Shown: positions 1-64,000 of the stretch, one piece after another
Layout: every line of letters starts with the position of its first letter
Numbering within the stretch: the first letter of the stretch is position 1
Assembly: GCF_039543225.1 (NCBI RefSeq)
Contig: NZ_BAABJI010000002.1
Location: 1,116,001-1,180,000, forward strand
DNA: 64,000 nt
Direction: 5' to 3'
Source: Mucilaginibacter defluvii
GTDB lineage: Bacteria; Bacteroidota; Bacteroidia; Sphingobacteriales; Sphingobacteriaceae
Program-made: the position numbers and the translations under genes
Notes under the pieces: generated by a model
Seen by the model: only the letters and a program-made list of their open reading frames with translations
What the model was told of the DNA's origin: nothing
Databases searched by the model: none

Positions 1-1
1 G

Positions 2-64
2 GCTTTAGAAACCGACGGACCGACCGGCACCTTTACCGGTCCCGAAGGCCAGCTCCCCTGGTAA
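2..64 (+). CDS. SDR-family oxidoreductase, C-terminal tail only (partial)
   Basis: Frame 2 is open from the window edge to a TAA at 62-64 and encodes about 20 residues, beginning ALETDGPTGTF and ending GQLPW. The pattern DGPTG-x-F followed by a short loop and a terminal P-W is typical of the extreme C-terminus of carbonyl-reductase-like short-chain dehydrogenases. That is family knowledge applied to a very short piece, so only the class is suggested. The catalytic part lies outside the window. It would be the gene upstream of the AraC regulator at 146, and AraC-SDR neighbours are common in soil Bacteroidota. Confidence 0.5.
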   Translation, partial: ALETDGPTGTFTGPEGQLPW

Positions 65-145
65 TTAATTGCAAATTTCTCAATCCATTTTAAATATGAC
101 CGGCGGCTGAAAAGCTACCGGTCGTATTTTTATTATCATTACATC

Positions 146-1063
146 ATGAAACTTGAGTCGCCCAAGATACTGAAACTGGAATCTATAAAGGAGATACACC
201 GGATGCTCGATATTCCCGGACCGGTTCACCCGCTGATTTCTTTGCTTGATACACGGGATGAACGAATAAACCTGAGCAAGCTGCCGGTTACATACGTTAC
301 CACGCTTTATAAAATCTCGTTTATTGAAAAGCTTGGCGGTAAATTCAGATACGGCCAGGGATATTATGATTTTGACGAAGGAAGCATGGTCTTCACCGCG
401 CCTAACCAGGTGGTTGGCAGTACAGCGGTTTACAAAGGCAACGAGGGGTATTCGCTCATTTTCCACCGCGATTTTTTGCAGGGTTATCCGCTTGCGGCTA
501 AAATAAAGCAATATGGGTTTTTTACTTACGCATCTAACGAGGCGTTGCACCTCTCTGAAAAGGAAAGGGGAACCATATCGTCAATTTTCAATATCATCCG
601 CGAGGAACTCGACAGCCGTATCGATGATTTTAGTCAGGAGGTAGTAATAGCGCAGATTGAATTGTTGTTGAGCTACGCGAAGCGGTTTTACAAGCGACAG
701 TTTTTAACCAGGCAGGCGGCTACTAACAATCTGCTGCAACAGTTTGAAGAGTTGCTTAATGGTTATTTTAATGTCGATAACCCGGCAAACCAAGGTGTGC
801 CAACGGTACAATACCTTGCCGAGCAGTTAAACTACACGCCAAACTATTTAAGCGACATGCTGCGCTCGCTAACCGGGCTTAACGCGCAGCAGCACATCCA
901 CGAAAAACTGATAGAAAAAGCGAAAGAGTTGCTCACCACCACTACCCTGACTATTAGCGAGGTTGCTTATCGGATGGGCTTTGAGCATTCGCAATCGTTC
1001 AGCAGGCTTTTTAAGATGAAGACCAGGCTTTCGCCTGTTGAATTCCGGTCAACCTTTAATTAA
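146..1063 (+). CDS. AraC-family transcriptional regulator
   Basis: A 305-residue protein of usual AraC size. The N-terminal 180 residues form a cupin-like sensing part with no motif that names a ligand. The C-terminal 95 residues carry the two helix-turn-helix units of the AraC/XylS fold: a first recognition region around YLAEQLNYTPNYLSDMLR and a second with ISEVAYRMGFEHSQSFSRLF followed by SPVEFR. The ATG at 146 is the first start after the upstream SDR tail, leaving an 81-bp gap that can hold its promoter. The small SnoaL-like gene follows 33 bp downstream in the same direction, so the two are probably co-transcribed. It lies outside the xylan island, convergent to it. No target can be named; the adjacent SDR gene is the natural guess. 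Confidence 0.9.
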   Translation: MKLESPKILKLESIKEIHRMLDIPGPVHPLISLLDTRDERINLSKLPVTYVTTLYKISFIEKLGGKFRYGQGYYDFDEGSMVFTAPNQVVGSTAVYKGNEGYSLIFHRDFLQGYPLAAKIKQYGFFTYASNEALHLSEKERGTISSIFNIIREELDSRIDDFSQEVVIAQIELLLSYAKRFYKRQFLTRQAATNNLLQQFEELLNGYFNVDNPANQGVPTVQYLAEQLNYTPNYLSDMLRSLTGLNAQQHIHEKLIEKAKELLTTTTLTISEVAYRMGFEHSQSFSRLFKMKTRLSPVEFRSTFN

Positions 1064-1096
1064 AACTTTTTGACCGTAAAGTTTATTTAAAGTACT

Positions 1097-1444
1097 ATGG
1101 AATCAGACAATAAAGCCACATTAACAAAGGCCAACAGTTACGTAACTGCCGGCGATAACGAAGGTTTTTTGACCTATTGTACAGACGACGTGGTATGGGA
1201 ATTTGTAGGCGACCAGGTGCTTAAAGGCAAAGACGCAATACGCGAATACATGAAGGATGCCTATGTGGAACCGCCCAGCTTCGATGTGCAAAATTTAATC
1301 GCCGAGGGCGATTTTGTAACCTCGGTAGGCCTTATCAGCATGAAGGATGAGAAAGGCCAGTTGATTAACTACTCGTATTGCGATGTATGGGAGTTTCGTG
1401 ATGGCCAGATGGCTGCCTTAAAAGCATTCGTTATCGCGATATGA
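1097..1444 (+). CDS. SnoaL-like / NTF2-fold small protein
   Basis: A 115-residue protein with the plan of the SnoaL/NTF2 superfamily: an N-terminal helix pair (KANSYVTAGDNEGFLTYC), the DDVVWEFVGDQVLKGKDAIREYM strand-helix region where acidic and Trp residues line the cone, and C-terminal strands with YCDVWEFRDGQM. Members act as small isomerases, hydrolases or ligand binders, and sequence alone does not tell which. It lacks a signal peptide, so it is cytoplasmic. It follows the AraC regulator by 33 bp and ends just before a strong bidirectional hairpin that separates it from the convergent xylan operon. Confidence 0.8.
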   Translation: MESDNKATLTKANSYVTAGDNEGFLTYCTDDVVWEFVGDQVLKGKDAIREYMKDAYVEPPSFDVQNLIAEGDFVTSVGLISMKDEKGQLINYSYCDVWEFRDGQMAALKAFVIAI

Positions 1445-1461
1445 AATGCTTAAAAAAAAAC

Positions 1462-1493
1462 AAAACGCCCGTTAAATTTTTAACAGGCGTTTT
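1462..1493. terminator. Bidirectional rho-independent terminator
   Basis: AAAACGCC-C-GTTAAA pairs with TTTAAC-A-GGCGTTTT, a stem of about 14 bp with one mismatch and a very short loop. A-rich sequence on the left and T-rich sequence on the right serve both strands. It lies between the end of the SnoaL-like gene and the end of the convergent GH10 gene, so it probably ends both transcripts. Confidence 0.8.
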
Positions 1494-1513
1494 GCTCATA
1501 CATCAGGTTTAAA

Positions 1514-3196
1514 TTACTTCTTTTTGAGCCCTTCAACTACGCCAACGTAAGCGGGTTTACGCACATAGCCCTCAGTCCATAAGCCAATCGGCTCACCTGC
1601 CCGCCAGAATGAACTTGCCGGACTATCGAGCGGGCTCCATATAGTGATGCCATATTGCTGCGCCTTAGGTATTATTTCAAAATACTTTTGAATAACAAAG
1701 GTGTACATCTCCTTTTGCGCAGCGTAATCTGCAGCTGTAGCCTGCGGCGTTTTTACGCCCGCGGCGATACCCATATCCAATTCTGATACCTTGATCAGTT
1801 TGCCGGTAGCGGCAAGCAGCGTGAACATTTCTACAATCTTTTCACGATCAGCATTAGCGTTAATATGCATTTGAGTACCTATGCCATCAACTTTGGCGCC
1901 CTGGCTTTCTATATATTTTACATAGTTTATTAACCCGCGGCATTTGGCCAGGCTGTACTCCAGGTTATAATCATTAATAAAATGAATATCAGTAGCATTG
2001 CCATACTGCCTCGCAAACTGGAAGGCTTTAACGGCATAATCCTTACCCATATAATCCTGCCAGTAAAATTCGTCAGCAGCAGTGGTTCGGCCAATGCCTG
2101 TTTTCAATTCATCCGGCTTGCCGTCATCCATAGGCTCATTTACTACGTCCCACACCTTTACGTCATCTTTGGTAGCGGTAACTATACCTTTTATCCATGT
2201 TTCCATTGCCTGGATGATCAGCATACGTTTTTCTTCCGCAGTTTTTTCTACTTTAACCTGCCCGCCTGTAGCGTTGTACTTTTTAAGGGTGATATCATCA
2301 AAGTAATAATTAGTGGCGGTTTTACCTAAGTTAAAGGCAATTGCCCCGCTGGTAGCCATGTCCTGAGTTACCGTAATTTGTTTGGTGTAAGTTATCCATT
2401 GGGTAGTGGCCGATATGGTACCAAAAAAATCCCAATGTTTATAGGCACCCGGCGTAACGTGTGCTTGCGTGCTGAATGAAGCAGGGGCATCAGCACGCAC
2501 CTTCATACTTAGCTCATATTGTTCGCCTGCAACCACAGCCGGCGAAAACTTTAAAAAGAACTGCGCCTCCCAGTCATTGGCCCGTACGGTGGCGTTTGTC
2601 ATTTTAAACGCACGACCGGTTCCGCCTGCTCCCTCTCCGGCGGCGGTAAAGCTCGTGGTTAGATTTGCGTTCACCTGGTAGTTTGTCGCGGCGTCGGTTT
2701 CAAAATCGGCACCGGTTACCAAATCCCACGTCGGCCCGGTTGATGATGTGATAACGGGCGCAATTAAACTTTTTAGGTACGTAGCATTTTGGTTGGCGTG
2801 CCAGGCCAACGTGTGCCCGTAAACCGTTAAGCCTGCATTTTTGGCAATACTCACCAAGTTAGTTACCGGCGTTAGCGCCAGCTCTCCGTTTGCCTGTACT
2901 ACGGCGCCGTGTTTCATTTCGTAACCCAACGTTATCTCATCAAAGTTGGAGTTAACCAGGCGGTACATCAGGCCTTTGCTCACATAATCATTCATTGATA
3001 CCGCGGCGCCTAATTTAAATGCAGGGTTAGCCTGCCTGTCCAGGTAACTTTTTAAAGGTTCGTAAGCGTCTATCTGTTCCTGGTCAGCTATCGTAGCAGG
3101 CTTTGCTACTTCATAATCAAGCGCTTCGTATTTAGAACATGATGCTAAAACTACTGAACCGGCCAGGATCAGCGTTGCTTTATACAATTGTTTCAT
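1514..3196 (-). CDS. xyn10A: GH10 endo-beta-1,4-xylanase lipoprotein with a nested carbohydrate-binding module
   Basis: A 560-residue lipoprotein (lipobox LASC, Cys20), expected on the outer-membrane surface, that cuts the xylan main chain. The GH10 fold is split. The N-terminal part runs to about residue 145 and includes YGHTLAWHANQ. An insert of roughly 150-310 has the look of a CBM4/9/22-type beta-sandwich (DFETDAATNYQV at its start, YYFDDITLKKY at its end). GH10 then resumes with acid/base E354 in WDVVNEPMDD and nucleophile E472 in KVSELDMG. Surface xylanases of Bacteroides and Prevotella xylan loci carry CBMs at this same position; those I recall have tandem copies, whereas one is seen here. 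It is the last gene of the leftward susC-susD-susC-susD-DUF1735 operon, 24 bp after its neighbour. GH10 is certain; the CBM family is not. Confidence 0.96.
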   Translation of the reverse strand: MKQLYKATLILAGSVVLASCSKYEALDYEVAKPATIADQEQIDAYEPLKSYLDRQANPAFKLGAAVSMNDYVSKGLMYRLVNSNFDEITLGYEMKHGAVVQANGELALTPVTNLVSIAKNAGLTVYGHTLAWHANQNATYLKSLIAPVITSSTGPTWDLVTGADFETDAATNYQVNANLTTSFTAAGEGAGGTGRAFKMTNATVRANDWEAQFFLKFSPAVVAGEQYELSMKVRADAPASFSTQAHVTPGAYKHWDFFGTISATTQWITYTKQITVTQDMATSGAIAFNLGKTATNYYFDDITLKKYNATGGQVKVEKTAEEKRMLIIQAMETWIKGIVTATKDDVKVWDVVNEPMDDGKPDELKTGIGRTTAADEFYWQDYMGKDYAVKAFQFARQYGNATDIHFINDYNLEYSLAKCRGLINYVKYIESQGAKVDGIGTQMHINANADREKIVEMFTLLAATGKLIKVSELDMGIAAGVKTPQATAADYAAQKEMYTFVIQKYFEIIPKAQQYGITIWSPLDSPASSFWRAGEPIGLWTEGYVRKPAYVGVVEGLKKK

Positions 3197-3220
3197 TTTA
3201 TCTTTCTGATCTAAGTATTG

Positions 3221-4195
3221 TTATTTAATCGGGTTAAAGGTCTCCATCTTAACCCCTCTGTCACGCATTACCAATGTATCGGTAGTAGCCACCCGCATAT
3301 CGGTCAGATCTACCCTATAATTCAGATATAAAGCATCGCGATCCTGCGCGCCCCAGCTGTTCCTTTCGCCGCGCTTTACAAACTTGCCGTTGCCTGTCGC
3401 GGTGTAACCGCTGCCTGCCGCAGCTACGGTGCAATTGCCTTCGTTATCAAAAGTGAGCAACAACGGACAGCTTACATCTACATTGCCGGCGCCCTTGTAA
3501 ACCAATGGAAACACGGCCTGCGTAAGCGTGCGGGTGCTTAGGGCCTTAACCTCATCGCGCTCAACATACTGGTTATGCCTTACAATGGTCTTGGTTAAAT
3601 CAGTGTTTCCGTTTTTACCTTCCATTTCGTCGCGCCCCCGACGCAGGTAATTACCCGTCCAGGTGTTGATATATTTAATGGCATAAAGCGTAAACTTTCT
3701 GGCCTGCAATATGGAGTCTGCATTAGTTACACCGGTCATGGTTATCGGTATTACGTAGGTAACCTTGGTCGACTGCGGGTCATTAAAATAGGCATCGGTA
3801 AATTGTACCTCTACCCCACCCGCGATTTTACCTTTCGGGATGATGATCCTGTCAGAAGCCAGGCGGTAGTAAGAGGCAGGCATCGGCTGCACATCTCCGC
3901 TATAGTCAGGCGGATTGAACTTCAACCCTTGCGTTAAATCGTTATTCACCGCGATGTTGATGGTGATATCTTTTTCGTTTGAATAAACACCGCCGGTTGT
4001 AGCCATTATTTGGCATTTGTGCGCGTTATCAAGTGAGGTATCAAACAAATCCTCCCCCATGGTAAGCGTGCGTACCGGGTATTGGTACGCAAAGTAAACC
4101 GACTGCACGCCGTAGTCCGGAAAGTCCCATTTTTCATTCTTGCACGACGAAAACGCAAACAGTGCTAAAAGGCCTATATTAATTAATCTTCTCAT
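3221..4195 (-). CDS. xusE: DUF1735/DUF5627-type surface lipoprotein, XusE-like
   Basis: A 324-residue lipoprotein (FSSCKNEKW, Cys about 19) without an enzymatic motif. The first half resembles DUF1735 (BT_3987-type) beta-sandwich modules, seen in the DVQPMPASYYRLASDRIIIPKG region. The second half, with the TWTGNYLRRGRDE segment, fits the DUF5627-like C-terminal domain found beside xylanases. Its place between the second SusD and the GH10 xylanase matches xusE of the Prevotella xylan operon, so a glycan-binding role at the cell surface is likely (inference from synteny). It is spaced 27 bp from susD and 24 bp from the xylanase gene, hence one transcript. Confidence 0.8.
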   Translation of the reverse strand: MRRLINIGLLALFAFSSCKNEKWDFPDYGVQSVYFAYQYPVRTLTMGEDLFDTSLDNAHKCQIMATTGGVYSNEKDITINIAVNNDLTQGLKFNPPDYSGDVQPMPASYYRLASDRIIIPKGKIAGGVEVQFTDAYFNDPQSTKVTYVIPITMTGVTNADSILQARKFTLYAIKYINTWTGNYLRRGRDEMEGKNGNTDLTKTIVRHNQYVERDEVKALSTRTLTQAVFPLVYKGAGNVDVSCPLLLTFDNEGNCTVAAAGSGYTATGNGKFVKRGERNSWGAQDRDALYLNYRVDLTDMRVATTDTLVMRDRGVKMETFNPIK

Positions 4196-4222
4196 TTTTA
4201 TCTTTTTAATCGTTACACTTAA

Positions 4223-5995
4223 TTACCAGCCGTTATTTTGCTGAAGCGCTTTAAACTTCAATATCTCGCTATATGGTACTGGTCCATAGTTCATAAAGCT
4301 TGCATAAGCCCGGTTTTCCACCGTTATCGGTGTGTATGTGCTTTGCATAATATTTACGCCCAGGGCCGGTTCGTTCAGGTTGGCATTCCAACGGCGTAAA
4401 TCCCAAAACCTGAAACCTTCAAAACATAGCTCCAGCCTTCTCTCATTCCTGATCAGCGTACGCATGGCGTTTTTATCTCCCTTGATTGATTCGAGATATG
4501 CGTCGCCATTATTCAGGCCCACACCTGCGCGCTGGCGGATCTTTTTGATCACGTCATAAGCAGAATAGCTATGTCCGCCGGTGGCTAAAGGGCCCCAAGC
4601 CTCGTTTGCAGCTTCGGCATAAATGAGATAAATTTCGGTATAGCGTATGTGCGGGTTATAGTGCTTTTGATTACTGATAGAGCTGGAGCTACGGTTAACA
4701 TCCTGCCTTAACAGTTTACGCATATAATAACCCGTACGGGTTGATGTTTCCACCTTGTTAAGCCCATCATTGGTATTACGATCTGTGGCGGTATAAATGG
4801 TGGATGACCCGGGACCGGCAGTGCTGCCATTTAACACAATGTATAAAGCCAGCCTTGGGTCGCGATTTGTGTATGGTGTAGCTTCGTTATAGCCGCTGGC
4901 TGTGTTATCAATAGGGTAACCATTGGCTGCCGGAAAGGCGTCAACCAGGTTTTGGGTTGGGTTCAAGCGCCCACTGCCTGATAGTGTTGGCGGAAAATGA
5001 CTGGCCTCCAGATCACTATTTTGCGCGATGGATGTACGCCACATTACTTCGGGCGGGTTAGCACCCGAACCCAGGCCATCAATCTGGTTGCCGCTACCAC
5101 CCGCGTACCAGGTAAGCCCGTTAGCTGCCAGGCCGTTAACGCCACCATTAAGGTCGATAACCGCTGCGGCATAGTTCGCCGCATTTTCCCAGGTGGTGCT
5201 TGAGCCTTCCGCGAAAGCCGGGCTTGCCGCCATCAGCGCCGCTTTAGCACGGATGGCCTTTGCAATGCGCGCCGTAAACCGCTGACTGAACAGCCTGCCA
5301 AACACACGATTGTAAATTTCTGTAGCAACGCCACTGTATTTAGCAGGAATGTCTGACGGTGATGAGATATCCCGGTAATCAAGCGGCAACAACTCTTCAG
5401 CCTGCTCCAGATCAGCATAAACCTGCTTCATGCAGTCATCAAACTTAGCGCGCGGCTGGTTAAAGTCTGACGATGGAGTTTCGGGCTGCAACAGTATCGG
5501 GAAACCCAAAAGTTCTCCGCCCGCTTTGCCGCCATGCGCCTGCAACATATAATACATAAACATCGCACGTAAACCAAATGCTTCACCTTTCAGCCTGTCC
5601 TTAAACATCTGGTTGAGTTTTGGGTCGAGCGCGTCAAAAGTAACTTTGTCGGCTTCGGTCAAAAACATGTTGAGGTACTGTATGGCAGCCTTTGAGTTAG
5701 TCCACTGATCAAGCGGGTTAAAACTGGCCGTCCATTGCCCGGTGGCTATTTTTGAAAAGCCGCTATTCAAGTCGTTAGTTACCGCATTATCGGTTGCAAC
5801 ATCGCTAAACGTCCATCCGTTTGTTGGTATACGGGTGTAACCGTTAAGCAGCAAACCATGCGCAAGTAAAGGCTCATCATATATATTTTCAAACTTGCCG
5901 TTGTTTTGCAGGGCAGGCTCTACAAATTTTTTGCAGCCGCACAAGGCAAAAACAGTTATTAATAGTATTGAAATTCTTTTCATATCAGTTTTCAT
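4223..5995 (-). CDS. xusD: SusD/RagB-family glycan-binding lipoprotein (second of tandem pair)
   Basis: A 590-residue SusD homologue. The N-terminus has a signal peptide ending in ALCGC (Cys21), so the protein is lipidated and sits as the lid of its SusC partner. Typical SusD features are TPR-like helices through the first half (LKGEAFGLRAMFMYYMLQ), the IYLIYAEAANEA helix, RNERRLELCFEGFRFWDLRRW near residue 520, and a C-terminal YSEILKFKALQQNNGW. A second start, ATG at residue 5, gives an equally good signal peptide. The gene lies 9 bp after the SusC gene at 6005. It corresponds to xusD in the Prevotella/Bacteroides xylan operon; the ligand is inferred to be xylan oligosaccharide from the neighbouring enzymes. 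Confidence 0.95.
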   Translation of the reverse strand: MKTDMKRISILLITVFALCGCKKFVEPALQNNGKFENIYDEPLLAHGLLLNGYTRIPTNGWTFSDVATDNAVTNDLNSGFSKIATGQWTASFNPLDQWTNSKAAIQYLNMFLTEADKVTFDALDPKLNQMFKDRLKGEAFGLRAMFMYYMLQAHGGKAGGELLGFPILLQPETPSSDFNQPRAKFDDCMKQVYADLEQAEELLPLDYRDISSPSDIPAKYSGVATEIYNRVFGRLFSQRFTARIAKAIRAKAALMAASPAFAEGSSTTWENAANYAAAVIDLNGGVNGLAANGLTWYAGGSGNQIDGLGSGANPPEVMWRTSIAQNSDLEASHFPPTLSGSGRLNPTQNLVDAFPAANGYPIDNTASGYNEATPYTNRDPRLALYIVLNGSTAGPGSSTIYTATDRNTNDGLNKVETSTRTGYYMRKLLRQDVNRSSSSISNQKHYNPHIRYTEIYLIYAEAANEAWGPLATGGHSYSAYDVIKKIRQRAGVGLNNGDAYLESIKGDKNAMRTLIRNERRLELCFEGFRFWDLRRWNANLNEPALGVNIMQSTYTPITVENRAYASFMNYGPVPYSEILKFKALQQNNGW

Positions 5996-6004
5996 TATAT
6001 GGCC

Positions 6005-9000
6005 TTAAAAGCCCGCTTTTACACCCAGATTGTATAACCTTACCTGCGGAGCCGCGCCAATATTCATTTCCATCAGTTTACGCTCTTTGGCAACAGTAAG
6101 CAGGTTAAAGCCGGTAACATACATACCTATACTTTTTAAAAGCTTGCCTTTAAGTAATGTCTCAGGCAGATTGTATGAAATCTGGACCTTTGTCAAATCA
6201 AAACGATCAGTACTGTACAGCCAGAAATCAGAGTTACGGAAGTTGTTATCGCTTGTAAGCGTAGTTAGGCGCGGGTAAGTAGCGGTATTTTTGGTTTCTT
6301 CCGTCCAGCGTCCGCGTACTACCTCCGAGTATTTGTCCTGCCCGTCAACCCAAAAGTATGAGCTGTTTTTCATTGCCTTGGCACCAAAACGGCCGGTAGC
6401 CAGGGCGAAGAATGTAAAGCTTTTCCAGCGGGCGGTAAGATTAAGGCCCAGCGTAAGCGGTGAACCAAACCATCCCCCCTTACCCAGGTCAACCTCGTCC
6501 TGCAGGTTTACTATACCATCACCGTTGATGTCCTTATACTTAATGTCTCCTGCTTTTACCTGGCCAAAAGCGGGTTGAGGCAGGCCATTACCGGTATTTG
6601 CGGCGGTAGCTTCAGCAGCATCGGCATAAAAGCCATCGCTTTGCAGTCCCCATATCGCATCAAGCGGCCTACCCTGGCGGTTCTGATACGCATCGGTATA
6701 GAACTCAGCGCGCTTGGTTGCCTTGGTTTTGTAATAAGTAGCAATGGTACCTATCGTCCAGTTAACATCGCCGGTGCGCTGATTAAGGCGCAGGTCGAGG
6801 TCAAAACCGGTACGCTGATCGCCGTTGAAGTTCACATAAGGTATGAATGATGAGTTGAAAACCGAGAAATAGCTCGGGAACAGCGAGGTACTTTGGATAG
6901 CCATATCTACCAGCTCATTGCGGAATAAGTTTGTGGCGAGCATCAGCTTGTTGCCAAAAAAAGCGCCTTCAAGTCCAACTGAAATTTCTTTACGCTTGGC
7001 AAAAGTCAGGTTAGGGTTACTGCCCCTGCGCGAGTCTGTGGTTTGTGCAAGCGTACCGTCGTTCCAGCTATAGTACGAGCCTTCACGCTGCGTATAAATA
7101 CTTTCGTACAGGTAGTAATCAGCAACATCAAGGTCAGTTACCAGTATACCTGCCGAAGCGGTTAATTTCAGGTTGTTGATAACGGTGGAATTTTTCAGGA
7201 AGTCTTCCTCGCTTAAGCGCCATCCGAGTGAAACGGTAGGCGAAAAACCGTAAGCTTTATCACCCAAAAACTTTGGCGAATAAACCATCGCCCCGGTAAA
7301 ATCAGCATAATACTTTTGCTTGAAATTATAGCTCAGCTGCAAACCTGTGTTTGAGTTGGTGGTGTTTTGATACACCTCTGATTGTGACTGACGGTAAGCG
7401 GCAGCTAACAATACGGCCGAGATGTTATGCTTCTCCTTGATAGAGGTACGGTAGTTTAACTGCGCCGATAAGGAAAGCGTTTGACGGAACCAGCTGTCGG
7501 ATATGTTTTCGATGCCCGACCTGGTGTCGGTGCCAAACATGGTTAGCGAGCCGATAACATCCTTACCGTTATACGACGCCCAGTTAGGCTGGTAAATGGC
7601 ATAACCATTATTATACCCCTGGTTATAGCGGTTTAGATAATCAACACCCATATTGGCGTTAAAGGTCAACCCTTTCACGATGCCTTTCAGATCAGCCTCA
7701 ATACCTGTAGTGAACTGAAACTGGCGGCTTACAAACTTATTTTTACCACCCGCGTAAATAGCCGCGAAAGGGTTGGTTTGATCCAGCTGCGTACCGCCCA
7801 GTAAATACTTACCATCAATAATGTTAGCGCTGCCCGCGGCAATAATTTGCGTGGCCTCATCGCCCGGTTCAATAAAACTTAGCGGAATAAGCGGCGTAAA
7901 GCGGTAAGGGCGTATAGTTGCCGCACTTGCCCAATAATCGGTGTTAACACCCTGCCCGCTGTAAAACACTGCGCTTGCATCAACAGTGGCCTTTAGTATA
8001 CTGTTCAGCTTAACATCAACATTACCACGCACGTTAAAACGGTCGTTAGAGGTGTTTTTTGCCATACCAAAATCAAGCAGCGAACCGGTTGACCAAAAGC
8101 CCACGTTGGTGTAATAACGCGCACGCTCGTTACCGCCAGAGATTTCAGTCGTTAGGTCATACCTTGCAAAACTGCTTTTTAAATACTCCGATGAATAAAA
8201 ATCAACATTAGGATAACGATACGGGTTTATGCCGGATGCATGGTTGTAAATGGTCTCATCGGTATATAAAACACCTAGCCCGTCATTTACCCTGGCCTCG
8301 TTATACAAAGTCATGTACTCTGCCGAGCCTAAATATTGGGGGTAGCTCTTGGGTACGTTTATGCCCGCGTTGGCACGCACGTTAATTTTCTGCTCGCTGT
8401 TGCCGCCGCGTTTGGTGGTTATCAGCAAAACGCCTTTGGCTCCCCTGCTACCGTATAAGGCTACTGCCGATGCGCTTTTTAAGAACGTTACCTCATCAAT
8501 CTCCGATGGCATCACGTTATCCACTTCGCGCGGAACGCCGTCAATCAGCACGAGGTAACTGTTCATGCCCCATATATTGCCGTTAAAACCTGCGGCCTGC
8601 GCTTCCATGCCTTCAAGGCCGTATATCGAAAAGTTTTTTTCGAAAACCGATTTAAAATCGACGTTGGCCACGCCCCCCAGCAGATCTTTGTTTGACACCT
8701 TTTGAAATGCCACCTGCACCAATTGCTCCTCTTCTGATAGTACGATGGTCTTTAAGGTATCGGTAGCTATTACTGACAATGGCTTAAAACCCTGCGCTGT
8801 AATATTGAGCAATGTCAGCGGCGGAATATCTGCCGAGAACTCGCCCGCGTCATTAGTCGTCAGATTGATAATATTGTTCTGGCTGTTTATCCTGGCGCCT
8901 TTTACGGGCTCGTTGCGTTGCCCGCGCACAACCGCATTTATTTTTATATTGGCGGCATCCTGCGCCTGTACAACACTGGTTATCAGCGCTAACAGAACAT

Positions 9001-9031
9001 ACAATACCATTCCTATTTTTGAATACTTCAT
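6005..9031 (-). CDS. xusC: SusC/RagA-family TonB-dependent outer-membrane transporter (second of tandem pair)
   Basis: A 1008-residue TonB-dependent porin. It has a signal peptide ending VVQAQ, an N-terminal carboxypeptidase-regulatory-like domain (about 28-105), a plug domain with SYLVLIDGVPREVDNV, VTFLKSASAVALYGSRGAKG and VLLITTKRGG (about 120-225), then a long beta-barrel ending with the aromatic residue of YNLGVKAGF. Compared with the first SusC of the operon, the plug contacts are less canonical (VQVAFQKVSNKDLLGG where SusC proteins usually have VVVGYG), a common trait of the second SusC of xus-type operons. It imports xylo-oligosaccharides together with the SusD 9 bp downstream, and follows the first SusD by 35 bp. 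Confidence 0.95.
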   Translation of the reverse strand: MKYSKIGMVLYVLLALITSVVQAQDAANIKINAVVRGQRNEPVKGARINSQNNIINLTTNDAGEFSADIPPLTLLNITAQGFKPLSVIATDTLKTIVLSEEEQLVQVAFQKVSNKDLLGGVANVDFKSVFEKNFSIYGLEGMEAQAAGFNGNIWGMNSYLVLIDGVPREVDNVMPSEIDEVTFLKSASAVALYGSRGAKGVLLITTKRGGNSEQKINVRANAGINVPKSYPQYLGSAEYMTLYNEARVNDGLGVLYTDETIYNHASGINPYRYPNVDFYSSEYLKSSFARYDLTTEISGGNERARYYTNVGFWSTGSLLDFGMAKNTSNDRFNVRGNVDVKLNSILKATVDASAVFYSGQGVNTDYWASAATIRPYRFTPLIPLSFIEPGDEATQIIAAGSANIIDGKYLLGGTQLDQTNPFAAIYAGGKNKFVSRQFQFTTGIEADLKGIVKGLTFNANMGVDYLNRYNQGYNNGYAIYQPNWASYNGKDVIGSLTMFGTDTRSGIENISDSWFRQTLSLSAQLNYRTSIKEKHNISAVLLAAAYRQSQSEVYQNTTNSNTGLQLSYNFKQKYYADFTGAMVYSPKFLGDKAYGFSPTVSLGWRLSEEDFLKNSTVINNLKLTASAGILVTDLDVADYYLYESIYTQREGSYYSWNDGTLAQTTDSRRGSNPNLTFAKRKEISVGLEGAFFGNKLMLATNLFRNELVDMAIQSTSLFPSYFSVFNSSFIPYVNFNGDQRTGFDLDLRLNQRTGDVNWTIGTIATYYKTKATKRAEFYTDAYQNRQGRPLDAIWGLQSDGFYADAAEATAANTGNGLPQPAFGQVKAGDIKYKDINGDGIVNLQDEVDLGKGGWFGSPLTLGLNLTARWKSFTFFALATGRFGAKAMKNSSYFWVDGQDKYSEVVRGRWTEETKNTATYPRLTTLTSDNNFRNSDFWLYSTDRFDLTKVQISYNLPETLLKGKLLKSIGMYVTGFNLLTVAKERKLMEMNIGAAPQVRLYNLGVKAGF

Positions 9032-9066
9032 TGTTAAATGTGTTTAATAATGTGTAGATCAGTGCG

Positions 9067-10974
9067 CTACCAACCCGGGTTCTGTTTAAACTCCGCATAC
9101 ATACTTACATCCGCGCGCTTAAGCGGCAGCCAGTAATGTTTCTCGCTAAAAGGACGCTGAAGTATAGTACGCTCGCGAAAATTAACCACCCGGCTATCCT
9201 TCGGATCCTTAGATGGATCAAGCGGAGCGGCACGATCAAACTCAATAGCGGTTTTTAGCGTGTATGGCAGCTCAATAAGTTGCAGCCAGCGGCGCAGGTC
9301 AGTAAAGCGGTGCCCCTCAAACGATAGTTCTACCGCGCGTTCGCGCCTCACCTCCTTCATAAACTCATCTGCCGAGCCTAAAAACCTGGCGGCGACATGC
9401 CCTACACCTGCCCTGTCGCGAATTACATTGATAGCATCAACAGCTGATTTGGCGTATGACGGATCTTTAGCCGAAGGCGAGCTATACCCCGCGGTAACCG
9501 CTTCCGCGTACATCAGGTATATATCGGCCAGGCGCATGTACGGTACCTTGATGTTGAGATTTTGCCCGTAAGCGTACCCTTGATCAAACTTATTAGAAGT
9601 TATAGGCGTGAATTTGTATAGCAGGTAACCGGTACGGCTGCCCACACGTTCATCACGGCTGCTGCCGCCGGTGAACAGGTTGGCGTAACGGTTAAACTCC
9701 GGAACGGTTGACGGCAGTGAGCCTTTAACCAGTTTGATCCCGTCAAACACAATGTCATTATAAAAACGCGGATCGCGGTTACGCCAAGGGTATTGCGGAT
9801 CGTACCCCGACTCGGCATCGGCCTGTGCCGAATTGGTTATCGGCAGCCCGTTCTTCATGCCATAATTATTAATGTAGTTAGCCGTTGGCGCGAACACCAC
9901 GTTGCCTTCTTCAATAGTTGGCCCCGGTGTATATTGCTTAGCGGTACCATAGGTTGAGCCATGCGCATCCCAGTATGGTCCCCTGAAAATGGCTTCTAAC
10001 CCATCAGAACCACCGCCTCCCGGCATTTGCCAGTTTTGGCCGAAGGTGTAGAAGTTGGTGTAATAACGGTCAAACGGCAACAGCTTATAAGGGGTTTGGC
10101 CGCTCTCGCTAAGCTTAAGCAGTTCGGCAAAGGCCGCCGCTGCTTTTTTACAAAGTTCCACGTTGTAGGTGCGGCTGCCTGTCGACTCATAGTTCATGAG
10201 CGGACTACCTGCCCACAGGTAATTTTTGCCCAGATAACCCAAGGCCATTGTTTTATCAATACGCAGCTGGTTTTTACCCGGCGTACGGCCACCCGGTCCG
10301 GTATTATCCCAGTTAAGCGGCAGCAAATCGGCAGCCTCCCTAAAGTCAGCCGCGGCTTTTTCCGCACATTCCTGGTATTTTAACCGTGGCGAGCGCAGGT
10401 CCTGGTCGGCAGGTAATACCTTATCAATGTAAGGTAAACCACCAAAATACTGCATCAGCTGAAAGTGAAACCATCCCCTGAAGAATAATAACTGACCCTT
10501 TATCAGGTTGCGCTCCTCATCAGTGGCGTTGGTAAGCAGGTTCATGTTCTCTAAACCCAGGTTAGCCTTGCGGATGCCGTACCATGCCAGCGGCCACAGG
10601 CCCTTGGTAAAGCGGTCGTCATTAGTATTAGCGTTATTCACGTCCATCCAGCCGGCTCCCCAGCCGTCAAACTCGCGTTGCCAGCCCCAGAAATCGCCGT
10701 TATCAATCTTGTTCACAAAATGAAAGTTGAGTGCGGATGATTGTATCTCATCATCGCCCCAGTTCCAGCTGTTTGTCCAGTAACGGTTGGTAAAATCGGG
10801 TATGCAATTGTATAATTCTTCTGTATACCCCTGAAAATTGGTAAAATCCTTAAAGGCCGTTTTTTCTGATACGATAGACTCCGGACTTTTGTCTAAATAT
10901 TTTTTGCAGGAAAACGTTCCGCTGACAAGCGAAATCATGCCCGACAAAACGATTATTTTTATATTTCTTTTCAT
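9067..10974 (-). CDS. xusB: SusD/RagB-family glycan-binding lipoprotein (first of tandem pair)
   Basis: A 635-residue SusD homologue with lipobox around GTFSC (Cys23) followed by KKYLDKSPES, the common N-terminus of mature SusD proteins. Later hallmarks are LFFRGWFHFQLMQYFGGLPYID, a YMRLADIYLMYAEAV helix, RRERAVELSFEGHRFTDLRRW near residue 580, and the C-terminal ADVSMYAEFKQNPGW. It sits 12 bp after the first SusC of the operon and should form the lid of that transporter. The position equals xusB of characterised xylan operons. The binding of xylan is inferred from operon context, since SusD sequences do not reveal the sugar. Confidence 0.95.
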   Translation of the reverse strand: MKRNIKIIVLSGMISLVSGTFSCKKYLDKSPESIVSEKTAFKDFTNFQGYTEELYNCIPDFTNRYWTNSWNWGDDEIQSSALNFHFVNKIDNGDFWGWQREFDGWGAGWMDVNNANTNDDRFTKGLWPLAWYGIRKANLGLENMNLLTNATDEERNLIKGQLLFFRGWFHFQLMQYFGGLPYIDKVLPADQDLRSPRLKYQECAEKAAADFREAADLLPLNWDNTGPGGRTPGKNQLRIDKTMALGYLGKNYLWAGSPLMNYESTGSRTYNVELCKKAAAAFAELLKLSESGQTPYKLLPFDRYYTNFYTFGQNWQMPGGGGSDGLEAIFRGPYWDAHGSTYGTAKQYTPGPTIEEGNVVFAPTANYINNYGMKNGLPITNSAQADAESGYDPQYPWRNRDPRFYNDIVFDGIKLVKGSLPSTVPEFNRYANLFTGGSSRDERVGSRTGYLLYKFTPITSNKFDQGYAYGQNLNIKVPYMRLADIYLMYAEAVTAGYSSPSAKDPSYAKSAVDAINVIRDRAGVGHVAARFLGSADEFMKEVRRERAVELSFEGHRFTDLRRWLQLIELPYTLKTAIEFDRAAPLDPSKDPKDSRVVNFRERTILQRPFSEKHYWLPLKRADVSMYAEFKQNPGW

Positions 10975-10986
10975 AACGGTCAGCAG

Positions 10987-13900
10987 TTAGAAGGTGATGT
11001 TTGCCCCAAGGTTGAAGCGTTTGATAGTTGGATATGCGCCCTGCGATGCCCAGGCCTGCCCGCCCGCGCTCTGAAAGTTTGATTCGCGGTCGTCAGGCAT
11101 TTTTGTCCACACGTACAGGTTATTACCGTTTATAAATATGCGCAGGCTAGACATACCGGCACGCTTAACCCATTTTTGGTTAAAGGTGTAGGCTATCTCA
11201 GCATTTTTTAGCCTGATGTATGATGCATCAAACATATACCTGTCTGCCGACTGGTAGCCGCTCGGCGTTGATGCCCAGCGCGGGATAGGCACATCCGCTC
11301 CCGGATTGCTTTTTGACCAGTATGTACCCTCATCAAAAGCGATGGTGTTTTGCGAACCGAACGTGGTAAGTACCACCTGCCTTGTTACGTTATTTACGCC
11401 GTAAAACTGAGCGAATATGCTGAAGTTCTTCCAGTCGAAACCGATAGTAGCGTTGTAGGTATTTTGCGGATTGCCGGTGTGTCCATAAGGAATATTGTCG
11501 CTCGCGTCAATAACACCATCGGCATTGTAATCAATAATATAATAGTTACCCGGTATCTTCTGGTTATCGTTGTCGGCATGCGCGGTACTGGCATACAATT
11601 CATCCCAGGTGTTATAATAACCGGCACTTACGTATGAGTTAGTTTGAAATATTTGCTTACCAGTACTTTTCTGATAATCAGGCAGCAACTCCGGAATGTC
11701 CGCTTCTACTACCTTATTCTCAGCATGGGTAAAGTTTACGTTCGTCCACAAGCGCAGATCAGGGTTTATGCGTTTGTTGAAACGCAGGTCAACCTCGTAA
11801 CCCTGGGCGTTTACCTTACCTTTATTAGCCGTAGGCGCTGTAGCACCGTAGTATGATGGTATGGCACGGGCGGCACCAGAACTCAGGATGTCTGTCCGTT
11901 TATCCCTGAAAAAGTCAACGCTGCCGGTTAGCATGTCGTTAAAAAAGCTAAAATCAACCGCTATGTTCGACTTTGCCACCTTCTCCCAGCGCACGTTAGG
12001 GTTACCCACGGTGGTTTGGCGATACCAGTTATAAATACTCTGCTCAGCCGGTATGCCGGAAGTACCCAAACGGGTGCGGCCGCCAAATGCCCATTCAGAC
12101 AGATACGCGAAGCGCGGTGAACCGCTGTCATCACCAATAGTACCGTACGAGGCGCGAAGCTTCAGCATGCTGATAAAAGTCAGCGGCTTAATAAATTTCT
12201 CTTCCGAGATCATCCAGCCAGCACCGAGCGATGAGAAGAAGGCGAAACGGTAATCGGGCGCGAATTTTTCGGAACCGTTGTAAGCGCCGTTATAATCCAG
12301 GTTATATTTTCCTTTATAGCTGTAAGTAGTTCTGAATACCCATTCCTCCCGGTATGATGGAATAATGCTGCCTCGTGCGGTTTGATCGCGGTTCCAAAGC
12401 CCCATGGCGGTAATATCGTGCTGGGAGCCAATCTTTGTAGCGTAATTAAGTTGCACTTGCGAAAACATACGCCGTTGTGTAGCGCCGTCATCAACCGCGC
12501 CCCCGCTGGCCAGCCAGCGGATGCTTTCCTCAAACGCAAACTGCGTACTGGCATCTTTGTCAACCGCGTAACTTACGGCGCCTGTAAGCGGGTCGATGTA
12601 TTTGCGCTGCGTGTTATTGTTGGCGTCGTTAATACCGCGGCTATTCTCAATAAAGGTATTATCAATTGACAGGGTACCTTTTACGCTGAGGCCTTTGGTG
12701 ATCACACTCAGGTCCTGCTCCAAAATAAAGTCGGTAGTAATGCGTGAGGTGGTCAGCATCTCCGCGCCGCTTGTAGCCAAAATCTGGGCGGAGTTGGTAC
12801 CCTGGCCGGTGTTAGGCGCATAATACCCCCAGGTACCATCAGCGTATTGCGGCAAAAACAGGTTGGGCGCGGTATAGTAGGCTGCTCCCCATGTATTATA
12901 CTCGTTAATGTTGATCCAAGGCCGCTTACGTACCGCTCTTGATCCGGCCAGATTGGTACGGAAGGTGGTGGTTGGCGTAATACTAAAATCCAGGTTACTG
13001 CGCACGTTTAAACGGTTAAAGCCATAACCGGCGTTATAACCACGGTTATTGTTAAACGTTCTGAAAAGGTCACCTTCGGTTTGATAATCGGCACTGGTAA
13101 AATACTTTACATACTTGGTACCGCCACTTATATTAAGATTGGCGTTGTATGACATGGCCTCGTCACGAAACAGTGTATTTACCCAATCAACATTAGGGTA
13201 ACGCTCACGTTCCATTTCGTTTGCGGGTGAACGGTATTTGGAGATGATATCCTGCGGCATGTAATCGTTCCAGGCAGTTGGCCGCAATGCAAGCTCATTC
13301 TCTATGGCGAGGTTACGTATTTTGAACATATCATACGAGTCGTACTTGCCAGGCAGTTTCGATACCGATTTCATCACCGTATTGGCTGATGCCCTGATCT
13401 CGGCTTTGCCTTCTCTGCCGCGTTTAGTGGTAACCAGTATTACACCATTAGCACCACGCACACCAAACACCGCGGTGGCCGAGGCATCCTTAAGTACGGA
13501 TACAGAGGCTACTGAACCGATGTCGATATTGTTAATGGAGCGCTCAACACCATCCACTAATATTAGCGGACTTGCATTGTTCCAAGTACTGCGCGCACGT
13601 ATTAATATTTGCGGGTCCTCTTCGCCGGGTAAACCGGTACTGGCAGTAGTTACCACACCCGGCAGGTTGCCCGTAAGCGCGGCGGCCAAGCTTGATACGC
13701 CGCCTGTACGCTCGAGTGTTTTGCTATCGGTTTGCACAATGGCGCCAACAACGCTTTGCTTGCGTTGCTGCCCGTAAGCCACGTTTACAATAACCTCGCT
13801 TAATTGCGATACATTATCCTTAAGGCTAACGGTTACAAAATCCTTACCGGCAACGTTTACCTCCTGGGATAACATGCCGACTACATTGATAACCAGTATC

Positions 13901-14166
13901 TGCTGGTTGTCGGGCACTTTAATGGCAAACTCACCCTTGGCGTTGGTTTGTGTACCGGTTTGTGTACCCTTAATGGTTACACTCGCGCCTATTACAGTGT
14001 TCTTTTGCTGATCAAACACCTGCCCTCTCACCGTACGCAGCCCCTGCGCACGCGCCGACTGAACAAGTAGAGTAAGCGCCAGCAATACGTAAAATATTTT
14101 AATTGAGCGGCAATGCCAATGTATTATGCCATTGTCGCCTTGCACTTTGGTATTGGTTTTCATCAT
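10987..14166 (-). CDS. xusA: SusC/RagA-family TonB-dependent outer-membrane transporter (first of tandem pair)
   Basis: A 1059-residue transporter and first gene of the leftward xylan operon. The N-terminus starts MMK (two adjacent ATGs) with a long polar stretch before the signal peptide core (IFYVLLALTLLVQSARAQ). It continues with the carboxypeptidase-regulatory-like domain GQVFDQQKNTVIGASVTIKG, the plug with SPLILVDGVERSINNID and VSVLKDASATAVFGVRGANG, and a beta-barrel ending FNLGANITF. It probably imports the larger xylan fragments with the SusD 12 bp downstream. An 831-bp non-coding region lies upstream and should contain its promoter; no clean TAnnTTTG -7 box was found near the start codon on this strand. 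Confidence 0.95.
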   Translation of the reverse strand: MMKTNTKVQGDNGIIHWHCRSIKIFYVLLALTLLVQSARAQGLRTVRGQVFDQQKNTVIGASVTIKGTQTGTQTNAKGEFAIKVPDNQQILVINVVGMLSQEVNVAGKDFVTVSLKDNVSQLSEVIVNVAYGQQRKQSVVGAIVQTDSKTLERTGGVSSLAAALTGNLPGVVTTASTGLPGEEDPQILIRARSTWNNASPLILVDGVERSINNIDIGSVASVSVLKDASATAVFGVRGANGVILVTTKRGREGKAEIRASANTVMKSVSKLPGKYDSYDMFKIRNLAIENELALRPTAWNDYMPQDIISKYRSPANEMERERYPNVDWVNTLFRDEAMSYNANLNISGGTKYVKYFTSADYQTEGDLFRTFNNNRGYNAGYGFNRLNVRSNLDFSITPTTTFRTNLAGSRAVRKRPWININEYNTWGAAYYTAPNLFLPQYADGTWGYYAPNTGQGTNSAQILATSGAEMLTTSRITTDFILEQDLSVITKGLSVKGTLSIDNTFIENSRGINDANNNTQRKYIDPLTGAVSYAVDKDASTQFAFEESIRWLASGGAVDDGATQRRMFSQVQLNYATKIGSQHDITAMGLWNRDQTARGSIIPSYREEWVFRTTYSYKGKYNLDYNGAYNGSEKFAPDYRFAFFSSLGAGWMISEEKFIKPLTFISMLKLRASYGTIGDDSGSPRFAYLSEWAFGGRTRLGTSGIPAEQSIYNWYRQTTVGNPNVRWEKVAKSNIAVDFSFFNDMLTGSVDFFRDKRTDILSSGAARAIPSYYGATAPTANKGKVNAQGYEVDLRFNKRINPDLRLWTNVNFTHAENKVVEADIPELLPDYQKSTGKQIFQTNSYVSAGYYNTWDELYASTAHADNDNQKIPGNYYIIDYNADGVIDASDNIPYGHTGNPQNTYNATIGFDWKNFSIFAQFYGVNNVTRQVVLTTFGSQNTIAFDEGTYWSKSNPGADVPIPRWASTPSGYQSADRYMFDASYIRLKNAEIAYTFNQKWVKRAGMSSLRIFINGNNLYVWTKMPDDRESNFQSAGGQAWASQGAYPTIKRFNLGANITF

Positions 14167-14740
14167 GAAGTTTTTTGTTGTTTTGGCGATATGCCTGACA
14201 ATACCTATTTGAGGTGTGAAACGAGATTAGTTGAATACACTGAAGCATAGAATGCCATAGAGGCTGGCAGTAAAAATCTTTTCATAATTCGGGTTTAATT
14301 AATAATCAACAGGTTGTTTGGCTACAATCCCGGCTATCCGAGCCAGAGATGCATGAGGGCTTGCAACATCGCCTACGGCGAAGCCCGAAGGTTAATCAGC
14401 ACTTTAATCATGTAAGTCAATTTTATAAATGGTAATAATTGGTGGCGTACACATTCCTGTCGGCACATAAAATAGCTGCATTTACTTGGGGCCTGGGCTT
14501 AGGGTTTATGCAGTTGTAACTTTCCGCTGATTTGATGATTCCAAACTCATAATTGATGTGCCGACCAACCGGCAAGCAATGAGCGCTAAATGATGAAGAA
14601 CTCCGGCAAATTGTTGCCGTGCCGCCCTCAGTGGAAAGCGGATAGATTTTCATCATCATGTTAAAAAAGAATAATTCAGGTTCCCGTTGGAAAGTTTATG
14701 GAAGCGAAGCTATCGGCAAGGCACTTTTTTGTCGTGCTGA

Positions 14741-14769
14741 AATGTTTAGAAAGATAGCATTTATGTTAA
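14741..14769 (+). promoter_or_regulatory. Candidate HTCS operator: two AATGTT-type half-sites 21 bp apart
   Basis: AATGTTTA at 14741 and TATGTTAA at 14762 are in the same orientation, with starts exactly 21 bp (two helical turns) apart. The same arrangement recurs at other promoters of the island. AraC-type outputs typically bind such tandem half-sites. Binding is inferred only; the AT-rich setting lowers certainty. Confidence 0.4.
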
Positions 14770-14871
14770 CTGTGAAGCAAACAAGGCCTGCTGACGCATA
14801 AAACCCACATTTTTTACATCGAAAAATGCCGATTAGATTTGTTAATGCAGGATTTTTGGCATTGCCAATTT

Positions 14872-14911
14872 GTTTAACATAGTGGAAATGTAGGATGACA
14901 ACCTTAACATT
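14872..14911 (-). promoter_or_regulatory. Candidate operator: inverted copies of the AATGTT half-site
   Basis: GTTTAACATA (14872-14881) and CCTTAACATT (14902-14911) are reverse-orientation versions of the half-site, 30 bp apart, lying 50-90 bp before the TAAGTTTG box of the esterase gene, a usual position for an AraC-type activator. The spacing differs from the 21 bp seen elsewhere. Confidence 0.35.
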
Positions 14912-14961
14912 TGTACCACCAATTCACCACAATTGTATGATGGGGGCAGGATATTTTATAA

Positions 14962-14969
14962 TAAGTTTG
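14962..14969 (+). promoter_or_regulatory. Bacteroidota-type -7 element (TAAGTTTG) of the esterase gene
   Basis: Exact match to the TAnnTTTG consensus, 28 bp before the ATG at 14998. The nearest TTG upstream (14933-14935) is 26 bp away, longer than the usual spacer of about 19-20, so the -33 element is weak or replaced by an activator. Confidence 0.45.
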
Positions 14970-14994
14970 CTATGCTAATCAAACCAAATACTAA

Positions 14995-15912
<918 letters not shown>

Positions 15913-15932
15913 TTACCAATTATCTCATCAAT

Positions 15933-15963
15933 AAAAAACGCCTGCTTGACACAGGCGTTTTTT
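15933..15963. terminator. Bidirectional rho-independent terminator
   Basis: AAAAAACGCCTG pairs perfectly with CAGGCGTTTTTT (12 bp) around a 7-base loop. It lies between the convergent ends of the CE1-type esterase and the sialate-O-acetylesterase-like gene, so it serves both. Confidence 0.88.
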
Positions 15964-15995
15964 ATTTGGAAAATATTTAAGGCTTGGTGCCGATA

Positions 15996-17933
15996 TTATT
16001 TATCAGTACGGAATGGCGAGGCCGGTAATCCTTGCTGATTATACAGGTTAGCGCCGTCGGGGTTATCAGCCCAGGCGTAGCGTACGTATTTAGGATTAGG
16101 TACGTCCGGACTTGATACGATAACCTTGTCGCCAACTATCATCGCATCCGCCCAAACAAATTTTTTATCTGCACCGGCTATTGCAAACTGTTGTAATTTA
16201 TCGCTGCCCTTAATGGTTAATCTGTTACCGGTATTTATAAAAGTCAGGGTAATATGGTTGCCATCTGTAGTAGCCGTGCTGCATAAGGGGCCCGGGCTGA
16301 GTGTTTGCGCGTCACCGTAGGCAACCTTTTGGGCGGCCAGCGCCAGCCTTTCGCCAATATCTTTTTTATTCAGGGGATGAATATCGTTCCACTCGCCCGC
16401 ATCAATGGCCACAGCTAAACCGGTATTTTTTAAGGTAAGTGCCTCAAGCTGCGCCTCGCGTATCAGCGCCCAGGCACTCTCCGCAGGCGAATATTCAACA
16501 TCGCCAAAACCGGGCAGTTGCGCCACCAGGAAAGGCAGTTCTGGGTCGTTCCAGGCTTGCCGCCAGTCGGCAATAAGCGCCTTTAACAACGACCCATAAT
16601 TTGCAGTGCCGATATTACTTTCGCCCTGGTACCAGGCTATCCCTTTTATTTGATAGCTCGTGGCCGGATTGACCATTGTGTTATACAAACCTGTCGACTC
16701 ATTTTGCGCAACTACATTGTTATTGCCTGCTTGTATTTCGCCATTTGGCTTGTTAAACACCTGCCCTACTTTGTACAACCAGTCTCCCCTTATATCAACA
16801 TGATGTACACCGTCCGTCAATTCGTAACGTTTATCAGGTACGAAACCGCCTTTGCCTGTAAAATTGCTTACACGTACTACCAATATATTTTTACCCGCCT
16901 TGAGCAATCCTGCTCTGACCTCGTAACGTCGCGGGGGATATTGATAAGTTATAGCGCCTACTTTTTCGCCGTTTAAATAGGTTTCGTCCGCATCAATTAT
17001 GCGGCCTACAAACAGCTTGGCCGGCTTGCCCGCCATAGCGGCAGGCACTTCAATCTCCCTACGGAACCACACGACGCCGTTAAGGTTACGCACGCCCTGA
17101 TCGGCCCAGAAACCGGGCAGCCAAAAGGGTTTCCAGCCGGTGGGCACAAAGGTGGTATCGTACCATTTCGGGTTAGCCTTTACGCCTTCATCAACGCCTT
17201 TATTGTTAGCTTTTACAGGAGTATTAACCTTAAGAGTATCATCCTTGAGCCGCTGGCGTAACCGGCTAAGCCGGTTATTAAGTAATGGAAATGTTTTTAC
17301 CGCATTGGCACTCAGCCAGGCTTCTATAGGTGTTCCGCCTACACTGGAATTAATGATACCGATAGGCACTTTATATTTTAAATGAAGCTTTTTAGCCATA
17401 AAATAGCTTACCGCGCCAAATTCCATTACATTTTGCGGCGTTGCCCGCTTCCATTGCCCCGGCGGCAGGTCATCATGTTCAGCACTAATGTCAGCCGCGG
17501 TTGGCACAAAATAATTACGTATCTGCGGATAATCTGCTGAAGCAATATCTTCGGGATACTTTTCTTTAACGCGCTCCATCGGGTTTACCATGTTTGATTG
17601 CCCAGCGCAAAACCACACATCCCCTATTAAAACATCATCCAGCGTTATATGGTTGCTTGCATCAAGCTGCATTTTGTAAGGGCCGCCTGCTTTCATGGCC
17701 TTTATTTGCACCCGCCATTTTCCGGCGCCGTCGGCTACGGCGTGATAAGTTTTATCAGCAAACGTAATTGCAATTTTCTCCTGCGGAGAGGCCCAGCCCC
17801 ATATATGTATTTTTTTTTCACGCTGCAAAACCATGCCGTTGCCAATTAAATGCGGCAACCTGATCTGCGCGTAAAGCTTATTACAGGCCAGGCAAAAAAA
17901 CAGCACTGCTAACAAGCGCTTAAAATAGATCAT
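15996..17933 (-). CDS. Sialate-O-acetylesterase-like (SASA) secreted acetylesterase with inserted beta-sandwich
   Basis: A 645-residue protein when started at the ATG at 17933. The longer frame begins with TTG at 17969, but only the inner ATG begins a good signal peptide (MIYFKRLLAVLFF...LYAQ). The SGNH-hydrolase core is split: GQSNM (Ser113) and IINSSVGGTPIEAWL come first, and the Asp-His pair in WNDIHPLNKKDIGERLA comes near the end. Between them, roughly residues 260-390, is a galactose-binding-like sandwich (VWFRREIEVP, DADETYLNGEKVG). Such proteins in plant-polysaccharide loci deacetylate xylan or other acetylated glycans rather than sialic acid, and the neighbours (GH67, GH43, CE1) support that. 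It is divergent from GH67, with shared regulatory sites between them. Confidence 0.9.
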   Translation of the reverse strand: MIYFKRLLAVLFFCLACNKLYAQIRLPHLIGNGMVLQREKKIHIWGWASPQEKIAITFADKTYHAVADGAGKWRVQIKAMKAGGPYKMQLDASNHITLDDVLIGDVWFCAGQSNMVNPMERVKEKYPEDIASADYPQIRNYFVPTAADISAEHDDLPPGQWKRATPQNVMEFGAVSYFMAKKLHLKYKVPIGIINSSVGGTPIEAWLSANAVKTFPLLNNRLSRLRQRLKDDTLKVNTPVKANNKGVDEGVKANPKWYDTTFVPTGWKPFWLPGFWADQGVRNLNGVVWFRREIEVPAAMAGKPAKLFVGRIIDADETYLNGEKVGAITYQYPPRRYEVRAGLLKAGKNILVVRVSNFTGKGGFVPDKRYELTDGVHHVDIRGDWLYKVGQVFNKPNGEIQAGNNNVVAQNESTGLYNTMVNPATSYQIKGIAWYQGESNIGTANYGSLLKALIADWRQAWNDPELPFLVAQLPGFGDVEYSPAESAWALIREAQLEALTLKNTGLAVAIDAGEWNDIHPLNKKDIGERLALAAQKVAYGDAQTLSPGPLCSTATTDGNHITLTFINTGNRLTIKGSDKLQQFAIAGADKKFVWADAMIVGDKVIVSSPDVPNPKYVRYAWADNPDGANLYNQQGLPASPFRTDK

Positions 17934-17966
17934 CGGGTTAAATATTATCTGGTTATAATTGGTACA

Positions 17967-17974
17967 CAAAACTA
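17967..17974 (-). promoter_or_regulatory. Bacteroidota-type -7 element for the acetylesterase gene
   Basis: On the minus strand the sequence is TAGTTTTG, an exact TAnnTTTG match 34 bp before the ATG at 17933. A TTTG (complement of 17992-17995) lies 17 bp further upstream, close to -33 spacing. This location also explains why the TTG at 17969 is unlikely to be the start codon. Confidence 0.45.
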
Positions 17975-18066
17975 TCTACCTGCAGGTAGTGCAAATACCA
18001 TGTTTGTTTAATTTAAGGCCACAGATGTTAATCATCGCCGGTTCTTTAAACCGAAATTTCATTCCT

Positions 18067-18119
18067 GAATGTTTATCGTAAGGTTTTATTAAACATTCGC
18101 ACCAGTATTTTAAACATTC
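18067..18119. promoter_or_regulatory. Candidate operator with three copies of GAATGTTTA (one forward, two inverted)
   Basis: GAATGTTTA at 18067-18075 is followed by TTAAACATTC at 18089-18098 and again at 18110-18119. The last two are identical 10-mers 21 bp apart; the first is their inverse. They lie between the divergent acetylesterase and GH67 genes, with the proximal copy 35 bp before TACCTTTA (18154-18161), a near-match to the -7 box for GH67. This suits an AraC-type activator dimer such as the C-terminal domain of the local HTCS proteins. Confidence 0.55.
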
Positions 18120-18204
18120 ATCCCACAGCGGCTATGGCATGGTTTAGTATTATTACCTTTAATTATAAACCATAACCGGTAATGTGCCGGCCTATATAAA
18201 ACCT

Positions 18205-20343
18205 ATGAAATTTATTTACACATTTTGGTTGTGTTGCTTGCTAACGAGTGCAGCTAACGCTGATAACGGTTATCGCCTGTGGCTGCGGTATGATCCGGTG
18301 GAGAACGTCACGCTCGCCCGGCAGTACAGGCAACAAATAGCTTCTGTTGTTTTTGAAACAGGGAATTCGCCTATTATACAATCAGCGCGAACAGAGCTTA
18401 AAAACGCGTTGCAAGGCCTGCTTAATTATAGCCCCGCTTTTGTTAACGCGCCAGGTAAGGGTTTAAGGTTGATATTTGTAAAAGGTGGCAGCAAACAGCT
18501 TACTCCGGCACTTAACAAATTGATAAACAATACCAGTAATGAGGGGTACGTTATCAAAACAATCAGCCTGAATAATTCGCCATGCCTGGTTGTAGGCGCG
18601 AAAAATGACAAGGGCATTTTATACGGCACTTTCCATCTACTTCGACTGCTGCAAACACAACAAACACTTGCCAATATCAATATAACTGAAAGCCCGAAAT
18701 TACAGGTACGGATTTTAAACCATTGGGATAACCTGGACAGAACGGTTGAACGCGGCTATGCCGGATTTTCCATCTGGAACTGGCACAAACTGCCGGGTTA
18801 CATCGATCCTCGTTATATTGATTACGCACGGGCAAATGCTTCAATTGGCATCAACGGGGCGGTTATCAATAATGTGAATGCAAACTCGCTTATACTCACG
18901 ACAGATTATCTGAAAAAAAACGCGGCACTGGCAGGCGTGTTCAGGCGATATGGCATTAAATTGTACCTGTCAGCCAAGTTCAGCGCGCCTATTGAAACAG
19001 GCGGATTGAAAACCGCCGATCCGCTTGACCCAACCGTTAAGCAATGGTGGCAACAAAAAGCGGACGAGATTTATCGGCATATCCCTGATTTTGGTGGTTT
19101 CCTGGTTAAAGCCAATTCAGAAGGACAGCCCGGCCCTCAAAATTATGGCCGAACCCATGCCGACGGTGCGAATATGCTGGCCGATGTTTTAAAGCCACAC
19201 GGTGGCATCGTAATGTGGCGTGCCTTTGTTTATGATGATAAAACGCCCGATGATCGCGCCAAACAAGCTTACAACGAGTTTAAACCGCTGGACGGGAAGT
19301 TCCGTTCCAACGTCATCATCCAGGTTAAGAACGGCGCTATTGATTTTCAGCCGCGGGAGCCCTTCCACCCGCTTTTTGGAGCTATGACTAAGACGCAGAT
19401 AATGCCGGAGTTTCAAATTACGCAGGAATACCTGGGCTTTTCAACACACCTGGTTTACCTGGCTACCCTGTTTAAGGAATGCCTGGATGCCGATACATAC
19501 AGCCAGGGGCACGGTTCAACGGTCGCGAAGATCATCAGCATACCTGTAAATAACTCTTTAACAGGAATTGCCGGCGTGGCTAACATCGGTACAGATATAA
19601 ACTGGTGCGGGCATCCGTTTGCGCAGGCTAACTGGTATGCCTTTGGTCGCCTGGCCTGGAATCCGGATCAAAACGCGGCAGATATCGCGCGCGATTGGCT
19701 GAAGATGACTTTTTCCAATCAACCTGATTTTGTTAAACCCGTTACCAGCATGATGCTGGCATCGCGCGAGACGGCGGTTAATTATATGACGCCGCTTGGC
19801 CTGCACCACATAATGGGTACACACGCGCATTACGGACCGGCACCGTGGGTAAATAATCTTTCGCGCGCGGATTGGAACCCGGTTTATTATCATAAAGCTG
19901 ATTCTGCCGGGATGGGATTTGACCGTACAGCGACCGGAAGCAACGCCATTGCACAATATTATCCACCCTTGCGGGATAGCCTGAATAAGGTTGAAACTAC
20001 GCCCGAGAAGTATTTGCTCTGGTTTCATCACGTTGGCTGGAACACACATTTAAAAAATGGCGAGACTTTGTGGAACGAGGTAGTGAAACGCTATTACAAA
20101 GGCGCTGCGGACGTTGCCGGAATGCAAAAAACATGGGCTTCGGTTAATGGAAAGATCGACAGCACAAGGTATCACGAAGTTAAGCAGTTGTTAGCTATTC
20201 AGGCAGAGGAAGCTGTTTGGTGGCGGAACGCCTGCGTGCTTTATTTTCAAACTTTCTCTAAATTGCCATTGCCTGCCGGGTATACAAAACCGGACCACGA
20301 CCTGCAATATTATAAAGATCTAAAATTCAAATATTTGCCTTAA
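18205..20343 (+). CDS. GH67 alpha-glucuronidase (secreted)
   Basis: A 712-residue protein from the ATG at 18205. An in-frame GTG at 18184 exists, but only the ATG starts a proper signal peptide (MKFIYTFWLCCLLTSAANA). GH67 enzymes release terminal 4-O-methylglucuronic acid from xylo-oligosaccharides. Numbered from this start, the acid E306 (KANSEGQPGPQ), D380 (GAIDFQPREPF) and E408 (ITQEYLGF) keep the same spacing as the catalytic trio of the well-studied Cellvibrio enzyme. Length and the WDNLDRTVERGYAG region also fit. The cognate GH43 begins 12 bp after the stop, so the two form an operon. The product would feed the UxuB/UxuA-like pair at 34.6-36.7 kb. Confidence 0.96.
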   Translation: MKFIYTFWLCCLLTSAANADNGYRLWLRYDPVENVTLARQYRQQIASVVFETGNSPIIQSARTELKNALQGLLNYSPAFVNAPGKGLRLIFVKGGSKQLTPALNKLINNTSNEGYVIKTISLNNSPCLVVGAKNDKGILYGTFHLLRLLQTQQTLANINITESPKLQVRILNHWDNLDRTVERGYAGFSIWNWHKLPGYIDPRYIDYARANASIGINGAVINNVNANSLILTTDYLKKNAALAGVFRRYGIKLYLSAKFSAPIETGGLKTADPLDPTVKQWWQQKADEIYRHIPDFGGFLVKANSEGQPGPQNYGRTHADGANMLADVLKPHGGIVMWRAFVYDDKTPDDRAKQAYNEFKPLDGKFRSNVIIQVKNGAIDFQPREPFHPLFGAMTKTQIMPEFQITQEYLGFSTHLVYLATLFKECLDADTYSQGHGSTVAKIISIPVNNSLTGIAGVANIGTDINWCGHPFAQANWYAFGRLAWNPDQNAADIARDWLKMTFSNQPDFVKPVTSMMLASRETAVNYMTPLGLHHIMGTHAHYGPAPWVNNLSRADWNPVYYHKADSAGMGFDRTATGSNAIAQYYPPLRDSLNKVETTPEKYLLWFHHVGWNTHLKNGETLWNEVVKRYYKGAADVAGMQKTWASVNGKIDSTRYHEVKQLLAIQAEEAVWWRNACVLYFQTFSKLPLPAGYTKPDHDLQYYKDLKFKYLP

Positions 20344-20355
20344 CCAATTATCCTA

Positions 20356-21930
20356 ATGACTTTATCAACCCTGATCAAAAACACATTTATAATACTTTCC
20401 TTATCGATAACTACTTTACCTAATGCTTTCGGGCAACAGGCAAGTAATCCTATCATCCATGCTGATGTGCCCGACATGTCTATTATCCGGGTAGGAAACA
20501 CGTACTACATGAGCAGTACAACCATGCACATGAACCCGGGTATCCCGATCATGAAATCAACCGACCTGGTGAACTGGAAACTGGTAAACTATGCGTATGA
20601 CGTGCTGGATAACACGGATGAGCTGAGTTTAGCTAACGGAAAAAGTACCTATGGAAAAGGTTCATGGGCTAGCAGCATCCGTTTTCACAACAACACTTAC
20701 TATGTCAGCACCTTCTCGGGCACTACGGGCAAAACCTATATTTATTCTACAAAGAACATTGAACGCGGCCCCTGGAAAAAGATATCGTTCGCGCCATCGC
20801 TACATGACCATTCTTTATTTTTTGATGACAACGGCAAAACCTACATGGTATACGGCAGCGGCAAGATAATGTTAGCCGAACTGGCTGACGACCTTTCGGG
20901 TATTAAACCGGGTACACAACCACGCGTTATTATTGAAAATGCGGATTTGCCTACCGAACCGAACCGGGGCTTACTGGCCGAAGGTTCGCAGCTTTTTAAG
21001 GTGAACGGCAAGTATTATATCTTAAACATCAACTGGCCGCGCGGCGGTATGCGCACGGTTATTGTTCATCGTGCAGATAAAATTGACGGACCTTATGAAG
21101 GGCGCGTGGCTTTGCAGGATAAGGGCGTTGCGCAAGGCGGCCTTATCAGTACTCCGGCGGGCAAATGGTATGCCTACCTTTTTCAGGACGCGGGCGCGGT
21201 TGGCCGTATACCCTACCTGGTGCCTGTAACCTGGAAGGATGGATGGCCGGTTTTAGGTTCCAATGGCAAAGTGCCTGAAGTGCTCGATCTGCCTGCAAGC
21301 CGCGGCCTGATACCCGGCATAGTATCTAATGATGAATTTAATAAACCAATAACTACCCTACCACTGGTTTGGCAGTGGAACCATAACCCGGATAACAAAC
21401 TATGGTCGTTAACAGAACGAAAAGGATATTTACGCCTGAAAACGGCACGGATTGACAGCAGCGTGCTATCCGCCTGTAATACGTTGACGCAACGCACTAT
21501 CGGGCCTACATCATCAGCTGTAACAGCTATTGATCTCTCGCACCTGCGTGATGGTGATTGCGCCGGACTATTGTTATTACAAAAGAACTATGGCTGGGTA
21601 GGCGTTAAAGCCCAAAACGGCGGTTATGCCATCGTGATGGTTAACGGCGAAAGCGGTACACCTGTTGAAAAAGCTCGTGTAGAAACCAAGCAAAGCAAAA
21701 TATTCTTCAGGGCTGATTGCGATTTCCGCAACCGTACGGATAAGGGTTACTTTTACTACAGCCTTGACGGAAAAACGTGGACGCCAATAGGCGAACCTTT
21801 AAAAATGGTGTACAGCCTGCCGCACTTTATGGGTTACCGTTTTGGGCTGTTTAATTTTTCAACAACTAAACCCGGTGGTTATGCCGATTTTGATTTCTTT
21901 CGCATCAACACATCGATATTAAACCAATAA
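20356..21930 (+). CDS. GH43 glycosidase (beta-xylosidase/arabinofuranosidase type), secreted
   Basis: A 524-residue protein with a signal peptide (residues 1-27, ending AFGQQ). The five-bladed propeller keeps the three acidic residues of GH43: base D40 in HADVPDMSII, pKa modulator D151 in LHDHSLFFDD, and acid E209 in LLAEGSQLF. A second domain from about residue 330 (FNKPITTLPLVWQWNHNPDN to YADFDFFRI) is the concanavalin-like/DUF1349-type sandwich common behind GH43 domains. The exact activity (xylosidase, arabinofuranosidase or both) cannot be told. It follows GH67 by 12 bp and is ended by a strong terminator at 21953. Confidence 0.93.
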   Translation: MTLSTLIKNTFIILSLSITTLPNAFGQQASNPIIHADVPDMSIIRVGNTYYMSSTTMHMNPGIPIMKSTDLVNWKLVNYAYDVLDNTDELSLANGKSTYGKGSWASSIRFHNNTYYVSTFSGTTGKTYIYSTKNIERGPWKKISFAPSLHDHSLFFDDNGKTYMVYGSGKIMLAELADDLSGIKPGTQPRVIIENADLPTEPNRGLLAEGSQLFKVNGKYYILNINWPRGGMRTVIVHRADKIDGPYEGRVALQDKGVAQGGLISTPAGKWYAYLFQDAGAVGRIPYLVPVTWKDGWPVLGSNGKVPEVLDLPASRGLIPGIVSNDEFNKPITTLPLVWQWNHNPDNKLWSLTERKGYLRLKTARIDSSVLSACNTLTQRTIGPTSSAVTAIDLSHLRDGDCAGLLLLQKNYGWVGVKAQNGGYAIVMVNGESGTPVEKARVETKQSKIFFRADCDFRNRTDKGYFYYSLDGKTWTPIGEPLKMVYSLPHFMGYRFGLFNFSTTKPGGYADFDFFRINTSILNQ

Positions 21931-21952
21931 ACACATCTTTTAATTCGATAAA

Positions 21953-21983
21953 AAAGGGGCTGACCATAATGGTCAGCCCCTTT
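21953..21983. terminator. Bidirectional rho-independent terminator
   Basis: AAAGGGGCTGACC and GGTCAGCCCCTTT form a perfect 13-bp stem around ATAAT. It lies between the convergent ends of the GH67-GH43 operon and the susC-susD pair. Confidence 0.9.
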
Positions 21984-22002
21984 AATTTCGCCCGCACCAT
22001 AA

Positions 22003-23922
22003 TTAATATCCCGGGTTTTGGTATGCAGCTTTTTCGGCAGCGCTCATTTCCAAACCGTCAATCTGCCCCTGCGGAATAGGCCTCAGGTACAGGTGGTTAT
22101 CAATTGTACGGGTTACTTTAACCGGAGTATGATCGCCAAAGTTGGTGCCGCCTATGGTGTATGAGGCGGCAAGCTCGGCCCATTTTTGTGTTCGCACCAG
22201 GTCGAACCAGCGGCCGCCTTCGGCGTAAAACTCACGCGAACGCTCGGCAAGCAGGTAGTTCAAATCAATATTTGCAGGGGTAGCGGCTACCATGGCAGCG
22301 CTATTATCCTCTACTTTGGTTTTATTGCCATTGTTATCAAAACGCCATTTACCGGCACGGGCACGTATCACATTTATTAAATCGTTGGCTGATTTACCGG
22401 CTTGTACTGTTGCGCCCTTAACCGCTGCTTCAGCAGCTATAAAGTACAATTCCGAGAATTTGAGTATCGGGTACGGGCGGGTGCTTCCGGCGTTGGCTTC
22501 ACCCAATCCGTTGCCTTTGTCTGTACGGTACGGGCCAAGCTTCCATAAACCGGGATAGATGATACGGCTTATAGCGCCCGGAGAGATCACGAAATCGGCA
22601 CGGCCGGGTAACACGCCCGCACCTACGTTGGCGTTCTCGGTAGCATAGGTTATGTTGGGGTTATCGTTATCCAAAAATGTAAGTACCGCGTCGCCGGGAG
22701 CAATAGGCAAGCCGTTAGCATTAATCAGCGTTGGCGAGGTGTTGCCCGCTTTATTCCAGTTACCGCGGTAAACAGTGGTAAAAGTACCGTCGTACCTGGA
22801 ATCGTTCACCTTATCGGCAAATGTATTTTTAAGTACTTCGATGGTTGGCGCCATACGTACCCAAGGGCGGCCCAAATGCTGATCGGCTTCACGCAGAACC
22901 GAATTTACACCCGAACTTTTGATGTTCGGATAGTTCCAGGTCATCATCCAGCCGGCAAAATTATCAGGGGCGCCACCACTACCGAAGGTAAGGCTGCCGC
23001 CGTTGTATTTCTCGCTGGTCTGGGTGTGATCGGCGTAAAGCACCATTTCTTTATTACGATCATTCTGCGCCAGGTTAACATCGTAAAATGTAGGCTGTAA
23101 GCCGAACGGCCCCGGGTCATCAATGGCTGTTACAGCTATATCGTACGCCTGCTGAAAATACCATTGCGCGTTATGTCCGTCCGGGTCGGTACGGTCAGTC
23201 GCCGGATAGGTTGGTATGCTGTTCGGATTTTGCAGCCACCAGCCGTAGGTAAGGTAAGCTTTGGATAATATCAGCCTTGCCGCTGTTTTGGTTAACCCGC
23301 CGGTTACGCGCCCGGTTTGCGGCAGATCGGTAATGGCCTGCAGCAGATCAGGAAAGATAGCTTTGGTATACACCTCCGGAACGGTATTACGTACCGATTT
23401 ACGTGTAGGCGTAGTATTAAACTTAAGTTCGCCCGCGCCCAAATCCAGCGGTACGCCGCCAAAGGTTTGTACGAGCAAAAAGTAATCAAACGCCCTGAAA
23501 AACCTGGCCTCTGCAATCAGCGCGGATGATAAGCCTACCGCGCTCGCGTTCTCAATAACACCGCTGGCGGTATTTATATTAGGGAAAGCCTCGCCCCATA
23601 GTATGCTCGACGGATAGCTTGTAGATAAAATTGAACCTACGCCCGAGTTATCCATATCTTTAAAGTTACCGTCGGCACTTTGGCCCCAGGTAGCCTCGTC
23701 GGTACCGGTAACGCCCGAATTATAATAATAAGCCTGCCCATAAATATTGCGCAAGTGGCTGTACATGGCGGTAAGCCCCCCAACTACGCCTTGCTCGGTT
23801 TTAAAATATTCGGGGGTAAACACACTGCGTGGCTGTTCATCAAGCACCTTGCTGCAACCGGCTAATAACACTGAGGTTGCCAGGGCACACTTTAAAATAT
23901 TTTTGATTATTAAACTTTTCAT
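22003..23922 (-). CDS. SusD/RagB-family glycan-binding lipoprotein (third pair)
   Basis: A 639-residue SusD homologue with lipobox VLLAGC (Cys23). It shows the usual SusD plan: AEARFFRAFDYFLLVQTFGGVPLD in the TPR-like half, FSELYFIAAEAAVKGA, LLAERSREFYAEGGRWFDLVRTQKW near residue 580, and the C-terminal AAEKAAYQNPGY. It belongs to the SAV-rich SusD type distinct from the tandem pair at 4-11 kb, so it may handle a different fragment such as a branched or acetylated oligosaccharide (inference). It lies 11 bp after its SusC partner. Confidence 0.95.
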   Translation of the reverse strand: MKSLIIKNILKCALATSVLLAGCSKVLDEQPRSVFTPEYFKTEQGVVGGLTAMYSHLRNIYGQAYYYNSGVTGTDEATWGQSADGNFKDMDNSGVGSILSTSYPSSILWGEAFPNINTASGVIENASAVGLSSALIAEARFFRAFDYFLLVQTFGGVPLDLGAGELKFNTTPTRKSVRNTVPEVYTKAIFPDLLQAITDLPQTGRVTGGLTKTAARLILSKAYLTYGWWLQNPNSIPTYPATDRTDPDGHNAQWYFQQAYDIAVTAIDDPGPFGLQPTFYDVNLAQNDRNKEMVLYADHTQTSEKYNGGSLTFGSGGAPDNFAGWMMTWNYPNIKSSGVNSVLREADQHLGRPWVRMAPTIEVLKNTFADKVNDSRYDGTFTTVYRGNWNKAGNTSPTLINANGLPIAPGDAVLTFLDNDNPNITYATENANVGAGVLPGRADFVISPGAISRIIYPGLWKLGPYRTDKGNGLGEANAGSTRPYPILKFSELYFIAAEAAVKGATVQAGKSANDLINVIRARAGKWRFDNNGNKTKVEDNSAAMVAATPANIDLNYLLAERSREFYAEGGRWFDLVRTQKWAELAASYTIGGTNFGDHTPVKVTRTIDNHLYLRPIPQGQIDGLEMSAAEKAAYQNPGY

Positions 23923-23933
23923 CTCAGTAGGTT

Positions 23934-26900
23934 TTAGAATGTTACGTTAAGACCAAGTATAAAATTACGGGTTGATGGCGTGTTGGTGCCGATGGTCAGG
24001 AACCTCCGTTGTGATTCGGGCAGCGGTACGGCGGCGTTCTCGTTACCAAAAGAGTTCGTTTCCGGATCCATGCCTGATTCCTTGTGATAAGGTGAGAACA
24101 GCACGAATGCATTTTGCACCGTGAAATAAGTACGTATGTTTATTTTTGAGCTCTTGGGCAGTAACTCACCTAAGTTATAGCCAAGCGACATGGTACGTAT
24201 TTTAAGGTATGATGCATCAAAATAACCCAGGGTGCTGCCGTATTTAGGATTATCACCACTTTGGATGCCGCCCGGTTTAGGATAACGGGCATCCGTGTTT
24301 TCGGGCGTCCAGTAATCAACCTTAACGTTGTTACGGCGACCTGTAAGCATATTCAGGTATCCGCCTGATCCATAAAGTGTACTGATTAACACACCGCCGC
24401 TTTTAAACGCACCAACCATGGTAAAGTCGAAACCCTTATAAGCTACACGGGTGTTAAAGCCGCCCTGAAAATCAGGGTCGACATCGATGATCTGCCTGTC
24501 GGCGGCGCCAATGGCGCGTGTTGGCTGGCCGTTGGCATCAACCGGACCGGTATATTTTACCTTGATCATGCCTACGTTGCCGCCCGGTTCCAGTATGTTC
24601 AGGTAAGGGTCGCCCTCCTGCCATAAGCCCTGGTACTCGTAATCAAAAATGGAGTTAATATTATGGCCTACAAACCAGCCGTTACCCTCATCCCTCGTTT
24701 GGCCTGATGCAAGCGCGACTAACTTATTACGGTTTGCGTAAATGTTTACACCTAAATCCCAGGTCCAGCCATTTTTGTTGTTGATGATGGTGCCGTTCAA
24801 GCTTAACTCCACGCCTTTGTTTTGTGTTCTGCCCACATTGGCGGTATAGCTGTTAACGCCAGAGGTTGGCGGCAAGCCCACACTCAGCAATAAGTCTTTA
24901 GTGTTATTAACATAGTATTCAACCGTACCGGATAAGCGGTTATTAAATAAGGTGAAATCTAAACCGTAGTTCCAGTTTTCAGAATACTCCCAGCCCAGTG
25001 CCGGATTAGGCAATTGGGTTACGTAATAACCGGTGGCATAATTGGTTTCGCCAAAATTATACTGGCGTGTGTTCAAGGCGCCAAGCGTTTGATAGGCATT
25101 TACAGCCTGGTTAGAGGTTTGGCCATAACCCAGGCGCACCTTAGCGCGGTTAAGCCAGGTAACATCTTTCATAAATGATTCGTTATTCAAATTCCAGCCT
25201 AATGATACGGCCGGATAGGTATGCCATTTATAACCAGGCGCCAATCGTGATGAAGCATCAGAACGCAACGTAGCCGATATCAGATACTTATCGTCATACG
25301 AATACATTACGCGCCCCATATATGAGCGTAGGCCGCTCAAACTATAATTGCCATTACCGATGGTAATTTCGCCGGTTGCCTGGCCAAGGTTATAAAACTG
25401 AAAAGCGTCTGACGGAATATTTTTAGCCGACATTGAGGAACTGTTGTATTTAGTTTGCTCCTCAGAGTAAAGAGCCGTCACATTAAAATTATGTTTTTCG
25501 GCAAACGTACGGTCATAGGTCAACAGGTTTTCAACCACCCAATGATAGTTTTGCGAATTGGTTACTCCGGCTACCGATAGCGAAGTTGGTACCGAGCTGT
25601 TTATGCCTTGTCCGGTGTAATTACCATTGTTGTTCTGTATAAAATCCAAACCCACATTAACGCGATATTTCAAGCCCTTTACCCAGGGTATCTGTGCTTC
25701 GCCGTAAAGTGAATTATAGGTAGCAAATCCGCGGGTTTCATTCAGCCATTGATCCTGTAAATTATTTACAATATCCTTGGTTAAAACATACGTTTCGTCC
25801 TGCGGCATTTTTATGGTTCGTTTAATCGAGCCATCGGCATTATAGGGGTTAGCTATAGGCGAACTGCTCAAAGCACCATAGATACCTACCTGGCTTCCCT
25901 CGGTAAGGTTATAGTTGTTATTGGTTGTAAATCCAACTTTAAAAATTTTGGCAACCTGCTGATCTACTGAGCCGCGCAGCGAATAACGTGTGTACTGTTG
26001 GGTTGGTATTACGGCCTCGTTTTTATAATAACCGCCGCCAAAATTATAGCTGCCGGTTTGGCTCCCGCCGGATACGCCGACATCGTGGCTGTTAACAGTG
26101 CCCGTTCTGTATAAAAGCTTTTGCCAATCAATATTTACGTCATCAGCTTCATCGGCTCCGTTGGTAAATTTTCCGGCGGCTTTACGCAGCGCTACAAATT
26201 CCGATCCGTTCATCATCGGGTAAGGGGCAAAAATTTCCTGCCTGCCGTAATAAGCATTATACGTAATTTTAGCGTTGCCCCCCATCTGCCCGCGATTAGT
26301 AGTAATAATTATCACACCGTTTGCACCCCGCGAGCCATAGATAGCCGTGGCCGAGGCATCCTTCAATATGTCAATGCTTTTAACATCGTTAGGGTTGATG
26401 TCGGCCAGTGAACCTACAAACGGGATACCATCCAGCACAATCAAAGGGTCATTACTGGCGGTTAACGAGCGCTGGCCACGGATGAGTATCTGCGTTGTAG
26501 CCCCGGGGCGTGTTGATGTTTGCGATATATCAACACCCGGAAGCCGGCCCTGTATGGCCTGACTGATATTTGGCGCCGGTACTTCGCGCATTTTTTCGCC
26601 ACCGATGGATGCCACCGAGCCTGTAACCGCTTCTCGGCGTTGGGCACCGTAACCTATCACCACCACATCTTCCAGGTTTTTACTGTTGGGGTTTAGTTTT
26701 ATGGTAAGCTGATCCTGCCCGTTTAACGTTTGTACCATATTGGCGTAGCCCACAAATGACACTACAACCGCTTGCTCGCCCGCCGGCAGATTAATGCTGA
26801 AATTACCATTTGCATCTGTAGCGGCTGATACGTTACTGGATTGTGCCTTAACCGTTGCGCCGGGCAACGGTTGATTTTTTTCATCTACTATCTTGCCCGT

Positions 26901-26996
26901 TATCTTTTTGGTTTGTGCAAACGCGCTTATCCCCGTGAGCAGCATCAGCAGCAAGAGCAGCGATGGCTTTTTAAATGTTCGTAGTTTTTCTTTCAT
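23934..26996 (-). CDS. SusC/RagA-family TonB-dependent transporter (third pair)
   Basis: A 1020-residue transporter with signal peptide (LLLLLMLLTGISAFAQT), carboxypeptidase-regulatory-like domain (ITGKIVDEKNQPLPGATV, about 32-110), a canonical plug beginning VVVIGYGAQRREAVTG and including NDPLIVLDGIPFVG and IDILKDASATAIYGSRGANG, and a barrel ending FILGLNVTF. The VVVIGYG motif after the first domain is the usual SusC link that the second tandem SusC lacks. The transcript starts in the 371-bp gap 26997-27367 and ends at the terminator at 21953. Confidence 0.95.
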   Translation of the reverse strand: MKEKLRTFKKPSLLLLLMLLTGISAFAQTKKITGKIVDEKNQPLPGATVKAQSSNVSAATDANGNFSINLPAGEQAVVVSFVGYANMVQTLNGQDQLTIKLNPNSKNLEDVVVIGYGAQRREAVTGSVASIGGEKMREVPAPNISQAIQGRLPGVDISQTSTRPGATTQILIRGQRSLTASNDPLIVLDGIPFVGSLADINPNDVKSIDILKDASATAIYGSRGANGVIIITTNRGQMGGNAKITYNAYYGRQEIFAPYPMMNGSEFVALRKAAGKFTNGADEADDVNIDWQKLLYRTGTVNSHDVGVSGGSQTGSYNFGGGYYKNEAVIPTQQYTRYSLRGSVDQQVAKIFKVGFTTNNNYNLTEGSQVGIYGALSSSPIANPYNADGSIKRTIKMPQDETYVLTKDIVNNLQDQWLNETRGFATYNSLYGEAQIPWVKGLKYRVNVGLDFIQNNNGNYTGQGINSSVPTSLSVAGVTNSQNYHWVVENLLTYDRTFAEKHNFNVTALYSEEQTKYNSSSMSAKNIPSDAFQFYNLGQATGEITIGNGNYSLSGLRSYMGRVMYSYDDKYLISATLRSDASSRLAPGYKWHTYPAVSLGWNLNNESFMKDVTWLNRAKVRLGYGQTSNQAVNAYQTLGALNTRQYNFGETNYATGYYVTQLPNPALGWEYSENWNYGLDFTLFNNRLSGTVEYYVNNTKDLLLSVGLPPTSGVNSYTANVGRTQNKGVELSLNGTIINNKNGWTWDLGVNIYANRNKLVALASGQTRDEGNGWFVGHNINSIFDYEYQGLWQEGDPYLNILEPGGNVGMIKVKYTGPVDANGQPTRAIGAADRQIIDVDPDFQGGFNTRVAYKGFDFTMVGAFKSGGVLISTLYGSGGYLNMLTGRRNNVKVDYWTPENTDARYPKPGGIQSGDNPKYGSTLGYFDASYLKIRTMSLGYNLGELLPKSSKINIRTYFTVQNAFVLFSPYHKESGMDPETNSFGNENAAVPLPESQRRFLTIGTNTPSTRNFILGLNVTF

Positions 26997-27238
26997 AATT
27001 TTTTGTTGAGGTGTTCATTTATGAGTTCATAAAATTGGCTTGCTAAAAATTGGTTGACCGACATGCCATCTTACTTCGCAATCGATTGCAGACTATAATA
27101 AAAATGGTTAGCCTGAACAATCAGAGAAAATTGGTTTATAAAAATAACTGGTTTACAATTGGCGGTTTAACCACAGTTACCTGCGTTTAAACATATCAAA
27201 GGTCAATTTTAAGCGTATTGACAGGTATAACAAATTGA

Positions 27239-27260
27239 CAAATGTTATATAACTAATGTT
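27239..27260 (+). promoter_or_regulatory. Candidate operator: CAAATGTT and CTAATGTT
   Basis: CAAATGTT (27239-27246) is identical to the octamer upstream of three other operons in the island. A second copy, CTAATGTT (27253-27260), follows 14 bp on. The position is 243 bp before the third susC start codon. Spacing differs from the 21-bp pairs, so confidence is low. Confidence 0.3.
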
Positions 27261-27293
27261 CAAAAACGTCTTTCAGTAAATGCTGTAAGCAAA

Positions 27294-27342
27294 AAAACCG
27301 GTCACGGCGATAAAGGATTTTCTTTACCACCGGACCGGTTAA
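27294..27342 (-). terminator. Rho-independent terminator of the GH43-CE6 operon
   Basis: AACCGGTC (27296-27303) pairs with GACCGGTT (27333-27340). The inner bases CGGcGaTAAAG and CTTTAcCaCCG continue the stem with two mismatches. On the minus strand the stem is followed by a run of seven T residues, so it works for the leftward operon ending at 27368. Confidence 0.8.
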
Positions 27343-27367
27343 ACTATTTAAACTAAAACTTTGCTTT

Positions 27368-30180
<2,813 letters not shown>

Positions 30181-30261
30181 ATACTATCAGGGGTTTGGTA
30201 TTTGTGCGCCAGGTTTTAACTGATGAACAAAAATGGCATTAACCATATATCGGCGATACTG

Positions 30262-30295
30262 CAATTGTCTTTTTTTATAGCACAAATGTTAAGTA
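30262..30295 (+). promoter_or_regulatory. Candidate HTCS operator upstream of the GH43-CE6 operon
   Basis: CAAATGTTAAGTA (30283-30295) is identical over 13 bp to the site upstream of the GH10 gene at 39153. A weaker copy, CAATTGTC, starts 21 bp before it at 30262, repeating the two-turn spacing seen elsewhere. It is 103 bp before the GH43 start codon and 173 bp before the divergent HTCS gene. Confidence 0.5.
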
Positions 30296-30467
30296 AAAGA
30301 GTAGCGCATTTTATCAAAATAAACGCAATTATCTAATTAAAAGATAGTTACACCAAAACCACCTATCTATCCGCATTAAAAGCAACACGTTTGATACTTT
30401 CGGCATTCGGGTTTTATAGCTAATTTTAGATATATCAAAACCAATCCGGCATCCCTGCCGCCCTAAT

Positions 30468-33400
30468 ATGATGAAGATAGCCGCGCCACGCGCCATACTG
30501 TTGTTTGTATTTTTATTTTTCGCGCCTTTTTATTCCGGCGCTCAAAACGACCCCTTAAACTTCAGTAACCTTACAGCCAAGGATGGCTTATCATCAAACA
30601 CGGTATACGCTATACTTAAGGACCGTTACGGCTTTTTATGGTTTGCCACCGAGGATGGGTTGAACAGGTTTGACGGTACCAACTTCCGCATATACCGTTA
30701 CGTGGCGGGTGATTCATTGAGCATTGGCGCAAACCATGTAACCGCGCTATATGAGGATAAGCGTGGCACTTTATGGGTTGGCACCAACGGTGGTTCGTTA
30801 AGCGTGTATAACCGGAATGCCGACTCTTTCTTCAATTTCAGTTCGATGCCTGGCAATGTTATCGGCGGCGCTGTAACATCAATATGCGGCGATGGCAATG
30901 ATAATGTATGGGTTGGATGCTACGACGGCTTGTTCAGCATTGATATTACAACACGCAAAGTTAAGCGCATACCAACCGGCATCAACGTGGCCGGAAAACC
31001 TGTTACAAAGGTATTTCTGTCGGCGTATAAAGACAGCAGGCAGCAAATGTGGTTTGGCACCGACAGAGGCCTATACCGTTACAATAGCAAAACGGGAACA
31101 TTCACTTTATACGGACATAACGGTAACGACAAAAACAGCCTGGCAGCCAACCTGGTATTATCGATAGCCGAGGATAGTAAACACAATTTGTGGATTGGCA
31201 CCGTAGGCGGCTTAAGCAAGTTGAACAGCGATGGTAAAACCTTTATCAACTTAAAGCATAACCATAATATTAAAGGCGGCTTAAGCAGCGATATTGTTTA
31301 TGCCATAGCGCCTGACCGCAGTAACAATGATCTTTGGCTGGCGACCGAAGAAGGCCTTGATATACTGAATACCGAGACCGGCGTGATTACAACTTACAAG
31401 CCCGATAAACGCGACAAAAGCAGCCTGTCGAGCAGGTCAATCAGATCGATTTATATTGACAAACTGGGGATATATTGGCTGGGCACTTTTCAGGGCGGGA
31501 TAAACAAGTACGACAAAAACTTCAGCTATTTCAGCAAAAAAGAAAGCAACCCTTTTGATAACAGGGGTTTAAGCGCCTCGGTAGTAACCTCGTTTGCCGA
31601 ATGGAAAGGTAAAGGGATATTTATAGGTACAGATGGTGGCGGTTTGAATTTGTACCATCCCGAAACCGGCCTTTTCGATCATAACAACATTACGCCTAAA
31701 CGCGCCGGGACGCCTCATGGTATGGCCGTATTAGCGCTTGAAATGGCGAAGAACGGACAGTTGTGGATCGGCACATACCTCGATGGACTTTTTGCTTATA
31801 ATCCCACCACCGGAGCCTACCGACAGTTTACGAAGGGCACGGGTAATCTCGACCTGAATTTTAACGACATTTTTTGTGTTAAAGAAGATAGCAAGGGCAA
31901 TATATGGATAGGCACCAACGGCGGCGGCATCAATATTTACGACCCTAAACGACAGGTTATCGACAAGATAACCAACGACTTCAGCAGGCCTAATGATACG
32001 CGATATCCGGTAAACAATATTATCAGGGCGTTTGCGGAAGACCGCCGGGGTAAAATGTGGGTGGGTACATTTGGCGGTGGCATTTCCGTTTGGAACCCGG
32101 CTACCCGCCGATTTAAATTCTATAATAAAACTAATAATAATTTACCTAATGATTATGTGCTCTCGATACTCGAGGATAGCCGCGGGCGAATTTGGGCAGG
32201 TACCAGCGGCGGCGGGCTTAGCTTACTTAATGCCGCGTCGGATAAGTTTGTAACCTACTCTGAAAATGACGGGCTGGCCAATGACGTGGTTCAAAAACTG
32301 CTGGAAGATAGCCACGGCCGGCTGTGGCTGAGTACCAACCAGGGCATCAGCTCGTTTGATGCGGGAATAAAAAGCTTTGTTAATTATACCCATCACAACG
32401 GCTTACAGAACAATCCCTTTGTGCGCGGTGCCGGCCTGCGCGATTCAAACGGCGAACTGTACTTTGGCGGCCAGGATGGCTTTAATCATTTTAACCCGCT
32501 TGGCATGAACAGGAATAAAAACGTTCCGCCTGTTGTGCTTACTGAACTTAAAGTTGATAATAAACGCGTTATGCCGGCCGATAAAGGCCCCATACAGGAA
32601 CCGATATTACTGGCAAAAGAAATTCACCTGGATTACCGGCAAAGTTTTTCCATCAGCTTTGTGGCGCTTAACTATACCAACTCGCAGCAAAACAAATATA
32701 AATACCGCCTGATCGGTTTTAACCGCGACTGGATAACCGCGGGTAAAGAACATACCGCATCATACACCAACCTTAACCCGGGCACTTACGAGTTTCAGGT
32801 TAAAGCCAGCAATAACGACGGGCTCTGGAACAATACCGGCCGAACGGTCAGGATCATTGTGGCACCTCCCTTCTGGCTATCGGTGTACGCGTTTATTACT
32901 TACCTGGCGGCTGGCCTCGCGCTTTTGTTTTACATCAGGCACAGGGGTATACGCAAGCTTAAAACGCAGTTCGCATTGCAACAGGAACGACAGCAAGCCA
33001 AACAAGCCATTGAAAGCCAGCGGCGCGAAGCTGAACACACGCGCGAACTGGATCAGCTTAAGATCAAATTCCTGACCAACCTGAGCCATGAGTTCCGTAC
33101 GCCGATTTCGTTAATTGTAGGGCCGGTGGATAATCTGTTGGATAAGATCAAGGAGCCTGAATTAACCGGGCAACTGGGGCTTATAAAGCGCAATGGCCGC
33201 CGTTTGCTTAACCTGGTTAACCAATTGCTCGATTTCAGGAAAATGGAAGAGGATGAACTTAAGCTAAAACTCGGCCGCGGCGAAATTGTGCAATATATAC
33301 GCGAGGTTACAGACTCGTTTACTGACCTGGCAGAACGTAAACAGATCAACCTGAGGTTTGTAACACCCAACCGCAAAGCTTATGTTTATTTTGATGCCAA

Positions 33401-34631
33401 TAAGGTAGAGCGTATACTTTTCAACCTGCTATCAAACGCCTTTAAATTCACGCAGGAAGGTGGCCTTGTAACGGTAGAACTTGCTGTTAACGAAATGGAT
33501 GGTACAGACAAGGTTAATGTAGTCTGCTCTGTTACTGATACAGGAATAGGCATACCGGCCGATGTATTGGCAAAAGTATTTGACAGGTTTTTCCAGACGG
33601 AGACCGGACCTGCAATTTTAAACCAGGGTTCGGGCATTGGCCTGTCCATTACGCGTGAATTTGTAAAGATGCACGACGGACAAATTTATGCGGAAAGCGA
33701 GCAGGGAAAAGGCAGTCGTTTTGTTTTTGAGATACCCCTGCGGGTTGCCGAATCGGATGTGGAAATAACAGCGACACCTTATCCAAAAATTATTGCAATA
33801 GAACCCCTTGCAGTTGTTGAGCCTGCACCAGCCGAGTTGCCAGCTGATGAACTGGTGAACATGCCCTCTGTTTTAATTATTGATGATGACGAGGATTTCA
33901 GGTTTTACCTGAAAGATAACCTGAAGGCGCACTATCGCATTTACGAAGCATCAAACGGAAAAGAAGGTTGGCAAATGGCGCTATCACGCCACCCGGATGT
34001 GATCGTGTCAGACATTAACATGCCCCTGATGAATGGCATTGAACTGGGCAAAAAGCTTAAGGCGGACAAGCGTACTTTACACATACCCATGATATTGCTT
34101 ACCGCATCCAACGCGGAGAACGACCAGATAAAAGGGCTGGAATCGGGCGTTAACGATTTTATTACCAAGCCATTCAATTTCGCGGTTTTAGAGGTAAAAA
34201 TCAAGAATCTTTTAACCTACAGCCGCAACGCGCGCGAAACCTATTCGCGGCAGTTACAGGTTACGGCCGGTAATGTGGTGATCGAATCAGAAAACGAAAA
34301 GTTTTTAAATAAGGTGATGCAATATATTGAGCATAACCTTACCGATCCGCAGCTTTCTGTTGAAGGCCTGAGCCGCGAGCTGGTTATCAGCCGGGTTTCA
34401 TTGTATAAAAAACTGCTGGACATTACAGGTATGTCTCCGGTTGAATTTATCAGGTCGGTTAAGCTGGAAAAGGCCGCCGTTCTGCTCGAGAAAAGCGACA
34501 TGAATATAGCGCAGATTGCTTACCAGACCGGATTCTCCACTCCGAATTATTTCACCAAGGCTTTTAAAGAAAAATACAACATGGTACCGTCGGAATATAT
34601 TGAGGCGAAGCGCAAATTACAGGATGCATAA
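30468..34631 (+). CDS. Hybrid two-component system (HTCS) sensor-regulator 1
   Basis: A 1387-residue fusion that senses an oligosaccharide in the periplasm and binds DNA in the cytoplasm. Order: signal peptide (1-25), two seven-bladed propellers made of about 14 Reg_prop repeats (GLSSNTVYAI...WFATEDGLNRFD onward to about 690), Y_Y_Y domain (YKYRLIGFNRDW to about 800), transmembrane helix 802-823, HisKA with H874 in NLSHEFRTP, HATPase (NLLSNAFKF, DTGIGIP, GSGIGLS), receiver with D1182 (VSDINMPLM), and an AraC HTH from about 1290 (GLSRELVISRVSLYKKL, IAQIAYQTGFSTPNYFTKAF). All phosphorelay residues are present. Its site in the middle of the island, divergent from the GH43-CE6 operon, makes it the likely xylan regulator. 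Confidence 0.96.
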   Translation: MMKIAAPRAILLFVFLFFAPFYSGAQNDPLNFSNLTAKDGLSSNTVYAILKDRYGFLWFATEDGLNRFDGTNFRIYRYVAGDSLSIGANHVTALYEDKRGTLWVGTNGGSLSVYNRNADSFFNFSSMPGNVIGGAVTSICGDGNDNVWVGCYDGLFSIDITTRKVKRIPTGINVAGKPVTKVFLSAYKDSRQQMWFGTDRGLYRYNSKTGTFTLYGHNGNDKNSLAANLVLSIAEDSKHNLWIGTVGGLSKLNSDGKTFINLKHNHNIKGGLSSDIVYAIAPDRSNNDLWLATEEGLDILNTETGVITTYKPDKRDKSSLSSRSIRSIYIDKLGIYWLGTFQGGINKYDKNFSYFSKKESNPFDNRGLSASVVTSFAEWKGKGIFIGTDGGGLNLYHPETGLFDHNNITPKRAGTPHGMAVLALEMAKNGQLWIGTYLDGLFAYNPTTGAYRQFTKGTGNLDLNFNDIFCVKEDSKGNIWIGTNGGGINIYDPKRQVIDKITNDFSRPNDTRYPVNNIIRAFAEDRRGKMWVGTFGGGISVWNPATRRFKFYNKTNNNLPNDYVLSILEDSRGRIWAGTSGGGLSLLNAASDKFVTYSENDGLANDVVQKLLEDSHGRLWLSTNQGISSFDAGIKSFVNYTHHNGLQNNPFVRGAGLRDSNGELYFGGQDGFNHFNPLGMNRNKNVPPVVLTELKVDNKRVMPADKGPIQEPILLAKEIHLDYRQSFSISFVALNYTNSQQNKYKYRLIGFNRDWITAGKEHTASYTNLNPGTYEFQVKASNNDGLWNNTGRTVRIIVAPPFWLSVYAFITYLAAGLALLFYIRHRGIRKLKTQFALQQERQQAKQAIESQRREAEHTRELDQLKIKFLTNLSHEFRTPISLIVGPVDNLLDKIKEPELTGQLGLIKRNGRRLLNLVNQLLDFRKMEEDELKLKLGRGEIVQYIREVTDSFTDLAERKQINLRFVTPNRKAYVYFDANKVERILFNLLSNAFKFTQEGGLVTVELAVNEMDGTDKVNVVCSVTDTGIGIPADVLAKVFDRFFQTETGPAILNQGSGIGLSITREFVKMHDGQIYAESEQGKGSRFVFEIPLRVAESDVEITATPYPKIIAIEPLAVVEPAPAELPADELVNMPSVLIIDDDEDFRFYLKDNLKAHYRIYEASNGKEGWQMALSRHPDVIVSDINMPLMNGIELGKKLKADKRTLHIPMILLTASNAENDQIKGLESGVNDFITKPFNFAVLEVKIKNLLTYSRNARETYSRQLQVTAGNVVIESENEKFLNKVMQYIEHNLTDPQLSVEGLSRELVISRVSLYKKLLDITGMSPVEFIRSVKLEKAAVLLEKSDMNIAQIAYQTGFSTPNYFTKAFKEKYNMVPSEYIEAKRKLQDA

Positions 34632-34655
34632 TAGCTAATCCCTTATGGAGAGACT

Positions 34656-35849
34656 TTATATGAGGCTGCGCTTTATGCCCATTTCAAGTCCCCGCAATTC
34701 GGCAAGGCCTTTTAGCCGGCCAATAACCGAGTAGCCGGGGTATGTATCATACCTGAAGTCGTCCAGTATTTTATGCCCATGATCTGGGCGCATAGGTATA
34801 CATACGTCTTCACGTCCATCTTTTGCGCGTTTTATCTGCTCTTTAATAACGGCCTGCATTACCTTAAACATATCGGTACTGCCTGCCAGATGATCATCTT
34901 CATAAAAACTGCCATCGTTTTCACGATGCACGTTGCGCAGATGCAGAAAGTTGATATACGCCCCCAATCGTTCTATCATACCAGGCAGATCATTATCTGC
35001 GCGGGCACCAAGTGATCCCGTACAAAAAGTAATACCGTTGCTGGCGGAGGGATAAGCGTTAATAACATCACGCAGATCATCCTCGGTGGACACTACCCTG
35101 GGTAACCCCAGTATCGGGAACGGCGGGTCATCCGGATGAATGCATAATTTAATGCCGGCCTGCTCCGCATAGGGTACTACAGCTTTCAAAAAATAGGTAA
35201 GATTTGCTTTTAAAGCTTCAGCGTCAACAAATGCATACTTTTTTAGATATTCCCTGAACTCCGGTATGGTGTAAACTTTATCGGTACCGGGTAAGCCCGC
35301 CATAATGGTGCGCACAAGTACGTCGCGCTCATTGTTGGTAAGTCCGTTGAGATAGGTTTTTGCTATTTGTTGCTGCTCAAGCGTATGCTCCTTGAGAGCG
35401 GCCTCACGTTCTAAGACATATAGATCAAACGCGGCAACCGCCGGTGCATGGTACCGCAAAGCGGATGCATTGTTAGGCAGCCGGTAATCCAGGTGGGTAC
35501 GCGTCCAATCCAATACCGGCATAAAGTTATAGCAAACCGTTTTAATGCCTGCCTTGCCCAGGTTCTGCAGCGTTTTAATGTATTTATCTATATAACTGTC
35601 GCGCAATGGCGAGGCTATTTTAATACTTTCATGAATGTTTACACTCTCCACCACAGACCATCGGAGGCCAGCCTTTTCAATCAATGCCTTGCGTTGTGCA
35701 ATAGCTTCCGGCTGCCAAACTTCTCCGGCTTCAATATTATGAAGGGCGGTAACTACGCCGGTAGCGCCTGTTTGTATTATGGCCGAAAGCTCAACGGGAT
35801 CATCGGGACCGAACCACCTGAAGGTCTGTTCCAGGTTTTGTACATTCAT
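34656..35849 (-). CDS. uxuA: D-mannonate dehydratase UxuA
   Basis: A 397-residue cytoplasmic enzyme that dehydrates D-mannonate to 2-keto-3-deoxygluconate. Family marks are the N-terminal TFRWFGPDDPV, WSVVESVNIHESIK, the metal-site region with LCIHPDDPPFPILGLPRVVS, FCTGSLGAR, FLHLRNVHRE, and RPDHGHKILDD near the end. Length is usual. It lies 32 bp after the SDR at 35882 and is the last gene of the leftward group GH10-GH43-SDR-UxuA; it ends 24 bp from the convergent HTCS. Together with GH67 it links release of glucuronate from xylan to its breakdown. Confidence 0.97.
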   Translation of the reverse strand: MNVQNLEQTFRWFGPDDPVELSAIIQTGATGVVTALHNIEAGEVWQPEAIAQRKALIEKAGLRWSVVESVNIHESIKIASPLRDSYIDKYIKTLQNLGKAGIKTVCYNFMPVLDWTRTHLDYRLPNNASALRYHAPAVAAFDLYVLEREAALKEHTLEQQQIAKTYLNGLTNNERDVLVRTIMAGLPGTDKVYTIPEFREYLKKYAFVDAEALKANLTYFLKAVVPYAEQAGIKLCIHPDDPPFPILGLPRVVSTEDDLRDVINAYPSASNGITFCTGSLGARADNDLPGMIERLGAYINFLHLRNVHRENDGSFYEDDHLAGSTDMFKVMQAVIKEQIKRAKDGREDVCIPMRPDHGHKILDDFRYDTYPGYSVIGRLKGLAELRGLEMGIKRSLI

Positions 35850-35881
35850 ATAACAGGTTGATTATTTAATTCAGGCATGCC

Positions 35882-36694
35882 CTATACCCCGCTATTCACA
35901 GCAAAGCCGCCGTCCACATTTACAACTGTACCGGTAACAAATTTTGATGCGTCGCTCAACAGCCAAACCAAGGCACCTACCAATTCATCAGGTTGGCCAA
36001 AACGTTTAAACGGCGTTTGCCTTATAACCGCCTGCCCGCGTGCGGTAAAACCGCCATCGGGTTGTGTAAGCAGGTTACGATTTTGTTCGGTGATAAAAAA
36101 GCCCGGTGCAAGCGCGTTCATTCTCAGTTTATCGCCGTAACGGGCGGCCGTTTCCACGGCGAACCACCGGGTGTAAGCATCTATGGCTGTTTTTGCCAGC
36201 GTGTAGCCCAACACCTTGCTGATAACCGTTTGCGATGCCATGCTGGATATATTTACTATGCTGCCCTGTCCGCCGCTGGCCATAGCCTCGCCAAATACCT
36301 GCACAGGTAGCATGGTTCCCCACAAATTAAGGTCCATTACCTCGCGCAGGCCATTCATATCCAGCTTAAAAATATCATCCGCCGGATTAATAACACCCGC
36401 AGGTTTGTTACCGCCCGCGCCGTTAACCAACCCATCAATACGGCCAAACGCTTCAAGCACTTTTTCCCTTGCCAAAATAAGACTTTCCTGGTCAAGCACA
36501 TCGGCTACCAAGGCTATCGCCCTGCCGCCTCGATTGATTACTTCCGCCGCCCTTTGCTCTGCCACTGCCCGGTTACGCCCGAGTATACCTACAGCGCCCC
36601 CGGCATCAACTATGCCATTTATAAAGGCCTCGCCCAAAACTCCGGTGCCCCCGGTTACTATAATAGCTTTATTTTTTAACGAAAACATCTCCAT
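35882..36694 (-). CDS. SDR-family D-mannonate oxidoreductase (fructuronate reductase), UxuB-like role
   Basis: A 270-residue classical short-chain dehydrogenase: cofactor loop VTGGTGVLGEAF, NGAGG, active-site Ser in NISSMAS, and YTLAK as YxxxK. It is not the long-chain UxuB of E. coli, but SDRs of this type are known to reduce fructuronate to mannonate next to uxuA in many bacteria. The role is inferred mainly from position directly before UxuA (32 bp). Two start codons (residues 1 and 3) are possible. It follows the GH43 gene at 36743 by 48 bp. Confidence 0.85.
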   Translation of the reverse strand: MEMFSLKNKAIIVTGGTGVLGEAFINGIVDAGGAVGILGRNRAVAEQRAAEVINRGGRAIALVADVLDQESLILAREKVLEAFGRIDGLVNGAGGNKPAGVINPADDIFKLDMNGLREVMDLNLWGTMLPVQVFGEAMASGGQGSIVNISSMASQTVISKVLGYTLAKTAIDAYTRWFAVETAARYGDKLRMNALAPGFFITEQNRNLLTQPDGGFTARGQAVIRQTPFKRFGQPDELVGALVWLLSDASKFVTGTVVNVDGGFAVNSGV

Positions 36695-36742
36695 CTGCCA
36701 AAAGTAAATAATGGCTATGCATCAATACCCTTACTTAAAAAC

Positions 36743-37858
36743 TTATTTAACAAAGGGATCAATCAAGGCAATGGAACCGTCGGCATTATGTGTCAACTCA
36801 GTTACTTTGATATTACGTAAATGTGTTTTACCGGACAGCTCGGTATCATGGTAAAAAATGTACCATTTACCTTTAAATTCTATGATGGAATGATGTGTTG
36901 TCCACCCCTGAACCGGTTTCATGAAAACGCCTTTATACGTAAACGGCCCCATTGGCGAGTCGCCAATGGCATAGCAAAGCAAATGCGTATCGCCGGTAGA
37001 GTATGAAAAGTAATATTTGTTATTGTACTTATGCATCCACGATCCTTCAAAGAATCTTCTGTCATGATCTTTGCCCAGCAATGGCTTACCCAGGCTATCC
37101 AGTATAAGGGCATCCTTCGGTGCGCCATCAAACTCTTTCATATTCCCTTTTAGCTGAACAACCTTGCACGATAGTGCCGGAGCATCATCATTTTTTAGAT
37201 CCGTTTTTGAATCGTTCACCCGCTTGCCGTTAGCCCATTGCTGTAATTGCCCGCCCCATATACCGCCGAAATAAATGTAGGTTTTGCCATCGGTATCGGT
37301 AAATACAGCCGGGTCAATACTATAACTGCCCGTAATAGGTTCGGGTTCGGCTTTAAACGGCCCGGCCGGATTTTCGGATGTGGCCACCCCTATCTGAAAG
37401 ATATCCTGTTTATTTTTAAGCGGAAAATACAGGTAATAGGTACCGGACTTGTACGCAACATCGGACGCCCAAAGCTGCCTGCCCGCCCACGGAATATCCT
37501 TTACATCAAGCGCTACACCATGATCGGTTATCGGCCCGCCAATGCTATCCATCGAAAAGATGTGGTAATCTTTCATCGCGAAATGGTCGCCGTTATCGTT
37601 CTCTTTTATGCCTGCATCATAATCGTGCGAAGGATAGATATAAATTTTACCGTTAAACACATGTGCCGACGGATCGGCAGTGTAAATATCTTTTACAAGC
37701 GGCGGGGATAAAAACTTCACTTTCGCAATTGTATCAGCCCCGGTTGCGGTAGTATCATTTTTACCGGCAGATGAACTGGATGAGTTGCAGGATATTAACA
37801 CCCCGATAGCCGCGAGGTATAACGGCATACCAAAACGCACTTTATTTAATACTGACAT
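36743..37858 (-). CDS. GH43 lipoprotein, probable beta-xylosidase
   Basis: A 371-residue single-domain GH43 with lipobox LISC (Cys24) and a Ser-rich linker. The GH43 residues are base D62 (YTADPSAHVF), modulator D182 (SYSIDPAVFTDTDG) and acid E271 (RRFFEGSWM). The long loop with WGGQLQQWANGKRV and the closing TTHHSIIEFKGKWYIFYHD are typical of the GH43 subfamily that contains xylosidases acting on xylo-oligosaccharides. It sits between the GH10 xylanase and the mannonate genes; a pair of operator-like repeats in the 107-bp gap upstream suggests that it can start its own transcript. Confidence 0.93.
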   Translation of the reverse strand: MSVLNKVRFGMPLYLAAIGVLISCNSSSSSAGKNDTTATGADTIAKVKFLSPPLVKDIYTADPSAHVFNGKIYIYPSHDYDAGIKENDNGDHFAMKDYHIFSMDSIGGPITDHGVALDVKDIPWAGRQLWASDVAYKSGTYYLYFPLKNKQDIFQIGVATSENPAGPFKAEPEPITGSYSIDPAVFTDTDGKTYIYFGGIWGGQLQQWANGKRVNDSKTDLKNDDAPALSCKVVQLKGNMKEFDGAPKDALILDSLGKPLLGKDHDRRFFEGSWMHKYNNKYYFSYSTGDTHLLCYAIGDSPMGPFTYKGVFMKPVQGWTTHHSIIEFKGKWYIFYHDTELSGKTHLRNIKVTELTHNADGSIALIDPFVK

Positions 37859-37930
37859 AATAGGTTTATAGAAAATTATAAGGAGATAATGTTGTTCAAA
37901 TTTAACCGGGCGTTTGCGACATCAGTAAAA

Positions 37931-37960
37931 CAAATGTTTATAATAAGCCAACAGATGTTC
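37931..37960 (+). promoter_or_regulatory. Candidate HTCS operator between GH10 and GH43 genes
   Basis: CAAATGTTTA (37931) and CAGATGTTCA (37952) are direct repeats with 21 bp between starts, 73 bp before the GH43 start codon. The octamer CAAATGTT is identical to sites at 27239, 30283 and 39233. Confidence 0.5.
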
Positions 37961-37965
37961 AGCCT

Positions 37966-39153
37966 TTAAAAATTGACTACAGACCAGTAAGCTTTTTTAC
38001 GCCCGAGCTGTTCATCAAACAACAATGGGTAAGCTTTAACAATTTTTCTGCTGGTTACTTCGCCCGCGGCGGCGCCACCGGCAAGGCCGCCACGCCTTAA
38101 ATCGAGCCAGCTGTGCTTATCAGACACATTCCAGAAGGTAACATTGGTAATAACTCCTTTGTACTCCCGCAGAATTTTAAAAATCTCGGCATACCTGTCT
38201 GCCTGTTGCTGCGCCAGTGCGGGCGTCAGGCCGGAGTCGGCCGGCAATGCAGGAGCTCCCGGTTTAAAACGGGTTCTCACGGTGATATCCAATTCCGTAA
38301 CCTGGAGTTTTAAGCCAAGCGAGGCATACCTGTCAAGTGCCTTACGCAGCATTTCTGGTGAGGGGTCATTCAGTTTCCAATGACCCTGCAAACCTATGCC
38401 ATGTATCGGTACGCCTGCATCTTTGAGTGATTTGCAGAGCTTGTATATTTTCTCGCGCTTTACTTCATCCTCGCTATTGTAATCGTTGTAATACAAAGCT
38501 GCGGATGGGTCGGCTGCGTGGGCGTACTCAAAAGCTTTGGCAATAAAGTCTTCGCCGCATATTTTGTACCATAGCGTATTGCGAAAATAAGTGTCCTTGT
38601 TATCGTCTATGGCTTCATTAACTACGTCCCAGGCGTAAATTTTGCCCTTGTAGCGGTTAACTACCGTGGTAATATGATCTTTAAGGCGGGCAAGCAAAAC
38701 AGCTTTGCTAACCTGGTTGCCCTCGCTGTCTTTAAACATCCAGGCAGGGGCCTGGGTATGCCACAACAAGTTATGGCCACGTATGCGTATTTTATTTTTT
38801 ACCGCAAAATCAACGATAGCGTCGGCGCGGCTCCAATCATACACATTTTCCTGCGGATGGATAGGTCCCATCTTCATATCATTCTCCGCGGTGATGCTGT
38901 TAAATTCTTTTTTAATCAGATCGGCCTCGGCACCCTGTATCGCCGCCATATTAACGGCCACCCCTACCGTAAAATAATTACGATAATAATCCTTCAGTCC
39001 CTTTTCCGCAGCTAACGCCTTTGCATTTGGTTTTGTAGCGTCTTTTTTGGGCAACACATATTGCATTAACGCAAGTGTACTCCCAAGCGCGAACACAAGG
39101 GTTATATTTTTTACAAATTTACTAACAAGCGATTTTTCGCAGAATTTCATCAT
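37966..39153 (-). CDS. GH10 endo-beta-1,4-xylanase (single domain)
   Basis: A 395-residue enzyme with an undivided GH10 barrel: FNSITAENDMKMGPIHP, RGHNLLWHTQ, acid/base E180 in WDVVNEAIDD, nucleophile E287 in QVTELDITV, and TFWNVSDKHSWL. The N-terminus has a hydrophobic stretch (NITLVFALGSTLALMQYV, about 16-33) after two Lys residues but no clear signal-peptidase site or lipobox, so it may stay anchored to the inner membrane facing the periplasm. It would then cut imported oligosaccharides while the lipoprotein GH10 at 1514 works outside. Two adjacent ATGs are possible starts. First gene of the leftward group ending with UxuA. Confidence 0.95.
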   Translation of the reverse strand: MMKFCEKSLVSKFVKNITLVFALGSTLALMQYVLPKKDATKPNAKALAAEKGLKDYYRNYFTVGVAVNMAAIQGAEADLIKKEFNSITAENDMKMGPIHPQENVYDWSRADAIVDFAVKNKIRIRGHNLLWHTQAPAWMFKDSEGNQVSKAVLLARLKDHITTVVNRYKGKIYAWDVVNEAIDDNKDTYFRNTLWYKICGEDFIAKAFEYAHAADPSAALYYNDYNSEDEVKREKIYKLCKSLKDAGVPIHGIGLQGHWKLNDPSPEMLRKALDRYASLGLKLQVTELDITVRTRFKPGAPALPADSGLTPALAQQQADRYAEIFKILREYKGVITNVTFWNVSDKHSWLDLRRGGLAGGAAAGEVTSRKIVKAYPLLFDEQLGRKKAYWSVVNF

Positions 39154-39232
39154 ACTGTAACTGGTTGATATAGGCCGTAAAGTTGATTAAAACCCAAACC
39201 CGATACTGCCAATTTTAGTGATATTAATAGTT

Positions 39233-39245
39233 CAAATGTTAAGTA
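39233..39245 (+). promoter_or_regulatory. Candidate HTCS operator upstream of GH10
   Basis: CAAATGTTAAGTA is identical over 13 bp to 30283-30295 and lies 80 bp before the GH10 start codon. No clear partner 21 bp away was found here. Confidence 0.45.
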
Positions 39246-39289
39246 TATCCGCTTAAACCAATTAAACAGCGGCAAGTTTGTTAAACCCC

Positions 39290-42200
39290 TTACATAGCGT
39301 TATTATTCTCGGCGTGCAATTTGTTCTCCTTGCGCTTTATATTAATATATTCGGAAGGCAAAACTTTGTACCGCGCTTTAAAAAGTCGCGAAAAATAGCT
39401 TGGTGTTCCGAAACCCGTCATGTAAGCTATCTGGGCAACGTTATAATCACTTTTTTCCAGCAGTAAGGCCGCACGCTCAAGCTTTACTGAGCGGATGTAT
39501 TCAACCGGACTAAGCCCTGTCATTTCCAGCAGCTTGTGGTATAACGATCCGCGGCTCATGCCTACATGCCTGCTCAATTCTTCAACTGAAAGATCAGGGT
39601 CGTTCAATTTCTCGTCAATATATTTTACGATGTTGTTTAACAATTTGGCATCGGTCGATTCAATTTCGATCTCATCGCCTTTAACCTGTATCTGTTTGGA
39701 GTAAGCATCCTTTAGCGAACGGTTATACTTAAGCAGGTTTTTGATCTTGGTATTCAATATCCCGAAATTGAATGGCTTGGTCAGATAATCGTTAGCCCCT
39801 GATTCCAATCCCTTTATCTGATCTTCTTCACCACTGATAGCGGTTAGTAATATTACCGGTATGTGGCTGGTACGTTTATCGGCTTTCAGCTTCTGGCTAA
39901 GCTGGATACCGTCCATAAAAGGCATGCTTATATCACTAACAATTAAATTGGGGTGGGTTGCCAATGCCTTTTGCCAGCCTTCCCGGCCGTTTGCAGCCTC
40001 AACAATGTGGTAATACTTCTGCAGGCTGTCCTTCAAGTAATAACGGAATTCGGGGTTATCTTCAACCAGTAATACGGTGGCTTGGTTAGTGCGGGTATCG
40101 CTTACAGTATTAACATTATTATCTTCCTTTAGCGTAAAATCATCGTCATCCTGGCTCATCAGTTGCTGCGAAACCTGTTGTGGCTCAATATCAGCTAACG
40201 GCAGGGTAATTATAAATGATGTACCTATGTTAAGCTCACTGCTCACGGTTATTTCGCCGCCATGAAGCTGAACAAACTCCCTGGCTATCGAAAGGCCAAT
40301 TCCGCTGCCCTGGTTTAATACCTGCGTAGGCTTATTCTCCATAAAAAAGCGGTCGAATATGCGGCTTTGGTGCTCCTTGTCGATGCCTATGCCTGTATCA
40401 GTTATCACAATACGGCAGCCATTGGGCAAATTATCATCACCGGTTATTACTGAAAGACTAACCGATACAGAACCACCCTCGCCGGTAAATTTGAACGCGT
40501 TTGACAGGATATTGAAAATGATGCGTTCTATTTTGTCGTGATCAAACTGTGATATAAGACTATCAACATCGCTCGATATGGTAAGTGCAATCTTTCTTTT
40601 GTCCGACAGATCCTGAAACGCTTCGGCCGCCTCTTTAATAAACGCGACCAGATCTCCGGTTTGTTTATTCAGCTTCAGCTCCTGCTCTTCCATTTTCCTG
40701 AAATCGAGCAGTTGATTTACCAGGTTCAACAACCGGCGTGCGTTTCGGCGTATCATTTTGATCTGCGCTGTAGCTACCGCCTGGTGCGGCAGGGTTAGCA
40801 GCTTATCGGCCGGCGCCATTATCAAGGATATAGGCGTTCTGAACTCGTGGCTTAAATTGGTTAAAAATTTAATTTTTTGTTCATCAAGCTCATGTATGCG
40901 TTCTGCCTCAATACGCTGCTGCTCAACCAGGCGTTTGGCGTTGAGTTTTTCCTGCTCAATGGCTAAACGGTTTTTAATTTTTTGAATGCCACGGTGCCTG
41001 GTGTAAAACAAAAACGATAAAAAAAGTAATGCATAAGCCGCATAGGCATACGGTGTACGCCACAAAGGTGGATGTATGTGTACCAAAACAGAAGTTACGT
41101 GCTTGCTCCAAACGCCCTCATTATTGCTTGCTCGCACCTGAAAAATATAATCGCCCGGATCGAGGTTGGTATAATAAGCGGTTTTTTCCTTACCTACATA
41201 ATTCCAGTCCTTATCAAGGCCCGACAAACGGTAGGCGTAGTTGTTCTGCTGCGGCGCAGTGTAATTAAGCGCAATGTAACTTATTGAAAAATTTTGCCCG
41301 TAATCCAGATCAATCTGTTTTGCTACGCTAATTTGCTCCTTTACAGGCGAATCCTCGCCTGGCAGCACGGTTTTGTTACCCACTTTTAAATCCGTTAGCA
41401 GCAGCCTGGGCATGTAAGTGTTAACTGGCAGTTCGGCTGGCTTAAAGTAGTTGAAGCCGTCTTGCCCGCCAAAGTAAAGTTCGCCGTCTGATGCTGCAAG
41501 ACCCGCGCTAAACATAAACGGACTATCCTGCACGCCATTTGGCCTGCTATAGTTTTTTATCTTGTTAGTTGCCGGGTCAATACTGCTTATGCCCTTGTCT
41601 GTACTTACCCATATCAACCCGGCTTCATCCTGCAATATCTTATGTATGATACCGTTTGCAAGCCCTTCGGTTTCGCACAGGTGGCTAAACTTTTTTGTCT
41701 TGCTGTTAAAACGGTTAATCCCGCCACCGTTAGTGCCTACCCAGGTAGTACCCAACCGGTCATGCAAGATGCTCAACACCACGTTGTTTGATAAACCGCT
41801 GTTGGTTTTATTGAAAACTGTAAACTTCTTGTTATCCGGATGGAATACGGCAATACCGGTTCCGTTTGAGCCAAGCCATATATTGCCCGCATTATCTTCC
41901 TCAATAGCGCGCATAAAGCCGTTAAGGGGCAAAATATTCGTGTTACCGGCTTGCGATTGGACGCCGTAATTAAGCATTTTTTTCGTAGCCGGATTGAACA
42001 CATCAACGCCGCGGCCATTGGTGCCGACCCATATCAGCCCCCGCGAATCCTGCCGAATAACGAAGATATCGTTCTGGCTTAAGCCCGATCCATCACCCAC
42101 CAGGTACTGGCTGTACTTGCCTGTAACCGGATCGTAATTAAAAAGCCCGTTTTGGTAAGTGCCTATCCATAATTTTTTATGCTGATCCAATTCAAGCGTT

Positions 42201-43456
42201 AATATGGATAGCGGCCCGCCCGAATGATCGATCTTACTTTTAATATCCAGGTGATCAAAAAGGCCGGTTTTACGGTTAAACAAATTCAAACCGCCCCCAT
42301 CAGTACCCACAAAAAAGCGGTTGTTCTGGTATTCAGCAAACGCAGTTACAAATGGTGAAGACAAGCCATTGGGATCAAACGGGAAACTGCGTTTGAGGCT
42401 GAACAAAGCCAAATTGGGGTCGTACTTATTTACGCCGCCCTGGTGCGTGCCCAGCCATATTATACCGCGCTGCGCCAAAAACAAATTCTTAACCGACTTA
42501 TGCGATAGGCTGAACGACATGCGCCTGTCAGGCCGGATGTTATGAAACGAGGATGATCCGCTATTAAAAATACTAAGCCCGTTTTCTGTACCCAGCCATA
42601 ACTTACCATCCGGCGCTACAATAGCCGCGTAAATAATATCGCTGCTAACGGAGCCTGAATTTTTATCATCATGCCGGTAGGTTTGGAAGCTTTTACCATT
42701 GGGCATCAGCTTATTTAAGCCTTTGTTGGTGCCAAAAAACAGCGCGCCGGTTCTATCCTGCACAATGGTTTTTACGTTATTATCGCTCAGGCTGCCGGTT
42801 ATTTTCGTGTTATGCAGAAAGCGCTGCATCCTTTTACTCCTGATATCATAACGCAGCAAGCCGCCATTGGTACCTATCCACATGCGATGAAAGCGGTCCT
42901 CAAAAAAAGATAACACCATCAACGTATTTACAGGCTTAGGCAGGTACTTTGCAATTTTATAGGTTACAAGTTTTTTTGTTTTAGGGTTGATAATATAATA
43001 AGCGTTAAAGCTACCTACCCATATATTCCCTGCATGATCGAGATGTAAGGCTTTGGCCGTTGGCTGTGTGTTACGCGATAGCGCATTGTCAATTTTTATG
43101 GTGACGAAAGAATCGTTTCGCGCATTATACCAGGCAATGCCGCTGTTATCAGTACCTACCCACAAGGTACCCGAGCGATCCTCGAGCAGCGAGGTTATTT
43201 CGTTGGTAGGTATTGTGGTACTGTCTTTATCGTTATGCGTATAAACCGTAAAGTTTGTGCCGTCGAATTTATTCAGGCCATCAATAGTACCAAACCACAT
43301 TAGCCCGGCCCGGTCCTGCGTTATAGCGCTTATGGTATTCGATGATAAACCATCTCGGGTGGTGAGCGCCACAAATGAAGGTTCCCCCTGCCCTAATACC
43401 GACGCGATGGAGCAAACAAAAATAACAATATACAAGCAGCAATATCTTAAGGCCAT
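39290..43456 (-). CDS. Hybrid two-component system (HTCS) sensor-regulator 2
   Basis: A 1388-residue paralogue of the HTCS at 30468 with the same order: signal peptide (VCSIASVLGQ), Reg_prop propellers (TRDGLSSNTISAITQDRAGLMWFGT onward), Y_Y_Y domain (YAYRLSGLDKDW), one transmembrane helix near 800, HisKA with H870 (NLSHEFRTP), HATPase (NILSNAFKF, DTGIGID, GSGIGLS), receiver with D1175 (VSDISMPFM), and C-terminal AraC HTH (IAQIAYMTGFGTPSYFSRLF). It faces the same way as the GH10-UxuA group and lies 136 bp upstream of it, but its own 148-bp promoter gap lacks the CAAATGTT motif. It may read a different fragment than HTCS 1 or control the GH10-UxuA group. Confidence 0.96.
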   Translation of the reverse strand: MALRYCCLYIVIFVCSIASVLGQGEPSFVALTTRDGLSSNTISAITQDRAGLMWFGTIDGLNKFDGTNFTVYTHNDKDSTTIPTNEITSLLEDRSGTLWVGTDNSGIAWYNARNDSFVTIKIDNALSRNTQPTAKALHLDHAGNIWVGSFNAYYIINPKTKKLVTYKIAKYLPKPVNTLMVLSFFEDRFHRMWIGTNGGLLRYDIRSKRMQRFLHNTKITGSLSDNNVKTIVQDRTGALFFGTNKGLNKLMPNGKSFQTYRHDDKNSGSVSSDIIYAAIVAPDGKLWLGTENGLSIFNSGSSSFHNIRPDRRMSFSLSHKSVKNLFLAQRGIIWLGTHQGGVNKYDPNLALFSLKRSFPFDPNGLSSPFVTAFAEYQNNRFFVGTDGGGLNLFNRKTGLFDHLDIKSKIDHSGGPLSILTLELDQHKKLWIGTYQNGLFNYDPVTGKYSQYLVGDGSGLSQNDIFVIRQDSRGLIWVGTNGRGVDVFNPATKKMLNYGVQSQAGNTNILPLNGFMRAIEEDNAGNIWLGSNGTGIAVFHPDNKKFTVFNKTNSGLSNNVVLSILHDRLGTTWVGTNGGGINRFNSKTKKFSHLCETEGLANGIIHKILQDEAGLIWVSTDKGISSIDPATNKIKNYSRPNGVQDSPFMFSAGLAASDGELYFGGQDGFNYFKPAELPVNTYMPRLLLTDLKVGNKTVLPGEDSPVKEQISVAKQIDLDYGQNFSISYIALNYTAPQQNNYAYRLSGLDKDWNYVGKEKTAYYTNLDPGDYIFQVRASNNEGVWSKHVTSVLVHIHPPLWRTPYAYAAYALLFLSFLFYTRHRGIQKIKNRLAIEQEKLNAKRLVEQQRIEAERIHELDEQKIKFLTNLSHEFRTPISLIMAPADKLLTLPHQAVATAQIKMIRRNARRLLNLVNQLLDFRKMEEQELKLNKQTGDLVAFIKEAAEAFQDLSDKRKIALTISSDVDSLISQFDHDKIERIIFNILSNAFKFTGEGGSVSVSLSVITGDDNLPNGCRIVITDTGIGIDKEHQSRIFDRFFMENKPTQVLNQGSGIGLSIAREFVQLHGGEITVSSELNIGTSFIITLPLADIEPQQVSQQLMSQDDDDFTLKEDNNVNTVSDTRTNQATVLLVEDNPEFRYYLKDSLQKYYHIVEAANGREGWQKALATHPNLIVSDISMPFMDGIQLSQKLKADKRTSHIPVILLTAISGEEDQIKGLESGANDYLTKPFNFGILNTKIKNLLKYNRSLKDAYSKQIQVKGDEIEIESTDAKLLNNIVKYIDEKLNDPDLSVEELSRHVGMSRGSLYHKLLEMTGLSPVEYIRSVKLERAALLLEKSDYNVAQIAYMTGFGTPSYFSRLFKARYKVLPSEYINIKRKENKLHAENNNAM

Positions 43457-43604
43457 AAATTCATAATTGGTATCAACGCTTTATCGTCAAAAAAACTAAT
43501 GCGTAAGTTTAGCTTTTCGGCGTTAATTATTGGTTAATAACAAATATAATGGCTTTGCCGGCTCTTGCTACACTTATAAGATTTTAATAATTTTTAACTG
43601 TAAA

Positions 43605-44372
43605 TTATCTACCGGTGAAGGTGTGCAGATTAGGCAAAAGTTTTATCAATGATAGTGACCTGGGATTATAAAGCGTTTTATTCAAACAATAGTAACTGGC
43701 ACCTTTTTTTGACGATTTATCCTTTTCAGGGGTTTTTATTAATAAACCGGTTGAAAGTATGCGCTTGCTCAAGTTACGTTTATCAATGTGTGCATTGTAA
43801 ACGCTATCGTAAAGGTTTTGTATTTGTGGTAACGTAAACCTCTCTGGCAGCAACTCAAACAGCAAAGGGTGTAAGGCTGCTTTATACCGCAAATGATTGA
43901 TGGCTGAATTGACCGTTTCCCGCTGATCGTGCCTGAGTTTGGGCATTTTATCGAGCGTAAACCAATGGCCTTCCAGACAAGCATCGACAGATTTATCCGG
44001 CCGGGAAGCATCTAATAAGGCGATAAAAGTTATGGAAACCACCCGTTCGCCAGGCGATTTAATCACGCCATCGCGGGTATGCAACTGCTCCAGAAAGGTG
44101 GTTGATATTCCTGTTGAATTATACATAAGGCGTTGGGCGGTATCATCGGGGCTTTCACTTTCGCCCACAGTAACATACGCGAAACTCCACTTACTTAATT
44201 CTTTGCAATCGCCTTTAAACAGCAGTATTTTTAAAAAATCATCCTGAAAACAAAAAGCTAAACATTCAACAGTTAACAGCACACGAGCCTTACGCTTATG
44301 TGGCCTTACAGGGCAGCTGTTGTCCGGATAACTGTTTGCTAAATTTGTAACGCCATGTTCTATTAATTCCAC
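43605..44372 (-). CDS. Nudix-fold winged-helix transcriptional regulator (NrtR/AraR-like)
   Basis: A 255-residue protein with a Nudix-like domain (about 25-165) and a C-terminal winged helix (FTLPQIQNLYDSVYNAHIDKRNLSKRIL). Such fusions are sugar- or nucleotide-sensing regulators; in Bacteroidota one of them is the arabinose regulator AraR. The Nudix box is degenerate: the segment GESESPDDTAQRLMYNSTGI lacks the REUxEE glutamates needed for hydrolysis, so the domain should only bind a ligand. The start is GTG at 44372, as the next in-frame Met is too far in. It lies 148 bp beyond the start of HTCS 2 and is transcribed the same way; xylose or arabinose control is an inference from its place. Confidence 0.85.
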   Translation of the reverse strand: MELIEHGVTNLANSYPDNSCPVRPHKRKARVLLTVECLAFCFQDDFLKILLFKGDCKELSKWSFAYVTVGESESPDDTAQRLMYNSTGISTTFLEQLHTRDGVIKSPGERVVSITFIALLDASRPDKSVDACLEGHWFTLDKMPKLRHDQRETVNSAINHLRYKAALHPLLFELLPERFTLPQIQNLYDSVYNAHIDKRNLSKRILSTGLLIKTPEKDKSSKKGASYYCLNKTLYNPRSLSLIKLLPNLHTFTGR

Positions 44373-44552
44373 CTTGTTTTAGTTAGATAAACTTGTACTT
44401 AATCGCTTTTTGTAGCGATTAAATATTTTACTTATACAAAACTAATTTGCAGGGCATGGCCTGGATATTACAAATCATAAAATTGTTAGCACTAATGTTT
44501 ATAGCCGGCATTATTTTCCATGCGTATCATACATTAAATCCACCTTTAAAAA

Positions 44553-44580
44553 CAAAAAAAGCCCGCGATAACGCGGGCTC
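44553..44580 (-). terminator. Rho-independent terminator of the GH78 gene
   Basis: GCCCGCG-ATAA-CGCGGGC (44561-44578) is a perfect GC-rich stem; on the minus strand it is followed by a run of seven T residues. It lies 28 bp after the stop of the rhamnosidase gene. Confidence 0.9.
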
Positions 44581-44607
44581 GGTATATATAATGCACGGGA
44601 TTTAAAA

Positions 44608-47253
44608 TCAGTTTTGGAATGTATGTTCGCCGCTGGCAACCGTATGTTGTTTGTACGATTTGCCTGAGGCATCAGGTACAAACACATCCGCAATAGTATT
44701 AGGCGGAATAATCACCGTGATACTAAACTTACCATTTTCAATTTTCCACTTGCTGCTGATGAGTCCGTAATCACTATCTAACGATCCCTCTGCCGAGGTA
44801 AGCTTACCTCCTATAATTGGCTTGATCATAGTTTTTTTGTAACCCGGTGCAGCCGGCTGAATACCTGCTATGTTTTTGTACATCCAATCGCCAATGGCGC
44901 CATAGGCATAATGATTGTAAGAGTTCATATTCGGTGTTTGAAAGCTACCATCAGGCTTAATGCCGTCCCAACGCTCCCAAATAGTAGTGGCGCCCATTTT
45001 TACCGGGTATAACCACGAAGGGTAACTCTCTTGCATCAGAAGATCGTAAGCCACATCGGCATGGCCAAACCGGCTAAGTACATGGCACAGGTAAGGCGTT
45101 CCTAAAAAACCGGTGGTAAGGTGGTTGCCGTAATCCCTTACGTTGGCCACCAAACGGTCTGCCGCCTGTGCACGTTGATTTTCGGGAAGCATATCAAACT
45201 GCAAAGCCAGTACATAAGCCGTTTGCGTTGAGGAGATAAGCCTGCCGCCCGCGGTTACATACTCATTTACATAAGCCTTTTTTATATTGTTAAGCAGCGT
45301 GTTGTATTTATTAAAATCCTCTGTTTTGCCGAGTACCCGGGCAGCATTGGCTAATAACTGTGTTGAATTAGCGTAAAAGCATTGGGCAATCATGTATTTA
45401 TCGGTCACCGCCGCGCGGCCATCGTTATCGTCATCCGGGCGGTAAAATAGCCAGTCGCCAAAATGGAAACCGGTATTCCATAAGTTGTTTCTTGAGCGGG
45501 AGGTAATGTAATCTACCCACCCTTTCATGCTGGTGTACTGGTCTTCCAATATGCGTTTATCGCCATAGCTCACATACATACCCCAGGGGATAATGGTAGC
45601 CACGTCAGCCCAACCCGCTGACCCGGCGTCTGACTGGTTTAACACATCAGGCACCACAAACGGCACGCTGCCATCCTTATGCTGATCGGCTTTAACATCC
45701 TTAAGCCATTTGGTAAAAAATCCGCTTACATCCATGTTATAGGCTGAGGTATTGTAAAACGCCTGGGCATCTCCCGTCCAGCCGAGGCGCTCGTCCCGCT
45801 GTGGGCAATCCGTAGGCACATCAACAAAATTTCCTTTCTGCCCCCATACAATGTTGTGTTGCAGTTGATTCAACAGCGGGTTTGATGTTTTGAAAGTACC
45901 GGTTACCTGCATATCCGAATATAATGCCACAGCTGTCAGGTCACCGGGCTTCGGCTCCTGCGGGAAACCTTCAATCTTTACATAACGGAAACCCTGAAAG
46001 CTAAACTTAGGCGAATAAACCTGTTCTGTATTTCCTTTTAAAACATAAACGGTTTGCTGTTTTGCCGAGCGCAGGTTATCGGTATAAAAGTTACCGGCTT
46101 TATCCAAAACTTCGGCATGAGTAAGCTTTATCTGGGTACCTGCCGGGCCCTGGGTTTTTATTTCAACCCAACCAACCAGGTTCTGGCCAAAATCTGCCAC
46201 CAAGTCACCCTGCGGGGTCTTGATTATTTTAACTGCCGCTATGCGTTCGTGTTGCTTAACAACAGGCCCGCTCATGCCGGTTAAATCATTATAATTATAA
46301 TTTTTTATGGCGACCGGTGCCCAGGTGTTGTCTTCGTTGTAGCCTATTGCCATCCAACCAGCCTTTTCTTTGCGTGCATCATAAACCTCGCCATTGTAAT
46401 GGCTTGATTTGAGCAATGCGCCGTATGATGTTTTCCAGCTCTCGTCAGTTACGATGGTTTTGGTACTGCCGTCGGTATATTGCACGTTAATCTGCATCAG
46501 CAAGGCGCGGGTATCGCCGTAATAGTTCTTTTTCTGATCCCAGGTAAGCCCGCCCCTGTACCAACCGTCGGCAAGTATTGCCGATAGTGCGTTGCCCCCT
46601 TTTTTTAGTAAAGCAGTAACATCATAAGCCTGGTATTGCAAATGATCTTTATAGCTTGTCCATCCCGGTGTAAAATAAGCGTCGCCTATTTTTTTTCCGT
46701 TTATATAGGCCTCGTACATGCCTTTGGCTGTTATATAGGCCGTTGCCGTTTTAACGGCTTTACCGATATCAACCTGTTTCCGAAACATGGGGCTGGCCTG
46801 TGCCGTATCTGCACCTTGTACCGCAACCCACTTGGCCTTCCAGTCGGTAGCCTTTAAGCTCATTTGCCAGTATTGCACCTCGCTCCATTTGGATTGATTG
46901 CCATGGTTATCCTTTACCCGCACCTGCCAATAATAGCGCTGGCCGGGCTTAAGCGCCGGGCCTTCATAATTTACCAGTACCGATTGATCGCTGTCCTTAC
47001 TTTGTTTCCAAAGCAGACTTTTGCCGCTGGCAACTTTGTCGGTCGTACTGATTCTGATCTCGTAACGCTGTTGCCTGGTATCTTTTACCGTTGAGATTAA
47101 TTTCCAACTAAGGCGCGGTACATCCGGCACTACAGAAAGGGGCTTAACCTGGTGCTCAACCTGTAAAGCTGTTACGCTGAGTTTTTGCGCCAATACAGGC
47201 AGATGCGCTACAGTCAGTAAAAAAATAATAGATGGTATAAATTTAGGTTTCAT
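44608..47253 (-). CDS. GH78 alpha-L-rhamnosidase (secreted)
   Basis: An 881-residue protein with signal peptide ending PVLAQK. The multi-domain order is usual for GH78: fibronectin-like N-terminal domain (RYEIRISTTD, YWQVRVKDNHGNQSKW), rhamnosidase N domain with MYEAYINGKKIGDAYFTPGWT, a concanavalin-like domain (FSFQGFRYVKIEGFP), the (alpha/alpha)6 barrel with general acid E488 in CPQRDERLGWTGDA and the later ATTIWERWDG, and a C-terminal sandwich (DYGLISSKWKIENG). It releases L-rhamnose from pectic or other rhamnosides. It is divergent from the GntR regulator and the rhaT-kinase operon, which catabolise the product. Confidence 0.96.
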   Translation of the reverse strand: MKPKFIPSIIFLLTVAHLPVLAQKLSVTALQVEHQVKPLSVVPDVPRLSWKLISTVKDTRQQRYEIRISTTDKVASGKSLLWKQSKDSDQSVLVNYEGPALKPGQRYYWQVRVKDNHGNQSKWSEVQYWQMSLKATDWKAKWVAVQGADTAQASPMFRKQVDIGKAVKTATAYITAKGMYEAYINGKKIGDAYFTPGWTSYKDHLQYQAYDVTALLKKGGNALSAILADGWYRGGLTWDQKKNYYGDTRALLMQINVQYTDGSTKTIVTDESWKTSYGALLKSSHYNGEVYDARKEKAGWMAIGYNEDNTWAPVAIKNYNYNDLTGMSGPVVKQHERIAAVKIIKTPQGDLVADFGQNLVGWVEIKTQGPAGTQIKLTHAEVLDKAGNFYTDNLRSAKQQTVYVLKGNTEQVYSPKFSFQGFRYVKIEGFPQEPKPGDLTAVALYSDMQVTGTFKTSNPLLNQLQHNIVWGQKGNFVDVPTDCPQRDERLGWTGDAQAFYNTSAYNMDVSGFFTKWLKDVKADQHKDGSVPFVVPDVLNQSDAGSAGWADVATIIPWGMYVSYGDKRILEDQYTSMKGWVDYITSRSRNNLWNTGFHFGDWLFYRPDDDNDGRAAVTDKYMIAQCFYANSTQLLANAARVLGKTEDFNKYNTLLNNIKKAYVNEYVTAGGRLISSTQTAYVLALQFDMLPENQRAQAADRLVANVRDYGNHLTTGFLGTPYLCHVLSRFGHADVAYDLLMQESYPSWLYPVKMGATTIWERWDGIKPDGSFQTPNMNSYNHYAYGAIGDWMYKNIAGIQPAAPGYKKTMIKPIIGGKLTSAEGSLDSDYGLISSKWKIENGKFSITVIIPPNTIADVFVPDASGKSYKQHTVASGEHTFQN

Positions 47254-47354
47254 GCGGGTTTATAAAAATATATTGGTTGTGCCAGGCAAAACCGGATGCT
47301 TTAAAGTACATACAAATTAAGCATGTTACCTTTATTAAAGCAGGTTTACTTTAC

Positions 47355-47370
47355 TGGTATAGCAAACATA
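47355..47370 (-). promoter_or_regulatory. Putative GH78 promoter -7 box overlapped by a palindrome
   Basis: On the minus strand TATGTTTG (47363-47370) matches TAnnTTTG exactly, 110 bp before the GH78 start codon. It abuts TGGTATAGCA (47355-47364), a near-palindrome that could be the operator of the adjacent GntR-type regulator. No clear -33 box was found. Confidence 0.3.
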
Positions 47371-47498
47371 TTGATTTGAAAAAGAAGAACTATCCCCTAC
47401 TCTCTTTTTATGCGCGAACAGTTTGGGATGGTTAATTAAACTCATTACGTTAGCTTTACCGTAGAAACTTCGTTCAGCCGAAAGATTATAAACAACCA

Positions 47499-48527
47499 AT
47501 GAAGAACTATCTGAAGATAATTATGATTGATGAATACAGCGTTACACCAAAGTACCGGCAATTGGCCAATTGCATTATTGCAGGCATAAAAGCCGGTGAT
47601 GTGGTTAAAGGAGATATGCTGCCCTCAATAAATGACTTGAGTATAGCGCTTGACCTGTCAAGAGGATCAATTGAACGGGCTTATAATGACATGAAGAAGG
47701 CCGGCATCGTGGCCACTATACCTGGTAAAGGCTGCTTTGTGAACCACACGGAATTTAACGACCCAACCCGTGTACTGTTGCTGTTTAACAAATTAAGCAC
47801 CCATAAAAAAATTATCTACGATGCTTTTGTAGAAACACTTGGCAGTAATGCCTCAATAGATTTTTACGTTTATAATAACGACCCCTACCTGTTTAAAAAG
47901 ATATTGCACGAGCGTGCGCTTGAGACCTACCATAAACTGGTAATTCTGCCTTATTTTATTGATGATTACGAAGAGAGCTATCGCCTCATTAATTCTCTGC
48001 CCAAAAACAAGCTCATCATTATGGATAAGCTGCCGATGAGTATTAACGGCGAATTCGCGGCGGTGTACGAAGACTTTGCCAACGACATTTACAGCGCGCT
48101 TTTACGGCTGAACGATCATTTAAAAAAATACCGGCAGCTAAAGCTGATCTTTCCGGATGGCGCTTATTACTCTCAGGGTATTATTCGCGGTTTTGAGAAT
48201 TTTTGCCTTGACCTGGCTTTTGATTTTGAAGTGCTGACTACACTTGAGCACCATGAGATAAGCCCGGCAACGGTATATATCAACGTAGCTGAAGATGACC
48301 TGATAAAGCTTATCAGAAAGATAAAGCATACACCTTATGTGATTGGTAAGGATGTGGGACTGATATCGTACAATGAAACGGATATTAAAGAAGTTATACT
48401 GGATGGCATAACAACCATTTCAACAGATTTTGTTGCTTTAGGAACACGCACCGCGGAGTTGGTGATGAGTGACGAAAAAGGCCATTATGCCGTACCTTTT
48501 AACGTGGTGGTGCGCAACTCGCTATAA
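47499..48527 (+). CDS. GntR-type regulator with LacI-like sugar-sensing domain, probable rhamnose regulator
   Basis: A 342-residue chimera. The first 85 residues are a GntR winged helix (YRQLANCIIAGIKAGDVVKGD, LSIALDLSRGSIERAYNDMKKAGIV, PGKGCFVN). The rest is a periplasmic-binding-protein-like (LacI/PBP) domain (THKKIIYDAFVETLG to EVILDGITTISTDFVALGTRTAELV), the part that usually binds the sugar. A second Met at residue 9 (47523) is an alternative start. It lies between the divergent GH78 and the co-directed rhaT operon, so rhamnose or rhamnulose response is inferred. Regulators of this mixed build control rhamnose genes in several Bacteroidota. Confidence 0.85.
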   Translation: MKNYLKIIMIDEYSVTPKYRQLANCIIAGIKAGDVVKGDMLPSINDLSIALDLSRGSIERAYNDMKKAGIVATIPGKGCFVNHTEFNDPTRVLLLFNKLSTHKKIIYDAFVETLGSNASIDFYVYNNDPYLFKKILHERALETYHKLVILPYFIDDYEESYRLINSLPKNKLIIMDKLPMSINGEFAAVYEDFANDIYSALLRLNDHLKKYRQLKLIFPDGAYYSQGIIRGFENFCLDLAFDFEVLTTLEHHEISPATVYINVAEDDLIKLIRKIKHTPYVIGKDVGLISYNETDIKEVILDGITTISTDFVALGTRTAELVMSDEKGHYAVPFNVVVRNSL

Positions 48528-48662
48528 ATAGCCAAACAATTATACCTTATATAATAAGACGGTAAAGGATAGTTTGCTGATGCCTTAAAACTACCTTAGC
48601 CCAACCCCCGCATAATAATGTTATTGTGCGACCAGCCGGTTACGTAAACTTAAATTTTAGCA

Positions 48663-49736
48663 ATGCAGGTTATCTTCGGTATCATTTACCACTTTATAGG
48701 CGGCTTTGCCTCGGGTAGCTTTTATATCCCCTACAAAAAAGTAAAAGGCTGGGCCTGGGAAAGCTTTTGGATAGCGGGCGGATTGTTTTCATGGATCATT
48801 GTTCCGCCGTTGGCCGCCTGGCTAACCATACCCAACTTTACCCATATTATTGCTCAAACCAATGGCAACATACTATTGCTTACCTACTTTTTTGGCCTGC
48901 TATGGGGAATCGGCGGTTTAACTTACGGGCTCGGGGTGCGGTACCTGGGTGTATCATTAGGGAGTACGATTATTTTAGGTTTGTGCGCCGTGTTTGGCTC
49001 AATAATACCTTCGGTATACTATAATTTTAATCCGCAACCGGGTAAAGACACCATAACCGATATGGTGCAGAACCCTTGGGGGCAAGTAGTGTTGCTTGGT
49101 ATATTGGTGTGCGTAACAGGCATTATAATATGCGGCCGGGCGGGAATGCTCAAAGAACGTGATCTGGCGGTAAATCCGCAAGCTAAGAATAAGGATTATC
49201 GTTTTGGCCTCGGTATCCTTGTCGCAATTGTATCAGGCGTGCTGAGTGCTTGTTTCAATTTCGGTATCGAAGCAGGTAAAACCATGGCCACCGTGGCCAA
49301 CGCCGCCTGGCAGGTTCAACACCCGCAGCAAGGTAACTTCCTTTTCTCCAACAATGTTACCTATGTGGTTATACTTTGGGGTGGATTTACTACCAACTTT
49401 ATTTGGTGTATGGTACTTAATGCGCGCAACAAAACATTCGCTAACTATACTGATAGCAGCAGGCCACTGCTTAAAAATTACATCTTTTCGGCATTAGCAG
49501 GTACTACCTGGTTTATGCAGTTCTTTTTTTACGGCATGGGCGAAAGCAAACTGGGCAATGGCGCCAGCTCGTGGATACTACACATGGCATCTATCATCTT
49601 AATTGCAAACTTATGGGGCCTGGCATTGAAGGAATGGAAGGGAGTAAGCAGAAAAGCAAAAAAAACGCTGATAACCGGCATCATCACCATCATTATATCG
49701 GTGCTGTTGGTTGGCTATGGTAACTCTTTAAAATAA
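48663..49736 (+). CDS. rhaT: L-rhamnose/proton symporter RhaT
   Basis: A 357-residue inner-membrane protein with about ten hydrophobic helices, similar in size to E. coli RhaT (344). Characteristic stretches are FGIIYHFIGGFASGSFYIPYKKVKGWAWESFW at the start, WGIGGLTYGLGVRYLGVSLGS, and GTTWFMQFFFYGMGESKLG. It carries rhamnose with protons into the cytoplasm. It is first of the catabolic operon: the fused aldolase gene starts 25 bp later. The 135-bp gap from the GntR gene may hold its promoter. Confidence 0.96.
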   Translation: MQVIFGIIYHFIGGFASGSFYIPYKKVKGWAWESFWIAGGLFSWIIVPPLAAWLTIPNFTHIIAQTNGNILLLTYFFGLLWGIGGLTYGLGVRYLGVSLGSTIILGLCAVFGSIIPSVYYNFNPQPGKDTITDMVQNPWGQVVLLGILVCVTGIIICGRAGMLKERDLAVNPQAKNKDYRFGLGILVAIVSGVLSACFNFGIEAGKTMATVANAAWQVQHPQQGNFLFSNNVTYVVILWGGFTTNFIWCMVLNARNKTFANYTDSSRPLLKNYIFSALAGTTWFMQFFFYGMGESKLGNGASSWILHMASIILIANLWGLALKEWKGVSRKAKKTLITGIITIIISVLLVGYGNSLK

Positions 49737-49761
49737 AACCTGATAATTATAAAAACACAAT

Positions 49762-51876
49762 ATGTCTGCTACGCAATTTAAACATGTAAGTTACTTATGG
49801 AACGAAGCCGAGGCTGCTAAACTCGCCGGCGACGAAGTAGCTTTATTGATATACCGCTCGAATTTATTAGGCGCCGACCTGCGCCTCACCAATTACGGCG
49901 GCGGCAATACCTCCTGCAAAGTATCCGCTAATGATCCGCTTACCGGTGATCCGGTTGAGGTGATGTGGGTAAAAGGATCAGGCGGTGATTTAGGCACGCT
50001 GAAAAAGAGCGGACTTGCAGCTCTTTACTTAGACAGATTGCGCAGCCTGAAGAACATTTATCGCGGCGTTGAACATGAGGACGAAATGGTGGAGTTGTTT
50101 AACCATTGCATATTCGATCTTTCGTCAAAAGCACCGTCTATTGATACACCATTGCATGGATTTTTGCCCTTCGCACATATTGACCACCTGCATCCCGACG
50201 CAGCTATCGCCATCGCGGCAGCAAAGGATGGCAAGCGTATAACAGAAGAATTATTTGGCGGCACTATTGGTTGGGTGGAATGGAAAAAGCCCGGGTTTGA
50301 GCTTGGCCTGCAACTTAAGGCCTGCCTTGATGCTAATCCGGGTATAAGGGGTATTATGTTGGGTTCGCACGGTTTGTTCACCTGGGGCAATACTGCATAC
50401 GAGAGCTATATCAACACACTTGAAGTAATTGAAAAATGCGCAGCTTATTTAGAAGATAATTATGCAAAAAAAGGTCCGACCTTTGGTGGGCAACGCATAG
50501 AAAGCCTTGATGAAACAGCCAGGAAGCAGCAAGCCGCGGCATTAGCGCCTATATTAAGGGGCTTCTGCTCATCAAAAACACGCATGGTAGGACATTTTAC
50601 GGATGACAGCCGCGTGCTTGAATTCATCAACTCAAATGACCTCGACCGCCTTGCCCCGCTTGGTACCAGTTGCCCCGATCACTTTTTACGTACTAAGATT
50701 AGTCCGCTGGTTTTGGAATTGGAAAAAGATGCTGAACTGAATGATGTTGAGTCTCTAAAAAACCAGTTGGCACCTGCGTTTAAGGCCTATCGCCAAATGT
50801 ATACCGACTACTACAACACCTGCAAACACCCTAACAGTCCGGCCATAAGGGATGCTAACCCGGTGGTGATTTTATACCCGGGCGTGGGTATGTTCACTTT
50901 TGCCAAGGATAAGCAAACTGCACGTGTAGCCGCTGAATTTTATATAAACGCCATCAATGTAATGAAAGGCGCCGAAGCCATCTCCGAATACACTTCACTA
51001 CCCCGCCAGGAAGCGTTCGATATTGAATACTGGCTGCTGGAAGAGGCTAAACTGCAGCGTATGCCTAAACCCAAAATACTCTCAGGCAGGGTGGCGCTTA
51101 TTACCGGCAGCGCGGGTGGTATCGGCAAATCGATAGCCAAAAAATTTGTTCAGGAAGGTGCGGTAGTTATCTTGAATGACATGAATGTAGAACGCCTGGA
51201 CAGCGCCGCAGATGAATTTAACCGGGAGTTTGGTAAAGATGCCTATACAACCGCCGTTTTAGACGTTACCGATAGAAACCAGATACAGGCAGCATTTGAT
51301 GCCGCGGCGCTGACCTTTGGCGGGGTGGATATTGTTGTAAACAATGCAGGCCTTTCCATATCAAAAACCATTGCCGACCATACCGAAAAAGATTGGGACT
51401 TATTATATGATGTTTTAGTAAAAGGACAATTCCTAGTAACGCAAGCAGCTGTTGATATACTAAAAAAGCAGGCCATCGGGGGCGACATCATTAATATTGT
51501 AAGTAAAAATGCCTTGGTAAGCGGTCCTAACAATGCCGGTTATGGTAGCGCCAAAGCCGCTCAACTGCACTTAAGCAGGCTAAACGCTGCCGAACTCGGT
51601 ACAGATAAAATACGTGTAAACGTTATTAACCCTGATGCCGTGATAAGCGATAGCAATATATGGGCAGGCGGTTGGGCCGAAGGCCGTGCTAAAGCCTACG
51701 GCATTACTGTTGATGAGTTGCCTGCCTATTACGCCAAACGCACGTTGCTCAACGAGATCATTTTGCCTGAGGACATCGCCAACGCATGTATAGCCATAAC
51801 GGGTGGCCTGCTCAATAAATCAACAGGCAACATTATAAATGTTGATGGCGGCGTTGCTGCAGGGTTTGTGCGTTAA
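49762..51876 (+). CDS. rhaEW: Bifunctional L-rhamnulose-1-phosphate aldolase / lactaldehyde dehydrogenase
   Basis: A 704-residue fusion. Residues 1-430 are a class II aldolase domain (NYGGGNTSCKV, FAHIDHLHPDAAI with metal-binding His, MLGSHGLFTWG) that splits rhamnulose-1-phosphate into DHAP and L-lactaldehyde. Residues 444-704 are a short-chain dehydrogenase (ALITGSAGGIGKSIA, NNAG, Y594-x-x-x-K598 in GYGSAKAA) that should oxidise the lactaldehyde. This RhaEW architecture is known from rhamnose operons of several phyla. It stands between RhaT (25 bp upstream) and the isomerase (59 bp downstream). Confidence 0.93.
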   Translation: MSATQFKHVSYLWNEAEAAKLAGDEVALLIYRSNLLGADLRLTNYGGGNTSCKVSANDPLTGDPVEVMWVKGSGGDLGTLKKSGLAALYLDRLRSLKNIYRGVEHEDEMVELFNHCIFDLSSKAPSIDTPLHGFLPFAHIDHLHPDAAIAIAAAKDGKRITEELFGGTIGWVEWKKPGFELGLQLKACLDANPGIRGIMLGSHGLFTWGNTAYESYINTLEVIEKCAAYLEDNYAKKGPTFGGQRIESLDETARKQQAAALAPILRGFCSSKTRMVGHFTDDSRVLEFINSNDLDRLAPLGTSCPDHFLRTKISPLVLELEKDAELNDVESLKNQLAPAFKAYRQMYTDYYNTCKHPNSPAIRDANPVVILYPGVGMFTFAKDKQTARVAAEFYINAINVMKGAEAISEYTSLPRQEAFDIEYWLLEEAKLQRMPKPKILSGRVALITGSAGGIGKSIAKKFVQEGAVVILNDMNVERLDSAADEFNREFGKDAYTTAVLDVTDRNQIQAAFDAAALTFGGVDIVVNNAGLSISKTIADHTEKDWDLLYDVLVKGQFLVTQAAVDILKKQAIGGDIINIVSKNALVSGPNNAGYGSAKAAQLHLSRLNAAELGTDKIRVNVINPDAVISDSNIWAGGWAEGRAKAYGITVDELPAYYAKRTLLNEIILPEDIANACIAITGGLLNKSTGNIINVDGGVAAGFVR

Positions 51877-51935
51877 ATTGTAAATTACACCGGGCTGTGC
51901 GCCAATCGCGGCCCGGTAATAACCTGAATTATACT

Positions 51936-53210
51936 ATGCAAATAAATAAGGAGACTGTTCAAAACATCAATAACGACGCATTCCCCTCGCATCAGCGCCG
52001 GTTTAATTACCTGGCGGATGAAATTAATAACGTTGAAACGATCATTCAAAAGCTGATTGCTTTTAACATTGCCATACCAAGTTGGGCGCTCGGTACCGGT
52101 GGAACACGTTTCGGGCGATTCTCGGGTGGTGGCGAGCCGCGCAGCCTGGAAGAAAAGATTGAGGACGTAGGTTTGATACACGCGCTCAACCGCTCCAGTA
52201 ATTCCATTTCTTTGCATATACCCTGGGATATTCCCGATAACGCGCCGTCCATAAAGGCGCTGGCCTCGCAATTAGGGCTACATTTTGACGCTGTGAACTC
52301 CAATACGTTCCAAGATCAGCCGAATCAAGCGCTGAGCTACAAATTTGGCTCGCTGCACCACGTGGACAAAGCAGTAAGGCAGCAAGCGGTTGAACATAAT
52401 ATCGAAGTAATAAAATATGGCGAGGAGCTTGGCTCAACGGCGCTTTCTGTCTGGCTGGCTGATGGATCAAACTTCCCCGGGCAGCTTAATTTTCGTAATG
52501 CATTTCAAACCACGCTCGAAAGCTTGCAGCAGGTTTATGCCGCCTTACCCGATGACTGGAAGATATGGATAGAGTACAAACCTTACGAGCCTAACTTCTA
52601 CTCCACCACCATCGGCGACTGGGGGCAATCCTACCTGTTAGCCAATAAACTTGGTGCAAAGGCAAGTACGCTGGTTGATCTTGGCCATCATCTGCCTAAT
52701 ACCAACATCGAGCAAATAGTTTCGCTATTGCTCATGGAAGGTAAGCTTGCCGGTTTTCACTTTAACGACTCTAAGTATGGAGACGACGACCTGACGGTGG
52801 GCTGTATCAACCCCTACCAGTTATACCTGATATTTAATGAGTTGGTTGAAGGCCTGGATGCCCGTAATTTAAACCATGCCACCGGCATTGGCTGGATGAT
52901 AGATGCATCACACAATGTTAAGGACCCGGTTGAAGATTTACTGCAATCGGTAGAGGCTATTAAGATTGCCTATGCACAAGCGCTTTTAGTTGATCAGGAC
53001 AAACTTAAACAAGCCCAGCTCAATAATGATGTTGCCCGGGCTCAGGAAATTTTGCAGCACGCTTACCGAACCGATGTGAGGCCGTTGCTCGCGGAGGCAA
53101 GGCTACGGGCCGGCGGTGCATTACAACCGTTGGAGGTTTTCCGCTCGCTTAAGGTACGAGAAAACCTGATACAGGAACGTGGGCTTAAAACTGTAACAAC
53201 CGGTTTGTAA
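51936..53210 (+). CDS. rhaI: L-rhamnose isomerase (RhaI type)
   Basis: A 424-residue TIM-barrel sugar isomerase converting L-rhamnose to L-rhamnulose. It resembles the Pseudomonas-type RhaI rather than E. coli RhaA: IPSWALGTGGTRFGRF, SISLHIPWDIPDN, IEYKPYEPNFYSTTIGDWG, LVDLGHHLPNTNIEQIV and FHFNDSKYGDDDLTVG, where the Glu/Asp/His metal ligands lie. A longer frame with GTG at 51897 exists, but the ATG at 51936 aligns better with the family's length and start. Its stop codon directly touches the start of the kinase gene. Confidence 0.95.
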   Translation: MQINKETVQNINNDAFPSHQRRFNYLADEINNVETIIQKLIAFNIAIPSWALGTGGTRFGRFSGGGEPRSLEEKIEDVGLIHALNRSSNSISLHIPWDIPDNAPSIKALASQLGLHFDAVNSNTFQDQPNQALSYKFGSLHHVDKAVRQQAVEHNIEVIKYGEELGSTALSVWLADGSNFPGQLNFRNAFQTTLESLQQVYAALPDDWKIWIEYKPYEPNFYSTTIGDWGQSYLLANKLGAKASTLVDLGHHLPNTNIEQIVSLLLMEGKLAGFHFNDSKYGDDDLTVGCINPYQLYLIFNELVEGLDARNLNHATGIGWMIDASHNVKDPVEDLLQSVEAIKIAYAQALLVDQDKLKQAQLNNDVARAQEILQHAYRTDVRPLLAEARLRAGGALQPLEVFRSLKVRENLIQERGLKTVTTGL

Positions 53211-54572
53211 ATGAGCGCCAAACCTGTAGTTGCTGTTTTTGACATCGGTAAAACCAACAAAAAATTGTTGCTCTTTAACGAGCATTACCAGGTTGTTTTT
53301 GAACACTCCGAAAGGATTGATGAGGTAATTGACGAGGATGGCTACCCCTGCGACGACATCGAGAAGCTGCGTGCTTTTGTTCGTGATAATCTGAATAAAG
53401 TGTTAAAAGCTGAATTTTATAAGATAAAGGCCGTTAACTTTGCCGCCTACGGGGCCAGTTTTGTTTATATCGATCAGCATGGCGAAGTACTTACGCCGCT
53501 CTACAATTATTTAAAACCGTATCCGTACAAGTTGAGCCGTCAGTTTTATAATACTTATGGCGAACCCGAAGCAATCGCGCTACAAACTGCATCACCTGCT
53601 TTGGGCAATCTTAACTCGGGTATGCAGCTGTATTGCCTGAAGCACCAGCAACCAGAAGTATTTAAAAAAATAGAAGCCGCACTGCATTTACCCCAATATC
53701 TAAGCTTTTTGCTAACTGGCCGGGCTGTGTCAGAGCTTACCAGCATCGGTTGCCATACCGCATTGTGGGATTTTGCTTTAAACGATTATCATCGCTGGGT
53801 TTACGAAGAAAAATTAAATGAAGTGCTCCCGCCCTTAAAGACTGCCAATGACGTAGTTAAGGTTGATTTTAATGGCCATAATATGCACGTTGGTACCGGC
53901 CTGCATGATAGCTCGGCAGCACTTATCCCCTATCTGATCAGCTTTACTAAACCCTTCGTTTTACTCTCGACAGGCACTTGGAGCATTACCTTAAACCCAT
54001 TTGACCAGACGCCACTTACCACGGAACAGCTCGAAAAGGATTGCCTTAATTATATACAATACGAGGGCAAGCCGGTAAAGGCTGCACGTTATTTCGCAGG
54101 GCCCGAATACGAGCAACGCTTAGCACAAATTGCTGCTCATTTCGGTCAATCTGTAAAAAAATACGAAGAGCTTACGTTTGACAAAGCTATCGCTGATAAA
54201 ATGCAAAGCAAGCAAGCGGTAACAAGAGGATCACTTAACCAGTCATCCCCAACAACTGACAACACAAATTTAGAAATGTTTAATAACGACATTGAGGCTT
54301 ATTATTGGCTGATGACGGATATCGTGAGCAAGCAAAGGGCATCAACCGAGTTGGTGATGAATGGCACGCCGGTAAAGTATCTGTTTGTTGATGGCGGTTT
54401 TAGTAAAAACGAGATTTTTATGCACCTGCTGGCATCGGCATTCCCGCACCTGGAAGTGTATGCAGCCGGTATGCCGCAGGCTACGGCGATAGGCGCTGCA
54501 TTGGCCATTCATCATGGATGGAATCACAATCCATATCCCGCTGATTTGATTTCACTCAAACGATACTCCTGA
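53211..54572 (+). CDS. rhaB: FGGY-family carbohydrate kinase, probable rhamnulokinase
   Basis: A 453-residue FGGY kinase that should phosphorylate L-rhamnulose. The N-terminal phosphate loop is VVAVFDIGKTNKKLLLF; other marks are TSIGCHTALWDF, LLSTGTWSITLNPF, and the ATP-side LFVDGGFSKNEIFMHLL. The ATG follows the isomerase TAA with no gap, which implies translational coupling. It is a little shorter than E. coli RhaB (489) and divergent from it, so fuculose or another ketose is possible, but the operon RhaT-RhaEW-RhaI makes rhamnulose by far the best substrate. Confidence 0.9.
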   Translation: MSAKPVVAVFDIGKTNKKLLLFNEHYQVVFEHSERIDEVIDEDGYPCDDIEKLRAFVRDNLNKVLKAEFYKIKAVNFAAYGASFVYIDQHGEVLTPLYNYLKPYPYKLSRQFYNTYGEPEAIALQTASPALGNLNSGMQLYCLKHQQPEVFKKIEAALHLPQYLSFLLTGRAVSELTSIGCHTALWDFALNDYHRWVYEEKLNEVLPPLKTANDVVKVDFNGHNMHVGTGLHDSSAALIPYLISFTKPFVLLSTGTWSITLNPFDQTPLTTEQLEKDCLNYIQYEGKPVKAARYFAGPEYEQRLAQIAAHFGQSVKKYEELTFDKAIADKMQSKQAVTRGSLNQSSPTTDNTNLEMFNNDIEAYYWLMTDIVSKQRASTELVMNGTPVKYLFVDGGFSKNEIFMHLLASAFPHLEVYAAGMPQATAIGAALAIHHGWNHNPYPADLISLKRYS

Positions 54573-54708
54573 TTTGCATACAGGCGGGTTGTTTAAATTG
54601 CCAAACAAAAACAGTCACTGTGTACGTTATAAAGTACGGCGTTTTTAGCGTGCAAGTATACGATTAAGCTAACCGTTAACTTGGCATACATTTAGCTAAT
54701 AGTATAAC

Positions 54709-55032
54709 ATGACTAAGTTTCAAGAAAATGCGACAGTGGTGTACACCACTCCCGACGGAAGAAGGATCGATACCTTTGTTGTGTATGCTACCAATGAAAA
54801 AACAGGTTTAACGCTTATTAACCACGAAAGCCTGATGGTTACCGCAGATAGCTTAACACTACACCCAAAAACCGTTGGCCACTATCACATGCCTTTGAAT
54901 GATGCGTTTAGTTTTGAACTGATTAATAAATTAAAGGCTAAATATGCCGATATGGACACCCAGCCTAAAACGGTAAAACTTAGCCGGAAACAAGAAAAAG
55001 TTACGTTACCTGTACTTGCTAAAGCATCATAA
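54709..55032 (+). CDS. Unknown small cytoplasmic protein
   Basis: A 107-residue protein that I cannot assign. The first 55 residues look beta-rich (ENATVVYTTPDGRRIDTFVVYA, GLTLINHESLMVTADSLTLHPK). The C-terminal third is basic (KLKAKYADMDTQPKTVKLSRKQEK). No signal peptide or membrane segment is seen. Coding character is good: one clean frame, ATG preceded by an AT-rich gap of 136 bp after the kinase gene. A second tiny frame follows 4 bp downstream and a terminator at 55234. Whether it belongs to the rhamnose operon is open; the gap and the absence of a terminator allow read-through. Confidence 0.65.
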   Translation: MTKFQENATVVYTTPDGRRIDTFVVYATNEKTGLTLINHESLMVTADSLTLHPKTVGHYHMPLNDAFSFELINKLKAKYADMDTQPKTVKLSRKQEKVTLPVLAKAS

Positions 55033-55036
55033 CATT

Positions 55037-55180
55037 ATGAAACTTACGTGGAAAAAACCCGCAAATCAAAAAGGCTGTAAGATAGTATCGCTATTTTTTA
55101 ACGCTAACTGGCCTGATCTTAAAACCATACATTACACCAAATTGTATACGGAATCCAAAATCGGGCTGGTATTGTGCTAA
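55037..55180 (+). CDS. Possible 47-residue small protein
   Basis: ATG at 55037 begins MKLTWKKPANQKGCKI and the frame ends at TAA 55178-55180. It starts 4 bp after the preceding gene's stop and lies before a terminator, so it could be co-transcribed. There is no domain, signal or transmembrane segment, and the frame is short enough to arise by chance. Confidence 0.3.
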   Translation: MKLTWKKPANQKGCKIVSLFFNANWPDLKTIHYTKLYTESKIGLVLC

Positions 55181-55233
55181 CAGGTTTTGAACACGCCATA
55201 AACTGATCAGTCTTACATATACCTTGAAATAAT

Positions 55234-55274
55234 AAAACCGATCCGCTGACGTAAGTCATTGTGATCGGTTTTTT
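55234..55274 (+). terminator. Rho-independent terminator
   Basis: AAAACCGATC (55234-55243) pairs with GATCGGTTTT (55263-55272), with an inner TGAC-GTAA-GTCA helix, followed by T residues. It ends the rightward transcript of the small genes and lies before the convergent kinase gene, for which it can also act. Confidence 0.85.
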
Positions 55275-55310
55275 GTTTTTATGCGATGAAATATACTTCT
55301 GTTAAATAAA

Positions 55311-58300
55311 TTATTTTTCTGCCGATAGCGGAATGCTAAACCAGAAAGTGCTCCCCTCACCTAAGGTACTCTTAATACCTACTTTACCGCGATGACGCCT
55401 TACAATCTCCGCGGAGATATACAGCCCCAATCCTAAGCCGGAGAATTGCTGCGACGACTCCTGCACCCTGTAAAACCTATCAAACAGATAAGGTTGTTTT
55501 TCAGGTGGTATGCCGATACCAAAGTCCGTTACCTCTACCTTAAACATCTTTTTCTCCACCGAACAATTAATTACCACATTGTCAGCCATCGGCGAGTATT
55601 TGATGGCATTAGTTAAAAAGTTATGCACTACCTGCTCAATACGCGGCCTGTCTGCATTGATAACAATATCATCCTTATGAGTAAATATTAATTTTTGCTT
55701 TATACCGGGAGCTTTAACGTCTTCAATACATTCCTTAATCATATCAATAGCGTTAAACTGCTGATAGTTCAACACCATTTTACCTTCCTGAATTTTGGTT
55801 ACATCCAAAAGGTCGTCAACCAGGTTAGTAAGCTTTTGCGTTTGATGCGAAGCCTTATCGATAAAATGTACCAGGTTCTCGCTCACATCCATTTTATCAA
55901 TCATACGCTGAACAATCTGTAACGAGCCTTTCATGCTGGTGATAGGTGTCTTTAGTTCATGGCTGGCAATGCTCATAAATTCGTCCTTACGGCGCATTAA
56001 TTCTTCGGTAGCTATGCGGCCAAGCACAATATCGGTCACTTCAAAGCCAAAAAACGCAATACCATCAATATGGCTGCCATCATAATTGTAAACCGGCGTC
56101 AAGGTAATATCCATCCAGCATTGTCCGGTTTGATTGCCGGAAGTTTTTTCGCGGTCTATTTTGATCTGCTTGCCCTCAAAGGTTTTGCCGCTGGCAAAAA
56201 CTTCTTTTTCAATCTCCTCAAAGTTCAGGTCATCCGCGCTGAACTTCAGTTTGGTAGCTTTTCCCTTGGTATGTTTTGAACCAAAAAATTCCACATAGGC
56301 CTCGTTCACAAAATCGTACACCAGTTGCTTACCACGTTTAATGGCAATCAACGCGGGCGCGTGGCTAAATATATTTGAGAACTCCTGCTGCTGCTGGTTA
56401 AGGCGTGTTTGCAGTTCCTGGCGCTTTTGCTCGGCTTCTTTTTGCCGGGTAATGTCAATAATATAACTAACGGCAGTGGTCTCGCTATCCTGCTCAAGCA
56501 ATGCCGACCCCATGAGTACCGATAGCAACGACCCATCCTTTTTAAGGTATTGCTTTTCAAAAGGCGGGCATATTTTGTTCTCACGCAATTGTCTTACAGC
56601 TTCATTGCTAATGGCCATATGCTCGTCGGGCGTAATTTTTTTCCAGTCAAGCTCACCATTCTCAAGGCTCGCCCTATTATACCCAAGCATGTTTAAAAAG
56701 GCGTCGTTAGCTTCGAGTATAGCGCCATCCAGATTGGAGAACAACATGCCGATCATGTTCGACTCAAACACTTTCCCAAATTTCTTTTCGCTGCTGTTAA
56801 GCCGCTTTTCTGTTTCAACAAGCTTGCTGATGTCAATAATTGAACCTACCAACCTATAAGGTGTTCGCAGTTCATCTTCAAGTATGCTGCCCCTGTCAAG
56901 TATAATGGCATATTCGCCGTTAGCTTTGCGGAAACGGTACTCGGCAGACCAGTTGCTTTCGTGGTTATTGATGGCATCATATACGCTCGCCTCAACACGC
57001 TTGCGGTCGTCAGGATGGATATGGGAGAACCAAAAATCAATTTTCTTTGTCTCGTCAGATAGTTCGTAGCCGAACATGCTGGTAAAGTTATCGCTCCGCC
57101 ACATGGTATTGGTAACCAGGTCCCAATCCCATATGGTATCATTAGTAGCTTTTGATACAAACTTGAACCGCTCTTCGCTTTCGCTCAGTTCGCGGGTACG
57201 TTCCTGTACCTTTTCTTCAAGGCTTACATTTAAGGTCCGCAGGCTCTCGCGTGCTTTCACCAACTCGGCATAGTTATTTTTAAGCTTTTGTTCGGCAAGC
57301 TTGCGCTTGGTGATATCGGTAAAGCTCATTACCACGCCGTCGGCCATTTTAGCTACCATTAGCTGATGCCACATATTGCCGCTTATCTGCAATTCGGTTT
57401 GCAATGGCGAATTTACGGATATACGCTCGAGGCTGCCAGCTGGGAATATTCTGTCCAGTTGCGGGAAATCGCCAAGTGCCGGATGCGCCATAAGCTCTTC
57501 GGCTGATTTTTGGAAAAGATCTTTTGCCGCGTTATTGAATGATATACAACGGTACTCCGTAACCTCGCCATTTTTGCCTCTTTCAGCATGAAATGCCAAT
57601 ATAGCGGCCGAGCTGGCGTTGTAAACGCCGGCTATCATGTTATTCAGTTTAGTGATGGCCGTAATATCAATAAAAGTAATCACCACGCCATCAACCTTGC
57701 CTCCCTTTTTAAGGTAAGGCATTATACGCATCAGGTTGTTACTGCCATTATGCAGCGTAACCTCTTTTTCAATAACCGTATTATTGGCCAGTACGGTATG
57801 TATATCCTTATTCAGGCTATCGTACTTAATATTGTTTGACAGATGGTTGATAGGCCTGCCAATGTCAGACTCTATCACATTGATCATATTCACCGCCGCC
57901 GGGTTAAACTTACGGATTAACAGGTTCGAATCAATAAATATCTGCCCGATAGTAGTGCTCCTGAAGTAGTTATCCAGATCCTCATTCAGCTCAAGCAACT
58001 CTCGTATCTTTTGCTGATGCTCGGTATTCAGCGTGTGCAACTCCTCGTTCAGTGATTGCAGTTCCTCGTTGCCTGATTGCAACTCCTCATTGGCCGACAT
58101 TAACTCCTCGTTGGACGATTGCAATTCTTCGTTAGTCGTCTCCATCTCCTCCATTGCCAATTGCAGGTTTGAGCGCGTTTCGGTGAGCGCTGTCTCCATC
58201 TCCATCAGGTATTCTTCCTGCGAGGTGAGGTGATCTATATCTGCGGGCTGAACATTTTTAAGCGGAACGTCAATTTGCGCGTCGTTAAGCAGTATCAGCG

Positions 58301-60152
58301 TGTACCCGTTAGGCGATTGCTCATCGGGCGGTTTAATGGTCATTTGCAAAACGCGCTTACCTTCTAACTGCCCGGTTATCGTTTTGGTCTCGTTATCCTT
58401 CCAGGCCTTGCGGATGCTTGTGCTCAGCAATATGGATATTTCGCGGTTAACCATATTGAGCAGGTTGAGCTCAAGCTTCTTTTTGGGCAAGGTTAAAAAC
58501 CGGGTAAAATCGCCAATCGTTTCCCTGATCAGGAAAGACTTATCAATAAAAACCCCTACATAACCCATTTGCCCGATAATCAGGCTCTGGAACTCATCCG
58601 CAACGGTACGGGTGGGTTCAGCCTGCTTATTCTGTATTTTTTTTGATGGTGGCTGCGCAGGCAAAGGCGAGGGCACCGTTGTAGAATAGCTATGGTGCAG
58701 GCTATATTTTATATTACCCGATTTTTTATAGATTTTCAGCTTGGCGCTCACTTCAACCAAACCATCCATTATGCTGCCGGCGTTCTCGCTCGATCCTAAA
58801 AACAGGTAACCGCCTGATTGAAGCGCATAATGGAAAGTAGTCAGTATTTTTTGCTGCAACACGGTGTTCATGTAAATCAGCATATTACGGCACGATATCA
58901 GATCGTTCTTTATAAACGGCGGCGATTTGATAACGTTATGTGCCGCGAATACTATCTTCTTGCGTATATCAGGTATTACCGAATAGGTATTATCCGAATT
59001 TTTTACAAAGTATTTTCGCAGCGTATCCGCGTCAATCTCCTTAACGCTTGATGGCGGATAACAATTTTTTGAGGCGATGCGTATGCTTTCCTCGTCCAGG
59101 TCTGTCGCGAATATTTTAAGATCAACCTGACGGCTCAATGCTTCCAGCTTTTGTTGAAAGGCAATAGCTATTGAATACGCTTCCTCTCCGGTACTGCATG
59201 CGCAAACCCATATTTTGATGGTACTACCTTCATCTTTTGAGGCGATGATTTCTGGTATTACCTCTTCCCTAAGCTTCTCAAAAGCCGGCTTATCTCTAAA
59301 AAATTTGGTAACGCCAATCAAAAACTCCTTGGCCAATATTTTAGCTTCGGCGGGCTTTTGATTAATGTAAGTGATATAATCCTGCAGGTTATGCAAATCG
59401 GCAGCGGCCAGCCTGCGGGCTATACGCCTCAGGATAGTTGGAGTTTTATACAGGTTAAAATCCTGCCCGGTTTGTGTAGATACAATATCAAATATCTCGT
59501 TCAGGTGCTCATCTTCATAAAGCTCCTTTTCGAGTTGCGGCGCATATATATGATTTACGTAATTATAAATTTCGGTATGCATATTTGCCGGCGCCAATAT
59601 AAAATCGGTATTACCCGTAGCTATGGCGCTGTTGGGCATACCATCAAACTTGGCTGTGGCCGGATCCTGCGCTATAACCATGCCGCCGCACTCTTTGATT
59701 GCTTCTATGCCCTTGCTACCATCAGAGCCAGTACCTGATAGTATAATGGCTATTGCCCGTTCTTTAACATCATTTGCAAGGGTGAACAAAAAGGTATCGA
59801 TAGCCGTGTTGGGCGATTTATCTTTAACCTTGTCTGCCAAACGCAGCTTACGATGACGAATGGTCATCGTTTTTTTTGTAGGGATGATGTAAACGCAGTT
59901 TTTTTCTAACAGCATATCGTTACCTGCTTCCATCACCTTCATGTGGGTGTGCTTGGCAACCAGTTCTACCAAAAGGCTCTTATAATCGGGCGATAAATGC
60001 TGGATGACCACAAACGTAAAGCCTGAGTTAGGCGGCATATGATCAAAAAACTCGTGTATGGCTTCCAAGCCGCCGGCGGAAGCACCTATAGTAATGATAT
60101 AACGATCGTTTACATCATTTTTCCCGGTATCCTTAACGCCTTTAGCTCTCAA
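55311..60152 (-). CDS. CheB-CheR-PAS-histidine kinase fusion protein
   Basis: A 1613-residue cytoplasmic signalling protein. Order: CheB methylesterase (about 15-200; S25 in IGASAGG, H52 in VIQHLSP, D144 in SGTGSDGSKG), CheR methyltransferase (about 210-480; FFRDKPAFEKL, VWVCACSTGEEAYSIA-type SAM loop, FAAHNVIKSPPF, CRNMLIYM), a heptad-repeat coiled coil (about 650-720), four or more PAS/PAC segments (WDWDLVTNTMWRSDNFTSMFGY and later ones), HisKA with H1398 in ASHELKTPITSM, and HATPase (NFLTNAIKYSP, DFGIGIPPEKQ, GLGLGLYIS). No receiver domain is attached. The start is TTG within a TTGA overlap with the phytochrome stop; no ATG occurs before the CheB active site. It probably gets light input from that partner and passes phosphate to the receiver at 61991. 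Confidence 0.93.
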   Translation of the reverse strand: MRAKGVKDTGKNDVNDRYIITIGASAGGLEAIHEFFDHMPPNSGFTFVVIQHLSPDYKSLLVELVAKHTHMKVMEAGNDMLLEKNCVYIIPTKKTMTIRHRKLRLADKVKDKSPNTAIDTFLFTLANDVKERAIAIILSGTGSDGSKGIEAIKECGGMVIAQDPATAKFDGMPNSAIATGNTDFILAPANMHTEIYNYVNHIYAPQLEKELYEDEHLNEIFDIVSTQTGQDFNLYKTPTILRRIARRLAAADLHNLQDYITYINQKPAEAKILAKEFLIGVTKFFRDKPAFEKLREEVIPEIIASKDEGSTIKIWVCACSTGEEAYSIAIAFQQKLEALSRQVDLKIFATDLDEESIRIASKNCYPPSSVKEIDADTLRKYFVKNSDNTYSVIPDIRKKIVFAAHNVIKSPPFIKNDLISCRNMLIYMNTVLQQKILTTFHYALQSGGYLFLGSSENAGSIMDGLVEVSAKLKIYKKSGNIKYSLHHSYSTTVPSPLPAQPPSKKIQNKQAEPTRTVADEFQSLIIGQMGYVGVFIDKSFLIRETIGDFTRFLTLPKKKLELNLLNMVNREISILLSTSIRKAWKDNETKTITGQLEGKRVLQMTIKPPDEQSPNGYTLILLNDAQIDVPLKNVQPADIDHLTSQEEYLMEMETALTETRSNLQLAMEEMETTNEELQSSNEELMSANEELQSGNEELQSLNEELHTLNTEHQQKIRELLELNEDLDNYFRSTTIGQIFIDSNLLIRKFNPAAVNMINVIESDIGRPINHLSNNIKYDSLNKDIHTVLANNTVIEKEVTLHNGSNNLMRIMPYLKKGGKVDGVVITFIDITAITKLNNMIAGVYNASSAAILAFHAERGKNGEVTEYRCISFNNAAKDLFQKSAEELMAHPALGDFPQLDRIFPAGSLERISVNSPLQTELQISGNMWHQLMVAKMADGVVMSFTDITKRKLAEQKLKNNYAELVKARESLRTLNVSLEEKVQERTRELSESEERFKFVSKATNDTIWDWDLVTNTMWRSDNFTSMFGYELSDETKKIDFWFSHIHPDDRKRVEASVYDAINNHESNWSAEYRFRKANGEYAIILDRGSILEDELRTPYRLVGSIIDISKLVETEKRLNSSEKKFGKVFESNMIGMLFSNLDGAILEANDAFLNMLGYNRASLENGELDWKKITPDEHMAISNEAVRQLRENKICPPFEKQYLKKDGSLLSVLMGSALLEQDSETTAVSYIIDITRQKEAEQKRQELQTRLNQQQQEFSNIFSHAPALIAIKRGKQLVYDFVNEAYVEFFGSKHTKGKATKLKFSADDLNFEEIEKEVFASGKTFEGKQIKIDREKTSGNQTGQCWMDITLTPVYNYDGSHIDGIAFFGFEVTDIVLGRIATEELMRRKDEFMSIASHELKTPITSMKGSLQIVQRMIDKMDVSENLVHFIDKASHQTQKLTNLVDDLLDVTKIQEGKMVLNYQQFNAIDMIKECIEDVKAPGIKQKLIFTHKDDIVINADRPRIEQVVHNFLTNAIKYSPMADNVVINCSVEKKMFKVEVTDFGIGIPPEKQPYLFDRFYRVQESSQQFSGLGLGLYISAEIVRRHRGKVGIKSTLGEGSTFWFSIPLSAEK
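58033..58143 (-). repeat. 21-bp tandem repeats encoding NEEL heptads
   Basis: Five tandem units with starts at 58039, 58060, 58081, 58102 and 58123, each a variant of AACTCCTCGTT (read on the plus strand), encode NEELxxx heptads of the coiled coil in the CheB-CheR kinase. A perfect 21-bp period can expand or contract in frame by replication slippage. Confidence 0.85.
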
Positions 60153-61663
60153 AACTTGTTGTTTTTTGTCTGGAATTCATAAATAAAGCTGCGCATCGTT
60201 TCTGCCACTGCCATTTCCTGCGCCGTCCACGGCGGCGATGTTTGATGCACCGTTTGCTGCCACAGGTTAAACGAGTTTCGCGGATGATAATTTTTTCCGT
60301 CGAGCTCAAAATTTATAGCCTGATCTGGGTTGCCTCCCCACTTAATTTCGCGTTTAACCTCGCCCCTAAAGCAAATAATAAAATCGCCACGGTCCGCGTC
60401 AACGGGTATGGCCAATATTCCGCTCGCTATTTCGGCTATAGGCAAAGCATCATCATAAAGCTCCGGCAAATGGTCTGTAGCAAACACACGTTCTACCCTT
60501 TTGGTTTGTAACCATAAAATCAGGTTTTCAACAAATTCCTGATCCGGAATGTTTTTAATGCCCCAAACAACACCATTAATAACGGCTACAGCGCCGCTGG
60601 CATTAAATAGTTCAGTTATATTTGGCTGATCTTCAGTAAGCAAACCCCTTATCAGGTCATCCTCGGCATACACGCGGGCCATCAGCAGGGTTTGTTCTTT
60701 TTGCAGTTCAGTTTCTACGTCAGCCTCATTTTTATGGAGTAATGATTCAATGCGCGCCGATATGATGGACGACAACAATTCGCAAATTGAACATACTTCA
60801 AGGCTTAAATATTTATCCGTAATATGGTGGCAGGCTATAAGCCCCCATAATTGCCCGTGATAAATTACGCGGATAGACATTGACGCTGTTACACCCATGT
60901 TTTTCAGGTACTCCAGGTGTACAGCGGCCACACCACGCACATTACAGTCAGACAGGTCGGTAAAGGTTTTGGTAACCAGGTTAACTATCGGGTAAAGACT
61001 GATGGGTTTATATGTACGATCGGGTATTAAACGGTACGGATTTTTAAGGTACAACTGCCTGGCCTGCCGCGGCACATCAGAAGCGGGGAAAGTAAGCCCG
61101 AGGTAATGTTCCAGGTCGCCGGTCTTTTCCTCGGCAATTACAGTACCGTTCCAATCTTCATCAAACCGGTACATCATCACGCCATCAAACCCGGTTATCT
61201 TTTTTATTTCAGCGATGCCTACCCTGCAAATTTCCTCTGCGGTTTGGCACGCCTCAAGGCGGGCAATGGCCAGCTTAACTTCTTCAAATGCTTCGGTAAA
61301 AACCCGGTCGGCGCCAAGTTTTTTCTCCATCTCTAAAATCACATAACCCTCTTTTACATGTATCAGTATTTCCATACTGTGGCCATGCAGGTTAAATGTG
61401 AGCGGGGCTTTGGCTTGCACAGCATCATCTAAACGCTGTTTAAGTTTATCAAGTTGATCCGGCCCGGCTAAGTCACTTATATTTTTAGTTATCAATTCCT
61501 TTGCAGGCAGCTCAAGCAGTTCAGTCAGGTTATCGCTACATTGAATAATGTTTAGCGATCCGGCTTCTAACACCAGCAAATAGCCGTAATCCTGTATAAC
61601 ATTTATATGATTTAGGGGAAGGTTACCGCAAAAATCAGAATCATAATTTTTCTTTTCAGCCAT
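60149..61663 (-). CDS. Phytochrome photosensory module (PAS-GAF-PHY) without output domain
   Basis: A 504-residue protein from the ATG at 61663; the longer frame starts with TTG. It aligns with bacteriophytochromes: the biliverdin Cys12 in DFCGNLPLNHINVIQDYG has the same distance to the IQ-x-x-G stretch as in known proteins. The GAF domain keeps D196 (FPASDVPRQAR), H249 (VHLEYLKNMGV) and H279 (LWGLIACHH). The PHY tongue has the PRxSF motif (PRNSF, 461-465). After the PHY helix the protein ends, with no histidine kinase. Such a light-sensing core must pass its signal to another protein, and the CheB-CheR kinase encoded with a 4-base overlap is the natural partner. No heme oxygenase gene for the chromophore is in the window. 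Confidence 0.93.
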   Translation of the reverse strand: MAEKKNYDSDFCGNLPLNHINVIQDYGYLLVLEAGSLNIIQCSDNLTELLELPAKELITKNISDLAGPDQLDKLKQRLDDAVQAKAPLTFNLHGHSMEILIHVKEGYVILEMEKKLGADRVFTEAFEEVKLAIARLEACQTAEEICRVGIAEIKKITGFDGVMMYRFDEDWNGTVIAEEKTGDLEHYLGLTFPASDVPRQARQLYLKNPYRLIPDRTYKPISLYPIVNLVTKTFTDLSDCNVRGVAAVHLEYLKNMGVTASMSIRVIYHGQLWGLIACHHITDKYLSLEVCSICELLSSIISARIESLLHKNEADVETELQKEQTLLMARVYAEDDLIRGLLTEDQPNITELFNASGAVAVINGVVWGIKNIPDQEFVENLILWLQTKRVERVFATDHLPELYDDALPIAEIASGILAIPVDADRGDFIICFRGEVKREIKWGGNPDQAINFELDGKNYHPRNSFNLWQQTVHQTSPPWTAQEMAVAETMRSFIYEFQTKNNKF

Positions 61664-61681
61664 ATTAGCTTTTAACAACAA

Positions 61682-61990
61682 TAAGTTTGCTGAGGATCAT
61701 ATCAATGACAAGAGCGGAATTTCGGCTAATAAAAATCAACAGCAGATGTAACGGCTAAAATAATATAAATATTTTACTATGAACAGCTGCCTCAATAATA
61801 AGCACAACCCTTGGCTATACCAGTGTTAAGGCAATATTATGCATTATGATAACCGTACGTAAAATAATACATACTATTTAACAAAGGGAAAGAAAAAAAA
61901 CGATATATATGACGAAATAGTGTTTAGGTTTTTACAGGTTGATTCAGGGCTTTATAACCACCCCGATATTTAGGCTATATGGCAGGGGTA
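61682..61990. other. 309-bp gap between response regulator and phytochrome genes
   Basis: AT-rich spacer without an ORF or clear terminator. It should contain the promoter of the leftward phytochrome-kinase operon, but no TAnnTTTG on the minus strand was found. Confidence 0.5.
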
Positions 61991-62413
61991 TTAGTTAACC
62001 CAGGCTTTGCCGGGAAGATACTGACCGGCAATTTCTTCGAGCTTTTGCTTAACTACAGGCTTACTTATAAACCCTTTTACGGCTGCAAACGTTGTTGCGC
62101 GTTGCTTATCGCTACCATCAATAGACGAACTTACTATAAAAACATGCGGCTGTTTTTGTAAAGCAGGCATCAGGCTTTCCAAATCGGTTAAAAATTGCCA
62201 GCCGCTATAAGGCATATTCAAATCGAGGAAAATAAGATCTGGTAAAACAGAAATATCTTCATGATTTTCTTCGAGGAAGTTGATGATCAGGGCTGCATCC
62301 AACGTATGTACCGAGTCTTCAAAAATTTCATACCGGTCAAACATCTTTTGCATAATTAAGTGCTCCATCGGGTTATCATCAATCATCAGCGTTTTACACA
62401 TGTTTATTTTCAT
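61991..62413 (-). CDS. Single-domain response regulator (receiver)
   Basis: A 140-residue CheY-like receiver without an output domain. Acidic pocket D12-D13 in MIDDNP, phosphoacceptor D64 in IFLDLNMP, Ser/Thr switch in VSSSIDG, and K118 in ISKPV are all present. Receivers of this Bacteroidota type act with PAS-rich kinases. It lies 309 bp upstream of the phytochrome gene in the same direction and is the obvious target for the kinase at 55311, which has no receiver of its own. A Met at residue 5 is an alternative start. Confidence 0.92.
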   Translation of the reverse strand: MKINMCKTLMIDDNPMEHLIMQKMFDRYEIFEDSVHTLDAALIINFLEENHEDISVLPDLIFLDLNMPYSGWQFLTDLESLMPALQKQPHVFIVSSSIDGSDKQRATTFAAVKGFISKPVVKQKLEEIAGQYLPGKAWVN

Positions 62414-62563
62414 TTGTATAAATTTTTACAATCAACGTGCCAAATGATTTCTCTTTAGTTAAACGCCTACCAACTTAAAATCAAGGTGTACATTTTACAC
62501 CATGGGTATAAAAATGTAGAAAATTGGGGAAGTAAATCATCGCACATATAACTTTTTAAATAC

Positions 62564-62600
62564 AAAGGCGGTATCCCTGTTAAGTAGAGAAACCGCCTTT
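62564..62600. terminator. Probable terminator of the epimerase-like gene
   Basis: AAAGGCGGT (62564-62572) pairs with ACCGCCTTT (62592-62600) over 9 bp around a 19-base loop, 21 bp after the stop of the minus-strand gene. The T tail on that strand is short, so strength is moderate. Confidence 0.5.
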
Positions 62601-62620
62601 ATCATTACTGTCATTATTAA

Positions 62621-63517
62621 TTATTGAGCAAAGTATGCGCCCGAGTTCATATCCTCAATTAAGCCGATATGCGTTGGCTGCCAACTGAGAACCTGCTTGG
62701 TTTGCTCACCGGATGCCGGGGTATTAATTGTACCGAAGTAGTTGAACCAGCCAAAATATTCAGCAGCCTCTTCCGGCGTTTTGCTTACCACAGGCAGGTT
62801 GAGGTTTTCGCCGATCGTTGAGGCAATTTTAATAAATGGAATGCCCTGCTCACCTACCGCGTGGTATACCGCTCGGGGCGCGTTTCTCTCCAAAGCCAAC
62901 TGATACAGCACCGCGGCATCAAGCCGATGAACGGCAGGCCATTGGTTTTGGCCCTCGCGCAGGTAGGCTGCTTCTCCTTTTTCGCGGGCAAGATTGATCA
63001 GTATAGGCACAAAACCATGATCGCCCGCATCATGTACAGATGGCGGCAAACGCACTATAGACACGTTGACGCCCGACTGAGCTACCGCTTTGGCCGCTTC
63101 TTCCGTCGCTTTGCGCGGGCTCTTACTGTTTTCGGGCGTTACTTCATCCGCTTCTGTTACCGGTCTGCCGGTTGAAATCAGCGCCAAACCCGAAGTAATG
63201 ATAAATGGCTTACCGGTATGAGCCATAACGCTGCCCATAGCTTCTATGGCGCGGCGGTCAATCTCGCAACTTTCGGTAAAACGGCTAAAATCATGAATAA
63301 AGCCGGTGTGAATAACGCCGTCGGTTTGCGCGGCGCCGCTTTTTAAACTTTCAATATCCGTAAGTGCCCCCAAATACACTTCGGCACCCGCTTCAATAAG
63401 TTTTTGTGCTGATGATTCAGAACGGGCAAGCCCCAATACTTTATGGCCTGCGCTTAAAAGCTGATTTACTACAGCTGAGCCTACAAAACCTGTGGCTCCG
63501 GTTACAAATACACGCAT
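62621..63517 (-). CDS. NAD(P)-binding epimerase/dehydratase-like extended SDR
   Basis: A 298-residue protein from the ATG at 63517, which begins MRVFVTGATGFVGSAVV, the exact start of the Rossmann fold. A frame extension to 63592 adds 25 residues without fold meaning. It is an atypical extended SDR of the NAD-dependent epimerase/dehydratase group: GLARSESSAQKLIEAGAEVYLGALTD after the second strand, VIHTGFIHDF, and PFIITSGLA. The usual YxxxK is not obvious (the region has ATEEAAKAVAQ), so it may act as an oxidoreductase on unknown substrates or as a sensor. The Crp/Fnr regulator gene is 102 bp upstream in the same direction and may control it. Confidence 0.85.
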   Translation of the reverse strand: MRVFVTGATGFVGSAVVNQLLSAGHKVLGLARSESSAQKLIEAGAEVYLGALTDIESLKSGAAQTDGVIHTGFIHDFSRFTESCEIDRRAIEAMGSVMAHTGKPFIITSGLALISTGRPVTEADEVTPENSKSPRKATEEAAKAVAQSGVNVSIVRLPPSVHDAGDHGFVPILINLAREKGEAAYLREGQNQWPAVHRLDAAVLYQLALERNAPRAVYHAVGEQGIPFIKIASTIGENLNLPVVSKTPEEAAEYFGWFNYFGTINTPASGEQTKQVLSWQPTHIGLIEDMNSGAYFAQ

Positions 63518-63619
63518 AGTTTTAATTTTATGTTTAATGATGAGGCCTTTATAGCCGCATTTATTGAACACAAAATTGCGCATTGCACACACCCTTAAAA
63601 AAGGACATTTGACGTTATT

Positions 63620-64000
63620 TTAAACACGCTGTAATTGTGCCTGCCGTATGCGGCTAAGCGTTTTAAGGGATACGCCGATATAGGATGCCGCCATGCGCAA
63701 CGGCACCTTATTGAGGATGCCCGGATAGTTTTTTAAAAAGTCTTCGTATTTTTCTTCGGGCGTGGCACTAATGGTTTTGTAAAGCCGGTTACGGCTCAGG
63801 TTAAGGTATTGGGTGATCAGCTTATCAGAATACCGTTTAAGTGAAGGTATGGCTTTCACTAATTCTTCGAAGCTATCCTTGGTCCATAGCATTACACGGC
63901 TTTCTTCAAGTGCTTCAATATTGTAATTGGATGGTATACGGTTGTTATAACTTTCGCCATCCGTTGTCCAGCTCATAGCCGGCGAAAACTGCATGATATG
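63620..64000 (-). CDS. Crp/Fnr-family regulator, C-terminal part (cut by window edge)
   Basis: The frame stays open to the window end (codons before the first Met are HI), so the true start lies outside. The visible 126 residues contain the last strands of the cyclic-nucleotide-binding-like domain (SRVMLWTKDSFEELVKAIP), the dimer helix (YSDKLITQYLNLSRNRL), and a degenerate C-terminal HTH (PLRMAASYIGVSLKTLSRIRQAQL). This short Crp-like type is common in Bacteroidota, where the ligand is usually unknown. Confidence 0.9.
   Translation of the reverse strand, partial: HIMQFSPAMSWTTDGESYNNRIPSNYNIEALEESRVMLWTKDSFEELVKAIPSLKRYSDKLITQYLNLSRNRLYKTISATPEEKYEDFLKNYPGILNKVPLRMAASYIGVSLKTLSRIRQAQLQRV

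Follow-up and report, generated by a model that had tools for sequence, protein, structure and literature searches.

A stand-alone bacteriophytochrome paired with a CheB-CheR histidine kinase: a probable two-gene light-sensing module in Bacteroidota

Introduction

How does a phytochrome pass on a light signal when its own chain carries no kinase? This question is raised by a locus of Mucilaginibacter defluvii (genome of 4.66 Mb, 4 contigs), located in a stretch of 64,000 nucleotides which is called the window hereafter. A section of PMC4422448 deals with phytochromes carrying kinases, Bacteroidetes included, and with the frequent replacement of the kinase. A preliminary description of the locus had reported a PAS-GAF-PHY protein of 504 residues with the bilin-site residues present and ending right after PHY, a CheB-CheR-PAS-histidine kinase gene of 1613 residues overlapping it by four bases, and a single-domain receiver encoded upstream. 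The first was confirmed by ORF reading, Pfam and alignment, and the second by ORF reading. The receiver ORF was found as well; its membership in the pathway did not hold up (see below). The genes are as follows.

60149 to 61663, minus strand: kinase-less bacteriophytochrome, PAS-GAF-PHY, 504 aa (ORF, Pfam, solved-structure matches, alignment)
60149 to 60152, minus strand: 4-base stop/start overlap (TTGA) of the phytochrome and kinase genes (ORF reading)
55311 to 60152, minus strand: CheB-CheR-PAS-like-coil-PAS(x4)-HisKA-HATPase kinase, 1613 aa (ORF, Pfam, alignment)
61991 to 62413, minus strand: single-domain receiver, 140 aa (ORF, Pfam; adjacent to the module in the two closest relatives alone)

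Translated from the ATG at 61663, the phytochrome has 504 aa; an upstream TTG would give 510 aa. The TTG start of the kinase sits within the phytochrome stop codon; in ten relatives chosen for a gap of -4 or -1, the overlapping kinase start is ATG, GTG or TTG.

The phytochrome belongs to a kinase-less clade

The PAS_2, GAF and PHY domains of the window phytochrome were detected with 53.7, 45.8 and 146.3 bits, all over the Pfam cut-offs. No Pfam domain was found after PHY, which stops 5 residues short of the end of the 510-aa frame. The best solved-structure matches are phytochromes across nearly the full length (top 9jry, 341 bits). HisKA and HATPase are absent from the chain, which scores 273.3 bits against the 1040-bit cut-off of the NCBIfam model bacphytchrmBphP.

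Relatives were collected in a scan of named species genomes, from which the best 80 of 159 were retained; the closest among these is Mucilaginibacter roseus (91%). Cys12, Asp196, Arg243, His249 and the tongue residues Arg462 and Ser464 are present in all 81 phytochromes (own plus 80). His279 is found in 78 of them and replaced by Asn in the other three, a replacement also seen by eye in four rows of a 35-row family alignment. The roles of these positions in the bilin site are presumed to be those known from DrBphP, with an N-terminal Cys that serves biliverdin, Asp and His in the GAF pocket, and a tongue of the PRxSF type.

Of the 201 genomes of the host's family, 34 encode kinase-less phytochromes, 35 in total; their identity is 38-100% and their open frames measure 497-536 aa. 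Canonical phytochromes among the matches listed in the same genomes share 21-33% identity with the kinase-less clade and are mostly 720-790 aa long. At the sequence level, the placement of the window phytochrome in a clade that is kinase-less throughout is supported. No single chain joining PHY and CheB was found among the PHY matches listed for the family and phylum samples, the longest open frame being 977 aa. The host genome holds one further PHY gene on contig C4 (L001), encoding a canonical PAS-GAF-PHY-HisKA-HATPase protein of 740 aa. It converges with a heme oxygenase gene, the sole one found in this genome.

Phytochrome and CheB-CheR kinase genes are kept together

The preliminary description had called for a genome survey of the neighbourhood, and the pair proved to be conserved. 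In 34 of 34 family loci (the window's own apart), the next same-strand gene after the phytochrome encodes a CheB-CheR-PAS-kinase, at gaps of -56 to +41 with longest-ORF starts. CheB and CheR were found in the next gene, again on the phytochrome's strand, of all 80 named loci (best 80 of 159), and a kinase domain was also visible in 75; the next genes of the remaining five (L071, L080, L091, L093 and L101) are short or ended by a contig edge. Gaps in the named loci range from -143 to +87 with a median of 6 bases; the negative values may be overstated because the starts are longest-ORF starts. The two sets overlap, giving together 85 distinct phytochromes, 26 of which are common to both. Record titles place the module in three orders, Sphingobacteriales, Chitinophagales and Cytophagales (lineages were checked for four names). 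In a phylum sample of 395 genomes, the kinase-less type, judged by size, was detected in only three, namely the host, G051 and G232; the module is thus rare in the phylum. In G232, which belongs to another family, heme oxygenase, phytochrome and CheB-CheR kinase genes follow each other in a row, and the kinase domain is 28% like that of the window. Judged from gene order, phytochrome and CheB-CheR kinase are a fixed two-gene module.

The reverse search gave a similar picture. With CheB-CheR as query in the 201 family genomes, 37 loci scored at least 548 bits and all others at most 448. Thirty-five of these 37 are linked to a phytochrome, and the remaining two are located in G006 and G034. One phytochrome-less locus (L183) retains remnants of the phytochrome, namely of its first 26 residues and of some 20 close to the end; the other (L184) retains a remnant of its last 19 residues and a piece of heme oxygenase. 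The phytochrome was therefore lost there. As a kinase and a receiver gene are still present at both loci, inputs other than the phytochrome may act on the kinase. That these two represent the ancestral state was considered and rejected, given their nested position in the clade and the phytochrome remnants that they retain. In a tree built by a quick method from 67 CheB-CheR sequences and rooted at the midpoint, with long branches being flagged, the 35 phytochrome-linked and the two phytochrome-less kinases form one clade (SH-aLRT 99). Among 18 loci of other CheB-CheR fusions, no phytochrome was found up to three genes on each side (for one of them, L187, the contig ends before any upstream gene).

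Domains and catalytic residues of the kinase

59568 to 60095, minus strand: CheB methylesterase domain, aa 20-195 (Pfam, alignment)
59355 to 59507, minus strand: CheR_N, N-terminal helical domain, aa 216-266 (Pfam)
58779 to 59312, minus strand: CheR methyltransferase domain, aa 281-458 (Pfam, alignment)
58014 to 58163, minus strand: Glu-Glu heptad helix, aa 664-713, core NEELQSSNEELMSANEELQSGNEELQSLNEELHTLN (alignment, conservation scan, structure model)
57660 to 57977, minus strand: PAS_10 domain, aa 726-831 (Pfam)
56841 to 57098, minus strand: PAS_3 domain, aa 1019-1104 (Pfam)
56448 to 56750, minus strand: PAS_9 domain, aa 1135-1235 (Pfam)
56031 to 56369, minus strand: PAS_4-like domain, aa 1262-1374 (Pfam)
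55782 to 55988, minus strand: HisKA, aa 1389-1457, phospho-acceptor His1398 (Pfam, alignment)
55323 to 55652, minus strand: HATPase_c, aa 1501-1610 (Pfam, alignment)

The CheB and CheR parts had been said to retain their catalytic residues, and this is the case at all seven tested positions, where 80 or all of the 81 rows agree and the only departures are gaps. Ser25, His52 and Asp144 of CheB and Arg286 and Asp351 of CheR are present in 81/81 rows (own plus 80), Asn423 and Tyr427 of CheR in 80/81, the remaining row having a gap. The roles of these residues are assumed to be those of the E. coli and Salmonella enzymes. His1398, Asn1511 (N-box) and Asp1543 (G1) of the kinase are found in all 76 rows that extend to the domain. 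The AlphaFold model of the kinase matches solved CheR and CheB structures. In total, 2 CheR and 3 CheB domains were counted in the host genome.

A conserved Glu-Glu helix in a genome free of chemoreceptors

The core NEELQSSNEELMSANEELQSGNEELQSLNEELHTLN is located between the PAS-like region and PAS_10. The helix contains five Glu-Glu pairs, and the ten Glu residues are invariant in all 78 rows covering it. Conservation over 43-residue windows of the kinase peaks in this helix (mean top-residue frequency of 0.98 in the 35-row alignment), and the best window outside it lies in CheB (0.88 in the same alignment). A single helix is predicted from aa 644 to 730, with pLDDT values of 85-90 across aa 664-713; the pTM of the model is 0.38, so the packing of the domains is not readable from it. 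Such coils were seen in all 25 loci examined by eye, photosensor present or absent. As the coil also occurs in photosensor-less CheB-CheR fusions, it is not light-specific.

A search with the helix ranked the same 37 loci at the top as the CheB-CheR query had done, and other CheB-CheR genes came next. Coil-PAS-kinases of about 600 aa, which in L216-L218 adjoin a CheB-CheR kinase, were the first matches without CheB-CheR. Weaker matches occurred in many other proteins, one being a kinase of the host genome (L219); neither CheB nor CheR was found within the 6 kb examined near it.

Methylation helices of methyl-accepting chemotaxis proteins (MCPs) carry Glu pairs at seven-residue spacing with small residues after them. 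The full methylation consensus, which we take to be [ASTG][ASTG]xx[EQ][EQ]xx[ASTG][ASTG], has no match in the kinase; its C-terminal half has four, all within the coil. Shuffles of the whole kinase gave a mean of 1.4 and a maximum of 7 half-patterns, so that four are not many for such a size, and when the slice of coil holding three half-patterns was shuffled, three were reached in 3 of 2000 cases. The likeness to MCPs is therefore suggestive only. The helix is proposed as a possible substrate of CheR and CheB. In a portion of PMC8546571, CheR is described to methylate a non-MCP protein, PhoP, on arginine.

The preliminary description had stated that no chemoreceptor is nearby, which proved to be an understatement: no methyl-accepting receptor (PF00015) was matched in the whole host genome, while the same search was positive in 7 of 14 control genomes. 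An MCP over the cut-off was found in 3 of the 201 family genomes. Only one of them (G031) belongs to the 34 with a kinase-less phytochrome; 33 of the 34 module genomes are consequently without MCP over the cut-off. Two others of the 34 (G155 and G011) gave a weak match below it.

Heme oxygenase and receivers around the module

The gene immediately before the phytochrome, on the same strand, encodes a heme oxygenase in 29 of the 80 named loci, and the one immediately after the kinase encodes a receiver in 19, both being present in 18. In the 34-locus family set, each of them occupies its position in 10 loci. Two neighbouring oxygenases and one neighbouring receiver were confirmed by Pfam. In 61 of the 80 named loci, the position just downstream of the kinase carried no receiver tag.

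A receiver of the window type (>60% identity) occurs within three genes of the module in only 2/80 named loci, those of M. roseus and Mucilaginibacter sp. UR6-1. The upstream receiver is therefore no conserved part of the module and was rejected as a member. The host genome encodes another receiver, at C4:213071-213442, which is 71% identical to the in-operon downstream receiver; the next best reaches 37%. As an observation on its setting, this gene stands alone among other genes. The family of the downstream receiver is present in 145 of the 201 family genomes, module or not; it was rejected as evidence of specificity, and its tie to the module kinase is only a lead. With this strength, the best candidate for a cognate receiver in the host genome is C4:213071 rather than the window's own.

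A parallel with LOV proteins in alphaproteobacteria

A plasmid search with CheB-CheR retrieved two Sphingomonas loci in which a PAS protein of about 186 aa is followed by the fusion gene and then by a receiver gene. The small protein contains GxNCRxLQ, which we take to be the LOV cysteine motif. A search with this LOV protein gave 16 records at a coverage of at least 80%, 10 of which were examined (H53, H62, H63 and three records of 30-33% identity were left out). In each of these 10 the LOV gene stands before the CheB-CheR kinase gene. The LOV motif, a CheB motif and the EE coil were found in all 10 loci; in one (L213) the gene looks broken because the CheB motif and the coil are in different frames. 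Pfam detected CheB, CheR, PAS_10 and an HWE kinase in all seven of the fusion proteins tested from the 10 loci. A receiver follows the kinase in 8/8 annotated records, one of which is labelled 'histidine kinase' and was recognized as a receiver by Pfam. In the tree, nine LOV-linked CheB-CheR kinases form a separate clade (SH-aLRT 100). The pairing thus has a separate origin there, and a photosensor has been joined to a CheB-CheR kinase at least twice.

Proposed mechanism and alternatives

We consider it likely, on the strength of sequence comparisons, that the locus encodes a two-gene red/far-red sensory module in which the phytochrome acts in trans on a CheB-CheR kinase equipped with its own adaptation enzymes. 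The phytochrome would bind biliverdin supplied by the host heme oxygenase and switch between Pr and Pfr. Its PHY/C-terminal helix would dock in trans on the kinase, at the PAS or coil region, which would alter autophosphorylation and phosphotransfer to a single-domain receiver, possibly C4:213071. The action in trans had already been put forward in the preliminary description, and the kinase-less clade, the constant gene order and the invariant catalytic residues fit it; the interaction itself is a predicted one. With less confidence, CheR and CheB may act in cis, or across a dimer, on the Glu-Glu heptad helix, cis action being favoured because no chemoreceptor exists. Methylation of the helix could then reset the kinase's sensitivity to the light background, in the manner of the methylation of MCPs in chemotaxis. 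In its most general form the proposal is tentative: CheR and CheB might reversibly methylate the five Glu-Glu pairs of the adjoining helix, resulting in a chemoreceptor-free, single-protein adaptation to which interchangeable photosensors would be linked in trans, a phytochrome in Bacteroidota and a LOV protein in alphaproteobacteria.

The two enzymes could instead act in trans on another protein such as a kinase with a similar coil, the coil of the fusion being only a signal-transmitting dimer helix. The coil-PAS-kinases of about 600 aa lacking CheB and CheR, found beside a CheB-CheR-kinase in three genomes (g18; L216-L218), would suit this reading, as would the second coil-bearing kinase of the host genome (L219) and its stand-alone CheR-CheB pair adjoining a kinase of 1147 aa whose coil is EE-rich (L220). 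We regard it as rather unlikely, since coil and CheR stand in one chain in the 78 rows covering the coil, and since clustering of the genes around the 34 family loci brought up no recurrent second coil-kinase. It is also improbable that CheB and CheR have turned into scaffold or small-molecule sensor domains which no longer act on protein side chains. Such a change would agree with the lack of an MCP substrate in the host genome; it is opposed by the invariance, but for gaps, of the seven CheB/CheR positions and by the match of the model to solved CheR and CheB.

The partners themselves could also be others. If the phytochrome were merely co-transcribed, it might pair with the canonical phytochrome kinase L001, and the CheB-CheR kinase would sense other cues via its PAS domains. 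The 740-aa BphP of the host and the two relatives keeping the kinase without phytochrome leave some room for this, but the linkage in all 80 named loci and three orders, by which the kinase subfamily is defined, makes it very improbable. As for the output, it is doubtful that the upstream lone receiver (61991-62413) is the cognate response regulator. It has the orientation of the module genes, is separated from the phytochrome ATG by 327 bases, and also adjoins the module in the two closest relatives; however, it is beyond three genes in 78/80 named loci, and another receiver type, with the 71% relative in the host genome, directly follows the kinase in 19/80. The trans-acting two-gene module remains the reading that we prefer.

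Significance and comparison with known systems

If true, this module represents a recurrent multi-protein phytochrome pathway with sensor and kinase as separate genes, and it provides a handle on the role of CheB-CheR-kinase fusions. For chemoreceptor-free genomes, the invariant Glu-Glu helix allows a direct test of whether reversible methylation can store the light level in a setting other than chemotaxis. The division into a photosensor and a kinase part may be useful in optogenetic design as well.

The individual parts are of known kinds. CheB-CheR-PAS-kinase fusions are frequent, with many orphans in the host's family and others in alphaproteobacteria, so the earlier remark that the layout is not described can apply only to the fixed pairing with a stand-alone photosensor. 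Judged by title, none of the literature matches listed deals with a CheB-CheR kinase that neighbours a phytochrome or a LOV protein. In a section of the review PMC5812497, CheB and CheR in light responses are treated together with MCPs.

With canonical BphP histidine kinases, the window phytochrome shares the PAS-GAF-PHY core, the N-terminal Cys and the tongue, and a heme oxygenase gene is also found beside the canonical BphP gene of the host (L001). In contrast to them, it has no kinase in the same chain, and its clade displays an N-terminal motif of its own, FCGxLP. Other CheB-CheR-PAS-histidine kinase fusions show the same order of CheB-CheR, EE coil, PAS and kinase; they are annotated as 'chemotaxis protein CheB' or 'CheR family methyltransferase'. 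The module kinases are 1350-1880 aa long with an upstream phytochrome, whereas the other fusions of the family mostly have about 960-1240 aa. The LOV loci of Sphingomonas, Novosphingobium, Sphingobium, Rhizobium, Neorhizobium and Sagittula resemble the module in having the photosensor gene directly before the CheB-CheR kinase gene and, as in some phytochrome loci, a receiver after it. They differ by a blue-light flavin sensor (as judged by its motif), an HWE kinase and a different kinase clade. Finally, the chemotaxis adaptation system (MCP, CheR, CheB) has in common with the module the CheR and CheB enzymes and helical heptads with Glu pairs as a possible substrate. Here, however, only the C-terminal half of the methylation consensus occurs, the host genome is free of MCPs, and CheR and CheB are fused to an ordinary HisKA kinase.

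Phytochrome loss and kinase variants

At two loci of the kinase subfamily, only small remnants of the phytochrome gene are left (L183, positions 3783-3916; L184, positions 8572-8947), while the CheB-CheR kinase and the receiver have been retained at both despite this reduction. Together with L054 and L058, these loci belong to one branch in which the kinase occurs in a longer variant of 1863-1874 aa. In genome G232, heme oxygenase, a kinase-less phytochrome and a CheB-CheR kinase are encoded in a row (L224, positions 2774-9421). The kinase domain of the latter is only 28% alike to that of the window's kinase, and a kinase swap is possible at this locus.

Related genes in the genome of M. defluvii

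A canonical phytochrome kinase gene is located on contig C4, convergent with a heme oxygenase gene and with a 4-base overlap (L001, positions 517-3302). On contig C1, two kinase-like genes flank stand-alone CheR and CheB genes in this genome devoid of chemoreceptors (L220, positions 2142-8965); the first of them codes for 1147 aa and displays an EE-rich coil. Contig C2 encodes a PAS-kinase of 813 aa with a NEEL-type coil (L219, positions 1645-4086), and no CheB or CheR gene was detected near it in the 6 kb read. In the window itself, two neighbouring genes lie on the + strand at 51897-54572, the second being sugar kinase-like (FGGY type) as judged by eye; the two may belong to a sugar-utilisation cluster.

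Coil-bearing kinases and a LOV-containing module

At L216-L218, a coil-PAS-kinase of about 600 aa, lacking CheB and CheR, adjoins a CheB-CheR-kinase. Both proteins harbour the same kind of EE coil, and the shorter one is a possible substrate of CheR and CheB in trans.

At ten further loci (L205, L206, L208-L215), a CheB-CheR-HWE kinase gene is directly preceded by a gene for a short LOV protein, and a receiver is also present. The loci are plasmid-borne, in Sphingomonas, Novosphingobium, Sphingobium, Rhizobium, Neorhizobium and Sagittula, and represent a blue-light counterpart to the phytochrome module.
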